NCBI RefSeq assembly: GCF_900209925.1
Contig: NZ_LT907978.1
Span: 2,203,001 to 2,267,000 of the forward strand
DNA: 64,000 nucleotides
Direction of reading: 5' to 3'
Source: Anaerobutyricum hallii
GTDB lineage: Bacteria; Bacillota; Clostridia; Lachnospirales; Lachnospiraceae
In this document: in pieces, positions 1 through 64,000 of the stretch
Layout: the number at the start of each line of letters is the position of its first letter
Position numbering within the stretch: position 1 is the first letter of the stretch
The notes under the pieces: generated by a model
What the model was told of the DNA's origin: nothing
The model's input: the letters and a program-made list of their open reading frames with translations, nothing else
The model's database searches: none
Made by a program: the position numbers and the translations under genes

Positions 1-908
1 CTCTCTTTTTTATATGAAGAAAATGCATTTGCTGGTGAAATGCCTTTTTTCTTGCAAACTATGTCCAGCCACTTCCGCCCGTCACGAACAGTAATCGGAC
101 AGGGCTGCTCTGACTCTACTTTGGCATAAACCTGCATCGGTACCGGCATAGCTAAAAACATCTCATGATTACGCTTCTTTAATTCTTCTCCTATTTCTGG
201 CGGTGTGCCAACACATAAAATCTGCCCTTCATCCATGACCACTACCCTGTCAGCAGAAGGAAATACTTCCTCTAAACGATGTTCCGTAAGAATAATTGTC
301 GTTCCAAGATCACGATTAATCTTCTTTACTGTTTCCAAAAAATCAGAAGCTGCAATCGGATCAAGCTGAGAGGTCGGCTCATCAAGAATCAGCATATCCG
401 GATGCATGGCCATGATAGATGCCAGATTCAAAAGCTGTTTCTGTCCTCCGGAAAGTTCCGATACATTTTTATAGAACCAGTCCTGAATTCCAAAATAACT
501 TGCCATTTCCGCTACCCGGATACGAATATCTGCGTTACTGTATCCAAGGCTTTCCAAACCAAATGCCAGCTCATGCCACACTTTATCTGTCACGATCTGA
601 TTATCCGGATTCTGTAATACATAGCCAATCCTCTGACTCTGCTCCCGGTTACTCATCTCCCCGATTGGTACTTTCTGAAAAAGAATCTCTCCTTTTCGCT
701 TTCCATGCGGTGTTAGAGGAGTCTTTAAATGTGTCAGAAGTGTACTCTTTCCACATCCACTCTTTCCGCAAAGAACAAGGAATTCCCCATCCTCCACATG
801 CAAAGAAACATGATTTAGCGCCCTCTTTTTTTCTTCTGGATAAGCAAAACACAAATCATTGATTTCTAATATACTATTTTTCTTTTCTGACAAAGCATTC
901 GCTGTCAC
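1..908 (-). CDS. ECF transporter ATPase (EcfA/CbiO-like), partial at window edge
   Basis: ATP-hydrolysing subunit of an energy-coupling factor vitamin or metal importer. Translation from a GTG at 908 (RBS GGAGGT five bases upstream) gives Walker A GKSGCGKST at about residues 48-56, Q-loop LQNPDNQ near 98, signature LSGGQ near 152 and Walker B MLILDEP near 171. The reading frame is still open after about 302 residues at base 1. Single EcfA proteins are usually around 280 residues, so this is probably a fused double-ATPase (inference). It lies 41 bp after the EcfT gene and is probably co-transcribed with it and with the cobalamin-riboswitch cluster upstream. The substrate-binding S component is not visible and may lie beyond the left edge. 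Confidence 0.88.
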   Translation of the reverse strand, partial: MTANALSEKKNSILEINDLCFAYPEEKKRALNHVSLHVEDGEFLVLCGKSGCGKSTLLTHLKTPLTPHGKRKGEILFQKVPIGEMSNREQSQRIGYVLQNPDNQIVTDKVWHELAFGLESLGYSNADIRIRVAEMASYFGIQDWFYKNVSELSGGQKQLLNLASIMAMHPDMLILDEPTSQLDPIAASDFLETVKKINRDLGTTIILTEHRLEEVFPSADRVVVMDEGQILCVGTPPEIGEELKKRNHEMFLAMPVPMQVYAKVESEQPCPITVRDGRKWLDIVCKKKGISPANAFSSYKKE

Positions 909-949
909 CCTGCACCTCCAAACTTGCTTTTTATCTCCTGTATATATGG

Positions 950-1891
950 TCATTCAACTTCCCACAAACGGTACCCAGCCTGTGCTGCACTTTCTACCTG
1001 TCCTCTTCTCGCCTTCCACATCCTTCGGTCTAAAATCTCCATCGCTACTGGCATGATACTAAACAATAAAAAAGGTGCAAAAACAAGCAAGCTGCCTGCT
1101 GTAAAGGGTACTCCCTTTACGACGATTCGAGGATTATAAGAACAAAATGCATACCCCTTTGAAAAGCCCCACATCGCTGCTCCGAATGTAAGGATCATAA
1201 AAATAAAGCACAAAAAATCCCTTTTATCGAAATGATATAAGGAAAAGGCGGTTCTGCCCTTCTCTCCATATCCCCGGCACTTCATTGAATCCGATGTTTC
1301 AATCGCATTCTCCAAAGACCAGGTAACCAGAATCGAAAAAATCGTAATCCCATGCTTTGCTCTCTTAATAAGGCTCCCATTCTCTACACTTCGCCCGACA
1401 CACTTTTGCCCATCAGAAATAACAGATGCTTCTTTGATAAACTTCGGTACAAAGCGAAGGCACATGGAAAGTACTAAAGAAAGTGCCGGGATAATCCTTC
1501 CAAAAAGATAAATAAACTTATCTGATGTCATAACAACTGTGTAGCAGGAAAACCATACAAGAGTACATACCAGCATCACTGCCATCACAAGACCGTACAC
1601 ACAACTTTCTAATGTAAACGGATTTCCATTATGAAGATATCCTATAATCGTTACTCCATAATGATTAAACATCGGATTGATCAGGGCAACAATGATCATC
1701 ATCGGTAATGAGAAGAGCAGATTAAACTTTACTGTCTTTTTCCATCCTTTTAAAACAACGGAATACGCAACAGCGCATATAAATGAAATTGCCAGAATCA
1801 CAGGGTGAACAACAAACATCGTCACCCCGATCGTCCCACAAAAATACAGCATATTTAAAACAGGATGATATGTCGAAAATGTATCTTTCAT
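950..1891 (-). CDS. ecfT: ECF transporter transmembrane component EcfT (CbiQ family)
   Basis: Membrane scaffold that couples the ECF ATPases to a substrate-binding S subunit. The 313-residue protein has several hydrophobic segments and, near residue 205, the T-component coupling signature SDSMKCRGYGEKGRT, which matches the family's RG-containing coupling-helix motif. Start is ATG at 1891. The usable Shine-Dalgarno GGAG lies about 11-12 bases upstream, inside the last unit of a 16-bp tandem repeat. It lies between the DUF4430 lipoprotein gene (93 bp upstream) and the ATPase gene (41 bp downstream). With those neighbours and the riboswitch further upstream, the cargo is inferred to be a corrinoid, though the T component itself does not determine specificity. 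Confidence 0.9.
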   Translation of the reverse strand: MKDTFSTYHPVLNMLYFCGTIGVTMFVVHPVILAISFICAVAYSVVLKGWKKTVKFNLLFSLPMMIIVALINPMFNHYGVTIIGYLHNGNPFTLESCVYGLVMAVMLVCTLVWFSCYTVVMTSDKFIYLFGRIIPALSLVLSMCLRFVPKFIKEASVISDGQKCVGRSVENGSLIKRAKHGITIFSILVTWSLENAIETSDSMKCRGYGEKGRTAFSLYHFDKRDFLCFIFMILTFGAAMWGFSKGYAFCSYNPRIVVKGVPFTAGSLLVFAPFLLFSIMPVAMEILDRRMWKARRGQVESAAQAGYRLWEVE

Positions 1892-1894
1892 CTA

Positions 1895-1974
1895 AATCAA
1901 ATCTCCATTACATCAAATTTCTATTATATCAAGTCTTTATTAGATTAAATCTCTATTAGATCAAATCTCTATTT
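1895..1974. repeat. 16-bp tandem repeat, five units, upstream of ecfT
   Basis: Five consecutive 16-bp units (1895-1910, 1911-1926, 1927-1942, 1943-1958, 1959-1974) differ at only a few positions. Read on the minus strand each unit resembles TAATAGAGATTTGATC, so each carries a Shine-Dalgarno-like purine core. The unit closest to ecfT carries the best one (GGAG). Confidence 0.85.
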
Positions 1975-1983
1975 CATACATCC

Positions 1984-3324
1984 TTAATACATCGAATTAT
2001 CTCCAACATCCTTACCAAGATTACATGTATAAACCCAGTTGATCACATCGCCGTCCTGTACCGTATACTTACTGCATCCGTAGTTAGGAAACCAGCCATT
2101 TACGTTATACATCCATCCGGAAAGCTGTCCGCAGTCGAATTCATATAGATTGTTAATTCCTTCCACATAAGCTGAATTATAAGCCGGTGTAAAAGAAGAC
2201 TCCATCTGAATTCCTGCATCCTTACATACACGCTGTAATACGTCATGTACAGACTCTCCTTCCGTAAATTCTACCTCGGAAGCCGCCAGAATCCATCCAT
2301 CAGAAGGAACAAATTCTTCCTTACCACTTTTTAAATCACTCATGTTATTAAGAATCGTCGCGCAGCTGATCGAAATCGTACACGTATGGGAAGAACCTGA
2401 AACTTCTTCATCGTTTGCAACATCCTGCTTACTTGAAGAACCAGAGGAAGAAGCGCCTCCATCAGAAACATCTCCACTTCCTGAACTTCCTTCTTCATTA
2501 TAGGAATTCTCTCCTGAATTCCCCGATTCATCACTTCCTTCCGATTTACTGTTCATTGTTCCGTTTTCCGCCTTATTCGCCGATGCTGCACCTTTATTCT
2601 GCTGCTCCGTAATTCCTCCAATAATATAACAATCTCCATCCAGCGAAGTAACACTCATTTTTAAAGATGTCGTTCCTTCTTTTGGCTTCGTATCTTTCTT
2701 TGCCTGTGTTGCACTTTCTGCGGTTTTGTTCGAAGAATCTTCCTCTTCTGTATTTGTATCCTGCGACTTTTTATCCTGTTTCTTTGTATCCTCTTCCTTT
2801 ACCTGTGCTGTTACCGCAACATCGCTCATCCTTGCAAGCTTTCCAGACTGCTCTTTTACAAGATATGCAGAATTGGACTGCCACGCTTCCGGAAGCTGTA
2901 CCTCTAGATCTGGTACACAGATCAGCCCTTTCCCGTACATTGTCATCTTCAATGCATCATTTGCATTGTTCGCCTGCTTCTTTAAATCATCAAGACCTTT
3001 CTCTGAAAAATCAATCTTTAAATTCTGATCTGCCGGATTCTGAATCTTTGAACAGTCATATGTCCAGATATATGTAATTCCATCATCTGTTGTCCCCTTA
3101 AACTGTACCTTTTTATTCTCTCCGGCAACCGTCTTAAACTGTTCCTTTGTAATAACCCCATCTTCCGGAATGGTATTCACATCTGCAAGTGTCTCTGTCT
3201 TATCCGTCTTTTTATCAGAAGAACTGTCTCCGCTCCCGGACTTTCCACAGCCCGTTGAAACAACCAGCAACATACTCATAAGTAATGCCAGAATAACATG
3301 TACCAGTCCTCTTTTTCTTTTCAT
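1984..3324 (-). CDS. DUF4430 (transcobalamin beta-domain-like) lipoprotein
   Basis: Predicted surface lipoprotein of 446 residues. Start is set at ATG 3324, which has a GGAAGG ribosome binding site; an upstream in-frame ATG would put about 20 charged residues before the signal peptide. The N-terminus is basic, then hydrophobic, ending in lipobox VSTGC (Cys about residue 26), followed by a Ser/Asp/Lys linker. A middle domain (about 50-260) is unrecognised. A low-complexity Ser/Gly/Asn/Glu linker (about 260-330) precedes a C-terminal DUF4430 domain (about 330-446) with the typical GWMYNVNGWFPNYG segment. DUF4430 corresponds to the beta domain of animal transcobalamin and intrinsic factor (established family relationship). 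It lies 43 bp downstream of the alpha/alpha-toroid gene and just upstream of ecfT. Inferred role: corrinoid or other ligand capture at the membrane for the ECF importer. Confidence 0.8.
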   Translation of the reverse strand: MKRKRGLVHVILALLMSMLLVVSTGCGKSGSGDSSSDKKTDKTETLADVNTIPEDGVITKEQFKTVAGENKKVQFKGTTDDGITYIWTYDCSKIQNPADQNLKIDFSEKGLDDLKKQANNANDALKMTMYGKGLICVPDLEVQLPEAWQSNSAYLVKEQSGKLARMSDVAVTAQVKEEDTKKQDKKSQDTNTEEEDSSNKTAESATQAKKDTKPKEGTTSLKMSVTSLDGDCYIIGGITEQQNKGAASANKAENGTMNSKSEGSDESGNSGENSYNEEGSSGSGDVSDGGASSSGSSSKQDVANDEEVSGSSHTCTISISCATILNNMSDLKSGKEEFVPSDGWILAASEVEFTEGESVHDVLQRVCKDAGIQMESSFTPAYNSAYVEGINNLYEFDCGQLSGWMYNVNGWFPNYGCSKYTVQDGDVINWVYTCNLGKDVGDNSMY

Positions 3325-3367
3325 AGTAACACCTTCCTTTTTCTTTTTCTGTAGTCTGCAAAAGTCT

Positions 3368-5590
3368 CTACTCTGCTTTTCCACCTTTCATCACTTTCTT
3401 TAATAATCCTGCAATACCACGACGCTTTTTATATAAAACAAATCCCAACGCTTCCACTGCCACAAGTCCTGCTGCACCTCCGGCTACAGGTAATGCCACC
3501 GAACGGATTCCATCTGCTTTAGAACGATCACCCTCATCAGACACCCCTGTATCTTCCTGCACTGTATCTGTCTCGCTTTCTGCACTGTCCGTTTCCGGCA
3601 CATAATTATCTCCACTAAAACTCCAGCCACCCGTTGTTGCTTCCGCTGCAGTATTCTTTTTCTTTGCGGTAGTAGTTTCACTGCTTCCTGAAGAAAGCTT
3701 CTTCGTCGTTCCCGATGTGGCAGGAACAGAAGTACGGGAACTTCCTGTACTTGAAGCTGCCGGTGTTGTAATCTGCCTTGTCTGGCTTGTTGCCGCTGTT
3801 GATGCTGCTGTAGTATTCTTTTTAGCTGTTGTTTCTGGAGCTGTTACGACAACCTTACAGACTGCCTTCTTTCCGCTTCCATCCGTTGCCTTTACTGTAA
3901 TCGTCACAGTGCCTGCTTTCTTTCCTGTCACCTTTCCCTTTGCATTTACCGTTGCAATCTTTTTATTAGAAGAAGACCATTTCACTGACTTATTCGTGGC
4001 ATTTGACGGAGAAACCGTCGCTTTTAACGTCTTGCTCTTTCCTTTTGTAAGATAAATCGTACTATAATTTAACCCTACTTTTATTACCTTTACTTTAGAA
4101 GCTGCCGGTTTTGTTTCTGTCTTTTTTGCTGTCGTTACCGTTTGGGAAGAATTTCCTCCACTATTACTCCCCGTATCAATCGTCGGGCTGACTACCGGCT
4201 TCGTTCCTGCCGAAATAGCCACATCACTCATATCATAAAGAAATGTCTCTCCATCCAAAAATCTACGGTAAGCAACTGTTGCATACAATCCCTGTTCCGT
4301 TGCCATTCCATCGATAACGCCACCGGCACCGCCACCATTATTCCCGGCACCAGCAGCTACATGCATAAATCCGCCTTCTGGCATATAATACTGGAATAAT
4401 CCTGTCATCGGCCATTTCCCATTCTTAATAAAACGGGCATCTTCCCCACAATCTATTCCCACGCCACAAAGAGCTGTGATAATCTGTGCCACACTTTCCG
4501 AAGTTTCTGTATTATTCATCGTGCCAAAACCACCACTGGAAAGCTGATTCTTTTCTATCCATGCAAGTCCCTTGTCAATTGCCGCTGTAACATCCTCATA
4601 TCCATCTTTATTATAATAAGAAGCCAGTGCCTGCATCGCCATCCCCGTCATATCAGAATCTCCGGTTGTCCCCATCATTGTCCAGCCACCATCCTGACAC
4701 TGCATTCCTACAACCTTCTTAACAAGTAACTCCTCTGAGTTTTGCTGCACTGCAGAAGGGTCTTCTGGAATCTCATATGCCGGATTACTCTTTAACGCGA
4801 TCAAAGCCCAAATCGTGCCGTTATTCCCCTGTCTGCTTACATTCTCATAATCTGACAGATACGCTAATAGGTTATGTCCCATCACATCTCTTGCATCAAC
4901 ACCAATCGCTGTTAATGCAAGAATAAGCTTTGAATAATCCGAATACTTTGCTCTTGTAATCTGCCAGTCCTTGCTCTCACAGTATGCGATCACATTGCTG
5001 TAAAAAAGATTTGTATAAGATTCCGGCACATACAGCCCACTCCTTTTTAAACCAATAACATTCCATATACTACTGTAATCCGGCTTCGTATCTTTACTTA
5101 AGATATAGCTTCTTACCTTAGATAAAACCGTATCAATATCCGGGCTTAAAACTTCCGCCTCTGCCACTTCTTCCTTTGCATCAGAAGACTGCTCTGCACT
5201 TTCTTCTGCCCCGTAAGCATAAAAACTAAAACTTCTTCCAAGTTGCAAATTCTTACGGACCATCTTTCTCTCTTTTTTTGTTAATGTCTGTTCTTGTGTA
5301 TTTTCCTGTACATCTGCCTCCGTACTTGTTGATGCATCTGCATCTTCCCCGGTCTGCTGTTCCTCCTCTTCCGAAGACTCCGTCTCTTCCCTTTCCGATG
5401 TCTCGTTTTCTGATGTCTCACTTTCTGACATAGAAAAATCGCCTGTACTCTCTGCTGCAGAAGCAGCCGCGGCCGGTTCTGTCCCATTATCTGCCGCATA
5501 TGCATAGTATGGAACTATAAATGCCACAAGCAGAGCAAAAAGTACAAGCGATATACATTTTCTTTTTAACCTTTGATACATCTTGTTCAT
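3368..5590 (-). CDS. Membrane-anchored alpha/alpha-toroid (prenyltransferase/transcobalamin alpha-like) protein with Big2 domain
   Basis: Surface protein of about 740 residues. Start is placed at ATG 5590 (RBS GGAGAGG); a longer in-frame start at 5665 would overlap the leader hairpin. Order of parts: signal peptide (1-32, ending YAYA), acidic Ser/Glu linker, helical-repeat domain (about 150-460), Big2 Ig-like domain (about 500-590), Ser/Thr-rich wall-spanning linker, one membrane segment and a basic tail (last 45 residues). The helical repeats contain QDGGW, SSGGFGT, DMTGMAMQALA and SVAQIITAL motifs, typical of alpha/alpha toroids of the squalene-cyclase/prenyltransferase and transcobalamin alpha-domain type. 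It has no visible cyclase DxDD motif, so a binding role is more likely than enzymatic. Next gene is a DUF4430 lipoprotein; together they resemble a split intrinsic factor (inference). Confidence 0.78.
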   Translation of the reverse strand: MNKMYQRLKRKCISLVLFALLVAFIVPYYAYAADNGTEPAAAASAAESTGDFSMSESETSENETSEREETESSEEEEQQTGEDADASTSTEADVQENTQEQTLTKKERKMVRKNLQLGRSFSFYAYGAEESAEQSSDAKEEVAEAEVLSPDIDTVLSKVRSYILSKDTKPDYSSIWNVIGLKRSGLYVPESYTNLFYSNVIAYCESKDWQITRAKYSDYSKLILALTAIGVDARDVMGHNLLAYLSDYENVSRQGNNGTIWALIALKSNPAYEIPEDPSAVQQNSEELLVKKVVGMQCQDGGWTMMGTTGDSDMTGMAMQALASYYNKDGYEDVTAAIDKGLAWIEKNQLSSGGFGTMNNTETSESVAQIITALCGVGIDCGEDARFIKNGKWPMTGLFQYYMPEGGFMHVAAGAGNNGGGAGGVIDGMATEQGLYATVAYRRFLDGETFLYDMSDVAISAGTKPVVSPTIDTGSNSGGNSSQTVTTAKKTETKPAASKVKVIKVGLNYSTIYLTKGKSKTLKATVSPSNATNKSVKWSSSNKKIATVNAKGKVTGKKAGTVTITVKATDGSGKKAVCKVVVTAPETTAKKNTTAASTAATSQTRQITTPAASSTGSSRTSVPATSGTTKKLSSGSSETTTAKKKNTAAEATTGGWSFSGDNYVPETDSAESETDTVQEDTGVSDEGDRSKADGIRSVALPVAGGAAGLVAVEALGFVLYKKRRGIAGLLKKVMKGGKAE

Positions 5591-5648
5591 TCTACCCTCT
5601 CCTTCACTCATTTTACAAAATATCCAAGAGAAATTGAGAGTTTTCCGT

Positions 5649-5683
5649 AGAAAAGAAAGGCCCATGCATTATGTGCACAGGCC
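5649..5683 (-). terminator. Terminator-like hairpin (attenuator candidate) in the toroid-gene leader
   Basis: On the minus strand a 9-bp stem (GGCCTGTGC with GCATGGGCC, two G-U pairs, loop ACATAAT) is followed by TTTCTTTTCT. It lies between the promoter at about 5830 and the toroid gene start at 5590, so it would terminate the leader transcript unless antagonised. Confidence 0.6.
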
Positions 5684-5809
5684 AAATACTTTTATAAAAC
5701 TGTTATATTCTCTAGCCCAGATATTTGTTTTCATTCTAAAATCAAATGGCTGGCAATTCAGAATGAAAATAAGGAGAGTCCCCTAAGTGAGCCTGAGAAG
5801 CAAGCCATG
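5684..5809 (-). promoter_or_regulatory. Structured 5' leader of the toroid gene, ligand unknown
   Basis: About 126 nt between the promoter element and the attenuator-like hairpin carry no gene. A 10-bp stem TTTTCATTCT/AGAATGAAAA encloses a loop with GCCAGCC, and CTGGGCT just 3' of the stem could pair with part of that loop (possible pseudoknot). I do not recognise a known riboswitch here; the conserved cobalamin-riboswitch blocks are absent. Confidence 0.4.
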
Positions 5810-5878
5810 TACATATTATAACATAGACTTTTAAAAAAATATGCCAACCAGACGGGTGTATTTGCTTCATTTTAGGAA
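5810..5878 (-). promoter_or_regulatory. Promoter element 2, duplicated with the one before the riboswitch
   Basis: On the minus strand this segment shares AAAATGA, CCGTCTGGTTGG, an ATA-TTTT-AAAAG block and CTATG with 10948-11013, in the same order and with similar spacing. A TATAAT box near 5818-5823 precedes the leader. TTGGCA 16 bases upstream of TATGTT could serve as -35. The shared CCGTCTGGTTGG is a candidate operator or activator site. Confidence 0.6.
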
Positions 5879-5904
5879 ATTAAGCGGGTGAAATTGTCCT
5901 GCAA

Positions 5905-8514
5905 TTATTTCACCTTCATTTTCTTTACATTTGAGTAATTACCGTAATAAGTTGTTCCTCCTGCTTTACGATAAGTACGGATCTTGAAGTAATAAGTTTT
6001 CTTTTTCTTTAGCTTTCCGGCTTTATAAGTCACTGTCTTATTTTTGGTAATTGTCTTCACTTTCTTATAGCCGCTGTTTTTCTTCATGGACTGGTATACT
6101 TCGTAGCCAGTTGCATTTTTTACTTTCTTCCATGTAAGCTTCGCCTGATTCTTTTTCAGCTTCTTAATGGATTTTATAGATGTTTTAGATGGAGTGTATT
6201 TCTTTTTCAGAGCTTCCTGCTGAGCTTTCTGTTTCGCAATATTATCTGCCGTAGTTTTTAATTTGTCATATTGGGCTTCTGCGTCTGTAAGAATTTTAAG
6301 CTGCGAATAAACTACTAACGTTTTCTGTTCTGCATTTAATACATTGTATGCTGTTCGTGCAGCATCAATTTTCTTTTTACAGGAATCATTCAATACAACT
6401 GCTCCTATATTATTAATCTTTGCTACCGCATCCTGTGCTGCTTTTACTTTTTCATAATCAGGACTGCTTTCTTCATAGTAATAATTATCTGTATAGTGGA
6501 ATACAACTACATCCCCATCTTCTAAATATTGTTGATTAACTCCAAAGTTAGGATGAATACCATTTAGCGTATACATCCAGCCAGAGCCTTTTCCGTTATC
6601 AAATTCTCCTAACGTTACTCCCCTTCGCGTAATACTTTCCACATAATTTCCAGTCGGATTGGAACAGGTCATACTATTATTTTTAAGAACCATATTTAGT
6701 AAATCTTTTACATTTGCGTTCGCACTAATTGTATATTTTTTCGGTGCTATCCAAGTCTGCAAAGTTCCCATACTTAAAACATGTGTATTCTTATCTTTTT
6801 CCGAATTGTGAATCTCGTCTCCTAAAAGAGAAAATGTTACAGATATTTGTTGTGAGGAATCTTTAATTACATTAACAGAAATAGTTGTCATTGCACTTCC
6901 ATAATATAAACGAACAATCTTTGTTCCTCTTGTCTCATTATCAAACTGCCCAACAGTAATATCGTCTATATTGACAATTGTATCTGCCTTTCCCTGAGTC
7001 CAATGTGCAGTGAATGTCAATCCTGTTAAATCTAATTTTTCTCCGATATAATATGTCTTTTTGTAATTTCCCGAAATAGTTAGTTCGTGACAAACTGGCT
7101 CAATCGCATCATCAGAACATTTCACTAACGTTTTTAAATCTTTTCCCAGAGGATCATCAGAACGATTGTAGTTTGGCATAGCAATTGCCTTACCTGGATA
7201 TCTTCCCGTATCTTTCCAATCTCCATCTACTACTTTATAAATTTGATCCCAATCCTCTTGCGTATAAGTTGAATAATTAGCAGTATTATAATAAAATACT
7301 CCATTGTTCATACCAAATGGTACAGCATTTGTATCTACATGTACTACTTTTCCTAAACCTTTATTGGCACCACACTGACTTGCATATACATTATCCTTAA
7401 TCACATTATTAACATTTAATGCTCTTATATAGCCAATAATCGCACCTACATTAGTGTTTCCAGATACTTTTCCTAAAAAAGTATTTGATACAATCTCCCC
7501 TATTCCATTATCCCATGCCTGATCAATTCCTGCCTCTGCACCAAAAATTCCACCTATATTATCTCGTCCTGATATGTTACCATCTACTGTACAGTTTTTA
7601 ATTACAGCTCCAAAGGCATTTGGTGCATTATACATATAATAACCAGAACCTAAAATACCGCCAATATTATTTCCTGTTGCATTAATTGTTCCATGAAATG
7701 CACAATTTTCAATGCTAAATGTGTCTGTACTCTGTCCACGAATACCGGCAATTCCACCAACATTGGAATCTCCATATACCGTAGCATAACTGACACAATT
7801 TTTAATTGTTCCGTTTAAAGCTCCCCCAAATGATCCAATATTAGATAATCCTGCAGAAGTCCCATCAATATTGCAACCAATAGTCACTCCTTGTTCAATC
7901 GTGCAATTTGTAAAATCTGCATGGTCAATTCCAGATGCATAGCCTCCGATAAAACCTGACTGATAAATCTTTGTCCCACTTTTAATTGTAACATTTTCTG
8001 CGGTAATCGTTACTTTCGGGTCATCATCTGTCCAATTTTTCGCATCTTTTCCGTAGTCAACAACATAATTTTCTACAAGACCATATCCGTCAATATATTC
8101 ACCATAAATATTGAGATTCTCTACTTTAGCATCACGCACATAACCAAATAATGGTTTGCTTCCTTTAGAAAAAGTTAGTGTATGACCATTTCCGTCTAAT
8201 ATCCCAGAAAACGGTAATATATTGCGTCCGTTTCCTGCATCAGTTACTCCTTCTTTTAACATACCTAATGGTTTCCAGTCAGTAGGAAGTTTTATATCTG
8301 ACTCCAGGCGAAAATATTTATTCTTGTAGGACTTTCCACTTTTAATCCCATCCTGTATTATCCCAAAATCATTTACTGTGTTAATAATATATGGGTCACT
8401 TTCTGTTCCTGTACCAGTCAGCATTCCTTCTGCCGCAAATAACATCATCGGCATTAATAACATTCCAATCAATACTGAGGCTATACTTACTATCAGTTTA
8501 CTTATATTTTTCAT
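5905..8514 (-). CDS. Large secreted GLUG/Big/DUF4430/FN3 surface protein
   Basis: Secreted protein of 869 residues. Order of parts: signal peptide (1-28, ending LFAAE); a long beta-helical region with GLUG-like repeats (about 35-430, recurring NIGGI and NVGAIIGY segments); a bacterial Ig-like domain (about 480-555); a DUF4430 domain (about 560-690, with GSGWMYTLNGIHPNFG); a helical segment with an ARTAYNVLNAEQKTLV motif (about 700-760); and a lysine-rich FN3-like C-terminus (about 790-869). Start ATG 8514 has RBS GGAGGG. It is the third gene after the cobalamin riboswitch. The DUF4430 domain suggests ligand binding, possibly corrinoid; the remaining parts look like an extracellular display scaffold. 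No sortase motif or membrane anchor is visible, so it is either released or held non-covalently. Confidence 0.78.
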   Translation of the reverse strand: MKNISKLIVSIASVLIGMLLMPMMLFAAEGMLTGTGTESDPYIINTVNDFGIIQDGIKSGKSYKNKYFRLESDIKLPTDWKPLGMLKEGVTDAGNGRNILPFSGILDGNGHTLTFSKGSKPLFGYVRDAKVENLNIYGEYIDGYGLVENYVVDYGKDAKNWTDDDPKVTITAENVTIKSGTKIYQSGFIGGYASGIDHADFTNCTIEQGVTIGCNIDGTSAGLSNIGSFGGALNGTIKNCVSYATVYGDSNVGGIAGIRGQSTDTFSIENCAFHGTINATGNNIGGILGSGYYMYNAPNAFGAVIKNCTVDGNISGRDNIGGIFGAEAGIDQAWDNGIGEIVSNTFLGKVSGNTNVGAIIGYIRALNVNNVIKDNVYASQCGANKGLGKVVHVDTNAVPFGMNNGVFYYNTANYSTYTQEDWDQIYKVVDGDWKDTGRYPGKAIAMPNYNRSDDPLGKDLKTLVKCSDDAIEPVCHELTISGNYKKTYYIGEKLDLTGLTFTAHWTQGKADTIVNIDDITVGQFDNETRGTKIVRLYYGSAMTTISVNVIKDSSQQISVTFSLLGDEIHNSEKDKNTHVLSMGTLQTWIAPKKYTISANANVKDLLNMVLKNNSMTCSNPTGNYVESITRRGVTLGEFDNGKGSGWMYTLNGIHPNFGVNQQYLEDGDVVVFHYTDNYYYEESSPDYEKVKAAQDAVAKINNIGAVVLNDSCKKKIDAARTAYNVLNAEQKTLVVYSQLKILTDAEAQYDKLKTTADNIAKQKAQQEALKKKYTPSKTSIKSIKKLKKNQAKLTWKKVKNATGYEVYQSMKKNSGYKKVKTITKNKTVTYKAGKLKKKKTYYFKIRTYRKAGGTTYYGNYSNVKKMKVK

Positions 8515-8576
8515 CTAATCCCTCCTGCTGATAACTTCTTATCGTGTATTGTCACCTCATTTTTAGATAGCACAAA

Positions 8577-8608
8577 GCAGGAAACACATTGTATTTTATG
8601 TTTCCTGC
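8577..8608 (-). promoter_or_regulatory. Strong intercistronic stem-loop
   Basis: A perfect 10-bp stem (GCAGGAAACA/TGTTTCCTGC) with a 12-nt loop lies between two genes of the riboswitch cluster. Outside it, GATATAGC and GCTATC can extend the helix. No U-run follows on the minus strand, so an mRNA processing or stabiliser site is more likely than a full terminator. Confidence 0.5.
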
Positions 8609-8634
8609 CCTACGCTATATCATTTTCAGATATT

Positions 8635-9828
8635 TTACTTTGTAATCTTTACCGTTTTTTTCTGTCCCTTATTTTTCATCATCTTTTTATAAGATTTTAA
8701 CTGTTTCGCAGGAACCTTAATTATAGCCTTTTTGTCAATGCCAGTAAATGCCTTGCTTCCCACTTTACTAAGTACAGTAGATTTTACCTTAATCTTTTTC
8801 ACCTTACTGTCACCAGCAAATGCCTGAGTTCCAATTGTTTTTACGTTCTTTCCAATGACAATACTTTTTGTTTTCTTCTGATTTTTGAAAGCTTTATTTC
8901 CAATGGCTGTTACTTTAAAATTAACTTTCTTATAATTTACAGCAGAAACAACATTTACTTTTGCAAGCTTTTTATTTTTATAGCCAACAACTGTAACTGT
9001 AGGATTCTTCACAAGATTACTTGTTACTCTATACTTATACCCTTTTACAGTAAAGGTTGTACCTTTTTTGACTGCAACAGTATTAACTTGTGGATTGGAT
9101 GGCTTTGTTGTAGGTTTAGCTTCTGTTGTAGGCGTTTCCTGTTTTTTATCATCTTCTGACTTTGTAAGTTCAGCAATTTTAGCTTCTGAGTCGGTCAATT
9201 TCCGAACTAAAGATGGAGCCATTAATTCTTTTTGTGCATCTGTTAATTCATTATATGTTACTCTCGCCTCTACTACTGCATTTTTATCTGCTAATGTTAA
9301 TGCACTCACTCCTGGTAAATCCTCTAATTTCGTAGTTAATAATGCAGACTTTGTACCCTCTCTGTGAACATAGATCATATAAGTCTGAATATCTTCTTGA
9401 ATATCTTCATCTACATTGCCTTCTACACCAACTTTTATCTCAACAGTGGAACCTTCAACTGTTTCGTCTGATAACATTGCAGATATATCTGTACTAGCAG
9501 AATCTGAATTTTCAAGTTTTACATTGTCAGGCCAACTATATCCAAACATATGACATGTATAATATGCAACAATCTTACTATTTTCAGGCACATTTTCGGA
9601 CATTTTTGCTCCAACGCTTACCTTTTCATTTGGAACAACAATTGAATATTCAAGTTTATCAGGCTTAAAATCTTTAATTATATTTTCTTTACTTTCAACT
9701 CCTGCATACGCCCTTAAATCTGATAAATAGTTTTTATTTTGATTCTCAGCTGCATGTGTCGTTAATGAAAGGACACATATACATGATAAAATAGGAATAA
9801 CAGAAAGAATTTTTCTAATTTTATTCAT
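8635..9828 (-). CDS. Secreted BspA-type LRR_5 surface protein
   Basis: Secreted protein of 397 residues; start ATG 9828 follows GGAGG by five bases, whereas the longer in-frame start at 9849 overlaps the upstream gene. It has a signal peptide (about 1-27, ending THA), a beta-sandwich-like domain (about 35-160) beginning YLSDLRAYAG, a helical stretch (about 165-220) related to one in the next gene (ARVTYNELTDAQKEL), a Pro/Thr linker, and C-terminal BspA-like LRR_5 repeats (about 250-397; AIGNKAF, TIGTQAF, KVGSKAF). Such repeats are common in cell-surface proteins of gut Firmicutes. Its role in the cluster is unknown; adhesion or display is plausible. It begins 14 bp after the small DUF4430 gene, so they are co-transcribed. 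Confidence 0.75.
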   Translation of the reverse strand: MNKIRKILSVIPILSCICVLSLTTHAAENQNKNYLSDLRAYAGVESKENIIKDFKPDKLEYSIVVPNEKVSVGAKMSENVPENSKIVAYYTCHMFGYSWPDNVKLENSDSASTDISAMLSDETVEGSTVEIKVGVEGNVDEDIQEDIQTYMIYVHREGTKSALLTTKLEDLPGVSALTLADKNAVVEARVTYNELTDAQKELMAPSLVRKLTDSEAKIAELTKSEDDKKQETPTTEAKPTTKPSNPQVNTVAVKKGTTFTVKGYKYRVTSNLVKNPTVTVVGYKNKKLAKVNVVSAVNYKKVNFKVTAIGNKAFKNQKKTKSIVIGKNVKTIGTQAFAGDSKVKKIKVKSTVLSKVGSKAFTGIDKKAIIKVPAKQLKSYKKMMKNKGQKKTVKITK

Positions 9829-9842
9829 ATTTTCCTCCAATA

Positions 9843-10352
9843 TTACCATGTATAAATCATTGATTCATAACTTAATGTAAAAGTTACGTTTCCATTAACA
9901 GTTGCTTTAGAAAGTACTACATCTGGATAGCTATTTATATCTGCTGGAATTGTAGATGGCTCACCATTAAAGTACATCCATGAATTTCCAATATATGTAT
10001 TTGTATTTGGATAGCTTCCCTTATTTGTATAAGTTTTATCACCTACTTTAAGAGAATCAAGGTATTTATCTGTTGTTCCAGTCCATACAGCATTTGAAAT
10101 ACCACTTCCACTAGTTGCACAAGCCTGATCAATTGCATCCGCATAAGTTGTCCCTGCATTTACTGTCACAGTTACTGGATTACCTGAATTCAATTTATCC
10201 GTTCCGGTCACTACTCCACTAGCATTTCTCGTTGCTGTCTGTAAATAAATTTTTACAGTATACGTTGTTTCCCTTGCCATTGATGTTACACCAAGTCCCA
10301 TCATCATAACTACTGCGAGCATCACTGCGAGCATTCTTTTTAAAGTCTTCAT
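9843..10352 (-). CDS. Small secreted DUF4430 (transcobalamin beta-domain-like) protein
   Basis: First gene downstream of the cobalamin riboswitch. The 169-residue product is a signal peptide (about 1-27, ending SMA) plus a single DUF4430 domain, including the diagnostic SWMYFNGE segment near residue 127. Start ATG 10352 has RBS GGAGG, held in the loop of a small AGTTT/AAACT hairpin. In intrinsic factor and transcobalamin the equivalent domain closes over the upper face of cobalamin. Here it stands alone, so a small soluble or wall-associated corrinoid-binding partner is inferred. Other DUF4430 proteins have unknown ligands, so specificity rests on the riboswitch context. Confidence 0.8.
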   Translation of the reverse strand: MKTLKRMLAVMLAVVMMMGLGVTSMARETTYTVKIYLQTATRNASGVVTGTDKLNSGNPVTVTVNAGTTYADAIDQACATSGSGISNAVWTGTTDKYLDSLKVGDKTYTNKGSYPNTNTYIGNSWMYFNGEPSTIPADINSYPDVVLSKATVNGNVTFTLSYESMIYTW

Positions 10353-10797
10353 AAGTTTTCCTCCTTTAGAAACTCCGCTATTTAGATAGCATTCTTTGGG
10401 TTTTGTCTACATGTTACTAAGGGGTCGCGACTCCCATTGCCAAAGGATAGCTCCTTTAGCAATATATTGATTTAAAACAACTTCTATACGATTTATCTGC
10501 TTATATGCTTTCTCTACTGAACCTTTTTATTGTGGTCTCAACTACTCTCACATTATTATCTGCATATGAAATAACTGTATATTGTTGTTTTACCTCCTTT
10601 GATATTACCCGTTTGAAAATTACAGATATTTATAATTTCCAAACGCTGTGTCAGGATTTTATGTGTGGAACTTTCGGATAGAAATAATTGGATAAAAACA
10701 AATAAACTGAGACTTGCTTTTTGACTTCTGTAAAGTTTTCTCTAAACATATCGAATGAATGTACTCAGCACTCCCACCCAAAGTCCTGTTCATTAGA
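10353..10797 (-). promoter_or_regulatory. Long 5' leader between cobalamin riboswitch and first gene
   Basis: 445 nt without a convincing gene. It contains a strong imperfect hairpin (10610-10645, stem CGTTTG.AAATTA); an orphan Shine-Dalgarno GGAGG (10593-10597) followed by an open frame that lacks a normal start and ends at 10501; an 11-bp hairpin TTGCTAAAGGA/TCCTTTGGCAA (about 10439-10464); and a GCTAT/ATAGC hairpin just upstream of the first gene's RBS. Expression-platform elements for the riboswitch must lie here. No classical U-tailed terminator is evident. Confidence 0.5.
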
Positions 10798-10937
10798 ATT
10801 CTATTTTAAATATCCTGACTTAAGCTTCTTCTGCCTTTTCACACCTTCCCGGAAGATCCAGTGGTATTTGTGAGGGCATCCGCTTTCACAGTAGGGGTAA
10901 GCCTGTGTGGTTTGTACCAACTTTCTTAAAATAGAAT
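10798..10937 (-). promoter_or_regulatory. Cobalamin (B12) riboswitch
   Basis: On the minus strand the conserved blocks occur in order: GGTACAAACC, CACAGGCTTACCCCTACTGTGA, CCACTGG, CCGGGAAGGTG and the B12-box core AAGTCAGGAT. These match the Firmicute cobalamin-riboswitch consensus (GGTGCAAATCC, GCCCGCTACTGTGA, GCCACTG, GGGAAGG, AGTCAGGA). The ends (10926-10937 and 10798-10809) form a perfect 12-bp P1 helix, ATTCTATTTTAA/TTAAAATAGAAT, which closes the aptamer. It lies upstream of the DUF4430/ECF cluster on the same strand, so cobalamin is expected to repress that cluster. Confidence 0.9.
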
Positions 10938-10947
10938 GTATTTTTTT

Positions 10948-11013
10948 GTACATTTATTCATAGCTTTTCTGAAAAGTATTCCAACCAGACGGATGTCTTT
11001 TCGTCATTTTGGA
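10948..11013 (-). promoter_or_regulatory. Promoter element 1, upstream of the cobalamin riboswitch
   Basis: Shares an ordered set of blocks with 5810-5878, including the exact 12-mer CCGTCTGGTTGG (10981-10992). TTGGAA and TATGAA separated by 16 bases are candidate -35 and -10 boxes. Transcription would begin just before the P1 stem of the riboswitch. Confidence 0.55.
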
Positions 11014-11056
11014 ACCTTTTTTAGATTTTTTTAAAAAAGGCTTGACATTTTTTGCA

Positions 11057-11100
11057 GAAAAAAATCCCGTCAGACTGAATAATCTGACGGGGCATTTTTC
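11057..11100. terminator. Bidirectional rho-independent terminator
   Basis: A 9-10 bp stem (CCCGTCAGA/TCTGACGGG, loop about CTGAATAA) is flanked by A/T runs on both sides: on the minus strand the stem is followed by ATTTTTTTC. It lies 45 bp after the stop of the fused AraC gene, so it should end that transcript before the riboswitch operon promoter. Confidence 0.8.
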
Positions 11101-11143
11101 TTTTTTGCTTATTATAGATAATACAACTTTTGTTTTATCTTCA

Positions 11144-13072
11144 TTATTTTACGCTTATCGGAACATATATGTATACTTTTTTATTGATGTATCTTTCAAA
11201 AGTAAAGTTCTGTAAAGAGACCATGTCGCGGTGTTCTTTTATCCAGCCATAAAAAACACATCGGGAAAACATACGGATGGTATCTGCGAGATTATCCACA
11301 TCGCTTTCGCGGTCTGTTTCAAATACAGCAAATCGTCCGGCGGCTATCTCTATTTTCACAGAATCTTCCGGCACATTTGTAAAGTTGTTTACAACCGGTC
11401 CAAGGATATATTGAATATTGATACATTCCGGGTCATGATACCACATGGCAATCTTATCATTTCCATTCGCACTTCCGGCTACAGAGTTCATTTTCTTGAA
11501 GTATGGTGAGTCCTCATCGAGCCAGAATGCTACCTGTGCCGGTATATCTACTTCCCGTCCACGATTTGGGATGATCGTCCAGCCAACCATTTTGATATCA
11601 TCAACGTCCATAAAGGATACCTTCATTTTATCTTTATATTCTGAGTAAAACTGATTTAGGTCAACAACTTCTGTGTTTGCTTTAGCATATTTGGAAGGAC
11701 TGGTACAAAAGGCTTTGCGGAAGGCTTTATCAAATCCATTTCTCGACTTAAAACCATATTTTTTTGCTAAACTAGCCACCTTGACACCCTGACGTAATTC
11801 TCTGGCGGCTTTTTGTATTTTCCTCTGACTGATATACGCACTAAGTCCCATTCCAAAATCATCCTGAAAGGCTTTGCGAAAATAGTCTCTGGAATAGTTA
11901 AAATGTTCCGCCATCATCTCCGGTGTGATATCTTCTGTAATATGCTCATCAATGTAATTGATCCATGCAATATTCTGAAATTCCATCCGGTAATACTTTG
12001 CCGGAACAACACCGTATTCTTTGCGAAATGCATTAGAAAAAACGCTATAACTTGCAAATTGATATTTGGCACATACTTTTTCCGGATTCTTTCCTTCTTT
12101 TAATTCTTCTGCAGCAAAGTACAGCTTTCTCTGTTTTATGTAATCGGTGATTCTCGTTTCATAATAAAGCTGGAAAATATTTTTTAAATGTTTCTCGGAA
12201 TAATGAAACAGCTTTGCAAGGCCTTTTGCTGTTAAATTCTCCGTAATATGCTCATCAATATAACTAATCCACTCGTCAACTCCATAAATCTTTTTCTCCT
12301 CTTTTTTATTTTTCATTACATAATCCGAATGCATTCTTTTTTCAAGAGGAAGATATACTGAGTACAGTCCGTTTTCAAAAGAAATAAAATACATTTTCCG
12401 ATTGTCATAGTGCATTTCACTTTGCTTTATCCAGTCACATAACGCATATTTTATCAACATTTTTATCATATCCGGTGCCTGTTTATCCCAATATTGCTCT
12501 TTTAACGTAAAAACTGCATAATCCGATGCCCCAATATCAATTCTCTTCTTTTCACTTTCCCTTCCGGCATCTTTTGGAACTTCCTGCCCGATCATATAAA
12601 AGAAATGGTATGAATCATCATGCCACCAAAACTGCATATACTCTCCGGCACGCTCCCTCTCCTTCCACTTTTCCTTTACATCCTTCTCGATATATTCCAT
12701 TCCGTTTTGAAAAACATCACCTTCTAAAGGCAACATATCTGCCTCTACTGTCTGTGCCATTCTTCTCACAACTTTATATTCTATCATAGAACTATCAGGA
12801 ATCCGTTCAAATGAAAGGACCTGATTTGTATAATCCTCTTCCATATTCAATCCCTGCACCTGTTCCCTGATTGTATCAAGAGAATTGTCAAAGAAAATGT
12901 CAGCCAGATAAAGGAATTCCTGCGTAGAATATGCCAGTCTGCTTGCCAGATCTTTTACCGAAATGCTGTTATCTGTCTGAAGGCACAAAAGAGTGTCTCT
13001 CATACGTTCCCATAAAGCTGATTCTTCCTCCGGAAGTGAGGAAAATGTTTTTGTCTCATTCACTGTGTTCAT
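11144..13072 (-). CDS. Fused double AraC-family regulator (GyrI-AraC-AraC-GyrI)
   Basis: 642-residue transcription regulator with an unusual symmetric layout. An N-terminal helical segment (1-80) precedes a GyrI-like effector-binding domain (about 85-250, with YMQFWWHDDSYHFFYMIG). Then come two AraC helix-turn-helix domains (about 268-365 and 370-465, both starting WI.YIDEHIT) and a second GyrI-like domain (about 480-640). GyrI/BmrR-type domains bind small hydrophobic compounds or serve as effector sensors. The C-terminal half resembles the separate AraC-GyrI regulator at 13559-14380, so the gene looks like an internal duplication. Start ATG 13072 is preceded by AAGGA. Targets are unknown; it lies upstream of the cobalamin cluster on the same strand but has its own terminator. 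Confidence 0.82.
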   Translation of the reverse strand: MNTVNETKTFSSLPEEESALWERMRDTLLCLQTDNSISVKDLASRLAYSTQEFLYLADIFFDNSLDTIREQVQGLNMEEDYTNQVLSFERIPDSSMIEYKVVRRMAQTVEADMLPLEGDVFQNGMEYIEKDVKEKWKERERAGEYMQFWWHDDSYHFFYMIGQEVPKDAGRESEKKRIDIGASDYAVFTLKEQYWDKQAPDMIKMLIKYALCDWIKQSEMHYDNRKMYFISFENGLYSVYLPLEKRMHSDYVMKNKKEEKKIYGVDEWISYIDEHITENLTAKGLAKLFHYSEKHLKNIFQLYYETRITDYIKQRKLYFAAEELKEGKNPEKVCAKYQFASYSVFSNAFRKEYGVVPAKYYRMEFQNIAWINYIDEHITEDITPEMMAEHFNYSRDYFRKAFQDDFGMGLSAYISQRKIQKAARELRQGVKVASLAKKYGFKSRNGFDKAFRKAFCTSPSKYAKANTEVVDLNQFYSEYKDKMKVSFMDVDDIKMVGWTIIPNRGREVDIPAQVAFWLDEDSPYFKKMNSVAGSANGNDKIAMWYHDPECINIQYILGPVVNNFTNVPEDSVKIEIAAGRFAVFETDRESDVDNLADTIRMFSRCVFYGWIKEHRDMVSLQNFTFERYINKKVYIYVPISVK

Positions 13073-13130
13073 TTTCTCTATCCTTCTATTATTTCTATTT
13101 CTTTTTCTTTCATTTTCTCTGTTATTTTAT

Positions 13131-13309
13131 CTCAGTCGAGAAGACTCCCACCTCCTTCAGGTGGTGAGTGACAGCAAATTTGTCTCAGTGGGAGTCCAAT
13201 CTCCGACTGAGATAAACGCTCCGCGAGGATGCGCAGTGATTCTGTAAAGAATATGTCAGCTTATGCTGACCAGAATCACGCGCCAAGTCTCGCAGTTGCT
13301 CGACTTGAA
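13131..13309 (+). mobile_element. 179-bp palindromic insertion element, copy A (IS200/IS605-like, non-autonomous)
   Basis: About 94% identical (10 differences by eye) to the reverse complement of 14698-14876. It begins CTCAGTCGAG after the flank TTTTAT and ends CGACTTGAA. It has several internal hairpins, including GACTCCCACCT...AGGTGGTGAGTG and a CTCAGTCG/CGACTGAG pair. No open frame. The second copy has an empty-site comparison that defines the exact ends. The rest of the gap 13310-13558 holds a partial copy of the element's end (from 13503) and the RBS of the AraC gene. Confidence 0.75.
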
Positions 13310-13502
13310 TATTATTTTTTTAATATCCAAATGTTTTTTAGTTATATTGTAAATCACCACTAACATTCTGTCAATTTACAACTCCCACTACGGACAATCT
13401 CTATTCTTCAGATAAACTTCGCAACTCTGGAAAAGTCTTTTTTCTTTTCTCTGGTACAATATTTATAAAACATAACCTGTGTATTGGTGTATGATATTTA
13501 TA

Positions 13503-13530
13503 TTCAAGTCGAGCAGTCGCACCGACTGCA
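13503..13530 (+). repeat. Partial end of the 179-bp element plus hairpin
   Basis: TTCAAGTCGAGCA matches the end of the 179-bp element, then diverges into a short hairpin (GCAGTC/GACTGC). It lies 30 bp upstream of the AraC start and is probably a remnant. Confidence 0.45.
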
Positions 13531-13558
13531 CTCATAGAAACTGCGGAAAGGAGAGATC

Positions 13559-14380
13559 GTGAATAAAAATAATTCTTTAGAAGTAATAAAAGATTGTACC
13601 ACATACATAGAAAATCACCTTCAAGACACATTAACAGCAGAATCTCTGGCTTCCCGCTATGGTTACTCTCTTTATCATTTCTGCCACATTTTTAAAATCT
13701 GCTGTGATATGTCACCGGGAAAATACATACGCCTTCTCCGTTTGGAAAAAGCAAAAAAGGATATTTTATCTGGAATGAGTATCACACAGGCCGGATTTGA
13801 TAATGGCTTTGAAACCAGTTCCGGTTTTTCTAAAGCATTTCGCAAAGAATATGGTATTAGCGCACGAGAATATTTAAAACAAAATAAAGAAAGTGAGGTT
13901 CTTATTATGCTACACGTTGAAATTAAAACATTGCAGTCACAGACAGCACTTGGGTACGAGATTCCCGGCGAATATGACAGTGATTACAGCAAATCCGGTG
14001 CTTACTGGAATCACATTAATTTTAAAGAATACCCTGCCTATCCAGAAGGAATCCATGATTATGGCGAAGTTGGACTATGGACCCATCCCGACCATATCAG
14101 CGGTGAATTACACTATTTCTTTGGCTTTTTAACTGACTCTACAGAAATTCCGGAAGGTTTCCATAAGGTGGAGATTCCTGCCGGACGATACGCAGTTTTT
14201 ACAATTAAATCACAGGAAACTCCTGAAAAAATGGCGGATGCTGTACGGGATGGCTGGCGTTACGTCTTTACCGAATGGCTCTGTACGCAAAAAGAGTATA
14301 AAATATCACATCAGGGGATGTGTTTTGAATGCTATCAGGGAGAAGAAGCATATCTTTATCTACCAGTGATTGATTTGTAG
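13559..14380 (+). CDS. AraC-family regulator with GyrI-like effector domain
   Basis: 273-residue transcription regulator on the plus strand. Start is GTG at 13559, seven bases after GGAG. The N-terminal AraC double helix-turn-helix (about 8-105) includes SLYHFCHIFK and the conserved second-helix region GFETSSGFSKAFRKEYGISAREY. The C-terminal GyrI-like domain (about 120-273) has GLWTHPDHISGELHYFFGF and ends YLYLPVIDL. This layout is the second half of the 642-residue regulator at 11144-13072. The gene lies between two inverted copies of the 179-bp element, and its last codons lie in the arm of a large palindrome that serves as terminator. Targets and effector are unknown. Confidence 0.85.
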   Translation: MNKNNSLEVIKDCTTYIENHLQDTLTAESLASRYGYSLYHFCHIFKICCDMSPGKYIRLLRLEKAKKDILSGMSITQAGFDNGFETSSGFSKAFRKEYGISAREYLKQNKESEVLIMLHVEIKTLQSQTALGYEIPGEYDSDYSKSGAYWNHINFKEYPAYPEGIHDYGEVGLWTHPDHISGELHYFFGFLTDSTEIPEGFHKVEIPAGRYAVFTIKSQETPEKMADAVRDGWRYVFTEWLCTQKEYKISHQGMCFECYQGEEAYLYLPVIDL

Positions 14381-14530
14381 ATTTGGTATAGACGAAAAAA
14401 GAAAAAATAATATATCCCATCTGCTCTGTAGTCGCTGTGTTTATGATGCTCGTCCGCATCTTAAACACGCTCCCAAGCCGCATCTGGGATATATTATTTT
14501 TTCTTTTTTCTGACTATTCTAAATCCACAG
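14376..14530. terminator. Large palindromic repeat / terminator, copy 1
   Basis: About 155-bp near-perfect palindrome. The outer arms contain GACGAAAAAAGAAAAAATAA and its complement; an inner hairpin GTGTTTA.GATGC/GCATC.TAAACAC sits off-centre. It ends in a T-rich run on both strands. The same element recurs after the AAA gene at 16507 and, truncated, at 18424, so it is a mobile or duplicated palindrome that also works as a terminator for unrelated genes. Confidence 0.7.
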
Positions 14531-14579
14531 TTTGGTGAGAAGGGAGCTCCAGAAAGTTAGGGCTTTCCGGGAAAATTAA

Positions 14580-14620
14580 ATTCTCTTTTCCTTAGAAATC
14601 TCAATGCAATTCTGCAGAAA
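14580..14620 (+). repeat. Fragment of the long palindrome found at 18493-18730
   Basis: TTCTCTTTTCCTTAGAAATC and the following TGCAATTCTGCAG match the right arm of the 18493-18730 palindrome with a few changes. Surrounding bases 14531-14697 contain no gene; they resemble 16663-16796, the spacer upstream of the second AAA cassette. Confidence 0.55.
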
Positions 14621-14697
14621 GATACTCACTTTCGGGGGAACCCCTTATTTTTCCCACACAAAATCCTGACTTCATCTGGCGCCAAAGAACAATTATA

Positions 14698-14876
14698 TTC
14701 AAGTCGAGCCGCCGCGAGACTTGGCGTGTGATTCTGGTCAGCGTAAGCTGACATATTCTTTACAAAATCACTGTGCATCCTCGCGGAGCGTTTATCTCAG
14801 TTGGAGATTGGATTCCCACTGAGACAAATTTGCTGTCACTCACCACCTGAAAGAGGTGGGAGTCTTCTCGACTGAG
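14698..14876 (-). mobile_element. 179-bp palindromic insertion element, copy B, with empty site known
   Basis: Inverted relative to copy A. The paralogous site upstream of the second AAA gene reads AATTATA|ATAAAACATAAC (junction 16796/16797). Here the same flanks are separated by exactly this 179-bp sequence, with no target duplication. On the element's own strand both copies follow TTTTAT and end CTTGAA. No target duplication, a fixed 5' flank and subterminal hairpins are hallmarks of IS200/IS605-type single-strand transposition; the element encodes no transposase, so it must be mobilised in trans. Confidence 0.75.
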
Positions 14877-14883
14877 ATAAAAC

Positions 14884-14912
14884 ATAACAAATAGTTAAAA
14901 ATATGATATACT
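14884..14912 (+). promoter_or_regulatory. Promoter of the first AAA/PD-(D/E)XK gene
   Basis: ATAACA (14884-14889), 17-bp spacer, TATACT (14907-14912), then GGGAGGAGG before ATG 14947. The sequence is almost identical upstream of the paralogue (about 16804-16832). The 179-bp element ends eight bases before the -35 box. Confidence 0.5.
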
Positions 14913-14946
14913 ACCAATATAAATGTTCATAGGGAGGAGGAACAAC

Positions 14947-16506
14947 ATGGGGATTTATTTTAATCCAGGAAATGGAAGTTTTACAGAAGATAAGAATAGC
15001 CAAATTTATGTTGATAAAACGGAGCTCTTGAAATTTTTAAATAAAAGACTGAAAACAAATGGTAAATGTATCGCTGTCAGTCATGCCAGACGTTTTGGTA
15101 AGTCCCATGCTGCCGGAATGATTGATGCTTACTATAGTCTTGGCAGTGATTCCTCAAAACTGTTTGAAGATACCAAGATTTCATCTGACCCTGATTATGA
15201 AAAATACCGAAACAAGTACAATGTTATCCATTTAGATATTTCATCTTTTTTTGATGATTACAAAGACAATCTGATAGAAAAGATTGTGGAATATATTTAT
15301 GATGATATCACAGACGAACTGGGAAACATTCTGGATTATAAAAAGAAGTTAAGTTATGTATTAATGAAAATTTATGAAAAGACGGAAATTCCTTTTGTTA
15401 TTATTATTGATGAATGGGATTGTGTTATCCGAAACAGTAACGACCAGGCTTTAGTGCATAAATATTTGCAGTTCTTGCATTCACTTTTTAAATCAGAAGA
15501 ATCGAAATCGTTTTTGGCTCTGGGGTATATCACAGGCATTTTACCAATTAAGAAGATAAAAGATGAGTCTGCTTTAAATAATTTTCAAGAATATACTATG
15601 CTGGATTCCTATCCAATCACAGAATACTATGGCTTTACCGAAAAAGAAGTGAAAGATTTATGCGAAGATCAGGCTATGGATTTTGAGACAATAAAGGCAT
15701 GGTATAACGGATATTTGATCGATGGTATGCATATGTATAATCCGAATTCTGTATCGAGGGCATTAGAAAGACATAAAGTAGATTCTTATTGGCGAAACAC
15801 TTCTGCCTTTGGTACGATCAATACCTTTATTTCAATGAATTATGCCGGACTAAAGGAAGATGTGCTTGCCATGTTAGCTGGCGAAAAAGTGATGGTTGAC
15901 ACTGAATGTTTCCAGAACGATTTTACAGAAATCCACTCAAAAGACGATGCTCTGACTGCCTTGATCCATCTTGGTTATCTTGGTTACGATAAAGACATGT
16001 TAAGTGCCTATATTCCAAATTATGAAGTGTCTAAGGCATTTCAGTCGGCTTTAAAATCAGGTTCCTGGAAGGAGATCGCCGCATCTATTTCCAGATGTGA
16101 TGAGCTACTCATCGCCACGATAAATAAAAATGCGGAAAAGGTAGCTGAACTCATTGAGCTTGCTCATGAAACCTACACTTCTGTATTAAAATATAACGAT
16201 GAAAATTCCCTAAGCTGTGTACTTACCATGGCTTACTTTACAGCACCGGCTTATTATAATATCATCCGGGAGATGCCTTCCGGAAAGGGATTTGCTGATT
16301 TTGTTTTTCTCCCAAGAGCAAATGCTGGCAATCGCCCTGCAATGATCGTGGAACTAAAACACAACAAGACAGCAGATGCAGCAATCACGCAAATCAAAGA
16401 GAAGAGATACCAGGGTGCTTTGTCTGGATATAAAGGAAAGATTTTACTAGTTGGAATTAATTACGATACAGAAAAACATCATACATGTGTAATCGAAGAA
16501 TACTGA
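14947..16506 (+). CDS. AAA-ATPase-like / PD-(D/E)XK nuclease-like protein, paralogue 1
   Basis: 519-residue protein (start ATG 14947 after GGGAGGAGG; an in-frame ATG at 14923 lies upstream of the RBS). The N-terminal AAA-ATPase_like domain (about 1-290) has an atypical Walker A, ARRFGKS (about 43-49), and Walker B FVIIIDEWD (near 150). The C-terminal PD-(D/E)XK-like domain (about 410-519) has FADFVF...MIVELKHN, matching the D-x(n)-ExK nuclease core. This pairing (Pfam AAA-ATPase_like plus PDDEXK_9) is abundant in gut anaerobes; its function is not established, though nucleic-acid processing or defence is often suggested. A second copy follows in tandem at 16867-18426. Confidence 0.85.
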   Translation: MGIYFNPGNGSFTEDKNSQIYVDKTELLKFLNKRLKTNGKCIAVSHARRFGKSHAAGMIDAYYSLGSDSSKLFEDTKISSDPDYEKYRNKYNVIHLDISSFFDDYKDNLIEKIVEYIYDDITDELGNILDYKKKLSYVLMKIYEKTEIPFVIIIDEWDCVIRNSNDQALVHKYLQFLHSLFKSEESKSFLALGYITGILPIKKIKDESALNNFQEYTMLDSYPITEYYGFTEKEVKDLCEDQAMDFETIKAWYNGYLIDGMHMYNPNSVSRALERHKVDSYWRNTSAFGTINTFISMNYAGLKEDVLAMLAGEKVMVDTECFQNDFTEIHSKDDALTALIHLGYLGYDKDMLSAYIPNYEVSKAFQSALKSGSWKEIAASISRCDELLIATINKNAEKVAELIELAHETYTSVLKYNDENSLSCVLTMAYFTAPAYYNIIREMPSGKGFADFVFLPRANAGNRPAMIVELKHNKTADAAITQIKEKRYQGALSGYKGKILLVGINYDTEKHHTCVIEEY

Positions 16507-16662
16507 TTTGTAGATTTCATATAGACGAAAAAAGAAAAAATAATCCATCCCATCTGCTCTGTAGTCGCTGTATTTAAGATGCTCATCCGCATCTTAAACA
16601 CGCTCCCAAGCCGCATCTGGGATGGATTATTTTTTCTTTTTTCTGACTATCTAAATCTACAG
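16507..16662. terminator. Large palindromic repeat / terminator, copy 2
   Basis: Second copy of the 14376-14530 palindrome, starting right after the stop of the first AAA gene, with matching changes in both arms (ATCCATCCC with GGGATGGAT), so the base pairing is preserved. The rest of the gap to 16866 (16663-16866) holds a spacer related to 14531-14697, the empty insertion site (16796/16797) and the promoter of the second AAA gene. Confidence 0.7.
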
Positions 16663-16803
16663 TTAGTGAAAATGAAATTCTCCAGAAAGTTATGGATTTC
16701 CGGGAAATTAAAGTCTAAAGGATTGACGCATTTTTCTAGATTTTTCGTTTTTTGAGGCAAAATCCTGACTTCATCTGACGTCAAAGAACAATTATAATAA
16801 AAC

Positions 16804-16832
16804 ATAACAAATAGTTAAAAATATGATATACT
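16804..16832 (+). promoter_or_regulatory. Promoter of the second AAA/PD-(D/E)XK gene
   Basis: Same ATAACA...TATACT arrangement as at 14884-14912, followed by GGAAGGAGG and ATG 16867. It keeps the uninterrupted upstream flank. Confidence 0.5.
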
Positions 16833-16866
16833 ATCAATATAAATGTTCATAGGAAGGAGGAACAAC

Positions 16867-18426
16867 ATGGGAATCTATTTTAATCCGAAAAATAGAAGTT
16901 TTTCTAAAGATAGAAATTATGAAATATATGTAGATAAAACAGGTCTGTTAAGTTTTTTGAATAAAGCAATTGATACTCCTAAAAACTGTATTGCTGTCAG
17001 TCATGCCCGACGTTTTGGTAAATCTCATGCTGCCGGAATGATTGATGCTTACTACAGCCTTGGCAGTGATTCCTCAAAACTGTTTGCAGATACCAAGATT
17101 GCGTCTGACCCTGATTATGAAAAATACCGAAACAAGTATAATGTTATTCATTTAGATATTTCATCTTTTTGGGATGATTACAAAGTCAATCTGATAGAAA
17201 AGATTGTGGAATATATTTATGATGATATACAAGAAGAACTGGGAAATATTCTGGATTATAAAAAGAAGTTAAGTTATGTACTAATGAAAATTTATGAAAA
17301 GACGGGAATTCCTTTTGTTATTATCATTGATGAATGGGATTGTGTTATCCGAAACAGTAACGACCAGGCTTTAGTGCATAAATATTTGCAGTTCTTGCAT
17401 TCACTTTTTAAATCAGAAGAATCGAAATCATTTTTGGCTCTGGGGTATATCACAGGAATTTTACCGATTAAGAAGATAAAAGATGAGTCTGCTTTAAATA
17501 ATTTTCAAGAATATACTATGTTAAAATCAAGACCTATTACAGAATACTATGGATTCACAGAAGATGAAGTTAAGGAACTATGCCAAAAGTATGATATGGA
17601 TTTTGAGACAATGAAGGCATGGTATAACGGATATTTGATTGACGGAATGCATATGTATAATCCGAATTCTGTATCAATGGCTATAAACTACCAGGATTTT
17701 GATTCTTATTGGAGGAATACTTCTGCCTTTGGTACGATCAATACTTTTATTACAATGAATTATGCTGGATTAAAAGAAGATGTGCTTGCTATGTTAGCTG
17801 GCGAAAAAGTGATGGTAAATACAAATACTTTTCAGAATGATTTTTCTATGATAGCTTCAAAAAGCGATGTCTTAACTGCTTTAATTCATCTTGGATATCT
17901 TGGATACGATGCAGACATGAAAAGTGCATATATTCCTAATTATGAAGTAGCAACTGCATTTGAATCTGCTTTACAGACAGGCTCTTGGAAGGAAATCGCC
18001 GCATCCATTTCCAGATGTGATGAACTTCTTATAGCCACGACAAATAAAAATGCGGAAAAGGTAGCTGAACTCATTGAGCTTGCTCATGAAACCTACACTT
18101 CTGTATTAAAATATAACGATGAAAATTCCCTAAGCTGTGTACTTACCATGGCTTACTTTACAGCACCGGCTTATTATAATATCATTCGGGAGATGCCTTC
18201 CGGAAAGGGCTTTGCTGATTTTGTTTTCCTTCCAAGAGCAAATGCGGGCAATCGCCCTGCGATGATCGTGGAATTAAAACACAACAAGACAGCAGATGCA
18301 GCAATCACTCAAATCAAAGAGAAAAGATACCAGGGTGCTTTGTCTGGATATAAAGGAAAGATTTTATTGGTTGGAATTAATTACGATACAGAAAAACATC
18401 ATACATGTGTAATCGAAGAATACTGA
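16867..18426 (+). CDS. AAA-ATPase-like / PD-(D/E)XK nuclease-like protein, paralogue 2
   Basis: 519-residue tandem paralogue of 14947-16506 with the same motifs: ARRFGKS, FVIIIDEWD, and ADFVF...VELKHN. Start ATG 16867 after GGAAGGAGG. Divergence between the copies is patchy. Residues about 10-35, 215-285 and 310-365 differ substantially, while the middle (about 95-215) is nearly identical and the last roughly 120 residues are identical, DNA included apart from a few silent changes. That mosaic suggests gene conversion after duplication (inference). Both predicted active sites are intact in both copies, so neither is a pseudogene. Confidence 0.85.
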   Translation: MGIYFNPKNRSFSKDRNYEIYVDKTGLLSFLNKAIDTPKNCIAVSHARRFGKSHAAGMIDAYYSLGSDSSKLFADTKIASDPDYEKYRNKYNVIHLDISSFWDDYKVNLIEKIVEYIYDDIQEELGNILDYKKKLSYVLMKIYEKTGIPFVIIIDEWDCVIRNSNDQALVHKYLQFLHSLFKSEESKSFLALGYITGILPIKKIKDESALNNFQEYTMLKSRPITEYYGFTEDEVKELCQKYDMDFETMKAWYNGYLIDGMHMYNPNSVSMAINYQDFDSYWRNTSAFGTINTFITMNYAGLKEDVLAMLAGEKVMVNTNTFQNDFSMIASKSDVLTALIHLGYLGYDADMKSAYIPNYEVATAFESALQTGSWKEIAASISRCDELLIATTNKNAEKVAELIELAHETYTSVLKYNDENSLSCVLTMAYFTAPAYYNIIREMPSGKGFADFVFLPRANAGNRPAMIVELKHNKTADAAITQIKEKRYQGALSGYKGKILLVGINYDTEKHHTCVIEEY

Positions 18427-18492
18427 TCTGTAGATTTAATATAGACGAAAAAAGAAAAAAAGAATCCATCCCATCCGCTCTGTAGTCGCTGT
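18427..18492 (+). repeat. Truncated palindrome, copy 3 (left arm only)
   Basis: Begins like copies 1 and 2 (GTAGATTTAATATAGACG, then A-rich run and ATCCATCCC) but stops at GTAGTCGCTGT, where the long palindrome 18493-18730 starts. The right arm is absent. Confidence 0.65.
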
Positions 18493-18730
18493 AATAAAAC
18501 TTCTTGCTGAATTGCAAGGAAACTACAGTAATGAAAAGAGAATTTTTATAAGTATTGCATTTTGTGACTTTGCGCTGCGGAATTTTGACTCTGAAAACTT
18601 CGGACTCGCTTTTCCGAAGTTTTTGTTTTTTGAGACAAAATGAAGCGTTTAGCGCAACCAAGCAAAATCAAACTTATAAAAATTCTCTTTTCTTTAGAAA
18701 CCTTAATGCAATTCAGCAGTAGAATAAAAT
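18493..18730. repeat. Long imperfect palindrome (about 238 bp), MITE-like
   Basis: Arms 18493-18553 and 18672-18730 are inverted repeats with a perfect core (AGAGAATTTTTATAAGT). Between them lies a terminator-type hairpin AACTTCGGA/TCCGAAGTT followed by TTTTGTTTTTT (about 18594-18635) on the plus strand. It has replaced the right half of the third terminator palindrome. No coding frame is supported. The remaining 18731-18805 up to azlD shows nothing further. Confidence 0.65.
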
Positions 18731-18805
18731 ATGCCGCGACTATCTTCACATTTTATGCTATATCAAGTTTCTGATTTTCGTTTCTTTATTCCATCAGATC
18801 AGGAT

Positions 18806-19123
18806 TTACATTAAGGTTATGATTCCTTCTATAATAAACACTGCTGCACAGGCTCCAATCGCTACCACGATCAGGCTTTTTCTCTGGTAAGCGAGTATAA
18901 CAGCGACTACGAGTCCTGCAATAGCAGAAATCAAGCTTCCTGTTGCTGTAAAGATTGCCGGGATCGTCATGGCTGCTAATACGGTATATGGAATATAATA
19001 TAAAAAGGAATTAAAAAATTTGTTTTTTATTTTGTGTTTTACAAGTACGAGTGGAATGGCTCTGATTAAATAGGTTACGATTGCCATTACGAAAAGATAG
19101 GGTAAAAATATTTTAAAGCTCAT
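18806..19123 (-). CDS. azlD: Branched-chain amino acid exporter small subunit AzlD
   Basis: 105-residue membrane protein with about four hydrophobic segments; TYLIRAIPLVL near residue 17 is typical of the AzlD family, which pairs with AzlC to export branched-chain amino acids and their analogues. Its start overlaps the end of azlC by 11 bp, indicating translational coupling. Length is normal for the family. Downstream is the palindromic repeat region. Confidence 0.9.
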   Translation of the reverse strand: MSFKIFLPYLFVMAIVTYLIRAIPLVLVKHKIKNKFFNSFLYYIPYTVLAAMTIPAIFTATGSLISAIAGLVVAVILAYQRKSLIVVAIGACAAVFIIEGIITLM

Positions 19124-19814
19124 CTTCGTTTACCTCCACTGGGAATAATATTGCCGCAATAAGTGATGCGGCTACGGTACAGATGATGATTGCGAAACCG
19201 CCGGAGAGATTCGCAAATACTGGAGTGTATTTCAGTACTGTACTGATCGCGATTGCGATACATACCGCAATGAAGACATGGCTGTCTTCTCTTGCCTTTG
19301 GTACGACAACGGCGATAAACATTCCATAAAGAGCGACACCTAAAGCGTTTGTGATAATGGCCGGTAAAATATTTCCCATCAAAGCGCCGCCTAAGGTTCC
19401 TATCGTCCACCCAATAATCGGAACTATCGTAAGTCCCGCAAAGTAATTTCGTTTAATTTTTCCTGGATTCTGGATTGCTACAGCAAAGATTTCATCGGTA
19501 ATAGCAAAGCCGAGTATCCATCTCCAGATTCCTGAAAAATCATCATCCACTTTCTGGGAAAGTGAAATTGCCATCAGCATATATCTTAAGTTGATGATGA
19601 ACTGGGAAAGTGCCATCTCAACTAATGTTCCAAGTTCTGCAATAATCGTAAGTCCTGCAAACTGCCCTGCAGATGTTAAGTTTGTGAATGAAATAAGTAC
19701 TGCCTCACTGACAGTTAAATCTTTATCTACCGCGAGAATCCCAAAGGCAAAGGAAACGGCAGCATAACCGAGTCCGATGGGGATTCCATCTCTGATTCCC
19801 TGTTTAAAGTTCAT
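19113..19814 (-). CDS. azlC: Branched-chain amino acid exporter large subunit AzlC
   Basis: 233-residue polytopic membrane protein of the AzlC/YgaZ family. Recognisable segments are GIPIGLGYAAVSFAFGILA near the N-terminus, TSAGQFAG near residue 48 and NLRYMLMA near residue 76. With AzlD it forms an exporter for branched-chain amino acids (family knowledge). Start ATG 19814 follows GGGGG by about four bases. A strong hairpin (19831-19868) lies just upstream. Regulation cannot be read from the sequence; no T-box is evident. Confidence 0.9.
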   Translation of the reverse strand: MNFKQGIRDGIPIGLGYAAVSFAFGILAVDKDLTVSEAVLISFTNLTSAGQFAGLTIIAELGTLVEMALSQFIINLRYMLMAISLSQKVDDDFSGIWRWILGFAITDEIFAVAIQNPGKIKRNYFAGLTIVPIIGWTIGTLGGALMGNILPAIITNALGVALYGMFIAVVVPKAREDSHVFIAVCIAIAISTVLKYTPVFANLSGGFAIIICTVAASLIAAILFPVEVNEDEL

Positions 19815-19830
19815 GTTTCCCCCAACAATG

Positions 19831-19868
19831 ACAGAGACTGCCAGCTTTATTCACTTGCAGTCTCTGTT
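19831..19868 (-). terminator. Hairpin between purD and azlC
   Basis: Perfect 11-bp stem ACAGAGACTGC/GCAGTCTCTGT. On the minus strand it is followed by CATTGTTGGGGG rather than a U-run, so it may be a weak terminator of the pur transcript or an azlC leader structure. Confidence 0.45.
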
Positions 19869-19936
19869 CCTACTGTATCTTTTTATTGTTCTATGATCAT
19901 CAGTTACTTTTTACGCTGCTACATTGTTAATGACTT

Positions 19937-21214
19937 TTATGCTTCTACATCATCAATTGCTTTTCCGATATCATGACGCATATATTTATTTTCAAAAGTT
20001 ACCCATTCTGTTGCTGCGTAGGCGTTCTTTCTTGCCTCTTTTAGGTTTGTTCCCTTGGCAGTTACACCAAGTACACGTCCGCCATTTGTAACGATTCCTT
20101 TATCTGTGCGCTTTGTTCCGGCGTGGAAGCAATAATAGCCATCGTGTTTCTTAAATTCTTCAAGGCCATTAATCACATAACCTTTTTCGTAAGAAACTGG
20201 ATAACCGTCAGAAGCAAGGACAACGCAAACGGCTGCATTATCTTCAAACTGCAGATCGATTTCATCTAAACGTCCGTCGATACAAGCTTCCATAACATCA
20301 ATAATGTCGTTCTTCATACGAGGAAGTACTACCTGTGCTTCCGGATCTCCGAAACGGGCATTGTATTCGAGAACTTTTGGTCCATCTTCCGTCAGCATCA
20401 GACCGGTAAAGAGGATACCGACAAACGGTCTTCCTTCTGCTGCCATAGCATCCATAGTAGGCTGATAAACGTATTTTTCACAGAATTCTTCTACTTCTTT
20501 TGTGTAGAATGGACTTGGGGAGAATGTTCCCATTCCACCGGTATTTAAGCCCTGATCCCCATCTTTGGCACGTTTGTGATCCTGTGCACTTGTCATACAT
20601 TTGATTGTCTTTCCATCACAGAATGCAAGAACAGAAACTTCACGACCAGTCATAAATTCTTCGATTACCATACGATTTCCGGCATCTCCGAACTTCTTAT
20701 CTTCCATGATCGTCTTTACGCCTTCTTTCGCTTCTTCTAAAGTATTGCAGATTAATACACCTTTTCCAAGTGCCAGTCCGTCTGCTTTTAATACGATTGG
20801 GAACTTTGCAGTTTCAAGGTAAGCGAGTGCCTTCTCATCAGAATCAAAGTTCTCATATCCAGCTGTTGGAATGTTATATTTCTTCATTAAATCTTTGGAA
20901 AATGCTTTGGAACCTTCAATGATCGCTGCATTCTTTCTTGGACCGAATACACGAAGACCTTCTGCCTCAAATGCATCTACAACACCACCTACCAGTGGGT
21001 CGTCCATACCAATAATGGTAAGGTCAATTTCTTTTTCTTTTGCAAAAGCAACCAGTTTATCAAATTCCATTGCACCGATGTTCACGCACTCTGCATATTC
21101 TTCGATTCCTGCATTTCCCGGTGCACAGTAAATTTTATCTGCCTTTGCACTTTGAGAAACTGCCCATGCGATCGCGTGTTCTCTTCCGCCACTGCCTACG
21201 ATTAATACTTTCAT
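19937..21214 (-). CDS. purD: Phosphoribosylamine-glycine ligase
   Basis: 425-residue ATP-grasp enzyme joining phosphoribosylamine and glycine to give GAR, the second step of purine synthesis. It starts with the nucleotide-binding GSGGREHAIAW motif and contains the family's MVIEEFMTG and TGGMGTFSPSPFY segments and the metal-site VLEYNARFGDPEAQ. Full length for the family. It is last in the run purE-purM-purN-purD. The 89-bp gap to purN contains a palindrome related to those in neighbouring gaps. Confidence 0.97.
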   Translation of the reverse strand: MKVLIVGSGGREHAIAWAVSQSAKADKIYCAPGNAGIEEYAECVNIGAMEFDKLVAFAKEKEIDLTIIGMDDPLVGGVVDAFEAEGLRVFGPRKNAAIIEGSKAFSKDLMKKYNIPTAGYENFDSDEKALAYLETAKFPIVLKADGLALGKGVLICNTLEEAKEGVKTIMEDKKFGDAGNRMVIEEFMTGREVSVLAFCDGKTIKCMTSAQDHKRAKDGDQGLNTGGMGTFSPSPFYTKEVEEFCEKYVYQPTMDAMAAEGRPFVGILFTGLMLTEDGPKVLEYNARFGDPEAQVVLPRMKNDIIDVMEACIDGRLDEIDLQFEDNAAVCVVLASDGYPVSYEKGYVINGLEEFKKHDGYYCFHAGTKRTDKGIVTNGGRVLGVTAKGTNLKEARKNAYAATEWVTFENKYMRHDIGKAIDDVEA

Positions 21215-21237
21215 CGGAATTCCTCCATTTTATAACT

Positions 21238-21299
21238 AATATGCTCCCGGAATCTTCCCGCAAAGCATAAAGCCAGTGCAGGAATAATTCCAGAAATGC
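21238..21299. repeat. Degenerate intergenic palindrome (purN-purD gap)
   Basis: ATGCTCCCGGAATCTTCCCG near one end and AATTCCAGAAATGCAT at the other form a loose inverted repeat resembling the family at 22972-23037 and 31822-31879. Confidence 0.35.
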
Positions 21300-21303
21300 A
21301 TAA

Positions 21304-21930
21304 CTATTTATCAATTGTAACAACTCTGCCGTCTACATGAACCTTTCCATTCGCAATCAGATTGATTGTTTCCGGTAAAATCTTCCATTCTGCCTGTTCC
21401 ATGATACGGCGCTGTAAAACTTCCGGTGTATCTCCCTGTTCCACCATAACCGGCTTCTGCATAATGATCGGGCCGGTATCGGTTCCTTCATCGACAAAAT
21501 GTACCGTCGCTCCGGAAACTTTTACGCCTCTTTCCAGTGCCTTTTCGTGAACATGAAGGCCATAACAGCCTTTTCCACAAAAAGATGGAATCAAAGATGG
21601 GTGAATGTTAATGATCCGGTTCTCATATTCCTGAATAACACATGGAGGCACAACAACAAGATATCCTGCAAGAACAACAAGATCGATTTCTCTTTCTTTT
21701 AAAGCTTCTAAAAGCTTCTGGTTAAATTCTTCTCTTGTCTCAAAGCTCTTTGGCGAAAGAAGTAAACCTTCTGTTCCATAATTCTTTGCACGTTCTAATG
21801 CGTAAGCACCTTCATTGTTACTGATTACGACACGAATTTCTGTATTGGTAATCTTTCCGCTGTCTATCGCATCAAGAATCGCCTGCAGATTCGTACCGCC
21901 GCCAGATACTAAAACTGCAACTTTTAGCAT
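21304..21930 (-). CDS. purN: Phosphoribosylglycinamide formyltransferase
   Basis: 208-residue folate-dependent GAR transformylase, third step of purine synthesis. Key features are [11 protein letters not shown] at the N-terminus (phosphate binding), the catalytic [11 protein letters not shown] segment near residue 107, and [16 protein letters not shown] near 140, which supplies the catalytic His and Asp. The start overlaps the end of purM by 7 bp, which implies translational coupling. Length is normal for the family. Confidence 0.96.
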
Positions 21931-22949
21931 AATGTTACTCCCTTTTCTCCTGCTTCGATGGAACCAACAACATATGCTTCCTCACCAACAGCTTTTAATG
22001 CTTCGATTGCTTTTTCTGCATCCTTTGGATCAAGGGCGAGCATCATACCGATTCCCATGTTGTATGTATTGTACATCATCTCTTCGGCAATATCTCCTTC
22101 TTTTGCAAGAAGACGGAAGATAGTTGGTACTTCGTAACTGTCTTTCTTTACGACAGCGCGAGCACCGTCTGGGAGCATTCTTGGAATATTCTCATAGAAT
22201 CCGCCACCAGTGATATGGCTGCAGCCTTTGATCGTAATGCCGGCTTCTTTTACTGCCTTTAATGCTTTTACATAAATCTTTGTAGGAGTAAGGAGTGCTT
22301 CTCCTAATGTCTTTCCGAGTTCTTCTCTGTATTCGTTTAATGCTTCTTTTTCCATAGGGAATACTTTACGAACAAGAGAATATCCATTACTGTGAATTCC
22401 GGAGGAGGCAATTCCTATGAGGACGTCCCCTGCCTTAATGTCTTTTCCTGTAATCAGGTCTTTTTCATCAACGATTCCAACTGCGAAGCCAGCCAGATCG
22501 TACTCATCTTCCGGATAAAATCCTGGCATTTCTGCTGTCTCTCCACCGATGAGAGCAGCCTCAGACTGCTTACATCCATCTGCAACGCCGCTTACGATAG
22601 AAGCGATCTTTTCTGGGAAGTTCTTGCCACATGCAATATAATCGAGGAAGAATAATGGCTCTCCACCTGCACATGCAATATCATTCACACACATGGCAAC
22701 ACAGTCGATACCTACGGTATCATGCTTATCCATAAGGAACGCAACTTTTAACTTTGTTCCAACACCGTCTGTACCTGAAACCAGTGTAGGGTTCTCCATT
22801 GTCATAAACTTCTTTAATGAAAATGCACCTGAAAATCCACCAAGGTTTGTAAGTACCTCAGGTCTCATTGTTCCCTGTACATATTTCTTCATTAATTCTA
22901 CTGATTTGTATCCAGCTTCAATATCAACTCCGGCTTTCTTATAGTCCAT
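21924..22949 (-). CDS. purM: Phosphoribosylformylglycinamidine cyclo-ligase (AIR synthetase)
   Basis: 341-residue AIR synthetase, the ring-closing step that forms 5-aminoimidazole ribotide. Start is placed at ATG 22949 ([22 protein letters not shown]), because the upstream in-frame extension is basic and crosses the intergenic palindrome. Family motifs: [11 protein letters not shown] near residue 44, [11 protein letters not shown] near 135 and THITGGG-like [11 protein letters not shown] near 235. It overlaps purN by 7 bp and belongs to the purE-M-N-D run. Confidence 0.96.
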
Positions 22950-22971
22950 GACAGACTCCTTTCTCTTATCA

Positions 22972-23037
22972 TGTACTCTCGGAGTCTTTCTTGCACTTGT
23001 TTTTGTGATTAAGCACAAAAAGATTCCGAGAATACAT
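22972..23037. repeat. Interspersed intergenic palindrome (purE-purM gap)
   Basis: TGTACTCTCGGAGTCTTTCT at one end and AAGATTCCGAGAATACAT at the other form an inverted repeat, with an inner CTTGCAC...GTGATTAAGCAC region. Very similar to 31822-31879; shorter relatives at 23650-23677 and 30032-30056. Confidence 0.65.
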
Positions 23038-23115
23038 TATCTTGTTATAAATACTTAATTATAGTTTCCCCTTTTACAAATTTACAAACCTTCTTATCAC
23101 CTTTGAGCTATGTCA

Positions 23116-23628
23116 TTACATTTGTTTTAAGTACGCTTCGTACCCAATCTCATCAAGCTTGTCTGCCTTGGCTACTACCTGATTCTTTAACTTTTCAGAG
23201 TAAGCTTTTAATCTTTCTAACAGTGCAGGGTCGGATGTTGCAAGCATCTTTGCTGCAAGAATTCCGGCGTTGGCTGCACCGTTGATCGCTACTGTCGCTA
23301 CAGGAATACCTGTTGGCATCTGCACGATAGAGTACAGGGAATCTACTCCTCCAAGATCTGATGTCTTCATTGGAATACCGATAACCGGCATTGGGAAAAT
23401 AGCTGCGCACATTCCCGGAAGATGTGCTGCCTTACCGGCTCCTGCGATAATCACTTTATAACCTTTTTCTTCTGCACCTTTTGCGTAAGCGAAAAATTCT
23501 TCCGGCTCTCTGTGTGCAGAGATGATCGTCATATCAAAGTCAATTCCAAGTTCCTTGAGTACATCTGCAGCTTTTGCCATGATTGGCATATCTGAATCGC
23601 TGCCCATTACAATACCTACTTTAGCCAT
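23116..23628 (-). CDS. purE: N5-carboxyaminoimidazole ribonucleotide mutase
   Basis: 170-residue class I PurE, which converts N5-CAIR to CAIR. It shows the substrate-binding MGSDSDMPIM at residues 8-17, the conserved ISAHREPEEFF near residue 37 with the catalytic His, and GAGKAAHLPGM near 70. A PurK partner is not in the window. It heads the run purE-purM-purN-purD, separated from purM by 166 bp containing a palindrome. Confidence 0.96.
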   Translation of the reverse strand: MAKVGIVMGSDSDMPIMAKAADVLKELGIDFDMTIISAHREPEEFFAYAKGAEEKGYKVIIAGAGKAAHLPGMCAAIFPMPVIGIPMKTSDLGGVDSLYSIVQMPTGIPVATVAINGAANAGILAAKMLATSDPALLERLKAYSEKLKNQVVAKADKLDEIGYEAYLKQM

Positions 23629-23649
23629 TGTCTGCTCCTTTTTTTCATT

Positions 23650-23677
23650 ACATATACTCTAAAATTCCAAGAGTATA
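23650..23677. repeat. Short intergenic palindrome (pyrF-purE gap)
   Basis: Perfect 9-bp arms ATATACTCT/AGAGTATAT around AAAATTCCA. It looks like a minimal member of the interspersed palindrome family and could form a hairpin between pyrF and purE. Confidence 0.5.
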
Positions 23678-23728
23678 TTTTTATGGTGAAATGTTTATAA
23701 CTAACTTATAAAATTATAACAAAATGCT

Positions 23729-24655
23729 TTATTTTACAAAAGCGTTCTTTAAATCTTCCTTCATATCAAGGACTGCCTGGCGGCTGGCATCCGCATAGTC
23801 TACAGAACTAAACTTCTCTTTATACGGGTCTTTCTGATAAGCACAGATAATTCCACGACTGGAGTTTACGATAGCACCAAGTCCATCCTCGTTAAAGAAC
23901 GGTGCTAAATCTTTACCTGTTCCACCCTGTGCACCATATCCCGGTACAAGAATATAGTTTTTAGGCATGATCTTTCGAAGTGCTGCTCCCATCTCCGGAT
24001 AAGTAGCTCCTACAACGGCTCCAACATAGCTGTAGTCTTCGCCCATAACATCTTCGCCCCACTCAGCTACCTTTTCAGCAACGATCTCATAAAGTGGCTT
24101 TCCATCAATCTGACGATCCTGGAATTCTCCACTGGATGGATTGGATGTTTTTACAAGAATAAATACACCCTTATCTGTGTCTTTGCACACTTTTAAGAAA
24201 GGCTTTACACCATCAGAACCAAGATATGGGTTCACCGTTACAAAGTCTTCTGTAAATGGAGAATATACATGTTCACCAATCTTTACTGTTCCAAGGTGTC
24301 CGATCGCATATGCTTCGGATGTAGAGCCAATATCGCCTCTCTTGATATCTCCGATGATAACAAGTCCTTTGCTCTTTGCGTAATCGCATGTCTTTTTGAA
24401 AGCTTTCAATCCCTCAACACCAAATTGCTCATACATGGCAACCTGTGGCTTTACTGCCGGAATAAGATCATAAGTTGCATCGATAATGCCCTTATTAAAC
24501 TGCCAGATTGCTTCACATGCACCTTCTAATGTCTCTCCGTATGCAGCAAAAGCATCTTTTACAAGATGTTTTGGTACATAAGAAAGCATCGGGTCAAGAC
24601 CAACAACGATAGGCGCATCTTTTTCTTTGATTCCTTTTACTAACTGATTAATCAT
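23729..24655 (-). CDS. pyrF: Orotidine 5'-phosphate decarboxylase
   Basis: 308-residue OMP decarboxylase of the longer, type 2 subfamily; it makes UMP in the last step of pyrimidine synthesis. The catalytic Asp-Lys-Asp array is in GDIKRGDIGST near residue 98, and the N-terminus has IVVGLDPML for substrate phosphate and ribose contacts. VPGYGAQGG near residue 240 is the phosphate-binding loop. Start ATG 24655 has GGAGG upstream. It follows pyrC after 95 bp and precedes the purE group. Confidence 0.96.
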   Translation of the reverse strand: MINQLVKGIKEKDAPIVVGLDPMLSYVPKHLVKDAFAAYGETLEGACEAIWQFNKGIIDATYDLIPAVKPQVAMYEQFGVEGLKAFKKTCDYAKSKGLVIIGDIKRGDIGSTSEAYAIGHLGTVKIGEHVYSPFTEDFVTVNPYLGSDGVKPFLKVCKDTDKGVFILVKTSNPSSGEFQDRQIDGKPLYEIVAEKVAEWGEDVMGEDYSYVGAVVGATYPEMGAALRKIMPKNYILVPGYGAQGGTGKDLAPFFNEDGLGAIVNSSRGIICAYQKDPYKEKFSSVDYADASRQAVLDMKEDLKNAFVK

Positions 24656-24750
24656 AACTTCCTCCAGAATTCTACTGATATCCTTTTCATTCTAGCATAA
24701 ATTTTTTCAGATGTACACTCACGATATGCCAAAAAACGACACGATTATTC

Positions 24751-26019
24751 TTAGCCGCGATATACAACTTTACCATCACAAATCGTATATTTTACTTTTC
24801 CATATAACTGTGCACCAAGAAACGGAGAATTTTCCGCTTTTGACTCGAAAGATTCTACTGTTCGGACTTCATCCGGTGCAAAAATAACGATATCTGCAGC
24901 CGCTCCTTCTTTTAATGTTCCACATTCAAAATTATAAAGCTTTGCCGGATTAACCGTCATTTTTTCAAGAAGCTGCATCATCGTAAGATAGCCTCTTTTT
25001 ACAAGACTTGTAATACCAAGAGATAATGATGTTTCAAGTCCAATGATTCCACTTGGCGCTTTTGTAAATTCTCTCTCTTTTTCTTCTATAGAATGAGGGG
25101 CATGATCGGTCGCGATCATATCAATCGTTCCATCTGCTAATCCTTCGATAATCTTTGTTCGATCCCATTCTGTACGGAGTGGCGGATTCATCTTTGCCAT
25201 CGTTTCATAATTAAGTACATCTTCTTCTGTTAATGTAAAATGATGTGGTGTAGCCTCCGCAAAAACCTTTGCTCCTCGTTTTTTCGCATAACGAACCAAA
25301 TCTACAGAACGACCAGAAGATATATGCTGAATGTCTACCTTTGCTCCAGTATCAAGTGCCAGCATGACATCTCTTGCCACCATCACATCTTCTGAAATTG
25401 CCGGTGCTCCGCCAATCCCCATCTTTTTAGAAATCACACCCTTGTTCACTCCGTTTACTTCGTTAAGTGCTGGATCTTCCTCATGCAATGAGATTGGCAT
25501 ATCCATTTTCGCTGCCTCTTCCATTGCTTTTTTAATAAATCCGGCATCTGTTAACGGGATTCCGTCATCTGTAAATCCACAGGCACCAGCATCTACCATC
25601 GCCTGGAAATCCACTAACTCTTTTCCCTCAAATCCTTTGGAAACCGCAGACACCTGCTTTACGTGAATCGGTAAGTTCTCTGCTCTTTTTAAAATATCCT
25701 GAATTACTTCTGGAGTATCAACGATTGGTTTTGTATTTGCCATACAGACAACCGTTGTGAATCCTCCTGCTGCTGCTGCATGACTTCCAGTTTCCAGATC
25801 TTCTTTATACGTAAAACCCGGATCACGAAAATGTACATGCACATCAACAAGTCCCGGTGCCGCAATACAGCCGTCCGCATTCAGTTTTTCAGCATCTTCT
25901 TCCCATTCCGGATGTTCTCCAAATCCGATGATCCGCTTATCTTCCACCCAGATATCTGTAACTTCATCTCTTCCAGATGCCGGATCCATCACATGTCCAT
26001 TTTTAATTACTAACTTCAT
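24751..26019 (-). CDS. pyrC: Dihydroorotase
   Basis: 422-residue type I dihydroorotase, closing carbamoyl-aspartate to dihydroorotate. Metal ligands are visible: HVHFRDPGFT near residue 60 (HxH), further His residues in SLHEED and DIQHISSGRS, and catalytic Asp in ATDHAPHS near 305. No aspartate transcarbamoylase (pyrB) or carAB genes are in the window, so the pathway is split in the genome. It follows the M29-like gene by 22 bp and is likely co-transcribed with it and with pyrF. Confidence 0.95.
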   Translation of the reverse strand: MKLVIKNGHVMDPASGRDEVTDIWVEDKRIIGFGEHPEWEEDAEKLNADGCIAAPGLVDVHVHFRDPGFTYKEDLETGSHAAAAGGFTTVVCMANTKPIVDTPEVIQDILKRAENLPIHVKQVSAVSKGFEGKELVDFQAMVDAGACGFTDDGIPLTDAGFIKKAMEEAAKMDMPISLHEEDPALNEVNGVNKGVISKKMGIGGAPAISEDVMVARDVMLALDTGAKVDIQHISSGRSVDLVRYAKKRGAKVFAEATPHHFTLTEEDVLNYETMAKMNPPLRTEWDRTKIIEGLADGTIDMIATDHAPHSIEEKEREFTKAPSGIIGLETSLSLGITSLVKRGYLTMMQLLEKMTVNPAKLYNFECGTLKEGAAADIVIFAPDEVRTVESFESKAENSPFLGAQLYGKVKYTICDGKVVYRG

Positions 26020-26041
26020 CTTTGTATCTCCTCACTTTATT

Positions 26042-28159
26042 TTAACCTTCAAATGCTTCATTTAACTTTAATGTACCTTCCAGCACAAATCTTCCATCTA
26101 AAAGAATCGGAATCTCTACCCGTTCCTCTGCCAGATCATGCATGACCTCTGATTCCACAACCCGCACAGTTACGGCTGTAATTCTTGAAAGCTCTTCATA
26201 CGGAATCGTAATATCTGTATGGCAGTTAAAATAGGCTTTCTTTGGATCCTCTTTTCGAAGTACAGAACATTCATTTTCCTTTGCTACGATTTCTTTCCCA
26301 TCCGGATTATATACACGAACATCTTCGCAATAAGAATAACAGGTATCTCCGATTGCGATATGCGGTCCCATTTTTTCTGCAATAAGGATAGGCAGTTTAG
26401 ACATAATACCATACTTTTCAGCCATCACATAGGCAGTTGTATTTGTTCCGATCGCACACTCTCCAATCGGAAGTGTTTCTCTGTTATATAAAAGATTCTC
26501 CTTAATGAACTTCTGTCCGTCCTCTTCATCCGGGAAATTTGCACATGAATACTCTTCGATCATACCATCTTTAAAAGTAATCTTTAAATCTTTATAGTAA
26601 AGACCATTCAAATAGACTTCTGTCACATGTAAAAGACCATTTGTACCTTTTAGCTTAGGTGAAGTAAATACTTCCCCTACCGGAATATTGACATCGGCAA
26701 GACAGTTTTCAAACTTCGTTTCTTTGCTGGCATCTTTCAGATCGCATAGAGCAACCGTAAGATTCGTCATATTTCTTCCACGTCCCATGATATGCACCGC
26801 TTCTGACTGATCAAGCACATCAATCATATTTTGCTGAATCTTTTTGTACACTTCGTTATCTAACGTATTTACTTTACGAATCTCCTCAAAAATTTCCGGG
26901 AAATTCTCTCCGATCGAAGGAACTGGGTACGCAATAATCGTAAAACTCCTTTCCTCCTGATTGATAAATTCATTCAAAAGTTCGTTAGATAAAGAGGAAT
27001 ACTCTGTGGAAAGAATCTGCTGCCGCTCACTTAAATGATAGCTTTCCGGCTTATTTACCGGTTCAAACGGTTCTTCTCCAAAGACTTCAAAGCATGCCGG
27101 ACCTGCAAATCCTGCCGCCTCCTGTTCATATTCTTCGTATGCCTTTCTCATACAGCTAAGCTTCCGGTCAATCATGCGCTTATCAAGGTAAATAGCATTA
27201 TCAAAACGATGGTCATAGCCATACTGTGGATTTGGATCTGTTGAAATATATCCGATACGGAGATTCTGGCGTTTATTTAATGTATTAAGCGCCTCTCTGT
27301 AAATAACTGGTTTCAATCCCATGTCGGCAAACTGGCGGATTGCTGCGCGGATCACTCTTTCAAAGCCAATCGGGTAACGGATATTCACTGTATCTTTCTT
27401 TGAAACATCCACCCCTTTTAACTCAAATCCTCTTCGATATCCTTCTGTAAATGTTTCTGCTATCTGTGAAATCTCTTCTTCCGTAAGGCTGTTTAAAAAC
27501 TTTGCCGTTTCAATTTCCACTTCTGAGATATAATCCCCATAAGAATACAGATACGTCAGATCCAAAAGGTCAGAATCCATGATAATTGATGTTGCAAAAT
27601 CAAGTGCCGGGTCCACCAGTTCTCGTACCCTGTAGCCTGCCCAGTCATCTGCATAATCATAGAGGAACCAGTAGATGGTATCTTTAATCTGTTTATATGT
27701 TACATCCCCTTCTTCAAACATACAGTATATTTCCAGAAAAAGTTCATTTAAAATCGTGATTTTTTCAAGGTTCTGTTCAAAAACAAACGCTCTTTCCGAA
27801 CGTAATTCCGTATATAAAAAACTCAGAATCCGGCCAAACTCTTCTCCTAATTCCTGCACTGCAAATGCCGGATTCGCAAAAGAATGTCCGTAATTCTGAG
27901 GTAAGATATCCTGATAAAATAATGCATTCTCACTCTTTAACTGCTCAAAAGAACGGGACTTCCACGCATCAGAAGAAATACATACAAAATCCTCTGCACA
28001 TTTTTTTAGAAGCTGTGCTGTCTTCTTAAAATAATTCTGAATCTTTTCGTTCATGCCGTTTTTCTCCCCTGCGGCAATCTCTTCGATTCTTTCTTTTGTC
28101 AGTAAAAAGCGTTCTTCCACTTCTTTATTGCTTTCTTTAAACAACTCTCTATAATCCAT
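26042..28159 (-). CDS. M29-family aminopeptidase homologue with long N-terminal extension
   Basis: 705-residue protein. The C-terminal half (about 400-690) carries the metal-ligand segments of peptidase family M29 (AmpS/PepS): GEVFTSP near residue 485, GECAIGTN near 560, KMGPHIAIGDTCYS near 590 and NCHTDI near 635, so the Glu/Glu/His/His-Asp ligand set appears intact. The N-terminal about 350 residues, helical and acidic, are not part of classical M29 enzymes of about 410 residues and I do not recognise them. Probable role: cytosolic metallo-aminopeptidase. It is placed directly before pyrC, perhaps only through operon sharing. Confidence 0.78.
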   Translation of the reverse strand: MDYRELFKESNKEVEERFLLTKERIEEIAAGEKNGMNEKIQNYFKKTAQLLKKCAEDFVCISSDAWKSRSFEQLKSENALFYQDILPQNYGHSFANPAFAVQELGEEFGRILSFLYTELRSERAFVFEQNLEKITILNELFLEIYCMFEEGDVTYKQIKDTIYWFLYDYADDWAGYRVRELVDPALDFATSIIMDSDLLDLTYLYSYGDYISEVEIETAKFLNSLTEEEISQIAETFTEGYRRGFELKGVDVSKKDTVNIRYPIGFERVIRAAIRQFADMGLKPVIYREALNTLNKRQNLRIGYISTDPNPQYGYDHRFDNAIYLDKRMIDRKLSCMRKAYEEYEQEAAGFAGPACFEVFGEEPFEPVNKPESYHLSERQQILSTEYSSLSNELLNEFINQEERSFTIIAYPVPSIGENFPEIFEEIRKVNTLDNEVYKKIQQNMIDVLDQSEAVHIMGRGRNMTNLTVALCDLKDASKETKFENCLADVNIPVGEVFTSPKLKGTNGLLHVTEVYLNGLYYKDLKITFKDGMIEEYSCANFPDEEDGQKFIKENLLYNRETLPIGECAIGTNTTAYVMAEKYGIMSKLPILIAEKMGPHIAIGDTCYSYCEDVRVYNPDGKEIVAKENECSVLRKEDPKKAYFNCHTDITIPYEELSRITAVTVRVVESEVMHDLAEERVEIPILLDGRFVLEGTLKLNEAFEG

Positions 28160-28244
28160 ATAAAATATATCACTCTCTTTCTGTTATTCCCAAATTCAAG
28201 AATGTCCGGCATTCTTGCTGCGAGATACGCGTCATGTCATCTTC

Positions 28245-28550
28245 CTACATCATGATAAAAGTAATCCCTATAAAAATAGCCACAATATTAATACATATTC
28301 CGGATATCTTATACTTCTGGTTGGTCTTAGCATCATCATAGCTCATCACGCCCCAAAGGACACAAAAGAATGCCAGTACAACGAAAATACATCCAAGCAG
28401 ACCTCCGACAACATTCAATCTTCCTTCTGTCACGATAGACAACACTGTCAAAATAGCAAATCCAATCAGTATCCCTATTCCCATGACCAGAGTAAGTACT
28501 GCATTTTTTGAAACTTTTTTCTCAGAAAAAGAAATATTTCCTGTATTCAT
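28245..28550 (-). CDS. Small membrane protein (DUF6142-like)
   Basis: 101-residue protein: basic N-terminus (SFSEKKVSKNAV) followed by three hydrophobic segments (about 17-40, 47-70, 82-101), the last at the very C-terminus. I see no catalytic motif. It resembles small DUF6142-type membrane proteins of Clostridia, but that assignment is from memory. Its start overlaps the stop of the VanZ-like gene by 4 bp, so the two are translationally coupled. Confidence 0.6.
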   Translation of the reverse strand: MNTGNISFSEKKVSKNAVLTLVMGIGILIGFAILTVLSIVTEGRLNVVGGLLGCIFVVLAFFCVLWGVMSYDDAKTNQKYKISGICINIVAIFIGITFIMM

Positions 28551-29053
28551 ATCTCTGCCTTTCCTTTCTTTTCTTTCTCTTCTTTCTTTTTATGATCGGC
28601 CTTCCATTTATGATAAATAAAACGGATGATACAATAACTGATCCATCCGAACAGTCCTCCAAAAGTGTTCATCATCAGATCATCCACATCAAACACTCCT
28701 ACTTTTGTAACAAGCTGCAATGTTTCTATGCAAAGGCTAAATAAAAACGTATATATAATAATCCGGATACATCCGGTTTTCTCCAATCTCCATATCGGAA
28801 CTAAAAAACCTATTGGGAAAAATACAAGAAGATTACCAAATAAGTTTAATAAAAATGCTTCGATAGAAACATAATTCCGGTATATAATAAAACGACGGAT
28901 TTCCTCGAAAGGAACCAGATTATAGCGATAAGTACTATATCCATCTACCCGTCCCAGTCGGTCACTGAATAATACAAAATATATTACAACACAGCCATAT
29001 AAAATCAATATTAAACGGCTCAGAGACCCCAGTCTCTTTCTGCTTTCATTCAT
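28547..29053 (-). CDS. VanZ-like membrane protein
   Basis: 168-residue protein with four hydrophobic segments and the VanZ-family pattern: N-terminal YFVLFSDRLGR, NLVPFEEIRRFI near residue 47, NLFGNLLVFFPIGFLVPI near 70, CIETLQLVTKVGVFDVDDLMMNTFGGLFGW near 105-135. VanZ itself gives low-level teicoplanin resistance, but most homologues are of unknown function, so resistance should not be assumed. It is followed by a coupled small membrane protein. Confidence 0.85.
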   Translation of the reverse strand: MNESRKRLGSLSRLILILYGCVVIYFVLFSDRLGRVDGYSTYRYNLVPFEEIRRFIIYRNYVSIEAFLLNLFGNLLVFFPIGFLVPIWRLEKTGCIRIIIYTFLFSLCIETLQLVTKVGVFDVDDLMMNTFGGLFGWISYCIIRFIYHKWKADHKKKEEKEKKGKAEI

Positions 29054-29103
29054 TCTTTTTCCAGCCTTTTCTTATAATTATTATTCTCCTATAATACATT
29101 TTA

Positions 29104-29129
29104 AGGAACCGGCATAACGCCGGTTCCCA
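29104..29129 (-). terminator. Terminator after the pyrE / small-peptide transcript
   Basis: Nine-bp GC-rich stem GGAACCGGC/GCCGGTTCC with a short loop. Downstream on the minus strand is TTAAAATG, a weak U-run. It separates the pyrK-D-E group from the VanZ-like gene. Confidence 0.55.
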
Positions 29130-29135
29130 TCATTT

Positions 29136-29288
29136 TTAAATCATTATTTTCCCTTTTAACTTGAGGGCACGCGCTCCACTTACAATAGAAATCACTCCTG
29201 CTGTAATTCCGACAATTGTTGTGATAATTCCTACTATAATTCCTGCAGCACCAATCTGTCCCAATGTTTTAAAAATCTTTTCGTTCAT
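29136..29288 (-). CDS. 50-residue hydrophobic peptide downstream of pyrE
   Basis: Short open frame starting ATG 29288 with AGGAG seven bases upstream and ending TAA at 29136. The product begins MNEKIFKTLGQIGAAG, continues as one hydrophobic helix rich in Ile, Gly and Thr (about residues 11-37) and ends with a basic tail (ARALKLKGK). It lies 20 bp after pyrE and just before a terminator hairpin, so it has the position of a genuine operon member. Predicted single-pass membrane peptide; function unknown. Confidence 0.6.
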   Translation of the reverse strand: MNEKIFKTLGQIGAAGIIVGIITTIVGITAGVISIVSGARALKLKGKIMI

Positions 29289-29308
29289 ACAAATCTCCTG
29301 TCAGAATA

Positions 29309-29983
29309 CTACTTTACTCCATACTGGTCATAATATGCATCAATTGCTTTTTTCAATTCATCATCAATAATGACTTTTCCTTTGTATGGTTTGTTGTAAA
29401 GATGCTCTACAACTTCTGCCATTGTAACGATAGCAGTTGTCTTCATTCCGTATTTCTCACTGATTTCTGTAAGCGCACTCTTCTCTCCCTGGCCTCTTTC
29501 CATACGGTCAACAGAAACAACTAAACCACCAACTTCTACATCTCCCTGTGCCTTAATGATTGGGAGTGTCTCCTGAATAGACGTACCTGCTGTAGTAACA
29601 TCTTCAATGATGATAACCTTATCTCCGTCCTGAATCGGGCTTCCAAGGAGAATTCCTTTATCACCATGATCTTTTACTTCTTTACGGTTACTGCAGTAAC
29701 GGATATCTTTATCATACTTTTCTGAAATGGCGATTGTTGCCGCTACGCTTAATGGAATTCCTTTATAAGCAGGTCCAAACAGTACATCAAAATCAAAACC
29801 GAAATGATCATGAATTGCCTGTGCGTAATACTCACCTAATCTCTTTAACTGAGAGCCTGTACGGTAGAATCCGGTATTAACAAAAAATGGAGTCTTTCTT
29901 CCACTTTTTGTTACGAAGTCTCCAAACTTCAGTACATTGCAGTCAATCATAAATTCTATAAACTCTTTTTTGTATTGTTCCAT
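29309..29983 (-). CDS. pyrE: Orotate phosphoribosyltransferase
   Basis: 224-residue enzyme that joins orotate and PRPP to give OMP. The PRPP-binding loop VIIEDVTTAGTSIQE is present near residue 115-130, and the flexible catalytic-loop region RKEVKDHGDKG lies near 90-100. Length fits the PyrE family. It lies 146 bp after pyrD; the gap contains a short palindrome (30032-30056). Confidence 0.95.
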   Translation of the reverse strand: MEQYKKEFIEFMIDCNVLKFGDFVTKSGRKTPFFVNTGFYRTGSQLKRLGEYYAQAIHDHFGFDFDVLFGPAYKGIPLSVAATIAISEKYDKDIRYCSNRKEVKDHGDKGILLGSPIQDGDKVIIIEDVTTAGTSIQETLPIIKAQGDVEVGGLVVSVDRMERGQGEKSALTEISEKYGMKTTAIVTMAEVVEHLYNKPYKGKVIIDDELKKAIDAYYDQYGVK

Positions 29984-30031
29984 AACAGCCTCCGATTTAT
30001 CCTTTTGATTTATATGTTCTCTTGAAATCTT

Positions 30032-30056
30032 CCTCGTACTTAAGATTCCAAAAGTA
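30032..30056. repeat. Short intergenic palindrome (pyrD-pyrE gap)
   Basis: GTACTT and AAGTAC arms around AAGATTCCAA; shares the AAGATTCCAAGAGTAC-type end with 31822-31879 and so belongs to the same interspersed family. Confidence 0.45.
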
Positions 30057-30129
30057 CATCTGTTGTTTTGATTCTAACACAGATTATTTGTATTTTCAAC
30101 TTAGATAAAATATGTATAAACAGATTCTT

Positions 30130-31032
30130 TTAATCAATACATCCGATAATCTCGTTAATATCTTCAATATGATATCTTTCCATATAAGCTTTTATTCCGT
30201 CTAACACATCCATTGTGGCACGTGGATTGTGGAAGTTAGCAGTTCCTACAGAAACCATTGTGGCACCTGCCATCATCATCTCAATAGCATCTTCTCCCGT
30301 AAGGATTCCTCCCATACCGATGATCGGCAGCTTGCAGGCATGGCTTACCTGATATACCATACGAACGGCAACTGGTTTAATTGCAGGGCCGGACATACCG
30401 CCTGTCTTATTCGCAAGAACGAACTTACGTCTGTGAATATCAATCTTCATTCCGGTAAGTGTATTGATAAGAGAAAGAGCATCACTGCCTCCTGCTTCGG
30501 CTGCTCGTGCCATTTCCGTAATATCTGTGACATTCGGACTTAACTTCATTACGATTGGCTGTTTTGCCTTTGCCTTGATCGCTTTCGTAATCTCATATAA
30601 TGCATCTGGATTCTGTCCAAAGGCGATACCACCTTCTTTTACATTCGGACAGGATACATTGATCTCTAATAAATCTACCGGCTCATCTGCTAATCGTTCT
30701 ACAACTTCTACATAGTCCGATGTACTTCTTCCACATACATTGACAATAATAGATGCTCCTTTTTCTTTTAAATGAGGAATATCTCTTTTACAGAATAAGT
30801 CGATTCCCGGATTCTGGAGTCCAACCGCATTAAGCATTCCGCCATATGTTTCCGCTACACGAGGAGTCGGATTTCCTTCCCAAGGTACATTTGCCACCCC
30901 CTTTGTTGTTACAGCTCCAAGTGCTGCAAGATCAACAAACTGTTCATATTCTGCACCAGAACCAAATGTTCCTGAGGCAGTTGTCACAGGATTCTTAAAC
31001 TTCTTTCCAGCCAGTGTTACTTCTAAATTCAT
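30130..31032 (-). CDS. pyrD: Dihydroorotate dehydrogenase B, catalytic subunit
   Basis: 300-residue FMN enzyme oxidising dihydroorotate to orotate. The class 1B catalytic cysteine is in LLEINVSCPNVKEGG near residue 130, and FMN phosphate-binding glycine-rich segments lie near GMGGIL and MAGATMVSVGT at the C-terminus. It overlaps pyrK by 4 bp, as expected for subunits of the NAD-dependent PyrDK complex in which PyrK supplies FAD and an iron-sulfur cluster. Confidence 0.96.
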   Translation of the reverse strand: MNLEVTLAGKKFKNPVTTASGTFGSGAEYEQFVDLAALGAVTTKGVANVPWEGNPTPRVAETYGGMLNAVGLQNPGIDLFCKRDIPHLKEKGASIIVNVCGRSTSDYVEVVERLADEPVDLLEINVSCPNVKEGGIAFGQNPDALYEITKAIKAKAKQPIVMKLSPNVTDITEMARAAEAGGSDALSLINTLTGMKIDIHRRKFVLANKTGGMSGPAIKPVAVRMVYQVSHACKLPIIGMGGILTGEDAIEMMMAGATMVSVGTANFHNPRATMDVLDGIKAYMERYHIEDINEIIGCID

Positions 31033-31796
31033 GAGAATACTACCTCCTTTGCATCAAATACCGGACCGTCTTTGCAGATTCGTGTATTGTTTACGTTCGT
31101 GTGATGATCTTTTGTCTTTGACTTACAGATGCAGCCAAGACAAGCTCCGATTCCACATGCCATTCTTTCTTCTAAGGAAATCTGGGCTTCCATTCCATGT
31201 TCTTCGGCATACGCTGCAAGCGCTTTTAACATCGGCATTGGTCCACAGGCATAGATGACCTTTCCTTCTACACCATACTTTTCAATTGCATCAATTACTG
31301 TACCCTTAGCACCCTGACTTCCATCTTCAGTTGCAATCTTTACATCGCACACTTCTTCAAATTCTTCTTTTAAGAAAGTGGATGTTCTGTATCCAAGTAC
31401 AACTGTCTTCTCGGCATCTAACTGTTTTGCAAGCTCCAGCATCGGAGGAATTCCAATACCTCCACCGATAATAATTGCTTTTTCATTTTTCATTGTAAAC
31501 CCGTTGCCAAGAGGTCCCATGACTTCTAATGTATCTCCTGCTTTCATTTCTGAAAACTCTTTTGTTCCTTCTCCTGCAACACGATAAACAACCCGCAATG
31601 TTCCTTCTGTTGGATTAATCCCGCAAATACTGATCGGACGAGGTAAAAGCTTACTCTTATCATTACAGTACATTGCAATGAACTGTCCTGGTTTTGCTAA
31701 GGCAGCTCCCTTTGGAAAGGATAATTCCATATCAAATATTCCTTCATCGATCTGCTGCTGACGAACAACTTTCGCTGTTTCTTTTATCATCTCCAT
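31029..31796 (-). CDS. pyrK: Dihydroorotate dehydrogenase electron-transfer subunit
   Basis: 255-residue iron-sulfur flavoprotein passing electrons from PyrD to NAD. FAD-binding RPISICGI near residue 54 and NAD-binding IIGGGIGIPPMLELAK near residue 110 are clear. The C-terminal cysteine cluster CGIGACLGCICKS followed by a distal Cys in RICKDGP binds [2Fe-2S]. Start ATG 31796 has AAGGAGG upstream. It is first in the pyrK-pyrD-pyrE run. Confidence 0.96.
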   Translation of the reverse strand: MEMIKETAKVVRQQQIDEGIFDMELSFPKGAALAKPGQFIAMYCNDKSKLLPRPISICGINPTEGTLRVVYRVAGEGTKEFSEMKAGDTLEVMGPLGNGFTMKNEKAIIIGGGIGIPPMLELAKQLDAEKTVVLGYRTSTFLKEEFEEVCDVKIATEDGSQGAKGTVIDAIEKYGVEGKVIYACGPMPMLKALAAYAEEHGMEAQISLEERMACGIGACLGCICKSKTKDHHTNVNNTRICKDGPVFDAKEVVFS

Positions 31797-31821
31797 ATAT
31801 ATGCCTCCTTTTTTATTAAAT

Positions 31822-31879
31822 ATGTACTATCGGAGTCTTTCTTGCACTTGCTTTTATGAGAAGATTCCAAGAGTACATA
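31822..31879. repeat. Interspersed intergenic palindrome upstream of pyrK
   Basis: ATGTACTATCGGAGTCTTTC at one end and AAGATTCCAAGAGTACAT at the other; the 20-nt GGAGTCTTTCTTGCACTTGY block is shared with 22972-23037. No pyrimidine attenuator (PyrR-type) is evident in this gap. Confidence 0.6.
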
Positions 31880-31928
31880 AATCAAACGATCCACATACTG
31901 CTGCTTTTCATTGCAGCCGGCATCTGAT

Positions 31929-32504
31929 CTAAACTGTCTCATTCTTTATAATATACACTGGTAACGGCGGATGATTTGGCTTATTATAAAATGCTTCTAC
32001 AAGTACGGTATATTGATCATCTGGCAATTCTTTAAGCCACTGCAGCACCTGTTCCTTTTCGTCAAAACCACTGTCTCCCCCGCTGTAGATCAGCAAAGAT
32101 ATCATACCACCCTCACAAAGTAAGGTAAGTCCCTTTTTCAGCGCTTCTATTGTTGTCTCTGCCTTTGTCGCAAGATGATGATCTCCACCTGGAAGATAGC
32201 CAAGATTAAACATAATCAAAGAAACACTTCCCTCATCGGCATATGCATCCATATGTGCATGCGTATCTAAAACAACTTCTGCCCTGTCCGAAAGATGTTC
32301 TTTGATAAGGCGGTTTCTTGTCTGTTCCACCGCCGTCTCCTGGATATCCATGGCAATAACCCTGCCATTGGCACCTGCAAGAGACGCCAGAAAAACCGTA
32401 TCCTTTCCTGTTCCTGCTGTCGCATCAATACACAAGGAGGGATTCTTTATAAGCTGGCGGATTCTCTCATGACAATACTGTGTAATAGGTGTTCTTCTTT
32501 TCAT
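31929..32504 (-). CDS. mnmM: Class I SAM methyltransferase, YtqB/MnmM family
   Basis: 191-residue methyltransferase. The SAM-binding motif is IDATAGTGKDTVFLA near residue 27, the acidic end of strand 2 is VIAMDIQ near 50, and the family hallmark FNLGYLPGGDH is near residue 100. The family (formerly YtqB, rRNA methylase-like) includes MnmM, which completes the mnm5 modification at the wobble uridine of some tRNAs in Gram-positive bacteria. That specific role is inferred by family. Neighbours (uppP, pyrK) give no extra clue. Confidence 0.82.
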   Translation of the reverse strand: MKRRTPITQYCHERIRQLIKNPSLCIDATAGTGKDTVFLASLAGANGRVIAMDIQETAVEQTRNRLIKEHLSDRAEVVLDTHAHMDAYADEGSVSLIMFNLGYLPGGDHHLATKAETTIEALKKGLTLLCEGGMISLLIYSGGDSGFDEKEQVLQWLKELPDDQYTVLVEAFYNKPNHPPLPVYIIKNETV

Positions 32505-32566
32505 TATAATCTATACTCTCCGATTTTTAAATAGAATTATTATCGTTATTCCGTCTGATTATCCTA

Positions 32567-33385
32567 TTACTTTATGAAAAAGTACACAGCAACAATGATA
32601 CCTAAAATAATACGATAGACACCAAAGGCTTTAAAGTCATTTTTCTTAATATAACCTAACAGGAACTTGATTGCTATAATAGAAACGATAAATGCTACAA
32701 CCATACCTACTACAAGAATAGCAACTTCATTCCCTGTATAATGGAAACCATATTTTACAAGTTTTAAGAAACTTGCCCCGAACATAACCGGTATGGACAG
32801 GAAGAAAGAATACTCTGCTGCTACAAAACGAGAGGTTCCAAGAAGCATTGCTCCGATGATTGTTGCTCCGGAACGGGAAGTTCCCGGAATAAGAGCAAGT
32901 ACCTGAAAACATCCGATGATCAATGCAATCTTATAGGTTAAATCGGATAACTCTTTTACTTGTGCTTCTTTATTCTTATTATGATTTTCAACAACAATAA
33001 ATAAAATACCGTAAAGAATCAATGTAAAAGCTACTGTCTGCGCATTATAAAAAAGTGCATCGATCTTATCATTAAATGCAAGACCGATTACCGCTGCCGG
33101 AAGACATCCTACAATTACCTTGCCCCATATATCAAAAGTTTCCCTTTTCTCTCTGGCTGACTTTTTGGGACTAAATGGATTGAGTTTATGAAAATAAATC
33201 ACACAGACCGCAAGAATTGCTCCAAGCTGGATTACTACAAGAAACATTTCCATAAATGCTTTCGATACATTAAGTTTAATGAATTCATCTACAAGTATCA
33301 TATGCCCGGTAGAACTGATCGGAAGCCATTCCGTAATTCCTTCCACAATTCCAAGCAGAATTACTTTTAACATTTCAATTAACAT
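32567..33385 (-). CDS. uppP: Undecaprenyl-diphosphatase (BacA/UppP)
   Basis: 272-residue integral membrane phosphatase that recycles undecaprenyl pyrophosphate to the carrier lipid for cell-wall synthesis. Active-site motifs are present: [20 protein letters not shown] near residues 12-31 (E-rich motif and SSTGH) and [10 protein letters not shown] near residue 172. Normal length. Start ATG 33385 has GGAGG about 12 bases upstream; an internal ATG four codons later is a less likely alternative. Overexpression of this family can confer bacitracin tolerance, but it is a housekeeping gene. Confidence 0.95.
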
Positions 33386-33465
33386 TTTCTATAATTACCT
33401 CCTGTAATATTTTATCGCTTCATTCTATCACAGATTCCTGTATTTGTCCTCTTTATTGCATACTA

Positions 33466-33493
33466 AAAAGAAAAAAGTCTTTCCGTACTTTTT
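33466..33493 (-). terminator. Putative terminator after the UvrD-type helicase
   Basis: AAAAAGT and ACTTTTTT arms around about 8 nt, then CTTTTTAG on the minus strand, starting 10 bp after the helicase stop codon. The stem is AT-rich and weak. Confidence 0.45.
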
Positions 33494-33502
33494 ACAGGAA
33501 AA

Positions 33503-35506
33503 TTATTTTTCAAGTTCTAAAAGTCCCTGTTCCATCAGATACTTTATGGAAAACAGCCGCGGTTTTTTACTGTTATCAAACTTTATTTTAATTTTATCTT
33601 CTTTTAATTCAAGTACCGTTCCCTTACCAATATTTTTATGGATCACTCTTTTTCCTTTTTGAAATTCTTTCTTGTCATAACGAAGTTCTCCTATATAACG
33701 AGAAATCTGTGCATCTTTTTGATAAAGTTCCTTTACCGAATAGAGAAACAAATATGTTTTTGCCCTTGTAACTGCTACATAAAACAGCCGTCTCTCTTCT
33801 TCGAGATCTGCCTCTTTTACTGCTTTTTTATGTGGCGTTACTCCTTCATTTATATCCATGACAAATACAACTTCATATTCTAATCCTTTTGAACTATGCA
33901 TCGTTGTAAGTGTCACACCGCTTTTTTGCTGCCTTCCGGCTTCCATCTGTTTCCTGAGTTCCTCTCCATAAGATTCTATGTAAGTAAACCACTCTTCAAA
34001 ACTGTGATATTCCTTTGCACTTTCCTGAATCTGATTCAAGACTTCTTCAAGGTCATCCGGGTTCATTCTCCGAAACTGTGCATACTCATTCATATAATCT
34101 TCATAACCAATCCCGTTACGTATATATTGAATCGCAGCATATGGCTCCATCTTCCTTAGAAGATACAGATCCATTTCTAATTTATCAATCTTCTCATAAA
34201 GCCACTTCTTCCCAAAGGTCTGCTGCTTTAGTTTTTTTAAATCTACCTGCGGTTCTGTAATCATACTTCTTGATATGTATCGTTTGGGCCGATTCATTAT
34301 CTGTAAAAACAGCTTTCGGTCTCTGTTTCCCATAGCAAGCTTTATATACGTTAATATATTCCTTGCTATCCAGTGATCAAATATATTTGGAATCACATCC
34401 CGCATCTGAAATGGAATATTATATTCCATTAATCGTCCAACAAGTAATCTCGGCTGCGTATTGGTGCGGAAAATAACCGCCATATCTTCTAGTGGAATTC
34501 CTTTTTTATAATAAAAACGTATTCCTTTTAAAATATCTGTACACTCTTCTCCCGCATCTTTTAGATTTCGAAATGTAATAGGCACTTTACTCCCTCGAGC
34601 CGCCTGCATATTCTTTGGAAAACGCTTTGTATTATGACTGATCAGATGTTCCGCACTCTCTACAATTTCTTCACTGCACCGATAGTTCGTATTTAAAATC
34701 ACCTTTTTTGCCTCTGGATAATCCTTCTCAAATCCAAGCATAATTTCCGGTCTTGCTCCCCGGAAGCGATAAATAGACTGGTCATCGTCACCAACGATAA
34801 ACAGATGATCTCCCTTACCTGCCAGCATTCGTACGATCTCATACTGCACTTTATTAATATCTTGAAACTCATCAATTAAAATATGCTGAAACTTATTCTG
34901 CCATAAAGTCCGAATATCTTCTCTCTCTCTTAACAATTCATAACAAAAAACCAGCATATCATCAAAATCTATGAGATTCTCTTCCCGCAGTCTTTTCTCA
35001 TACCCTTCATAAATCTGAGCAAACAATTCGTCTGAACAGTTATTACTGTGATAGTAGGAAAGGGACATCATCTCTCCTTTTACATAACTGATCTCATTGA
35101 TAATTCCGGAAAGAAATTCATTCTCATCTTCTATCTCAAGTTCCATATTCTCTGTCATCTCTTTTATGTATCGCCGCTTTACATCTTCTCTGATAATATT
35201 TGCAGCAGTATAACGGTATGCATAACGAAGAATCATAAAGAAAATAGAATGAAAAGTACCAAAGGTTACCGGAGCATTTTCCATTCCGTCAAACATAAAA
35301 AATCGTTTTTTCATTTCCTCTGCCGCTGCTCTGGTAAATGTAATTACTAAAATATTAGACGGATAAACTCCTGCATTTTCTATAAGCCACTTTACACGAT
35401 AAGTAATTACCAGTGTCTTTCCCGATCCGGGTCCTGCCAGAACCATCAGCGGACCACCTTTATGTGTAATAGCCTCTTCCTGCTCTCTATTAAATGTACC
35501 TGGCAC
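33503..35506 (-). CDS. UvrD/PcrA/Rep-family superfamily 1 DNA helicase
   Basis: 667-residue 3'-5' helicase. Motifs: Q-motif FNREQEEAI at the N-terminus, Walker A AGPGSGKT near residue 25, Walker B IDEFQDIN near 213, motif III GDDDQSIYRFRGA near 238, motif V TTMHSSKGLEYEVVFV near 555 and motif VI LFYVAVTRAK near 595. It starts at GTG 35506 after GGAGG. It is about 60-100 residues shorter than typical PcrA and may be a UvrD-like accessory helicase rather than the essential PcrA. Likely role: DNA repair or fork restart. Confidence 0.9.
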   Translation of the reverse strand: MPGTFNREQEEAITHKGGPLMVLAGPGSGKTLVITYRVKWLIENAGVYPSNILVITFTRAAAEEMKKRFFMFDGMENAPVTFGTFHSIFFMILRYAYRYTAANIIREDVKRRYIKEMTENMELEIEDENEFLSGIINEISYVKGEMMSLSYYHSNNCSDELFAQIYEGYEKRLREENLIDFDDMLVFCYELLREREDIRTLWQNKFQHILIDEFQDINKVQYEIVRMLAGKGDHLFIVGDDDQSIYRFRGARPEIMLGFEKDYPEAKKVILNTNYRCSEEIVESAEHLISHNTKRFPKNMQAARGSKVPITFRNLKDAGEECTDILKGIRFYYKKGIPLEDMAVIFRTNTQPRLLVGRLMEYNIPFQMRDVIPNIFDHWIARNILTYIKLAMGNRDRKLFLQIMNRPKRYISRSMITEPQVDLKKLKQQTFGKKWLYEKIDKLEMDLYLLRKMEPYAAIQYIRNGIGYEDYMNEYAQFRRMNPDDLEEVLNQIQESAKEYHSFEEWFTYIESYGEELRKQMEAGRQQKSGVTLTTMHSSKGLEYEVVFVMDINEGVTPHKKAVKEADLEEERRLFYVAVTRAKTYLFLYSVKELYQKDAQISRYIGELRYDKKEFQKGKRVIHKNIGKGTVLELKEDKIKIKFDNSKKPRLFSIKYLMEQGLLELEK

Positions 35507-35560
35507 GTTTCTTCCTCCTTTCCCCTGACATATATTCTCTAATCATTGAAATCCTTGCAA

Positions 35561-35594
35561 AATAAAAGGGTGTCTCTCAACACCCTTTTATCAT
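35561..35594 (-). terminator. Rho-independent terminator after ptsI
   Basis: Stem AAAAGGGTGT/ACACCCTTTT with loop TGAGAG, followed by ATTTTG on the minus strand, about 50 bp past the ptsI stop. Confidence 0.8.
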
Positions 35595-35645
35595 TCACGC
35601 AGTTAAATCTCCATTCGAGGATACTCTTTCTGCTATTCTTTGCTA

Positions 35646-37364
35646 TTAATGTTTTGCAACAGTTTTAAGATATGCCTCAACTTCTGCTTCTGTTGTCATA
35701 GACATAGCCTTTGCTGCAATGGCATCTGCTTCTTCTTTTGTCCAAAGGGAGATTCCCTTTCTTGTTGCTAAAATAGAAGTAGCACTTACACTAAATTCAC
35801 TTAAACCAAAGGAAATTAATAATGGAGCAAGTAATGGATCTGCAGCTGCTTCACCACACATACCAACCATGATTCCCTCCGCTCTTCCGGCCTTGATCAC
35901 ACGCTCAATAGAACGAAGTACTGCCGGGTTATACGCAGAGTAAAGATATGCAACTTCTGCATTACCTCTGTCTACTGCCATAGTGTAACCTGTAAGATCG
36001 TTTGTTCCGATACTGAAAAAGTCTGCTTCTTTTGCAAAAACATCTGCCATTAAACTTGCTGCAGGTGTCTCTATCATGATACCAACCTTGATATCTTCAT
36101 TATATGCAACACCTTCTGCTTTAAGCTCTTCCTTAATTTCTGCTACCATATCTTTTACTGCACGAAGCTCATCTAAACAGGTAACCATAGGAATCATAAT
36201 ACGAATATCGCCATATGCGCTGGCACGAAGCAATGCTTTTAACTGAGGACGATATAAGTCTTCTCTCTTTAAGCATAAACGAATCGCGCGGAAACCAAGG
36301 AAAGGATTCTCTTCTTTTTCAAGAGCAAGATATGGAATCTCTTTGTCTCCTCCAACATCCAATGTACGAATAATAACCGGCTTACCTTCTAAAGTCTCAG
36401 CTACTTTTCTGTAAGCAGCAAACTGCTCTTCTTCTGTAGGAATCTGTGGACGATCCATGAAAAGGAATTCTGTACGGAATAAACCGATTCCTTCACCGTC
36501 ACATTCTACTACTTTCAATGCATCTTCCGGTTTACCGATATTAGCGCAAAGTTCAACTTTAACACCATCTGCTGTTACGGTCTCTTTGCCAATAAACTGA
36601 GCAAGCGCTGCCTTCTCTTCAAGATATGCAGCTCGTTTCTGCTCATATTCTGCCTGAAGTGCTTCATCAGGATTAACATATACCTGTCCTTCTGAGCCGT
36701 CTAATACTACATTATCGCCATTAGAAATCTCTTCTGTGATTCCCGGTATACTGAGTACCGCCGGAATTTCAAGCGCACGTGCAAGAATTGCTGAATGAGA
36801 AGTCTTGCCTCCAACTTCTGTAAGAATACCTGTTACGTTCTTTGGATTAATTCCTGCTGTCATAGAAGGAGTTAAATCTTCTGCCACTAAAACAGTTCCT
36901 TCCGGCACACTTGCTAAATCGACATCTTCGACATCAAGAAGTATCTTCAATAATCTTGTCTTTATATCACATACATCTGTTGCGCGTTGCTGAAACATCT
37001 CATCGTCAATACCTGCGAACATCTGCATATAATAATCACAAATCTTCTCTACGGCAGCTTCTGCGCACATCTTGTCATCTGCGATGCTTGATTCCATCTG
37101 GCCGGTCATCTCCGGATCCATAAGAAGAAGGACATGTCCTTCCAGAATCTCTGCTTCTTTCTCCCCTACTCTTTCTTTCATGTCATCTGCCATTGCCTGT
37201 GTCTTTGCGATACATTTGTCAAGGGCATCTGTTAATCTTTGCTTTTCAGCATCAACATCACTGACTGCTTTATTATCGTATGCAAGGGAAGGTTCTTTTA
37301 CAATAACAGCGGAACCGATACCGATTCCTGCTGATGCACCAATACCAGTATACATTATCTTCAC
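35646..37364 (-). CDS. ptsI: PTS Enzyme I (phosphoenolpyruvate-protein phosphotransferase)
   Basis: 572-residue cytosolic Enzyme I, which takes phosphate from PEP to HPr for sugar uptake. The phosphorylatable histidine lies in GGKTSHSAILARALEIPAV near residue 190. The PEP-binding C-terminal barrel has GIGLFRTEFLFM near 290, IIRTLDVGGDK near 330, FFSIGTNDLTGYT near 448 and catalytic Cys in MVGMCGEAAADP near 500. Full length. It lies 19 bp after ptsH, so ptsHI is an operon ended by the terminator at about 35.56-35.59 kb. Confidence 0.98.
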   Translation of the reverse strand: MKIMYTGIGASAGIGIGSAVIVKEPSLAYDNKAVSDVDAEKQRLTDALDKCIAKTQAMADDMKERVGEKEAEILEGHVLLLMDPEMTGQMESSIADDKMCAEAAVEKICDYYMQMFAGIDDEMFQQRATDVCDIKTRLLKILLDVEDVDLASVPEGTVLVAEDLTPSMTAGINPKNVTGILTEVGGKTSHSAILARALEIPAVLSIPGITEEISNGDNVVLDGSEGQVYVNPDEALQAEYEQKRAAYLEEKAALAQFIGKETVTADGVKVELCANIGKPEDALKVVECDGEGIGLFRTEFLFMDRPQIPTEEEQFAAYRKVAETLEGKPVIIRTLDVGGDKEIPYLALEKEENPFLGFRAIRLCLKREDLYRPQLKALLRASAYGDIRIMIPMVTCLDELRAVKDMVAEIKEELKAEGVAYNEDIKVGIMIETPAASLMADVFAKEADFFSIGTNDLTGYTMAVDRGNAEVAYLYSAYNPAVLRSIERVIKAGRAEGIMVGMCGEAAADPLLAPLLISFGLSEFSVSATSILATRKGISLWTKEEADAIAAKAMSMTTEAEVEAYLKTVAKH

Positions 37365-37383
37365 CTCAAATTTTGAATTACAA

Positions 37384-37647
37384 TTATTCTCCTAAACCGG
37401 ATTCGATCATCTCGATAGCAGTCTTTAATGCGTCTTCTTCATCAGGTCCGTCACACTGGATCTCTACTTCAGAACCACACTTAATACAAGCACCGATAAT
37501 GTTAAGAAGGCTCTTACCATTCGTTGCTTTTCCGTTGAAATTGATTGTAACATCGCTATCAAACTTAGCCATTCCTTTAGCGAATACTCCTGCCGGTCTC
37601 ATGTGAAGTCCCTGTGGGTTGTTGATTGTAACTTTCTGTGATACCAT
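37384..37647 (-). CDS. ptsH: PTS phosphocarrier protein HPr
   Basis: 87-residue HPr, carrying phosphate from Enzyme I to sugar-specific EIIA proteins. His15 is in NPQGLHMRPAG and the regulatory serine is Ser46 in NGKSLLNIIGA, the site of HPr kinase in Gram-positives for catabolite repression. The usual Ala after the active His is Met here. Start ATG 37647 has AAGGAG upstream. First gene of ptsHI; the 227-bp gap upstream contains nothing I can identify beyond a probable promoter region. Confidence 0.97.
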   Translation of the reverse strand: MVSQKVTINNPQGLHMRPAGVFAKGMAKFDSDVTINFNGKATNGKSLLNIIGACIKCGSEVEIQCDGPDEEDALKTAIEMIESGLGE

Positions 37648-37874
37648 AGTTATTTCTCCTTTTCTTAAATAGGGTAATATAAAAATAAATAATAGCTAAA
37701 GAAAACAGGATATTGTGCTGCTGGCTGATGCATTCGGTTAGTATTATACCCTGCGATCATACCTCCCCTTATTCCTTTAGTATTCATTATTTTACCATTT
37801 TTTATATACACTGTCAATATAACAGCGTCCCGACTCCGGTAAAATCATCTGTAACTTTTTTTCAGAAATGTAAT

Positions 37875-38531
37875 TTAAATCCTTGTCGATAAAAACGTAT
37901 ACTCTTTCTTCCCAGCTTCATCATCTGGATAAAGCTCTACATATTTTTTCGCTGCCTCGTATGCCTTATCATACGCCTCTGCTTTTTCATAGATGACAAT
38001 CTTTCCATACATAAAATCTGCCTTCGTTTCACCGCCCTGTTCAATCCCCTTCTGAACATACTTCAGTGCTTTATCATAATTCTGTTTTTCTACATATATT
38101 TCACAGATTTTTTCCAGAAAATCAGTATCCTGTGTATGATTCCAGCCTTGTTCATACACTTTTACGGCTCCTTGTGCATCACCGGACTTTGCGACACACT
38201 CGCCCTTCAACATATAATATTGTGCATTTTTACTGTCATTATTAATAAGTTTATTGTATATTTTTTCCGCTTTATCATATTCTTTTAGCTGATAATGACT
38301 CTCTGCCAGATAACAGGTCATATCCAGATCAATCTCTCTGGCAAACACAGACTTCCGCTTTAACGCTTCTTCCAGGTATGAGATTGTTTTAGAATAATCT
38401 TCTTCCTTAAAATAAAGCAATGCCTCTTTTCGGTATTCGATCTTCTGCTGATAATTATGCCACTGAAAAATACCTGTTCCGGCTAATAAAATCACAACGA
38501 CAATTGCACCACGAATGATAATTTTACGCAT
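37875..38531 (-). CDS. Membrane-anchored TPR-repeat protein
   Basis: 218-residue protein with start placed at ATG 38531 (MRKIIIRG, GAGG 8-9 bases upstream); an upstream in-frame extension would cross the rpsO terminator. A single N-terminal membrane segment (about 4-20) is followed by tandem tetratricopeptide repeats (about 35-205) with recurring ALKYVQKGIE, YDKAEKIYNKLI and AYDKAYEAAKKYVELYP units. TPRs mediate protein contacts; the partner is unknown. Confidence 0.82.
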   Translation of the reverse strand: MRKIIIRGAIVVVILLAGTGIFQWHNYQQKIEYRKEALLYFKEEDYSKTISYLEEALKRKSVFAREIDLDMTCYLAESHYQLKEYDKAEKIYNKLINNDSKNAQYYMLKGECVAKSGDAQGAVKVYEQGWNHTQDTDFLEKICEIYVEKQNYDKALKYVQKGIEQGGETKADFMYGKIVIYEKAEAYDKAYEAAKKYVELYPDDEAGKKEYTFLSTRI

Positions 38532-38600
38532 AGAAAACCTCATTTCTCTTAAATGATGCACTTTTGAAATCAAGTGCAAAAGCTTTGGGAATACTTGAAC

Positions 38601-38632
38601 GAAAGAAAGGATGCCGCAGCATCCTTTCCTCA
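38601..38632 (-). terminator. Rho-independent terminator after rpsO
   Basis: Stem GGAAAGGATGC/GCATCCTTTC with tetraloop-like TGCG, followed by TTTCGTT on the minus strand, immediately after the rpsO stop at 38640. Confidence 0.75.
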
Positions 38633-38639
38633 AAAATTA

Positions 38640-38906
38640 TTATTTTCTTAAACCTAACTGTTCGATTAAGGTTCTGTAACGTTCAATATCTTTACCTTTT
38701 AAGTATGCAAGAAGGTTTCTTCTCTGACCAACCATCTTTAAAAGACCACGTCTTGAATGATGATCCTTAGGGTTTGCCTTAAAATGATTCTGAAGATCAT
38801 TAATTCTTGCTGTAAGAAGTGCTACCTGTACTTCAGGTGAACCTGTATCTCCTTCTGTTCTTGCATATTTTGTCATAATTTCCTGTTTCATTTCCTTTGT
38901 AATCAT
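38640..38906 (-). CDS. rpsO: 30S ribosomal protein S15
   Basis: 88-residue S15, which binds 16S rRNA helix 22 early in small-subunit assembly. Start is ATG 38906 ([17 protein letters not shown]) with AGGAGG; a longer in-frame reading upstream is leader sequence. Conserved [22 protein letters not shown] and [22 protein letters not shown] are both intact. S15 often represses its own translation through a leader structure; the leader at 38907-38960 has a hairpin, see separate entry. Confidence 0.98.
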
Positions 38907-38985
38907 GTTACAATTCCTCCTATTATTATAATCACCTTTACGAAGATAAGGTCGGAGACTCCATACCCTGGCAAAGGTTCTAGCT
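38907..38985 (-). promoter_or_regulatory. rpsO leader, candidate S15 autoregulatory structure
   Basis: On the minus strand ACCTT/AAGGT arms (around a TTCG-containing loop) form a small hairpin about 20 nt upstream of the AGGAGG site, and GGAGTCTCC forms another just upstream. Position fits autoregulation by S15; no characterised S15 leader class is recognised with certainty. Confidence 0.35.
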
Positions 38986-39035
38986 AAAAGCATCTTTCAT
39001 AGATTAGCATACTATTCTTTTTTTGTAAAGTTTTT

Positions 39036-39995
39036 TTAAGAATATTTTTCAAGAAGTTTCTGGAAGTATTCAGGAAGCGGCGCCTCAAATTCTACATACT
39101 CTCCTGTCCTTGGATGAACAAATCCAAGCACTCTGGCATGAAGGCACTGTCCGGTAAGTCCCATATCATTCTTTGGACCATAAATCGTATCTCCTAATAA
39201 AGGATGGCGTATGCTTGCCATATGCACACGAATCTGATGCGTTCTGCCTGTTTCTAACTGGCACTCAATATGATTCACCTGATGATTTAAATGACTGAGT
39301 ACTTTGTAATGTGTTACTGCCCGCTTTCCGTTTTTAGGTTCGACAGCCATCTTCTTTCTGTCAACCGGGCTTCTTCCGATCGGTGCGTCAACAGTTCCTT
39401 CTTCCTGCGTAAAGTTATTATATACGATTGCTTCGTATTTTCTTGTGATTGAATGTTCTTTTAACTGTTCTGCCAGGCTTTTGTGCGCCATGTCATTCTT
39501 GCACACAACAAGAACTCCTGTCGTATCTTTATCGATTCTATGAACGATTCCCGGTCGTAAAACACCGTTAATTCCCGAAAGATTATCTTTACAATGATAA
39601 AGGAGTCCATTTACAAGTGTTCCTTTATAACGTCCCGGACAAGGATGAACAACCATATCTTTTTGTTTATTAATTAAAATAACATCTTCGTCCTCATAAA
39701 GAATGTCCAGATCCATTTGTTCCGGAAGAACTTCTAATTCCTTTAATGGAGGGACACAGATCACAACGGCATCGTCCACACGAAGACGGTATCCTGGTTT
39801 TTGTTTTTTCTCTCCTACCTGAACCTGCCCTTCTTTGATCAGCTTTTGAATATAAGAACGGGAATGTTCTTTTAACTCTGCTGCGAGAAATTGATCTAAA
39901 CGCATCCCTTCCTGTTCTTCCATAACCGTATAATAATATCTTTGTTCCTGCTTACTTTCCTGATTTACTTTCTCTTGCTTTGCCGTTTCTGTCAT
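39036..39995 (-). CDS. rluD: RluA/RluD-family 23S rRNA pseudouridine synthase
   Basis: 319-residue pseudouridine synthase. An N-terminal S4 RNA-binding domain (about 27-90, MRLDQFLAAEL...SRSYIQKLIKEGQVQVG) is followed by the catalytic domain with the active Asp in GIVHRIDKDTTGVLVVCK near residue 150. The arrangement lspA followed by an rluD-like gene is common in Firmicutes. Which 23S positions are modified cannot be read from sequence. It starts 2 bp after the lspA stop, indicating one transcript. Confidence 0.92.
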   Translation of the reverse strand: MTETAKQEKVNQESKQEQRYYYTVMEEQEGMRLDQFLAAELKEHSRSYIQKLIKEGQVQVGEKKQKPGYRLRVDDAVVICVPPLKELEVLPEQMDLDILYEDEDVILINKQKDMVVHPCPGRYKGTLVNGLLYHCKDNLSGINGVLRPGIVHRIDKDTTGVLVVCKNDMAHKSLAEQLKEHSITRKYEAIVYNNFTQEEGTVDAPIGRSPVDRKKMAVEPKNGKRAVTHYKVLSHLNHQVNHIECQLETGRTHQIRVHMASIRHPLLGDTIYGPKNDMGLTGQCLHARVLGFVHPRTGEYVEFEAPLPEYFQKLLEKYS

Positions 39996-39997
39996 CG

Positions 39998-40513
39998 TTA
40001 CAACTCCCGCCTGCCCTCTTTTGTTTTTTTAGGAAATATCCTGTCAAAATCTTCTTCCTGATAGAAGAATAAAATTAAAATAACAAGCATAACCGCCGCC
40101 ACTGTCACATAAATATCTGCCACATTAAATACTGGAAAGTTAATGAGGCTGAAATAAACAAAATCCACAACGTACTTCCTGAAAATACGGTCTATCATAT
40201 TTCCTACAGCTCCTGCTCCCACGAAATACAGGCATATCTTTAACGGAGTAAAATGTCTTTCCTCCGGTATCTTTCCCGAAATCCATATAAGACCCGCCAG
40301 TACCGCCAGAGTAATGATCAAAAAGAACCATTGTTTATTCTGCATGATTCCAAATGCTGCTCCCCGGTTTTCCACATAATAAATCTCAAGTACATTCCGG
40401 ATAACAGGAATACTTCCTATTGGCTTTAATACCTTTACTGCCCATAATTTTGTAAGCTGGTCTGCTAACAGAAGTATAATAAAAATAACTGCTGCTTTTA
40501 ATTTTTTCCCCAT
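39998..40513 (-). CDS. lspA: Prolipoprotein signal peptidase (signal peptidase II)
   Basis: 171-residue membrane aspartic peptidase that removes lipoprotein signal peptides after lipidation. Four hydrophobic segments; catalytic Asp residues in GNMIDRIF near residue 117 and FPVFNVADIYV near 135; ENRGAAFG near residue 50. It would process the DUF4430 lipoprotein and the DacF-like lipoprotein seen in this window. Its ATG overlaps the stop of aroB (TAATG). Confidence 0.96.
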   Translation of the reverse strand: MGKKLKAAVIFIILLLADQLTKLWAVKVLKPIGSIPVIRNVLEIYYVENRGAAFGIMQNKQWFFLIITLAVLAGLIWISGKIPEERHFTPLKICLYFVGAGAVGNMIDRIFRKYVVDFVYFSLINFPVFNVADIYVTVAAVMLVILILFFYQEEDFDRIFPKKTKEGRREL

Positions 40514-41604
40514 TATACTTCTCCCTGTTCTATAACGGCAAGCATTTCTTCTGGAGTGACATCCTGATAAATTGCTGCCTTTCCAATCTGGTCTAATAAA
40601 ATGAACTTAATCTTTCCATGTTCCATTTTTTTATCGTGTTTTGTTTCTTTCACAACTTCTTTTGCCTTAAGTTCTTTCGGCAATGCTGGAAAATCAAAAT
40701 ATGCATAAATGTTTTTGATTTCTTTGTTTTCCTGTTCACTAATATATCCTCTTTTACTTGATATATCCGCTGCTAACAATGAACCAATTGCCACACATTC
40801 TCCATGTGTCAGTGAGAAATTCATTAACTTTTCTATAGAATGTCCTAACGTATGCCCGAAATTAAGCAGGGCGCGGACACCATGTTCCTTTGGGTCTTCC
40901 TCAACCACCGCTCTTTTAATAAGGCAGCTTTCCTCTACCATATGTGCGAGTGCTTCGTCTTTTCTTTCTGCAATGGCTTCTTTATTCGCTTTTATCCATT
41001 CAAAATATGCTCTATCACGAATAAGTCCATGTTTGATGACCTCTCCAAGTCCACTGTGATACTGTCGCTCAGAAAGTGTCTTTATCGTATTTACATTAAT
41101 GTATACCAGTTTTGGCATATAAAAAGCACCTACCATATTTTTATATGCATGATAATCTACTCCTGTTTTTCCTCCGATACTGCTGTCCACCTGTGCGAGC
41201 AGACTTGTAGGAATCTGTACGAAGTCGATTCCCCGCAGATAAGTAGCAGCAGCAAATCCTGTCAGATCTCCGGTAACTCCGCCGCCAAGTGCAAGGAGCA
41301 TATCTTTTCTGTCAAATTCATGTGTAATCAGAAAGTGATACAGATTATCTACTGTGGATAAATTTTTACTTGCCTCCCCTTCCTGAAAAATATATACTTC
41401 TACCTTTGCACATCTGCCTTCTAAAATACTTTTAACTTCTTCCAGATAATAGGAAGCCACCCTTCGTTCTGTAACAATACATAACTTCCGTTCCTGAATA
41501 TCAAGAGCAGAAAGTTCTTTTACCAGGTTTGAAAAACTATTTTCAATTACAATATCATATACTTTTTTTCCTTCTGCACTTACTTCGAGTCTTTTTTCTA
41601 ACAT
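40513..41604 (-). CDS. aroB: 3-dehydroquinate synthase
   Basis: 363-residue NAD- and metal-dependent enzyme making 3-dehydroquinate in the shikimate pathway. NAD-binding LALGGGVTGDLTGFAAATYLRGI near residue 105, the substrate and metal segment QVDSSIGGKTGVD near 140, and metal His in NFGHTLGHSIEK near 250. No other shikimate genes are nearby; it sits alone between sepF and lspA, and is coupled to lspA by a TAATG overlap. Confidence 0.96.
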   Translation of the reverse strand: MLEKRLEVSAEGKKVYDIVIENSFSNLVKELSALDIQERKLCIVTERRVASYYLEEVKSILEGRCAKVEVYIFQEGEASKNLSTVDNLYHFLITHEFDRKDMLLALGGGVTGDLTGFAAATYLRGIDFVQIPTSLLAQVDSSIGGKTGVDYHAYKNMVGAFYMPKLVYINVNTIKTLSERQYHSGLGEVIKHGLIRDRAYFEWIKANKEAIAERKDEALAHMVEESCLIKRAVVEEDPKEHGVRALLNFGHTLGHSIEKLMNFSLTHGECVAIGSLLAADISSKRGYISEQENKEIKNIYAYFDFPALPKELKAKEVVKETKHDKKMEHGKIKFILLDQIGKAAIYQDVTPEEMLAVIEQGEV

Positions 41605-41626
41605 TGTCTGTCCTCCTGAAATAAAC

Positions 41627-41684
41627 GAAGCAGAGAGGATCTATGGACGGCCTCCACTCCATCCATAAATCCACTCTGCCTTTT
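41627..41684 (-). terminator. Long-stem terminator after sepF
   Basis: GCAGAG...CTCTGC outer arms and TGGAT/ATCC plus ATGGATGG/CCGTCCAT inner arms form a long imperfect hairpin, followed on the minus strand by TTCGTTTATTTC. It lies between sepF and aroB. Confidence 0.65.
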
Positions 41685-41749
41685 GTTTCTCGTCCAACTA
41701 TTCTCTCTGTTATTCTTCTATGTATATCCGGTATGTATATCCGGGTGTA

Positions 41750-42295
41750 CTAAAAGTTTGAAAGCTCCGGTGACAGCATATCTTCACTGACAAGCTCTTC
41801 CCTGAGATCTCCTGTTACTTCAATATTTCCTGGAGCTACGATAAAAATGTTATTAGAAATTGCCTTTAAGGAACCATCTACTGCAAAGCATGCACCTCCG
41901 ATAAAATCAATGATACGCTGTGCCTTTCCAATCTCGATTCCCTCAAGATTCACCACGATCGTCTTCCCTTCCTTTAAGAATTCTGCTACGATCTGTGCTT
42001 CATTAAATGTCTGCGCTCTGATTACTTTCACACTTTCACCTTCTTCTTTTCCATGAAACTGAATTACTCTTCCCTGATTACCATCGAACTCTTCTGAATC
42101 GGATACTTCCTTCTTCTTCCGTCTCAGAGAAAGAATTGGTTTATGAGGCTCATCATCTTCTTCCTCATCTTCCTCTTCCTCATCACTGTCATATCCTTCT
42201 TCTGTCACTTCGTTGTATTCTTCATCAAATGGTTCGGTTTCGTCATCTGCATCGCTTAACTTCATCATGTTTAAAAACTTTTCCGCAAACTTCAC
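41750..42295 (-). CDS. sepF: Cell division protein SepF
   Basis: 181-residue SepF. An N-terminal amphipathic membrane-binding stretch (MKFAEKFLNMMKL) is followed by a very acidic linker (about 15-75) and the DUF552 core (about 85-170) with IVVNLEGIEIGKAQRIIDFIGGACFAVDGSLKAI, the FtsZ-binding and polymerising domain. It links FtsZ to the membrane at the division septum. It lies 15 bp after yggS, the usual ylmE-ylmF arrangement. Confidence 0.95.
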   Translation of the reverse strand: MKFAEKFLNMMKLSDADDETEPFDEEYNEVTEEGYDSDEEEEDEEEDDEPHKPILSLRRKKKEVSDSEEFDGNQGRVIQFHGKEEGESVKVIRAQTFNEAQIVAEFLKEGKTIVVNLEGIEIGKAQRIIDFIGGACFAVDGSLKAISNNIFIVAPGNIEVTGDLREELVSEDMLSPELSNF

Positions 42296-42310
42296 CCCAT
42301 GTACCTCCTG

Positions 42311-43003
42311 TTATTTATTGTAATTCCGCGCCCCAAAGATTCCGGTACCGACACGTACCATCGTCGAACCTTCTTCTATGGCCACTTCGTAATCGTTGGT
42401 CATCCCCATAGATAAAATGTCCATAGATACATTATCAATGTTTTTCTCTCTAATGTCAATAAATAATTGATGTAATTTTTTAAAATAACAGCGATTTTCT
42501 TCTGGATCGTCCACAAAAGGAGCGCTTGTCATCAATCCCCTTACATGAACATGCGGCAACTTACTGATTTCTTCTACCAGTGCGATCACTTCCGGTCCAT
42601 CGATTCCAAACTTGGTATCTTCCTGTGCGATGTTTACCTGTACAAGAATCTGCGCTTCTACATTCTTCTTTACCGCTTCTTTTTCAATCTGCTTTGCCAG
42701 ATGGAAGGAATCTACGGAGTGAATTAATTCTACTTTATCAATAATATACTTTACTTTATTCGTCTGAAGATGTCCAATCATATGCCAGTGTACTGGTTTG
42801 GAAATATTCTCATACTTCTCACACAGCTCCTGCACATAGTTTTCACCATATTCCATCTGTCCCGTCTCAAGAAGCTCTTCAATATCAGAAAGAGGTTTCA
42901 TCTTACTTACTGCCACTAACGTAACTTCTTCCGGTTTTCTTCCTGCTCTTTCACATGCGCTTTTAATATTTGTCTGTACTTTTTTTAAATTATCTTTAAG
43001 CAT
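42311..43003 (-). CDS. yggS: YggS/YlmE-family PLP homeostasis protein
   Basis: 230-residue PLP-binding protein of the PLPBP family, involved in pyridoxal phosphate homeostasis. The PLP lysine is in TLVAVSKMKPLSDIEELLETG near residue 34; GENYVQEL near 54, HMIGHLQTNKVK near 74 and LSMGMTNDYEVAIEEGSTMVRVGTGIFG near 200 are family signatures. Its ATG overlaps the stop of the upstream HlyD-like gene (TAATG), so translation is coupled. Confidence 0.95.
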   Translation of the reverse strand: MLKDNLKKVQTNIKSACERAGRKPEEVTLVAVSKMKPLSDIEELLETGQMEYGENYVQELCEKYENISKPVHWHMIGHLQTNKVKYIIDKVELIHSVDSFHLAKQIEKEAVKKNVEAQILVQVNIAQEDTKFGIDGPEVIALVEEISKLPHVHVRGLMTSAPFVDDPEENRCYFKKLHQLFIDIREKNIDNVSMDILSMGMTNDYEVAIEEGSTMVRVGTGIFGARNYNK

Positions 43004-44388
43004 TAATAAATCACCTGGTCTTCCTTTACTGTATCACTATTTAAAATAATTCGGTCATAAAGTTCTATTCCGCTGTTTTTTGCAGATACAATACAATAGT
43101 CTTCATTTCTCTCTACCATCTCGATCTGTTTAAAAACAGTATAACCTCTGTTTACAATATAAACGCCCTGTATCTGACTCTTATTCTTTAATGTATAGAT
43201 CTTTTCTTTATTGGTTTCCGATAGAACTGTACCTTTTGTCAGATTCGCAGAATAAACATAGACATAATCTTCATCCGATTTATAAACATTCACAGCTGCC
43301 TGTGTCAAAACCTTTTCTCCCTTTTTGTTTGTCTTCATTATGTTGACCTGCTCTTTTTTCGAAGAGTTGCCGCCATTTACAAGAAAACTTTTTGGAATTT
43401 TATATACTTCCTTTTTTACAAGAGAACTTGACGGAATTTTTAATCCCTTGGTTTCTGATAAAGTAAGTGACACATAAAGATATCTCTGATTCAAATATCT
43501 TTGTATATAATTATCAAAACTCAGAATAACATAATAACTGTCATTCTGTTTTAAACAATGATATTGTGCTGCTGCCACAAAATTATCTTTATGGAATGTC
43601 ACCTGAATCGTCTGTCTGTCTTCTTCCCTCTTCTTTAAACGATCATAATCATTCTTATTAACAGGAATCATTAGCTGCCAGTCCTGTCCCTCTACAAGAC
43701 GATATACCGGTTTTCCCGCTTTTTGTTTTTTATCTGTGCGAAGATCCTTCATCTTCACTTTATTGACAAAAATATTTTTTGAAACTTTTTCCTGTTCTAG
43801 CTTTTCCATTCCATCAGATAAAAAAGAAACCAAGCCTTCTTTAGGCGATGCGGCTGTAATATATGCACTCTGTCCGTATTTCTGTGCAAGCTCTTCTTTA
43901 TTCTGAGCAAGCATTGTATCTGTATATGCTAAAAGCGTACTACTGATATCATTCTGTGTTTCATACAGAAGAGAAAAATTATTATCTGTATAACCTTCAC
44001 TGAATACTTTTAATTTCTCTACTACCTGTTCTTTTTCATCCTGACTGACGGAATTCTTTTTCTCAAGCATCTGTTTCAAATACTTTCGTACTTTTCCTGT
44101 AGTATCTACCGTATAGACTGTACCATTTTGACGAATCATTGAACCTTCCTGAACATAATAATTAATATATCCACTTTGTTCTGTATGCACCAGAGTTTCT
44201 TTTCGAAGAATCACTCCCGTTCCATCGATACTGTCTACGATATCACTTGCGCTCACCTCATAGATTGCCAGTTTGCTTTTTCCAAGATAACTCAATATGT
44301 ATGCCATCAGATAGATCACAATAATGAGAAATATCAAAGTTCCGAGATTCATATGCAAATGTACACTTTTCTTTTTTTGTTTTGCCAT
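43003..44388 (-). CDS. HlyD-like membrane protein next to yggS-sepF
   Basis: 461-residue protein with a short cytosolic Lys/His-rich start, one membrane segment (about 15-35, LIFLIIVIYLMAYIL) and a large extracellular part. SGYINYYVQEGSMIRQNGTVYTVD near residues 70-95 is a biotinyl-lipoyl-like hairpin typical of HlyD-type adaptors, followed by a helical region (about 105-200) and beta-rich C-terminus. No transporter genes are nearby, so an export role is uncertain. Its constant position beside sepF and yggS suggests a cell-envelope or division-related role (inference). Confidence 0.7.
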   Translation of the reverse strand: MAKQKKKSVHLHMNLGTLIFLIIVIYLMAYILSYLGKSKLAIYEVSASDIVDSIDGTGVILRKETLVHTEQSGYINYYVQEGSMIRQNGTVYTVDTTGKVRKYLKQMLEKKNSVSQDEKEQVVEKLKVFSEGYTDNNFSLLYETQNDISSTLLAYTDTMLAQNKEELAQKYGQSAYITAASPKEGLVSFLSDGMEKLEQEKVSKNIFVNKVKMKDLRTDKKQKAGKPVYRLVEGQDWQLMIPVNKNDYDRLKKREEDRQTIQVTFHKDNFVAAAQYHCLKQNDSYYVILSFDNYIQRYLNQRYLYVSLTLSETKGLKIPSSSLVKKEVYKIPKSFLVNGGNSSKKEQVNIMKTNKKGEKVLTQAAVNVYKSDEDYVYVYSANLTKGTVLSETNKEKIYTLKNKSQIQGVYIVNRGYTVFKQIEMVERNEDYCIVSAKNSGIELYDRIILNSDTVKEDQVIY

Positions 44389-44389
44389 A

Positions 44390-45337
44390 TTATATCTCCC
44401 ATCTATTTAAAGCTGCCCCGTTGAGATAATTGTACTTTGTTCCCTGAACATACCCTTTCTCTTCCATGAGCGCCTTCCATTCATCTGTTAATTTCCACCA
44501 GCTGTTTCCCCAATTTGAAAAAGCGGAATCTTTTTCAGGGATACGGCTAAACAATCTTTCCACTGTAATGTCCGGTCTTAATAATGCAATAAACTCTGTT
44601 AATCTGTTTAAATATTCTTCTTTGGGGCAAATTTCGATTTCTCCACGAATATACTTATCATATAATTCGCACTGCTTAGGAATGTATAAAGAATGCAGCT
44701 TCACCATGGAAATCGGCAATGTAGACAGGATTCTTGCAGATTCCTCCGCATCATCCATCGTATCCCCCGGAAGGTTCAGAATCATATGTACGCAAACAGG
44801 AAAATGATACGGCGCAATTCTTAAAACCGCATCAATAAATTCTGCGAGTCCATGACCTCGGTTCATCTCCATTAATGTATGATAATTCACTGTCTGTAAT
44901 CCAAGTTCTATAGATACTTCTATTCCTGTCCGGCTACTGAATTCATAAAATGCTTCCAGGTAATCCTGTCTGATGCAATCCGGTCTTGTCGAAATTGAAA
45001 TCTCAACAATATCCTCTACTTTTGATGCTTCTTCCATATAGCCAAGTAATCTGTCTAAAGGAAGAAATGTATTGGTATAATTCTGAAAGTAAGCAATAAA
45101 CTTATGTGCATGATAACGTTTTTCTACTTTTGTCCTTGATGCTGCTAACTGTTCAAAAACAGAAACTGAACTGTCACTTGCTTCAAATCCTGTCCCTGCT
45201 TCCGCGCAGAAAAGACAGCCCTTTCCATCTTTTTTATTTGGGCAGGTTACGGGAAGATTCACAGGAAGCTTATATACTTTCTCTCCGTATTTATCTTTTA
45301 AATATTGTGAATATGCATAATAATATTGTTTTTCCAT
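44390..45337 (-). CDS. TIGR01212-family radical SAM protein (YhcC-like)
   Basis: 315-residue radical SAM protein. The [4Fe-4S] cysteines are in TCPNKKDGKGCLFC near residues 31-44, spaced as in the TIGR01212 family rather than the classical CxxxCxxC. FQNYTNTFLPLDRL near 85, ISTRPDCI near 117 and ELGLQTVNYHTLMEMNRGHG near 142 are other family marks. The reaction is not established for most members. It starts 2 bp upstream of the HlyD-like gene and probably shares its transcript. Confidence 0.88.
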   Translation of the reverse strand: MEKQYYYAYSQYLKDKYGEKVYKLPVNLPVTCPNKKDGKGCLFCAEAGTGFEASDSSVSVFEQLAASRTKVEKRYHAHKFIAYFQNYTNTFLPLDRLLGYMEEASKVEDIVEISISTRPDCIRQDYLEAFYEFSSRTGIEVSIELGLQTVNYHTLMEMNRGHGLAEFIDAVLRIAPYHFPVCVHMILNLPGDTMDDAEESARILSTLPISMVKLHSLYIPKQCELYDKYIRGEIEICPKEEYLNRLTEFIALLRPDITVERLFSRIPEKDSAFSNWGNSWWKLTDEWKALMEEKGYVQGTKYNYLNGAALNRWEI

Positions 45338-45349
45338 TTTAGCTTAAAC

Positions 45350-45386
45350 CATAAAAAGGCAGCCTCATAATAATATGAGGCGCCTT
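45350..45386 (-). terminator. Rho-independent terminator
   Basis: Stem GGCGCCTCAT/ATGAGGCTGCC with loop ATTATT (one internal mismatch), followed by TTTTTATGG on the minus strand. Positioned to end the transcript of the P-loop gene before the radical SAM gene. Confidence 0.8.
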
Positions 45387-45469
45387 AACCTTTTCGTATC
45401 TTATTCAAATTCCAGATATCCGCCATGTATGTAATATTATCGGACGGTTCTGCATCAGATAATAACGAA

Positions 45470-45886
45470 TTATAATGCGTGAGAAACGTATTTCTGTACA
45501 GATTCCGGCATATTTTCTTTATCTACGGAAGCGCTGATTACAAAATCAACCCCAAACTTGTCAGATAAAGCACCAAGTTTTTCAACTGCGTAATCAAGAT
45601 TATCATCAATACATGCTGTAGTAAGGAAACTATCAAGATAAATCTTATCTAAGTCATGGTCCTGAGAAATAATTCCTGCAATAAAGCCAAGGAACATATC
45701 TGTATCTGTTACATTAAATTCAGGAACTACAATAAGACGAATCTGATTGCTTAATTCATACATATGCTTATTGTTCTTATCAAGGTAAACGATTGTGCCT
45801 TTTGTCAGCTTAATGTCATCATTTACCTGCTGAATTAAGATCTTAGTTTTTCCTTTTCCTTTCGCACCTGCAATAATATCAATCAT
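45470..45886 (-). CDS. Small P-loop ATP-binding protein of unknown function
   Basis: 138-residue protein starting at ATG 45886 with AGGAGG upstream; a longer in-frame reading runs into the previous gene region. P-loop GAKGKGKTK at residues 6-14, then IVYLDKNNK near 33 and KIYLDSFLTT near 80 in Walker B position. Members of this small family are sometimes labelled twitching motility proteins, but nothing here supports a pilus role. I cannot assign a function. Confidence 0.72.
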   Translation of the reverse strand: MIDIIAGAKGKGKTKILIQQVNDDIKLTKGTIVYLDKNNKHMYELSNQIRLIVVPEFNVTDTDMFLGFIAGIISQDHDLDKIYLDSFLTTACIDDNLDYAVEKLGALSDKFGVDFVISASVDKENMPESVQKYVSHAL

Positions 45887-46005
45887 GTGAATATCCTCCT
45901 TTAGATATATTATTGGACTGTAGTCCTTTCTTTTGTAATGAGAAAGACTCGTGCCAACTCCCTTATATGTTATATTATAATTTATATCATATAAAAGCAC
46001 AACCT

Positions 46006-46977
46006 TTAATTTGTTGTTTTTTCTAATAGTCTGGTCATTGACGAATACAAAGCCTCCTTTGTTTCTGCTCCAAGTACAACGGAGAAAAAACGCTCTCCTT
46101 TTTTATTCTTTGTCATCAATATCAGACAGGACTTCGCCATAGAGGTCGTTCCCGTCTTGCCACCATACATCACTACACCTTCCGGTACAGGGAATTCATT
46201 CAGAAGATAGTAGTTTGTACTCTGCATATACTCATTAATCTGTGTTTTCTTTGCTGTAGTATATGTCATTGTATAGTCCTTTGAAGATACTGTATCAACA
46301 AATTCTTCATGCTTCACTGCCTCTTTAAAGATTAGATAAAGATCGTACGCAGTCGTATAATGATCGTTATTGTGAAGTCCGTTTGGATTGACAAAATGTG
46401 TATGTGTCGCTCCTAATTCTTTGGCCCGCTCATTCATCATATCTATAAACTTGGCTTCAGAACCTGCTACATACTCAGCAAGTATTACTGCACAGTCATT
46501 TGCAGATTTGATCAGCATCGTATGGAAAACCTGGCTTACAGTGACGGTATCTCCCTTTGTAAGGGTACTGATCACTGCTCCGTCTTCTGTTAAATTAATG
46601 TCATGCTTTAACGTAATCTCGTCATCCATATTTCCATGCTCTAATGTCAGCAATGCAGTCATTACCTTTGTAATACTGGCCGGATATAACTTATCAAAAC
46701 AATGATATGATTGTACAATCTCGTTCGCACTGTCATTAATCAATAAATCCGCATAATCATTGCTCTGATAATTCGGGTCTGTCGCTTCTGAATCAGACAC
46801 TACTGCAAGTTCTGCTGCCATCCCCTCTAAATCTGAACCTGCCTCTTCTTTATTCTCTGCATAGTAAGATGCAAAAGAATCTGTGATCTTAAAAGGATTC
46901 CCACTGCATCCACTACACAACGCTGCTACTAACACAAAAATACTGATTGTGCATATTATTCTCTTTTTCATAGTCAC
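46006..46977 (-). CDS. dacF: D-alanyl-D-alanine carboxypeptidase (DacF-like) lipoprotein
   Basis: 323-residue serine peptidase of family S11 trimming peptidoglycan side chains. Lipobox LCSGC at about residues 20-24 predicts lipid anchoring, unusual for the family, which more often uses a C-terminal amphipathic helix. Catalytic motifs: SxxK in ASITKVMTAL near 101, SxN in KSANDCAVIL near 160, KTG in YGGKTGTTSMAKS near 275. It is shorter at the C-terminus than classical DacA/DacF. Translation starts at GTG 46977 or ATG 46971. It lies 18 bp after mgsA. Confidence 0.92.
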   Translation of the reverse strand: MTMKKRIICTISIFVLVAALCSGCSGNPFKITDSFASYYAENKEEAGSDLEGMAAELAVVSDSEATDPNYQSNDYADLLINDSANEIVQSYHCFDKLYPASITKVMTALLTLEHGNMDDEITLKHDINLTEDGAVISTLTKGDTVTVSQVFHTMLIKSANDCAVILAEYVAGSEAKFIDMMNERAKELGATHTHFVNPNGLHNNDHYTTAYDLYLIFKEAVKHEEFVDTVSSKDYTMTYTTAKKTQINEYMQSTNYYLLNEFPVPEGVVMYGGKTGTTSMAKSCLILMTKNKKGERFFSVVLGAETKEALYSSMTRLLEKTTN

Positions 46978-46995
46978 TCTTTCTCTTTGTCTGTA

Positions 46996-47391
46996 CTATC
47001 TGTACATTTCTCTCCACTCAAGGTCTCCTCTTTCAAGAGCCTTAACTAATAACTCTGCTGTTGCAAGATTCGTTGCAAGTGGAATATTGTGTACATCACA
47101 TAAATGCATTACATTAAATATATCCGGCTCATGAAGCTGCTGATTCTGTGGGTCTCTCAGGAAAATAACCATATCGATGAGATTATGTTCAATCTGAGAA
47201 GCCATCTGCTGTTCTCCACCAAGTGGTCCTGCCAGATATTTGTGTATCGTGAGGTTCGTTACTTCCTCAATAAGTCTTCCTGTTGTTGCGGTTGCAAACA
47301 GTTCATGCTTATTAAGAATTCCTCGATAAGCAATACAAAAATTCTGCATTAATTTCTTCTTTCCATCATGTGCGATTAATCCAATATTCAT
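46996..47391 (-). CDS. mgsA: Methylglyoxal synthase
   Basis: 131-residue enzyme converting dihydroxyacetone phosphate to methylglyoxal. Catalytic Asp residues lie in AHDGKKKLM near residue 8 and MVIFLRDPQNQQ near 80; phosphate-binding ATATTGRLIEE near 34 and SGPLGG-type AGPLGGEQQMA near 54. Normal length. It follows rodA by 13 bp, an arrangement often seen in Clostridia. Confidence 0.96.
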   Translation of the reverse strand: MNIGLIAHDGKKKLMQNFCIAYRGILNKHELFATATTGRLIEEVTNLTIHKYLAGPLGGEQQMASQIEHNLIDMVIFLRDPQNQQLHEPDIFNVMHLCDVHNIPLATNLATAELLVKALERGDLEWREMYR

Positions 47392-47404
47392 ATGTTTTCC
47401 CCTC

Positions 47405-48529
47405 CTAGTAGTGTCTTTGTAATCCTATATTTAGCACAATCCCTATACCTGCCATATAACTTAACAATGATGTTAATCCATAACTTACAAATGGCAACGG
47501 CAATCCTGTATTCGGAAGTAATTCTGTTGCCACTCCGATATTAATAAATGACTGGAAACCAATCAGTGCAGCCATTCCTACTGCAATGAGCCGTCCACTC
47601 ATATTCTTCGCGACATATGCCGTCTTAAAACATTCTATCATTATTATAGCCAATAATGCAATAACAATAACACTTCCGATAAACCCTGTTTCTTCTCCGA
47701 CTACAGAAAAGATAAAGTCGGTCTGCTGTTCTGACACAAATCCCGTATCAGATACTGTAACATCTGCGATCGTATTATTATTCAGTCCCTTTCCATATAG
47801 TTTGCCTGAGCCGATTGCCATAACAGAATTATCCTGCTGATATGCGGTCGTAGACGAATATTTTGAAGGCTCTAAAAATGTCATAATTCTGGTAACCTGA
47901 TAATCATGAAGTAATACCTGATTCGGTGTCTGTATGTACCAGATAAAAAGGAAGCCCAGCGGTATGATGATCGGTATGATTATTTTGAGACATTTTTTAA
48001 TCAGTGTACCGGAAAGACCTCCTACAAAAATTACAGACATCAATATGAATGTAATATCTAACGTAGTTGAAAGGTTCGGTTCTATCACTACCAGGAAAAG
48101 AGGCAGCGCACACAATAGAGCAAGTTTAAAAAGTACTTTCCATTCCATGAAATCTTCTTCATGTTCCTGTATGTACACCGCCACAAATATTATCATAATA
48201 ATTTTGGTCAATTCTGACGGCTGAAGTCTTGTAAAGCCAAGATTAATCCATCTCTGGGCACCATTTACTTTAACACCAACAAGTTTTACGAGAACAAGGA
48301 GCACAATATTAATCAGGTACAAAATCCTGCTGAAGCCACATACAAAATTAAAATTCACAACAGACAACAATAACATGATTCCTGCACAAAATATTAGTCC
48401 AATCAACTGTTTACTCGTATAGCTGCTGTCCGCACTATTGATAAACATCACTCCCATCCCGCTTAAAATAAGAACTGCGCTTATCAACACCCAATTATAA
48501 TTTTTAAATTGGTATTTCTGTTTTAACAT
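47405..48529 (-). CDS. rodA: Rod-shape determining SEDS glycosyltransferase RodA
   Basis: 374-residue SEDS-family membrane protein with about ten hydrophobic segments. The family marks GAQRWINLGFTRLQPSELTKI near residue 90 and NTGLPLPFVSYGLTSLLSYMAGIG at the C-terminus are clear. SEDS proteins polymerise peptidoglycan glycan strands with a class B PBP; the partner here is the PBP2 gene in the same cluster. RodA rather than FtsW is inferred from the mre-mrdA-min context. It lies 19 bp after minE. Confidence 0.93.
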   Translation of the reverse strand: MLKQKYQFKNYNWVLISAVLILSGMGVMFINSADSSYTSKQLIGLIFCAGIMLLLSVVNFNFVCGFSRILYLINIVLLVLVKLVGVKVNGAQRWINLGFTRLQPSELTKIIMIIFVAVYIQEHEEDFMEWKVLFKLALLCALPLFLVVIEPNLSTTLDITFILMSVIFVGGLSGTLIKKCLKIIIPIIIPLGFLFIWYIQTPNQVLLHDYQVTRIMTFLEPSKYSSTTAYQQDNSVMAIGSGKLYGKGLNNNTIADVTVSDTGFVSEQQTDFIFSVVGEETGFIGSVIVIALLAIIMIECFKTAYVAKNMSGRLIAVGMAALIGFQSFINIGVATELLPNTGLPLPFVSYGLTSLLSYMAGIGIVLNIGLQRHY

Positions 48530-48548
48530 GTTTCTCCTCCTGCGTTCG

Positions 48549-48824
48549 CTATCTAGGAGATCTTAGTTCTTTGATCGGTATATTGGCATAAATTGCCGGA
48601 ACATTTCCATGTCCTCCATCCGACTCTGTCTGGGTTATCTGAATATCCAGTCCTTCTGTATCAATCTCCATGTATTTTGAAATTACTTTTATTATGTCGT
48701 TTTTTATTAATTCCATCGTTTCCGGTGAACAGTTTGCTCTGTCAGATACCAGAACAAGCTTCAAACGGTCTTTCGCCGTACTGCCCGATGTTTTTTTTCT
48801 AAGAAAGCTATCCATGAACCCCAT
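48549..48824 (-). CDS. minE: Cell division topological specificity factor MinE
   Basis: 91-residue MinE, which stimulates MinD ATPase and drives its oscillation. N-terminal membrane-binding MGFMDSFLRKK, MinD-contact stretch AKDRLKLVLVSDRANCSPETMELIKNDIIKVISKYM and the C-terminal topological domain are in order. It lies 14 bp after minD. Presence of MinE rather than a DivIVA-MinJ system is typical for Clostridia. Confidence 0.95.
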   Translation of the reverse strand: MGFMDSFLRKKTSGSTAKDRLKLVLVSDRANCSPETMELIKNDIIKVISKYMEIDTEGLDIQITQTESDGGHGNVPAIYANIPIKELRSPR

Positions 48825-48838
48825 TAGATTCTCCCCCT

Positions 48839-49630
48839 TTAGTAACCACGTTTAAATAAATTTGCTATTTTTTTCAGTATGCCTTCTGTCTCAAACTCCA
48901 TGATCGGAACTTCTTCTCCAAGCACCCTGTGACAAATATTAGCAAACGCTCTTCCAGCCTGTGTATCAGAACCAACAAGTGGTTCTCCTTCATTTGTTGC
49001 AATGACAATACTCTCATCATCCGGAACTACACCAATCAGATCAATAGCAAGAATATCAACGACATCTTCTACAGACATCATGTCTCCACGCTTCACCATA
49101 TCCATGCGGATTCTATTGATAACTAATTCTATCTTTTTCAGCTCTTCCGCCTCTAAAAGTCCGATAATCCTGTCTGCATCACGAATGGCAGAAACTTCCG
49201 GAGTTGTTACGATGATAGCCCGGTCCGCACCTGCGATGGCATTCTTAAATCCCTGCTCAATACCAGCCGGACAATCAAGAAGAATATAATCAAACTCTGT
49301 TCTCAGCTCATCCACAAGCTTTTTCATCTGTTCTGGGCTTACAGAACTTTTATCTCTTGTCTGGGCAGAAGGCAAGAGGAAAAGATTAGAATATCTTTTA
49401 TCTTTAATCAGTGCCTGTTTTAAGCGGCAGTTCCCCTCTACAACATCTACAAGATTATATACTATACGATTCTCTAATCCCATAACAACATCAAGATTAC
49501 GAAGTCCTATATCTGTGTCGATCATAACCACTTTCTTATCCAGTTTTGCAAGTCCCGTTCCAATATTCGCTGTTGTCGTGGTCTTTCCAACTCCACCTTT
49601 TCCAGATGTAATAACAATTACCTCACTCAT
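48839..49630 (-). CDS. minD: Septum site-determining ATPase MinD
   Basis: 263-residue deviant Walker ATPase that recruits MinC to the membrane. N-terminal SGKGGVGKTTTTANIG (residues about 9-24), DTDIGLRNLDVVMGLENR near 40, LLDCPAGIEQGF near 117, and a C-terminal amphipathic targeting helix (ILKKIANLFKRG). Full length. It is in the order minC-minD-minE. Confidence 0.97.
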   Translation of the reverse strand: MSEVIVITSGKGGVGKTTTTANIGTGLAKLDKKVVMIDTDIGLRNLDVVMGLENRIVYNLVDVVEGNCRLKQALIKDKRYSNLFLLPSAQTRDKSSVSPEQMKKLVDELRTEFDYILLDCPAGIEQGFKNAIAGADRAIIVTTPEVSAIRDADRIIGLLEAEELKKIELVINRIRMDMVKRGDMMSVEDVVDILAIDLIGVVPDDESIVIATNEGEPLVGSDTQAGRAFANICHRVLGEEVPIMEFETEGILKKIANLFKRGY

Positions 49631-49651
49631 CTTTGTTCTCCTTTATCTCAC

Positions 49652-50398
49652 TTAACTAATACTAATCTCACTGATCAACGACCTCGTAATCGTTTCAATA
49701 AAAATATTGTCATTCTCTACAAATGCCAGCTTCGCAAGCAATTCCTGCTGATTCTTTCTTCTGACATTCTTTTTTGTACTCTTCCCCCTCTGATCTGGTG
49801 AGCGGGCAATATAACTGCCAATCTGTATCTGCATTGGCTCCATCATAAGCGCTGCCACAAATGCGCTCTTATCATCCGGATATCCGGCATGTACTGTTCC
49901 TTTCAGACATCCTAACACCACAACATTGCCCCCCGCAATAATCTGTGCGCCTGGATTGATATCGCCAAGAATTACTATACTTCCATCTACTTCTATCTTC
50001 TGACCTGAACGCAATGTTCCACGATAAAACTGGCCATTCTTTCCCAGACGATTCTCCGGAAAAGATTCTTCCGTTTTATGTTCCTCTTTTTTTTCCTCTT
50101 CTTTAAGTTCCGATAACACTTTAGCAAACTGTGTCTCATATACTTTTGCGCCATCGATCACACAGCTTATATTAAGCCCACTGTTCTCAGCTATCGTATC
50201 TACCAGAAGATTCTGTTCTCCGGACGTGAGTTCCCGTCCTGTAAAACTTACCGCGATTGGCTTTTTTAAATCAAAAAAATGAGTAGATTCCTTAAACTTG
50301 TCCCCCACTTCCCGAAGAAGTTCTTCAAAAGGAAGTGTAGGATTCAGCACAATCTGAAATCCATATTTATTCCCTTTAATTATAACGGAACTTTTCAT
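49652..50398 (-). CDS. minC: Septum site-determining protein MinC
   Basis: 248-residue inhibitor of FtsZ polymerisation. The N-terminal domain (about 1-100) is followed by a charged linker and a C-terminal right-handed beta-helix (about 130-235) with YRGTLRSGQKIEVDGSIVILGDINPGAQIIAGGNVVVLG, the MinD-binding dimerisation domain. Start ATG 50398 with GGAGG just upstream. The 79-bp gap to the PBP2 gene carries a palindrome. Confidence 0.95.
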   Translation of the reverse strand: MKSSVIIKGNKYGFQIVLNPTLPFEELLREVGDKFKESTHFFDLKKPIAVSFTGRELTSGEQNLLVDTIAENSGLNISCVIDGAKVYETQFAKVLSELKEEEKKEEHKTEESFPENRLGKNGQFYRGTLRSGQKIEVDGSIVILGDINPGAQIIAGGNVVVLGCLKGTVHAGYPDDKSAFVAALMMEPMQIQIGSYIARSPDQRGKSTKKNVRRKNQQELLAKLAFVENDNIFIETITRSLISEISIS

Positions 50399-50418
50399 AT
50401 CTCCTCCTGTTTGCTAGC

Positions 50419-50480
50419 ATATACTCCGGGAATCTTTCGCGTCCGAACTTTTCAAGTCGAGCCGCCGCAGGAGTATATTA
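50419..50480. repeat. Chimeric intergenic palindrome (mrdA-minC gap)
   Basis: ATACTCC and GGAGTAT outer arms, with GGGAATCTTTCGCG resembling the interspersed palindromes of the pur/pyr region. Inside it, TTCAAGTCGAGCCGCCGC (50451-50468) is an exact 18-nt match to the end of the 179-bp element at 14698. Confidence 0.55.
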
Positions 50481-53438
50481 ATCATTACTTCCATCTGAAC
50501 CGCTAGGCAGTAATGCTGTAGTCGCCTTCTTTTCTGCCTTGCTGGCCTTTCCAAAATAGTACTTATAGATATCTCTGGCAATCTCTGCAGCATTGGCTGA
50601 AGTGTAACCATTTGGCACTACTACGGTCATGGTAATATCCGGATTGTCATACGGAGCATAAGATATGAATAATGCATGGTTCGGTCGCTTTTTGTTCTCC
50701 TGTGCTGTACCGGTCTTGCCAGCTACTTTCATTCCCTGTTTCTTATACAGGTACTTGATAGAGCTGTCCTTTCCGTTAACCACACCGATCATACCTTTCT
50801 TTATCAAATCAAATGTAGATGAGCTGATCTTCAGTTTTTCTTCTGTTTTCTTCTCATAAGAAGTCAATGTGTTTCCCTCTGCATCTGTGGTTTTCTCTAA
50901 AAGAGACAGATCCAACAGATTCTTGTGGTTTACAAGGGATGTCACATATCTTGAAATCTGACTTGGTGTATAACTGTGGGTACCCTGTCCTATTGCTGAA
51001 CGAATCGCATCTTCATCTGAAATATGCGGCTCATATTCTGTGATTTCCACACCGGACTTTCGATTTAAGCCATACATTGATGCATACTTCTTTAACTTTG
51101 TTAAACCTCTCTGGCTGTTATAGGTTCCATTCACCGTACCAAGATTATATCCCATCTGATAAAAGAAGAAGTTACAGGATACAGCGATTGCTCCACTTAC
51201 ATTAAGTGAGCCATGCGCATTCGGATAAATCCAGCACTTCGCTGCCGGAGAAATCTTATCAAAAATCCCTGTACACTTTACATATGTAGAAGCTGTAGCT
51301 ACGCCTTCCTCAAGAACTGCCGTAGATGAGATTGGTTTAAATGTTGAACCAGGCGCTGTCCTTGACTGCGTGGCCCTGTTTAACATCGGCGAAGATAAAT
51401 CTGTATTAAGAGATGCATAGTATTCTGAATCAATTCCATTCGCAAGGCGATTATTATCATAGCTTGGATAGGAAACCATCGCCCTTACCTCTCCGGTATC
51501 AGGGTCTGTAATAATAACAGAACCGGAACATGGATCTAAGGCAAGCTGAGCTGGTGTAATTTCTATATTCTTTATCTTTTTGTACATGAAATTATAAGCA
51601 GACATTTTGCCTGTATACAAACTATTACAATCCTTATCTTTCTTTTTATCAAGAACTCCCTGATCATATAAAAGCAGACAAACTTTCCGTCCGCTCAGCG
51701 TTCCACTTTTGATCATATACTCATATAGAATTTTATCAAAGTCTTCCTCAGATTTCAATGCATCAACAATATAATTTATTAATTCGTCATATATTTCATC
51801 TGCATCATAATAATCTGACTTAATATTAAAGGAGCTGATATTAATCCACTCATTATTGATCGCATATTGAAGAAACTTTCGGAATGTGATTTTTTCCTCT
51901 TTCCAGTCAAGATAAACCTGATCATTCTCATCAATAGAAGAAGCAACAAGAATTCCGTCATTCTCTAACATTTTGTAAATATAATTTACATAATCCTGCT
52001 TCTCCTCGCTAAGATATTTACGAACTGTCGTTCCTGTTTTCAAATCTTTTCGAAGAGTGTTTAATACACTTTCCTGTTTCTTCTTATAAATTCTGTAAAC
52101 ATCTTTTTCATTACTTTTCGCATTTTTCTTTGCTAATCTGGAAATATTTATAATATTATTATCAAGAAGCGCATAATATACGTCCTTTATCGGAACTCGT
52201 TTGTCTGAGCCGGCAGTATCTGCTGTTGTTAGATGTGCAAGCAGAATTCCTGCAAGACGTCGTTCTAAAATATTATAGGCATACTTCTGCAAATCCGCAT
52301 CGATCGTCAAATACACATTGTTACCTGCGGAAGCCTTTGTTGTCTTTACTGTCTTAATAATCTTACCAAGATTATCTACTAAAACATCTTTCTGTCCCTT
52401 CTTTCCCTGAAGAGTACTTTCCATCGTCTTTTCGATTCCAGTCTTACCGACAACATCGTTTGCCTCATACTTGCCATTGTCCGCATTCAATTCTTTTAAT
52501 TCGCTTTCGGAAATCACTCCCGTATATCCCAAAATAGAAGAAAAATACTTTGCATCATTATATTTACGAAGAGAGTCTGCCTTAATGGAAACTCCCGGAT
52601 ATTCCTCCTCATGTTCCGAAATAGCAGCAATACTTTTATCGCTGATATTCGCTGCCACAGTAATCGGCGTTGTCTGTGAATAACGGTTCATAAATACATC
52701 ATACCGCACCGACATGATCTTTAATGTATCCTCTGTAGAATAACTGTCCGAGATACCAAACATACTTCCCGTTCCCTGTGGACCACCTTTTCCGCTTCTC
52801 AGATATTCATACACTTCCTCCGGTGTAGAATTCAAATATTTCTCCGCTTTCTTTTTTTCATCACCGGACAGATTATCGATATTAGCAATTCCATAAATAT
52901 CTTTTTTAAATCTCGTAAGCGCTGAGCCAGACACTGTAAATTTCAGCTTTCCCTTGCTGTTTACTGTCATAGGAAGGCTGTAATTTATCGTATCACCATT
53001 CTGCTCTAAAACCTTCACCAGCTTATAGATTACCTCATTTCTAACTTCATTCTCTGTTACTTTCGGACCATTCTTTCCATTTTTAGCTGTTCTCTCCTGG
53101 GCAATCTTACTCGTTTTTTCTGAATTCTCCAACGTCACTGTATAAGCCAGCTGATTATAAGCCAGTATCTTTCCCTTGCAATCGTATATATTTCCTCTTG
53201 CACCACTGATCTCAATCGTCTTCTTTATCTTATAGTTAAAATTCGCCAGATGTTCATCACCCTGTATGATCTGTAATACGAAAAGTCGATAGATTAAAAC
53301 ACAAAATAATGCCGTCAACAGTACTCCCATAATGATAATACGGTTGGAAAGCAGCTCTATAATCTGATTCTTTGTTTTTGCCTTATCCGTCTCCTGCTTT
53401 TTTTTGAATTTAAACAAAATCTGCACCCCGCTTTTCAT
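50478..53438 (-). CDS. mrdA: Penicillin-binding protein 2 (class B transpeptidase), with large insertion
   Basis: 986-residue class B PBP, much longer than usual PBP2 proteins of about 650-720. One N-terminal membrane segment (about 30-55), a dimerisation domain (about 60-380), then VYLTIDADLQKYAYNILE near 370-390. A roughly 235-residue insertion (about 390-640, helical and charged) interrupts the usual junction before CSGSVIITDPDTGEVRAMVS. Transpeptidase motifs follow: STFK in APGSTFKPIS near 700, SCN near 745, KTGTAQ near 925. Start ATG 53438 overlaps mreD by 29 bp. Makes crosslinks in the rod complex with RodA. Confidence 0.92.
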   Translation of the reverse strand: MKSGVQILFKFKKKQETDKAKTKNQIIELLSNRIIIMGVLLTALFCVLIYRLFVLQIIQGDEHLANFNYKIKKTIEISGARGNIYDCKGKILAYNQLAYTVTLENSEKTSKIAQERTAKNGKNGPKVTENEVRNEVIYKLVKVLEQNGDTINYSLPMTVNSKGKLKFTVSGSALTRFKKDIYGIANIDNLSGDEKKKAEKYLNSTPEEVYEYLRSGKGGPQGTGSMFGISDSYSTEDTLKIMSVRYDVFMNRYSQTTPITVAANISDKSIAAISEHEEEYPGVSIKADSLRKYNDAKYFSSILGYTGVISESELKELNADNGKYEANDVVGKTGIEKTMESTLQGKKGQKDVLVDNLGKIIKTVKTTKASAGNNVYLTIDADLQKYAYNILERRLAGILLAHLTTADTAGSDKRVPIKDVYYALLDNNIINISRLAKKNAKSNEKDVYRIYKKKQESVLNTLRKDLKTGTTVRKYLSEEKQDYVNYIYKMLENDGILVASSIDENDQVYLDWKEEKITFRKFLQYAINNEWINISSFNIKSDYYDADEIYDELINYIVDALKSEEDFDKILYEYMIKSGTLSGRKVCLLLYDQGVLDKKKDKDCNSLYTGKMSAYNFMYKKIKNIEITPAQLALDPCSGSVIITDPDTGEVRAMVSYPSYDNNRLANGIDSEYYASLNTDLSSPMLNRATQSRTAPGSTFKPISSTAVLEEGVATASTYVKCTGIFDKISPAAKCWIYPNAHGSLNVSGAIAVSCNFFFYQMGYNLGTVNGTYNSQRGLTKLKKYASMYGLNRKSGVEITEYEPHISDEDAIRSAIGQGTHSYTPSQISRYVTSLVNHKNLLDLSLLEKTTDAEGNTLTSYEKKTEEKLKISSSTFDLIKKGMIGVVNGKDSSIKYLYKKQGMKVAGKTGTAQENKKRPNHALFISYAPYDNPDITMTVVVPNGYTSANAAEIARDIYKYYFGKASKAEKKATTALLPSGSDGSND

Positions 53439-53925
53439 TCTTTTCCAACCAGTCGTTTATTCTCAATAAAATCTGATAAAATACAAGACCTACCGCTACG
53501 GTATAAACTATTTCCGGAAGAATAATATTTTTAAGATAATAGACAATACGTAAATGATTATGTAACAATCCACAAAGAATATACATAATGACTCCATAGA
53601 CTAGATCATTTACACCGATCAGGACAAGTGGAAGAATATTGTCATCTGAATAATAGATTCGATGAAAAAATCCATCTACAAAACCAAACATCATATATAA
53701 AAAAGCAAATCCACCGATTGTTGAGCCATAAAAAATATCCATCAAAAGCCCACTGAAAAATCCAACGATCATTCCTGGCTTCTGGCCTCTCATTACTGCT
53801 ATTGAGGAAATAAAAATCAGTAATATATTCGGTGCGATTCCTGCCAGTTTAATCAACTCAAATACGGAAGTCTGCAATATAAAACAAATAAATACCAGTA
53901 CTGCTGTCACTATTCCTCGTTTCAT
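53410..53925 (-). CDS. mreD: Rod shape-determining protein MreD
   Basis: 171-residue polytopic membrane protein with about five hydrophobic segments. Start ATG 53925 (MKRGIVTAVLVF) is chosen over 53946 because of a nearby purine-rich site. GQKPGMIVGFFSGLLMDIFYGSTIGGFAFLYMMFGFVDGFF near residues 45-85 is typical of MreD. It lies between mreC and mrdA, completing mreBCD, which organises cell-wall elongation. Confidence 0.92.
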   Translation of the reverse strand: MKRGIVTAVLVFICFILQTSVFELIKLAGIAPNILLIFISSIAVMRGQKPGMIVGFFSGLLMDIFYGSTIGGFAFLYMMFGFVDGFFHRIYYSDDNILPLVLIGVNDLVYGVIMYILCGLLHNHLRIVYYLKNIILPEIVYTVAVGLVFYQILLRINDWLEKNEKRGADFV

Positions 53926-53945
53926 AATAAATCCCTTCTTACACA

Positions 53946-53998
53946 AATGGCGGAAAGAGAAATATCTGTACGATACCCTTATTTCCGCCTGATTTATC
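53946..53998 (-). terminator. Hairpin between mreC and mreD
   Basis: GGCGGAAAT and ATTTC..TTTCCGCC arms around about 25 nt form an imperfect stem on the minus strand, just after the mreC stop. Probably a processing or partial termination site, because the mre genes are normally co-transcribed. Confidence 0.4.
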
Positions 53999-54000
53999 CT

Positions 54001-54870
54001 TTAATCTGCACTTTCACTATCTGCGGGAACTTCTTTTAGCTGTGTGATAACCAGCACATCTTCAAGATGCTGAAAATCTACAAACGGTGTCACTTTGGCA
54101 GACTGTGTCAAATTGGAGGAATCTGTAGAAATACTGCTGACTGTTCCTATCTTAATGCCTTCTAAATATTTTGAACTGATATGTGAAGTGATCAGTTCTT
54201 CCCCTTCTTTCATATCTGCATCTTTACTGATATAGGTCACATCGATCGTTCCATCTTTTTGAACAGATTCACTGTTTCCCTGTACGACACAGGTATCTCC
54301 AGTCTGAGATGACTTGGCACTTACGCTGCTGGTATCATTTATAATTGAACATACCTTTGCATAGGTCCGTCCGGTTTCCGTTACGATTCCGACCAGACCT
54401 CCATCTGCCAGTACATTCATATTTACCTTGATTCCATCTTTTGTACCTTTATTAATAATAAAAGTATTATACCAGTTGCCGCTTCCCTTGCTGATTACTC
54501 TCGCTCCCACTTTCTTATACTGGGAGTATTCTTTATCCATCTTCAGAAGCTTTTGCAGACTATTCAATTCGTTTTCATTGGTACTTAAAGTTTCGTTTTC
54601 CTGCGTTAACTCTTTCACCTTCTGATTAAGCTTTGCATTCTCCTTTTTCAGTTCCTTCATACTCTTAAATGAGCCAACATGCTCTCCTACCCAGACTCCA
54701 AAAGAGTTAATTCCATCCTGCATTGGAATAACTACCGTTTCTGCGACTGCAGAAAGAGGTTTCACCACATCTTTTAATACTGTACTGACAGACAGAAGTA
54801 ATATACAAAGAACTGTCAGCAAAATAAGCATCGTTTTAGGTGAAAACTCAAAATTATGACGATTTTTCAT
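54001..54870 (-). CDS. mreC: Rod shape-determining protein MreC
   Basis: 289-residue membrane-anchored scaffold of the elongasome. One N-terminal membrane segment (about 13-33), a coiled coil (about 65-115, FKSMKELKKENAKLNQKVKELTQENETL) and a C-terminal beta-rich domain (about 120-280) with GNWYNTFIINKGTKDGI and GLVGIVTETG. Start ATG 54870. It lies 15 bp after mreB. Confidence 0.95.
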   Translation of the reverse strand: MKNRHNFEFSPKTMLILLTVLCILLLSVSTVLKDVVKPLSAVAETVVIPMQDGINSFGVWVGEHVGSFKSMKELKKENAKLNQKVKELTQENETLSTNENELNSLQKLLKMDKEYSQYKKVGARVISKGSGNWYNTFIINKGTKDGIKVNMNVLADGGLVGIVTETGRTYAKVCSIINDTSSVSAKSSQTGDTCVVQGNSESVQKDGTIDVTYISKDADMKEGEELITSHISSKYLEGIKIGTVSSISTDSSNLTQSAKVTPFVDFQHLEDVLVITQLKEVPADSESAD

Positions 54871-54885
54871 AGTACCACTCCTTGA

Positions 54886-55926
54886 TTAATGGAAATCAGA
54901 ATCCTGTAAATTATGAGCCAGTCTTTCATAATCCGGATTTTCCATAATCATTCCTAATCCTTTTACTACAGTAAGTTCCGGTTCTTCCATCTTCATAATG
55001 GAAAGTCCTGTCTCCTGCTGGATAAGAAGATCCAGATTCTTAATATGGGTAGATGCACCTGTCATACATATTCCATCATGCATGATGTCCATGGATAATT
55101 CCGGTGGTGTCTTCTCTAAAATGAACTTAATCGCATCAATAATAGATGAAAGGCTCTCTGACATTGCCTCAAAAATGAGATGATTTGTAACAGTTACCCT
55201 ATTAGGAAGACCTGTGATCAGATTACGGCCCATTACGTCATACGTAATCTCTTCCTCTTCCTTGATACCGCTTGCCAGCTGCATCTTCAGGCGCTCTGCA
55301 CTCTTCATACCAATTACAAGGTTATGCTTTTTCTTAACAGTCTGCTGAATCGCCTCATCAAACTTGGTTCCTCCAATCTTCAACAGACGACTCTGTACAA
55401 TTCCACCAAGACTGATCAGACTGATTTCTGTTGTATCTGCACCGATATTAACAATCAGACGACCAGTCGCATCCATGACATCAAGACCTGCTCCAAGTGC
55501 ATCCGCGATTGGTTTTTCAACAATACGAATCTTCTTTGTCTTTAAAGAAGAGCTTGCGATCAGATCAAAAAACGCTCTTTTCTCTACTTCTGTGATATCA
55601 GAAGGTACTGCAATGTAAAACTCTGCATTGCCGCCGGCAGCAAGTCCTTCTGCAAACTTCTTTCCATGCATTCCTTTAAAGTATAACTGAATCATGGTCT
55701 GCATAGCAGTAAAATCGGCAATAACACCGTTAACGATCGGCTGTTTTACTTCGATGTTCTTCGGAGCCTTCTCATACATTGAGTATGCTTCATCTCCCAA
55801 AGCTAATGGCTCTTTTTTCTTCACCATAGCGATCATGTTCTTCTGATGTAAAATTACTCCTGCAGCTTTCTGGTAAATCTTGATGGAATTTGTTCCCATA
55901 TCAATTCCATATATTTTTTCAGACAT
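54886..55926 (-). CDS. mreB: Actin-like rod-shape protein MreB
   Basis: 346-residue bacterial actin homologue. Start ATG 55926 (MSEKIYGIDMGTNSIKIY) after AAAGGAG; a longer in-frame start eight residues upstream includes the RBS. Phosphate-1 motif IDMGTNSIKIY near residue 8 and phosphate-2 NIGADTTEISLISLGGI near 160. Adenosine motif MTGASTHIKNLDLLI near 290. The sequence deviates from the canonical MreB (the usual first motif is DLGTANTLV), so an Mbl- or MreB-like paralogue is possible, but the adjacent mreC and mreD support MreB. Confidence 0.88.
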   Translation of the reverse strand: MSEKIYGIDMGTNSIKIYQKAAGVILHQKNMIAMVKKKEPLALGDEAYSMYEKAPKNIEVKQPIVNGVIADFTAMQTMIQLYFKGMHGKKFAEGLAAGGNAEFYIAVPSDITEVEKRAFFDLIASSSLKTKKIRIVEKPIADALGAGLDVMDATGRLIVNIGADTTEISLISLGGIVQSRLLKIGGTKFDEAIQQTVKKKHNLVIGMKSAERLKMQLASGIKEEEEITYDVMGRNLITGLPNRVTVTNHLIFEAMSESLSSIIDAIKFILEKTPPELSMDIMHDGICMTGASTHIKNLDLLIQQETGLSIMKMEEPELTVVKGLGMIMENPDYERLAHNLQDSDFH

Positions 55927-55963
55927 TGGTATGTCTCCTTTCGTTAGCATTTATACATGAAAC

Positions 55964-55990
55964 AAATGCGGTGTTGCCGCATTTATCTTT
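55964..55990 (-). terminator. Hairpin upstream of mreB
   Basis: Stem AAATGCGG/CCGCATTT with loop CAACA, followed by GTTTCATG on the minus strand. It lies between radC and mreB and is a plausible terminator of the radC transcript. Confidence 0.55.
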
Positions 55991-56088
55991 CCTCTTTGTC
56001 CGATATACCTGACATCAGGTACATTACATTAAGATCACGAGATTCAAGAATATGTCTATAATCTGTAATCCATGGTCACATCTATGAC

Positions 56089-56811
56089 TCACATCATATT
56101 CTGTTCCCGCAAACTAGTATAGCACTTATCCCCTATAATGATGTGATCTGAAAGCGGAATTCCTAACAGTTCTCCCGCTTCTTTTATCTGTCTTGTGATA
56201 ATGAGATCTTCCCGGCTCGGCTCCGGATATCCTGACGGATGATTATGAATCAGTATCATATATACTGCCTCACACCGAAGAGCTTCCACAAAAATATTTC
56301 TAACTGGAACCCAGGAACTGTTCGCCGTTCCCTTCGAAAGTAAAATCTCCTTCATCAGCCTGTGTCGTCCATCCAGAAGTAAAAGCATCACCTTTTCTAC
56401 GGAAAGATGTCTCATATCTTCCATATAATAAGCTGCAATATAATCCGGCGAACTGAAATCACTTTCTTCTTTAATAGAAGCTCTCGCCAGTCTCTTAGAC
56501 AACTCCAGTACACATAAAATCTCAATTGCCTTGACATTGCCTATACCGGGAATCTCTTTCAGCATCTCGATATCAAGATGATGCAGTCCTGCCAGTCCTT
56601 TATAAACCGGGTGTCTGTTCAAAAGCGAAAATGCAAGTTCCAGAGCAGTACAGCTTCGTGTTCCACAACGAATAATGACTGCTAACAGCTCTCCGTCTGT
56701 AAGACTCTCTGCGCCTGCTCTCAGACACTTCTCATACGGACGTTCTGTTTCCGGTCGTTCTTTCATCGTTACTTTCGCTGGTGATGACTGTATTGATGGC
56801 TGTCTTTCCAT
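56089..56811 (-). CDS. radC: RadC-family JAB-domain protein
   Basis: 240-residue RadC/YicR homologue. Start ATG 56811 (MERQPSIQSS) after GGAGG; a longer reading includes the RBS. N-terminal helix-hairpin-helix-like EIPGIGNVKAIEIL near 85, followed by the JAB/MPN metal site ILIHNHPSGYPEPSRED near residue 185 (HxH plus distal Asp). The family was once linked to DNA repair, but that role is disputed. It is next to mreB as in many Firmicutes. Confidence 0.93.
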   Translation of the reverse strand: MERQPSIQSSPAKVTMKERPETERPYEKCLRAGAESLTDGELLAVIIRCGTRSCTALELAFSLLNRHPVYKGLAGLHHLDIEMLKEIPGIGNVKAIEILCVLELSKRLARASIKEESDFSSPDYIAAYYMEDMRHLSVEKVMLLLLDGRHRLMKEILLSKGTANSSWVPVRNIFVEALRCEAVYMILIHNHPSGYPEPSREDLIITRQIKEAGELLGIPLSDHIIIGDKCYTSLREQNMM

Positions 56812-56913
56812 ATTGGTCCCTCCTGTATTCTCTCCAGGCACGAACACACTGATTCGAAAAACATTTTACCATAAAAACAAACTTTTGTATATAGGGTACA
56901 AGGACAGCTTTCG

Positions 56914-58233
56914 TTAACTTTCTGTGTCATTTATTAAGATATCTTTAAGTTTTCCTGTCTCATATATTTTTTGTAAAGACATCATAATTCCATACTTTGC
57001 ATGTTCCCAGGTAAGTCCCCCCTGAAAATAAACCGCATACGGATCCTTCATTGGGCCATCTGCACTAAGTTCAATGGAAGAACCAGAAACAAAAGCGCCT
57101 GCCGCCATAATTACTTTGGCATCATATCCCGGCATATCCCATGGTTCCGGACGAACAAAGCTGTCTACTGGTGCAGCTGCCTGAATTCCTTCGCAGAACG
57201 CTACCATCAGCTCAGGATCATGGAACTCCACTTCCTGAATGATATCATGACGACTTTCCTTACTGTCCGGAATCACTTTAAATCCAAGTTTCTCATAAAT
57301 ATTTGCTGCAAAAACCGCACCTTTTAACGCACCTTTTACAACGGTAGGAGCAAGGAAAAGTCCCTGTGTTAATGCAGGTGTCACGCCCAATGTAGCACCT
57401 ACTTCCTTTCCAAGTCCCGGTGAAGTCAGACGATATGCCGCTCTGTCAATACATTCTTTTGTTCCGCAAAGATATCCACCGATCGGTGCAAGTCCACCAC
57501 CTGGATTTTTAATCAATGAACCAACAATAAGATCTGCTCCGACCTGAGATGGCTCACTAATTTCTACGAATTCTCCATAACAGTTATCAACCATGCAAAG
57601 TACATCCGGCTTTCTTTCTTTAATAAAATGAATCAATTCTCCGATTCTTTTTACAGAAAGTGTCGGACGGGATGCATACCCTTTTGAACGCTGTATTGTA
57701 ACAAGCTTTGTCTTGTCATTTAATGCTTTTTCTATTCCTTCCCAGTCAAACTCTCCATCTGGAAGCAGATCTACCTGACGATAACTAATGCCATATTCTG
57801 CAAGTGAACCATTGGATGGACGAATACCAATTACTTCTTCTAATGTATCATATGGCTTTCCTACCGGTGATAACAGCTCATCTCCCGGACGAAGCTGGCT
57901 CATGAGCGCAAGGGCAAGAGCATGTGTTCCACAGGTAATCTGTGGTCGCACCAAAGCATCCTCTGTTCCAAACACATCCGCATAAATCTTCTCTAGTGTT
58001 TCTCTTCCAATATCATTGTAACCATAACCGGTTGTCGGGGCAAAACAGGCTTCACTTAAATGATTCTTCTGCATGGCACGAAGCACCTTCATCTGGTTAC
58101 ATTCTGCTGTCTTATCTATCGATAAAAAGCGATCTTTTAATTCTTCTTCTACTTTCATGCAAAAGTCATATACTGGCTTCGCAATTCCCATCTGTGCATA
58201 ATACTCTTCTAGTATTTTATCTCTTTGTTCCAT
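56914..58233 (-). CDS. ynbB: Methionine gamma-lyase-family PLP protein (YnbB, aluminium resistance protein family)
   Basis: 439-residue PLP-dependent protein of the Met_gamma_lyase (YnbB) family. The PLP lysine is in VGSLIKNPGGGLAPIGGYLCG near residue 250; MVDNCYGEF near 210 positions the PLP-contacting Asp; RPQITCGTHALALAL near 95 is the phosphate-binding part. The substrate is unproven. Gene order with miaA-mutL-mutS matches the Bacillus ynbB locus, though hfq is absent. Its start overlaps the end of miaA by 17 bp. Confidence 0.9.
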   Translation of the reverse strand: MEQRDKILEEYYAQMGIAKPVYDFCMKVEEELKDRFLSIDKTAECNQMKVLRAMQKNHLSEACFAPTTGYGYNDIGRETLEKIYADVFGTEDALVRPQITCGTHALALALMSQLRPGDELLSPVGKPYDTLEEVIGIRPSNGSLAEYGISYRQVDLLPDGEFDWEGIEKALNDKTKLVTIQRSKGYASRPTLSVKRIGELIHFIKERKPDVLCMVDNCYGEFVEISEPSQVGADLIVGSLIKNPGGGLAPIGGYLCGTKECIDRAAYRLTSPGLGKEVGATLGVTPALTQGLFLAPTVVKGALKGAVFAANIYEKLGFKVIPDSKESRHDIIQEVEFHDPELMVAFCEGIQAAAPVDSFVRPEPWDMPGYDAKVIMAAGAFVSGSSIELSADGPMKDPYAVYFQGGLTWEHAKYGIMMSLQKIYETGKLKDILINDTES

Positions 58234-59191
58234 TCCTGATTCCTTTCTCTTCTATTATATTTAAAACAGAATCAAGTAAATCTTTTTCCTGTTCATATTC
58301 TTTTTTATTCAGCCATATTACCTCTTTTTCTCTACGAAACCAGGTAAGCTGTCTCTTTGCAAAGTGCCTGGTATCTTTTTTTATCTTATCGACTGTATCC
58401 TCCAAAGTCATTCTGCCGTCAAAATAATCAAAAAACTCTTTATAACCGAGCCCCTGCATAGATACTAAATTCTTTGTATAACCTTCTTTTATGAGACTTT
58501 CAACTTCAAAAAGAAGACCCTCTTCCATCATGAGATCGACACGCCGGTTGATCCGGTCATATAGTTCTTCCCTGTCATGATATAAAACAAAGTACGCAAA
58601 GTTATACGGAGATTCTTTCTGTCTTTGTTCCTCATTATGTTCTGACAATTTCTTTCCGGTTTCTTTATAATATTCTAATGCGCGGATCACTTTCTTTACA
58701 TTGTTACAATGTGTGATCTTTGCATATTCCGGATCTTTTTTCTTAAGTATTTCGTAAAGATATTCTTTTCCTTTTTCCTTTGCAAGCTGTTCTAATTCTT
58801 TACGGTAACTTTCTTTGTCTTCATGCTGTGAAAAATCAATATCATACAGTAACGCCTGGATATAAAATCCTGTTCCACCAACAATGATCGGTATATGTCC
58901 TGCCGCATAAATCTTTTTCATGGCTTCTTTTGATTTTTCCACAAAAGCTACTACATTAAACTCCTCCGATGGATCCAATTCATCAATCAGATAATGTGGT
59001 ACTCCTTGCATTTCTTCCGGACGAATCTTTGCCGTACCTATATCCATCTTCTTATATACCTGCATAGAATCTGCACTGATAATCTCCCCACCGATACTTT
59101 TGGCCAGTTCGATAGAAAGACTTGTTTTCCCGGCAGCTGTCGGTCCGGTTAATATAATAAGAGGTTTCTTTTCCTGTTGTTTCACGACCAT
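58217..59191 (-). CDS. miaA: tRNA dimethylallyltransferase
   Basis: 324-residue enzyme adding dimethylallyl to A37 of tRNAs that read U-starting codons. P-loop GPTAAGKTSLS near residues 16-26, DSMQVYKKMDIGTAK near 41, HYLIDELDP near 65, and the DMAPP-side IVGGTGFYIQALL near 102. Full length. It lies 6 bp after mutL, the usual mutS-mutL-miaA order. Confidence 0.97.
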   Translation of the reverse strand: MVVKQQEKKPLIILTGPTAAGKTSLSIELAKSIGGEIISADSMQVYKKMDIGTAKIRPEEMQGVPHYLIDELDPSEEFNVVAFVEKSKEAMKKIYAAGHIPIIVGGTGFYIQALLYDIDFSQHEDKESYRKELEQLAKEKGKEYLYEILKKKDPEYAKITHCNNVKKVIRALEYYKETGKKLSEHNEEQRQKESPYNFAYFVLYHDREELYDRINRRVDLMMEEGLLFEVESLIKEGYTKNLVSMQGLGYKEFFDYFDGRMTLEDTVDKIKKDTRHFAKRQLTWFRREKEVIWLNKKEYEQEKDLLDSVLNIIEEKGIRNGTKR

Positions 59192-59197
59192 CCCCCT

Positions 59198-61318
59198 CTA
59201 CTGCACTCTCTTAAACTTCTTTTCCAGTTCATATTTTGTCATTGAAATAATTGTCGGACGACCATGCGGACACTGGTATGGATTATCCAGCTTCATAAGC
59301 TGTTCCATAAGACTGTCCATTTCCTCATAAGACATCGTTGTATTTCCTTTTACCGCTGCCTTACATGCCATTGATGCCAGCTTATCCGTAATCATTTCCA
59401 TATTCATCTTACCACTGTTTTCTTCAATCTGATCAAAGATTTCAATAAACAGCTCCTGTGGATCAATTCCGAGCAGATTTGCCGGAACCCCACGAATACA
59501 ATACTCGTTTCCGCCAAATTCTTCAATAAGAAATCCCAGTTTTTTAAAAGATTCTTCACACAGTTCAAATTTTTGCTGTTCTTTTATACTAAAAGTAAGT
59601 ATAATCGGCGGCGCAACCATCTGCTGGACAATTGTATTATTTTCGAGATCTTTTTTCAACTTTTCATACATCACTTTTTCATGAGCAGCATGCTGATCCA
59701 CAAAAAACAATTTCTCATCATATTCTACCAGCCAGTACGTACGAAATACCTGCCCTATAATCCGGTGCTTTGGACGGGCTTCTTCAGAAAGAAGCGGAAC
59801 ATCCGCAAAACTCATCTGTGTACCTTTCGCATAGTTATCTGTTTCTTTTACAAGTTCAGCCTTTGTTTTTTCTACTTGAACCGGCTGCTGTAACTGTGGT
59901 TGTCCTGTATTAATTTCTGTATTGTTTTCAGATTTTTCAGGATCTATACTGCTTTTTTCCATTGTCTTTGGAATCACTTTATCAATTTCTTTTTGAATCG
60001 CAGTATTTTCTCCGACATGCAAACGGGCGATCCTTTCTTCAATCGAACTTCTTCGATTTGATATTTCTGATACATCCTCATCCTGAACACATCCCTGTCC
60101 ATTCGGATTTAGCGCAGCATTTTGTACTCTGCCTTCTGCTTTTGAAAATGAGTCCTTTATTTTAGATTCATTATTTTCTTTTTTCTTTGCAATCTGCTTT
60201 ATTTGTTCCGAAGAAAGAGAAGAAAACCGCTCTTCGATCGCTCTCCTCTTTTTTTCAAATGGTTCTGGAATCTTTCTCGCATTTTCCTTTACTTTTTGCT
60301 CATTACCAAGACCCACTTTGGGAATCAGCTCTTTTTTCACAAAACTACTCCGAACTGCACTCATAACAGAAGAATACAGTTCTTCTGCATTTCGAAAACG
60401 CATTTCCATCTTTGCCGGGTGAACATTCGCATCAAATGAATGAGGGTCCATTGAGATCATCAATGCTGTAAATGGAAATTTATGCACCATGGCATGTCCT
60501 TTATAGCCTTCTTCGATTGCTTTGCTGATAATATTATTTTTCAGATAACGTCCATTTACAAAATAGTTCTCATAATTTCGATTTCCGCGGGAAATAACCG
60601 GTTTTCCAATATAGCCATCAACTAGTATTCCATTTTCATTGCCTTTGACCGGCAAAAGATTCATTGCCACATCTCTTCCGAAAATATTATAGATAACATC
60701 TTTTAAATTTCCATTTCCTGATGTGGAAACTTTATTTTTATTATCACAGATAAACTTAAAAGAAATCGCTGGATGGCTTAAGGCAAGCCGCTGAATAAAA
60801 GATTCTACGTAACCTGCTTCTGTCATTTTTGACTTTAAAAACTTTCTTCTTGCCGGTGTATTAAAGAAAAGATCACGAATAATAAATGTTGTTCCTTCCG
60901 GACACCCAATCTCATCGCAGCTCTTTTCTTCGCCTCCTTCAATAACATAACGGATTCCGGAAATCCCTTCATCTGTTTTTGTGACAAGTTCCACCTTTGC
61001 AACCGCCGCAATACTTGATAATGCCTCGCCTCGAAATCCCAGTGAAGCCACCGTCTCAAGGTCATCTGCTGATCTGATCTTACTTGTTGCATGAGGAAGA
61101 AAAGCCTTACGAACCTGTTCTTTCTCAATGCCACATCCATTATCTGTTATTCGTATAAAATCAATGCCACCGCCTTTGATTTCCACTGTGACCGCTGTTG
61201 AACTGGCATCTACTGCATTCTCTACAAGCTCTTTTACAATAGAAGCAGGACGTTCTACTACTTCACCGGCTGCAATCTGATTAATCGTATCCTGATCAAG
61301 AACTTTTATTTCTGCCAT
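59198..61318 (-). CDS. mutL: DNA mismatch repair protein MutL
   Basis: 706-residue MutL. The N-terminal GHKL ATPase has VKELVENAVDA near residue 30, ITDNGCGI near 58 and GFRGEALSSIA near 92. A long linker (about 335-510) precedes the C-terminal dimerisation domain. That domain carries the nicking endonuclease motif FVDQHAAHEKVMYE near 540 plus CKAAVKGN and QCPHGRP. The protein is therefore of the endonuclease type, as expected for an organism without MutH (family knowledge). It follows mutS by 62 bp. Confidence 0.97.
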   Translation of the reverse strand: MAEIKVLDQDTINQIAAGEVVERPASIVKELVENAVDASSTAVTVEIKGGGIDFIRITDNGCGIEKEQVRKAFLPHATSKIRSADDLETVASLGFRGEALSSIAAVAKVELVTKTDEGISGIRYVIEGGEEKSCDEIGCPEGTTFIIRDLFFNTPARRKFLKSKMTEAGYVESFIQRLALSHPAISFKFICDNKNKVSTSGNGNLKDVIYNIFGRDVAMNLLPVKGNENGILVDGYIGKPVISRGNRNYENYFVNGRYLKNNIISKAIEEGYKGHAMVHKFPFTALMISMDPHSFDANVHPAKMEMRFRNAEELYSSVMSAVRSSFVKKELIPKVGLGNEQKVKENARKIPEPFEKKRRAIEERFSSLSSEQIKQIAKKKENNESKIKDSFSKAEGRVQNAALNPNGQGCVQDEDVSEISNRRSSIEERIARLHVGENTAIQKEIDKVIPKTMEKSSIDPEKSENNTEINTGQPQLQQPVQVEKTKAELVKETDNYAKGTQMSFADVPLLSEEARPKHRIIGQVFRTYWLVEYDEKLFFVDQHAAHEKVMYEKLKKDLENNTIVQQMVAPPIILTFSIKEQQKFELCEESFKKLGFLIEEFGGNEYCIRGVPANLLGIDPQELFIEIFDQIEENSGKMNMEMITDKLASMACKAAVKGNTTMSYEEMDSLMEQLMKLDNPYQCPHGRPTIISMTKYELEKKFKRVQ

Positions 61319-61380
61319 GCTTTCTCCCTTCTGACAATTCTTCTCTCATGTCCTTTTAAAATGATATGTATGAAGTGATT

Positions 61381-64000
61381 TTATTTACATTTTTTCTGCA
61401 GTTCATAAAGCTGATTCATTGCCTCCATCGGAGTCATATTACTAATATCTAACTTTTTCAATGTTTCTTCCACTTCACTTTTCTTTGGCTGTTCTGCCAC
61501 CATTCCCATCGTATCAAATAATGAAATCTGAACTGGCTCGGCTTCTTCTGTACGTTTCTTTCCAATATTTTTTGTATTCGCTGTAATATCAGATTCTTCT
61601 AATTCCGCCGCAATTTCTTTTGCTCTTTCTATAACAACTTCCGGCACACCGGCAAGCTTTGCCACCTGAATCCCGTAGCTTCTGTCCGCACTGCCTTTAA
61701 TAATCTTTCGCAGGAAAATAATACTGTCTCCTTTTTCCTGCACTGCAATACAGTAATTATTTACGCCTGGAAGCTTGCCTTCTAATTCTGTCAGCTCGTG
61801 ATAATGGGTCGCAAATAATGTCTTTGCTCCGGCTAAAGAAGAACCCGCTATATATTCCACAACCGCCCACGCAATAGAAAGACCGTCAAATGTACTCGTT
61901 CCTCTTCCAATTTCATCAAGAATCAACAGACTGTCTTTCGTTGCATGCCGTAAAATATTCGCAACTTCACTCATTTCCACCATAAATGTACTCTGTCCAG
62001 AAGCCAGATCATCCGATGCCCCTACTCTTGTAAAAATACGGTCTACCAGACCAATATTTGCAGACTTTGCCGGAACAAAAGAACCAATCTGTGCCATAAG
62101 AACAATCAAGGCTGTCTGTCTCATATACGTAGACTTTCCTGCCATATTTGGACCGGTAATAATATCGACACGATTCTTTTTATGATCAAGCAATGTATCA
62201 TTCGCAACAAAAAGTTCACCGGACATCATTTTTTCCACAACTGGATGACGTCCATCTTTAATATCAATGACACCTCTTTGGTTAAGGGTCGGTCGTACAT
62301 ATTGATTTGCTTCCGCTACAAGTGCAAGAGAGGCAAAAACATCTGTCCATGCGATCACACTGGCTGTTTTCTGAATTCTCTCCATCTCAGATGCCAGTTT
62401 TTCACGAATTGCCACATATGTTTCATACTCCAAAGCATAAAGTTTATCCTCTGCCCCAAGAATTGTTCTTGCCAGTTCAGACAGTTCTTCTGTCGTATAC
62501 CGTTCGGCATTCGCAAGAGTCTGACGGCGGATATAATAATCCGGCACCAGGTCTTTATAAGAATTCGTTACTTCTATATAATAGCCAAAAACTTTATTAA
62601 AACGCACTCGCAGATTTTTAATTCCTGTCTTTTCCCGCTCTCTCTCTTCTAATTCAGCAAGCCATGTCTTTCCATCCGTTTTCGCCTTCTTTAAATGGTC
62701 GATTTCTTCATCAAAACCTTCTTTGATAATTCCACCTTCCTTGATCGGAATCGGTGGGTCCTCCTCAATAGAAGACTCTAATAATTCATGAAGATCTTCT
62801 AATGTATCAAGGCTTTCTGCCATTTTTGCAAGAACACCTTTACTAAACTGCGCGAGAATATCTTTAATATATGGCAGATATTGAATAGAGGTCTTAAAAG
62901 AAATCAAATCTCTTGGGTTTGCCGTACGGTAGCTTACCTTCATTGTAAGACGTTCCAGATCATAAATAGAATTCATATACTCACGAAGTTCTTCTCTTGC
63001 CATAAGGTTATCTTTTAGCATTTCTACCGCATCTAACCTGTCCTGAATCGCCCCTTTATGAATTAATGGCTGCTCGATCATCTTACGAAGTGTTCTGGCA
63101 CCCATCGCAGTCTTTGTTTTATCAAGCACCCATAAAAGACTTCCCTTTTTCCCTTTTTCTCTTAATGTCTCACACAGCTCTAAATTTCTTCTGGTAGAGC
63201 TGTCAATGACCATATAATTTTCTGTCGAATATACTTTTAATTCCATCAGATGAGCAAGAGAATTCTTCTGTGTTTCATGAAGATACTGTAATAATGCCCC
63301 ACTCGCAATCATGCCAAATGGATAATCTGAGAGTCCGATTCCCTCTAAATTCACAAGAGCATACTGTTCTTTAATCAGCTTCTCGCACCGATCATTTTCA
63401 AAGTAATCACTGGAAACCGGTGAAATCACTGCGCCAACCTTATCTCTGATATAATCAAAATCCATACCGCAAATACAAAAGGCATCGTTACAAATAATCT
63501 CAGACGGCTGAAACTTATTCATTTCATCAAAAAGTGCGTCCTGATGTTCAACCTGTGTTGTCCGAAATTCTCCGGTAGATAAATCACACACACCAATTCC
63601 GAACAGGTCATCTTCACAGAACACACTCATAATGAAATTATTCTTTGATTCATCAAGGCTCTGCGTCATAACATTCGTTCCCGGTGTAACAACGCGGATA
63701 ACATCTCTTTTTACGATTCCCTTCGCAGCCTTTGGATCTTCCACCTGCTCACAGATGGCAACACGAAATCCTTTCTCCACTAACTTGTTAATATAAGGCT
63801 CACAGGAATGGAAAGGCACCCCACACATAGGCGCCTTTTCTTCCTGACCACAGTTTTTCCCTGTCAGAGTAATCTCTAATTCTCTTGATGCAGTCAGTGC
63901 ATCATCATAAAACATCTCATAGAAATCTCCTAAACGGTAAAACAATATACAGTCTTTATATTTATTCTTTATCTGGAAATACTGTTCCATCATCGGAGTC
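61381..64000 (-). CDS. mutS: DNA mismatch repair protein MutS, cut by the right edge
   Basis: At least 872 residues are visible. N-terminal mismatch-recognition segment CILFYRLGDFYEMFYDDA near residues 16-33 contains the conserved Phe-x-Glu-type contact region. Walker A is ITGPNMAGKSTYMRQ near 615 and Walker B SLLILDEIGRGTSTFDG near 690, followed by the ATHYHEL His near 725. The frame is open to the window edge, with codons for Thr-Pro immediately before MMEQYF; MutS proteins typically start a few residues earlier with a TPMM segment. The true start therefore lies just outside the window. Confidence 0.97.
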   Translation of the reverse strand, partial: TPMMEQYFQIKNKYKDCILFYRLGDFYEMFYDDALTASRELEITLTGKNCGQEEKAPMCGVPFHSCEPYINKLVEKGFRVAICEQVEDPKAAKGIVKRDVIRVVTPGTNVMTQSLDESKNNFIMSVFCEDDLFGIGVCDLSTGEFRTTQVEHQDALFDEMNKFQPSEIICNDAFCICGMDFDYIRDKVGAVISPVSSDYFENDRCEKLIKEQYALVNLEGIGLSDYPFGMIASGALLQYLHETQKNSLAHLMELKVYSTENYMVIDSSTRRNLELCETLREKGKKGSLLWVLDKTKTAMGARTLRKMIEQPLIHKGAIQDRLDAVEMLKDNLMAREELREYMNSIYDLERLTMKVSYRTANPRDLISFKTSIQYLPYIKDILAQFSKGVLAKMAESLDTLEDLHELLESSIEEDPPIPIKEGGIIKEGFDEEIDHLKKAKTDGKTWLAELEEREREKTGIKNLRVRFNKVFGYYIEVTNSYKDLVPDYYIRRQTLANAERYTTEELSELARTILGAEDKLYALEYETYVAIREKLASEMERIQKTASVIAWTDVFASLALVAEANQYVRPTLNQRGVIDIKDGRHPVVEKMMSGELFVANDTLLDHKKNRVDIITGPNMAGKSTYMRQTALIVLMAQIGSFVPAKSANIGLVDRIFTRVGASDDLASGQSTFMVEMSEVANILRHATKDSLLILDEIGRGTSTFDGLSIAWAVVEYIAGSSLAGAKTLFATHYHELTELEGKLPGVNNYCIAVQEKGDSIIFLRKIIKGSADRSYGIQVAKLAGVPEVVIERAKEIAAELEESDITANTKNIGKKRTEEAEPVQISLFDTMGMVAEQPKKSEVEETLKKLDISNMTPMEAMNQLYELQKKCK

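Follow-up and report, generated by a model that had tools for sequence, protein, structure and literature searches.

A putative membrane-anchored, transcobalamin-like cobamide capture module encoded beside a CbrT-type ECF importer in Anaerobutyricum hallii

Gene content of the locus

The window, i.e. the whole stretch of 64,000 nt that was analyzed, corresponds to positions 2,203,001-2,267,000 (forward strand) of contig NZ_LT907978.1 in the Anaerobutyricum hallii assembly GCF_900209925.1. All cluster features inside the window lie on the (-) strand, and their coordinates are given as window positions. From upstream to downstream, the following features were detected:

10977..10992 (-): upstream element CCGTCTGGTTGGAATA before the riboswitch, found in exact form at just one other place in the 3.5-Mb genome
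10788..10948 (-): cobalamin riboswitch (RF00174; 40.1 bits, gathering threshold 31.5) at the head of the cluster's upstream part
9843..10352 (-): ORF for a secreted 169-aa protein, possibly DUF4430-like (the family profile gave a weak score of about 10 bits; no Pfam DUF4430 match)
8635..9849 (-): secreted LRR_5 (BspA-type) protein of 404 aa (LRR_5, 41.8 bits)
5905..8514 (-): secreted 869-aa protein with GLUG repeats (just under cut-off), Big_3, DUF4430 at residues 604-675 (44.3 bits, cut-off 23.8), and an fn3-like C-terminus (under cut-off)
5840..5855 (-): second copy of the CCGTCTGGTTGGAATA element, an exact match, before the toroid gene
5659..5683 (-): terminator-like hairpin (10 pairs, 6 G-C) with T-run, between leader and toroid gene
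3368..5590 (-): toroid protein of 740 aa (ATG at 5590) with an N-terminal signal-like stretch, a low-complexity stretch, a predicted alpha/alpha toroid, Big_2 (residues 508-576), and a C-terminal hydrophobic, predicted TM helix (residues 702-720, mean hydropathy 1.77) followed by KKRR
4181..5131 (-): toroid domain of this protein, aligned with 25 relatives (20-67% identical; 62% for the toroid of the paralogue)
1984..3324 (-): DUF4430 lipoprotein of 446 aa (ATG at 3324) with lipobox STGC and Cys26 as lipid-anchor residue, a conserved N-terminal domain (about 44-245), a low-complexity linker, and DUF4430 (PF14478) at residues 356-433 (62.9 bits, Pfam cut-off 23.8)
950..1891 (-): ECF T component, CbiQ family (32.8 bits, Pfam cut-off 25)
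1..953 (-): ECF ATPase of 612 aa with two ABC domains in a single chain, extending beyond the window edge
L005 8137-9111, just past the window edge: ECF S component of 324 residues, a relative of CbrT (PDB match 6FNP)

The gene order is toroid protein, DUF4430 lipoprotein, ECF T, ECF AA (ATPase), and ECF S. For the first two genes, a preliminary description had given coordinates, strand, and order correctly (ORFs 5590-3368(-) and 3324-1984(-)), and its spacing of 43 bp is exact (gap 3325-3367). The pair was also said to lie beside an ECF transporter, as the T, two-domain ATPase, and S genes downstream confirm. Upstream, the cluster has a second DUF4430 domain in the 869-aa protein; neither the riboswitch nor the upstream proteins are mentioned in the preliminary description.

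The match of the window toroid to Pfam Prenyltrans stayed under the cut-off (18 bits; cut-off 26.5). A profile of this toroid and its paralogue matched the toroid of L046 (G098:C12), a natural fusion from a relative (E = 2.5e-33), and the predicted structure of L046 contains a toroid. The 26-row family profile, which includes the window row, matched squalene-hopene cyclases in the PDB (E = 1.6e-19). Judged by its relatives, i.e. by profile links and models of homologues, the window protein is predicted to contain an alpha/alpha toroid.

The opposite anchoring proposed for the two proteins was borne out at the level of prediction, with a C-terminal membrane helix in the toroid protein and an N-terminal lipid anchor in the DUF4430 protein. 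About 200 conserved residues, absent from the preliminary description, separate the lipid anchor from DUF4430 in the lipoprotein. The C-terminal part of vertebrate cobalamin binders is itself a DUF4430 domain (PMC4350170); the direct sequence link between DUF4430 and transcobalamin was weak (E = 0.11).

Conserved adjacency and natural fusions

Relatives were surveyed in two samples. Toroid profile matches were found in 19 of the 100 genomes of the family sample, a lower bound because a weak toroid in G050 is absent from that profile listing, and all 19 also carry DUF4430, which was present in 46 of the 100. For counting, the 30 toroid rows of this sample were reduced to 28 by dropping two partial pieces; its 70 DUF4430 rows include two under Pfam's cut-off. 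The order-level sample comprised 50 toroid-bearing genomes with 87 toroid matches, and its counts leave out the rows of G000 and G027 plus one sub-threshold riboswitch row. A fusion was called where both matches shared a strand and fell within an open frame of identical length. Chance expectations were estimated with a simple Poisson model for genomes assumed to be 2.8-2.9 Mb long.

Conserved adjacency, a check proposed at the outset, was evident in both samples: DUF4430 is no more than 10 kb away for 26 of the 28 family toroid matches (19 genomes; about 0.6 expected) and for 80 of the 87 order-level matches (1.6 expected). No toroid-DUF4430 adjacency was detected in 5 of the 50 order-level genomes, and in G078 the two domains are on separate contigs. 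Among 46 loci, all picked for having a toroid, 22 displayed the order toroid gene, DUF4430 gene, and gene with at least four predicted TM helices in the position of ECF T (L013, which is the L031 locus, and L015, on a short contig, were left out of this count).

The search for fused genes was also positive, with toroid and DUF4430 in one frame in 11 of 19 family genomes and, at the order level, in 30 of 50. The earlier contrast, split genes here and one polypeptide in animals, turned out to be an oversimplification, since related bacteria commonly have toroid and DUF4430 on a single polypeptide. The fusions L060, L061, and L078 have the N-to-C order of the transcobalamin type, with 11-14 residues between the domain borders. 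Four other fusions consist of toroid, TM, short basic loop, TM, and DUF4430; both membrane anchors are kept, as if those of a split pair had been welded. The DUF4430 domains of these four group with the separate partners encoded before ECF genes (clade of 25 rows, support 92/86). Some fused toroid-DUF4430 proteins share an operon with a split pair.

Predicted structures

Models were made of two natural fusions from relatives, without ligand and from small alignments (37 and 17 rows). In Foldseek searches, the first 9 of 685 matches (best E = 1.4e-8) and the first 15 of 899 (best E = 6.6e-12) consisted exclusively of transcobalamin, haptocorrin, and intrinsic factor, and these matches span both domains. 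The models share 11-17% identity with the animal carriers, and both matched the apo transcobalamin (TC) beta domain 5no0 (TMt 0.72 and 0.67). Together with the DUF4430 score and the toroid profile links, this supports the claim that the two window proteins are homologues of the two transcobalamin-type domains. Comparison with the intrinsic factor and transcobalamin structures, which had been suggested as a check on a ligand clamp, gave a divided result. Each domain matches in both fusion models, but the mutual placement differs (two-domain rmsd to the animal proteins of 9.5-13.5 Å and 21.5-24 Å in these ligand-free models), and no closed clamp was seen.

Both proteins could also serve cobamide uptake without forming one composite site: the lipoprotein would bind the corrinoid alone, and the toroid would act in docking, as a second site, or in holding a capture protein. 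Such an arrangement would fit the fusion models, which are predicted without a transcobalamin-like interface, the wider occurrence of DUF4430 in the family sample (46 of 100 genomes vs at least 19 with a toroid), and the crystallization of the isolated TC beta domain with cyanocobalamin bound (PMC5599065). On the other hand, no toroid-bearing family genome was found without DUF4430, and repeated fusion, in two orders, along with the membrane-hairpin fusions, points to a physical partnership. We consider this arrangement unlikely.

Riboswitches and importer

In total, the genome contains four cobalamin riboswitches, one of them upstream of each of the two cluster copies. The window riboswitch directly precedes the first cluster gene; in the paralogous cluster it is located 6.3 kb ahead of the first DUF4430 gene, with other genes in between. 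A cobalamin riboswitch in the same orientation precedes 39 of the 70 DUF4430 matches by at most 15 kb (30 of 46 family genomes; about 0.3 expected), and one lies upstream of 14 of the 28 toroid matches in the family and 30 of the 87 in the order sample (about 0.3 expected for the latter). With strict filters, none was found in 22 of the 50 toroid-bearing order-level genomes. For the near relatives L014 and L031, no riboswitch was detected upstream of the pair within the locus sequence examined; L014 does carry a riboswitch, but at about 8 kb on the downstream side.

The toroid leader and the riboswitch leader are alike over about 60 nt of promoter region in an alignment, and the former folds more stably than shuffled sequences (z = -2.8). 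A concealed cobalamin riboswitch immediately before the toroid gene was considered and rejected, as Rfam with a loose threshold gave only sub-threshold matches to other families and no aptamer was recognized. Nor did the leaders preceding the toroid genes of L006, L014, and L031 give a convincing alignment for a conserved RNA structure. In the window, the terminator-like hairpin lies between the riboswitch unit and the toroid gene, an observation that counts against the explanation favored below.

Residues 149-319 of the S component match 6FNP (E = 1.6e-10), the sole PDB match at E up to 1; this entry is ECF-CbrT, a B12 transporter (PMC5997447). The S component also scored above the Pfam cut-offs for the riboflavin-type S family (41.9 bits) and DUF6580 (37.3 bits). 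With a CbrT-homologous S component, a T component, and two ATPase domains, the predicted components of a CbrT-type transporter are encoded at the locus.

The additional Pfam matches and the order-level genomes in which no riboswitch was found would be compatible with a different ligand, i.e. another large metabolite or cofactor imported by the ECF transporter, at least in some lineages. Against it stand the S component's match to CbrT and to no other PDB sequence, the riboswitches ahead of both genome copies, and a linkage in relatives far above chance, and we regard a non-cobamide ligand as quite improbable.

Proposed function

The gene content, anchors, fold homology, conserved adjacency and fusion, riboswitch linkage, and CbrT homology documented above are probably best explained by a membrane-anchored transcobalamin-like cobamide capture module that feeds a CbrT-type ECF importer. 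The toroid domain on its C-terminal membrane helix and the DUF4430 domain on its N-terminal lipid anchor would be the counterparts of the alpha and beta domains of transcobalamin and intrinsic factor. We infer that the ligand is a corrinoid, over which the two domains would close at the outer face of the membrane in a composite site, and which the CbrT-type S component of the downstream ECF transporter would then take over. Capture of cobamide further out would fall to the DUF4430 protein encoded upstream, which faces the wall or the medium and whose place is taken in some relatives by a toroid-DUF4430 fusion. Separately made alpha and beta domains of TC assemble only once ligand is added (PMC5599065), and cobalamin is still bound tightly by cleaved intrinsic factor fragments (PMC6257451). 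A point against such a module is that the genome has a CbiC match, so that the cell may synthesize cobamide itself.

That the toroid is instead a surface enzyme of the terpene-cyclase or glycoside-hydrolase type is highly improbable: VIA-align ranked terpene cyclases best for the fusion-model toroids (Z = 23.1 and 21.2), above transcobalamin (Z = 20.2, rmsd 8.4) and intrinsic factor (Z = 17.9, rmsd 21.7), with drimenyl diphosphate synthase and squalene-hopene cyclase at the top and GH105/GH88 enzymes and sugar epimerases lower, but the fourth residue of DXDD, the catalytic motif of squalene-hopene cyclase type enzymes, is Asp in none of the 26 toroids and none of the 17 fusions, and Foldseek put transcobalamin-type proteins first, with the beta domain aligned too.

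A cobamide capture module of this kind could be part of a larger scheme, which we put forward tentatively as possible but somewhat doubtful. It would be a counterpart, in many bacteria of the order, of the animal B12 relay, in which secreted intrinsic-factor-like fusions catch cobamide and deliver it to a membrane clamp with separately anchored or hairpin-tied jaws. The clamp would assemble only around its ligand and load the CbrT-type ECF importer, assembly serving as substrate sensor. The carriers of animals would either be derived from this bacterial toolkit or have a common origin with it.

Comparison with known systems

Identifying the transport systems of gut bacteria for B12 and its precursors has been described as an open problem in a gut genome survey (PMC6593275). 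Among the titles and abstract starts listed in searches of open-licence literature, no paper connected the uptake of cobamides with DUF4430 or toroid proteins of bacteria. If the proposed function is true, DUF4430 gains a testable role, and a dedicated, ligand-assembled capture clamp within an ECF operon would alter the present picture, in which ECF transporters are described as binding their substrate via the membrane S component (PMC5997447).

ECF-CbrT/CbrTUV of Bacillota shares with the window operon a CbrT-related S component, a T component, two ATPase domains, and riboswitch linkage. The Lactobacillus delbrueckii cluster nrdJ-cbrS-cbrT-pduO, as given in the excerpted text of PMC5997447, lists no surface capture protein, whereas the window operon has the toroid and DUF4430 proteins. 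Also in contrast to CbrT, similarity begins only at residue 149 of the 324-residue S protein of the window cluster.

BtuG and BtuH of Bacteroidetes differ in their folds from the window proteins, and their partners are located in the outer membrane. Like the putative window clamp, they are surface B12 binders that serve an importer; BtuH is the subject of PMC8941943.

Transcobalamin, haptocorrin, and intrinsic factor combine an alpha/alpha toroid with a small beta domain (DUF4430), as does the window system. In these animal carriers both domains are in one polypeptide, whereas the window has two genes (L060, L061, L078, and other relatives have the fused form), whose products are anchored separately at the bacterial surface next to an importer, with putative corrinoid binding. 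Halves that lie near a B12-type importer in the window and are joined in relatives suggest that bacteria have a counterpart of intrinsic factor. The bacterial family shows the two-domain design of intrinsic factor in split, hairpin-linked, and fused form, and some operons hold such forms next to each other.

Organization of the toroid gene cluster and its paralogue

The preliminary description had proposed two oppositely anchored surface proteins as jaws of a ligand clamp beside an ECF transporter. The split pair of toroid and DUF4430 genes next to ECF genes was confirmed in the window sequence. The distance of 43 bp between the two genes was reproduced, and so was the opposite anchoring, by a C-terminal membrane helix (toroid protein) and an N-terminal lipobox, Cys26 (lipoprotein). 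The pair is part of the following cluster, given in the order of transcription:

From 10948, minus strand: cobalamin riboswitch (RF00174, 40.1 bits), heading the cluster, which runs to the left edge of the window
Next, minus strand: 169-aa secreted protein
Next, minus strand: 404-aa LRR_5 protein
Before the toroid gene, minus strand: 869-aa protein with GLUG, Big_3, DUF4430 and fn3-like parts
5590-3368, minus strand: toroid protein, 740 aa
3324-1984, minus strand: DUF4430 lipoprotein, 446 aa
After the lipoprotein gene, minus strand: ECF T component
Left edge of the window, minus strand: ECF ATPase, a two-domain chain once read beyond the window
Following gene, outside the window: S component

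The sole PDB match of the S component was 6FNP (E 1.6e-10), i.e. ECF-CbrT, a vitamin B12 transporter according to its own paper (PMC5997447).

From N to C terminus, the toroid protein has a signal-like stretch, a stretch of low complexity, the toroid, Big_2, and a hydrophobic helix that is followed by basic residues. Its toroid is sub-threshold in Pfam (18 bits, cut-off 26.5). A profile built from this toroid and its paralogue matched the toroid of a natural fusion protein (L046) at E 2.5e-33, and a PDB search with a 26-row family profile, the window row included, gave squalene-hopene cyclases (E 1.6e-19). In the lipoprotein, DUF4430 occupies residues 356-433 (62.9 bits). Some 200 residues (~44-245) between the lipid anchor and this domain are conserved; a Pfam search gave no family above cut-off for them.

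A second cluster, located ~75 kb away, encodes a DUF4430 protein, a toroid protein, a DUF4430 lipoprotein, and T, ATPase, and S components. Its toroid is 62% identical to that of the window, and its lipoprotein 65% over the whole protein. A cobalamin riboswitch (59.2 bits) precedes the cluster on the same strand, at 6.3 kb from the DUF4430 gene and 8 kb from the toroid gene; genes for an AraC-type regulator and a 617-aa Big_2 protein lie between riboswitch and DUF4430 gene. The genome has four cobalamin riboswitches, two of which are thus upstream of toroid/DUF4430 clusters. Another (C1:2116766-2116902; ~8767-8903, minus strand, in locus L011) precedes a 626-aa lipoprotein-like gene (L011 6614-8494, minus strand) whose product, on visual inspection, looks like an ABC substrate-binding protein. 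The genome also has three matches to B12-binding-domain proteins and one CbiC match, indicating cobamide use and possibly also cobamide synthesis.

Leader and regulation of the toroid gene

A separate leader (5591-5904, minus strand) precedes the toroid gene. The element CCGTCTGGTTGGNATA has exactly two no-mismatch occurrences in the genome, one in front of the riboswitch (10977-10992, minus strand) and one in front of the toroid gene (5840-5855, minus strand), both inside ~60 nt of similar sequence shared by the two promoter regions. It is a possible shared operator; at up to 3 mismatches, none was found in the paralogous cluster. The leader is structured (5595-5860, z -2.8) and ends in a terminator-like hairpin in front of the toroid start. 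It matched no Rfam family at gathering score; a regulatory RNA that has decayed or escaped recognition is one possibility. Given its own leader, CCGTCTGGTTGGNATA, and the hairpin, the toroid-lipoprotein-ECF unit may be a second transcript, co-regulated with the riboswitch unit, rather than the product of simple riboswitch read-through.

AraC-type regulators are encoded beside both cluster copies (window 11144-13072, minus strand, and 13559-14380, plus strand; L006 15862-17406 and 19167-20000) and are candidates for the regulator of the CCGTCTGGTTGGNATA element. The 11144-13072 protein has GyrI-like and Cass2 matches in effector-binding-like parts, and the other regulators look alike by eye. 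Further along (14923-16506 and 16843-18426, plus strand) are two tandem, very similar 527-aa genes with identical first residues, AAA-ATPase-like by eye.

Adjacency and riboswitch linkage in relatives

Toroid matches were found in 19 of 100 family genomes, all of them among the 46 with DUF4430. Conserved adjacency, a check suggested by the preliminary description, was evident: DUF4430 lay within 10 kb of 26 of 28 toroid matches (0.6 expected). A cobalamin riboswitch was located within 15 kb upstream on the same strand for 39 of 70 DUF4430 matches in 30 of the 46 genomes (0.3 expected), within 2 kb for 22 of the 70, and upstream of 14 of the 28 toroids.

In the order sample, the toroid was present in 52 of 196 genomes; the following counts rest on 50 of these (G000 and G027 left out). 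DUF4430 was detected in 46 of the 50, within 10 kb of 80 of 87 toroid matches, and 30 of the 87 had an upstream riboswitch. Adjacency was absent in five of the 50 genomes, and under a strict filter no cobalamin riboswitch was found in 22. In one genome of the family sample (G078), toroid and DUF4430 are on separate contigs.

Of 46 loci with a toroid, 22 have DUF4430 encoded right after the toroid gene, and next to it a gene at the ECF T position, set by TM count (at least four predicted helices) with the family checked for a minority. The count describes these loci and does not amount to random sampling: they were chosen for a toroid or fusion, some are cut short where a contig ends, and one genome may contribute several of them. 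Thirteen of the 22, including the window, have the strictly split form, in which the toroid gene lacks DUF4430.

Lone ~135-aa DUF4430 proteins were also noted (L056, L057, L058, L059). A cobalamin riboswitch immediately precedes the gene in L056 and L058; the search found none just upstream in the L057 and L059 genomes.

Natural fusions

Fused genes in other genomes, likewise suggested as a check, do exist: 11 of 19 family genomes and 30 of 50 order-level genomes encode toroid and DUF4430 in a single open frame. Three kinds were distinguished, namely (i) toroid then DUF4430 with a short linker (in L060, L061, and L078, the domain borders are 11-14 residues apart); (ii) DUF4430 preceding the toroid; and (iii) toroid then DUF4430, joined by two TM helices with a few basic residues between the helices (G017, G039, G073, and G098). 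Toroid followed by DUF4430 at most 100 residues apart occurred in 14 of the 50 order-level genomes. The hairpin fusions of kind (iii) are what welding the two window genes would give with both anchors retained. A tree of 50 DUF4430 domains places all four in one clade of 25 rows, together with 18 of the 20 domains that carry the label of a separate pre-ECF partner; support for this clade is 92/86, which is below the starred level. The L033 fusion, with ~20 residues from toroid to DUF4430, has its DUF4430 outside the clade. Fused and split forms occur together in some operons (e.g. L065, L071, and L074).

Structure models and proposed mechanism

AlphaFold2 models represent two natural fusions of relatives, rather than the window proteins, and are ligand-free: L046 (hairpin kind; pLDDT 82, pTM 0.62) and L060 (short linker; pLDDT 83.6, pTM 0.69). 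In Foldseek, transcobalamin, haptocorrin, and intrinsic factor took the first 9 of 685 places for L046 and the first 15 of 899 for L060, with alignments through both domains. The rmsd over both domains was 9.5-13.5 Å and 21.5-24 Å, respectively, so the domain placement is unlike that in the ligand-bound animal proteins. VIA-align ranked terpene cyclases first for both models, on the toroid alone. The cyclase motif is DXDD; its fourth Asp occurs in none of 26 toroids and none of 17 fusions, which speaks against a cyclase reading.

A cobamide role for the pair is likely, and on balance we expect the two proteins to assemble around their ligand. The separately anchored ectodomains would close on a cobamide, forming a composite site, and the closed pair would hand it over to the S component related to CbrT. 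Further out, cobamides might be caught by secreted proteins of the DUF4430 or the fused type. The genes, their anchors, the homology, the linkage, the fusions, and the CbrT relation were observed directly in the sequences and searches; the ligand, the composite site, and the hand-off are inferences.

The interpretation as a transcobalamin-like clamp is supported in part: homology (both domains are matched), opposite anchors, adjacency, and fusions speak for it, but the mutual domain placement in the fusion models differs from that of the animal proteins. Closure is not required of a ligand-free model, since the alpha and beta domains of transcobalamin, made separately, are described as assembling only when ligand is added (PMC5599065), and fragments of cleaved intrinsic factor as still binding cobalamin tightly (PMC6257451). 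The layout of intrinsic factor is matched by the short-linker toroid-DUF4430 fusions of L060, L061, and L078.
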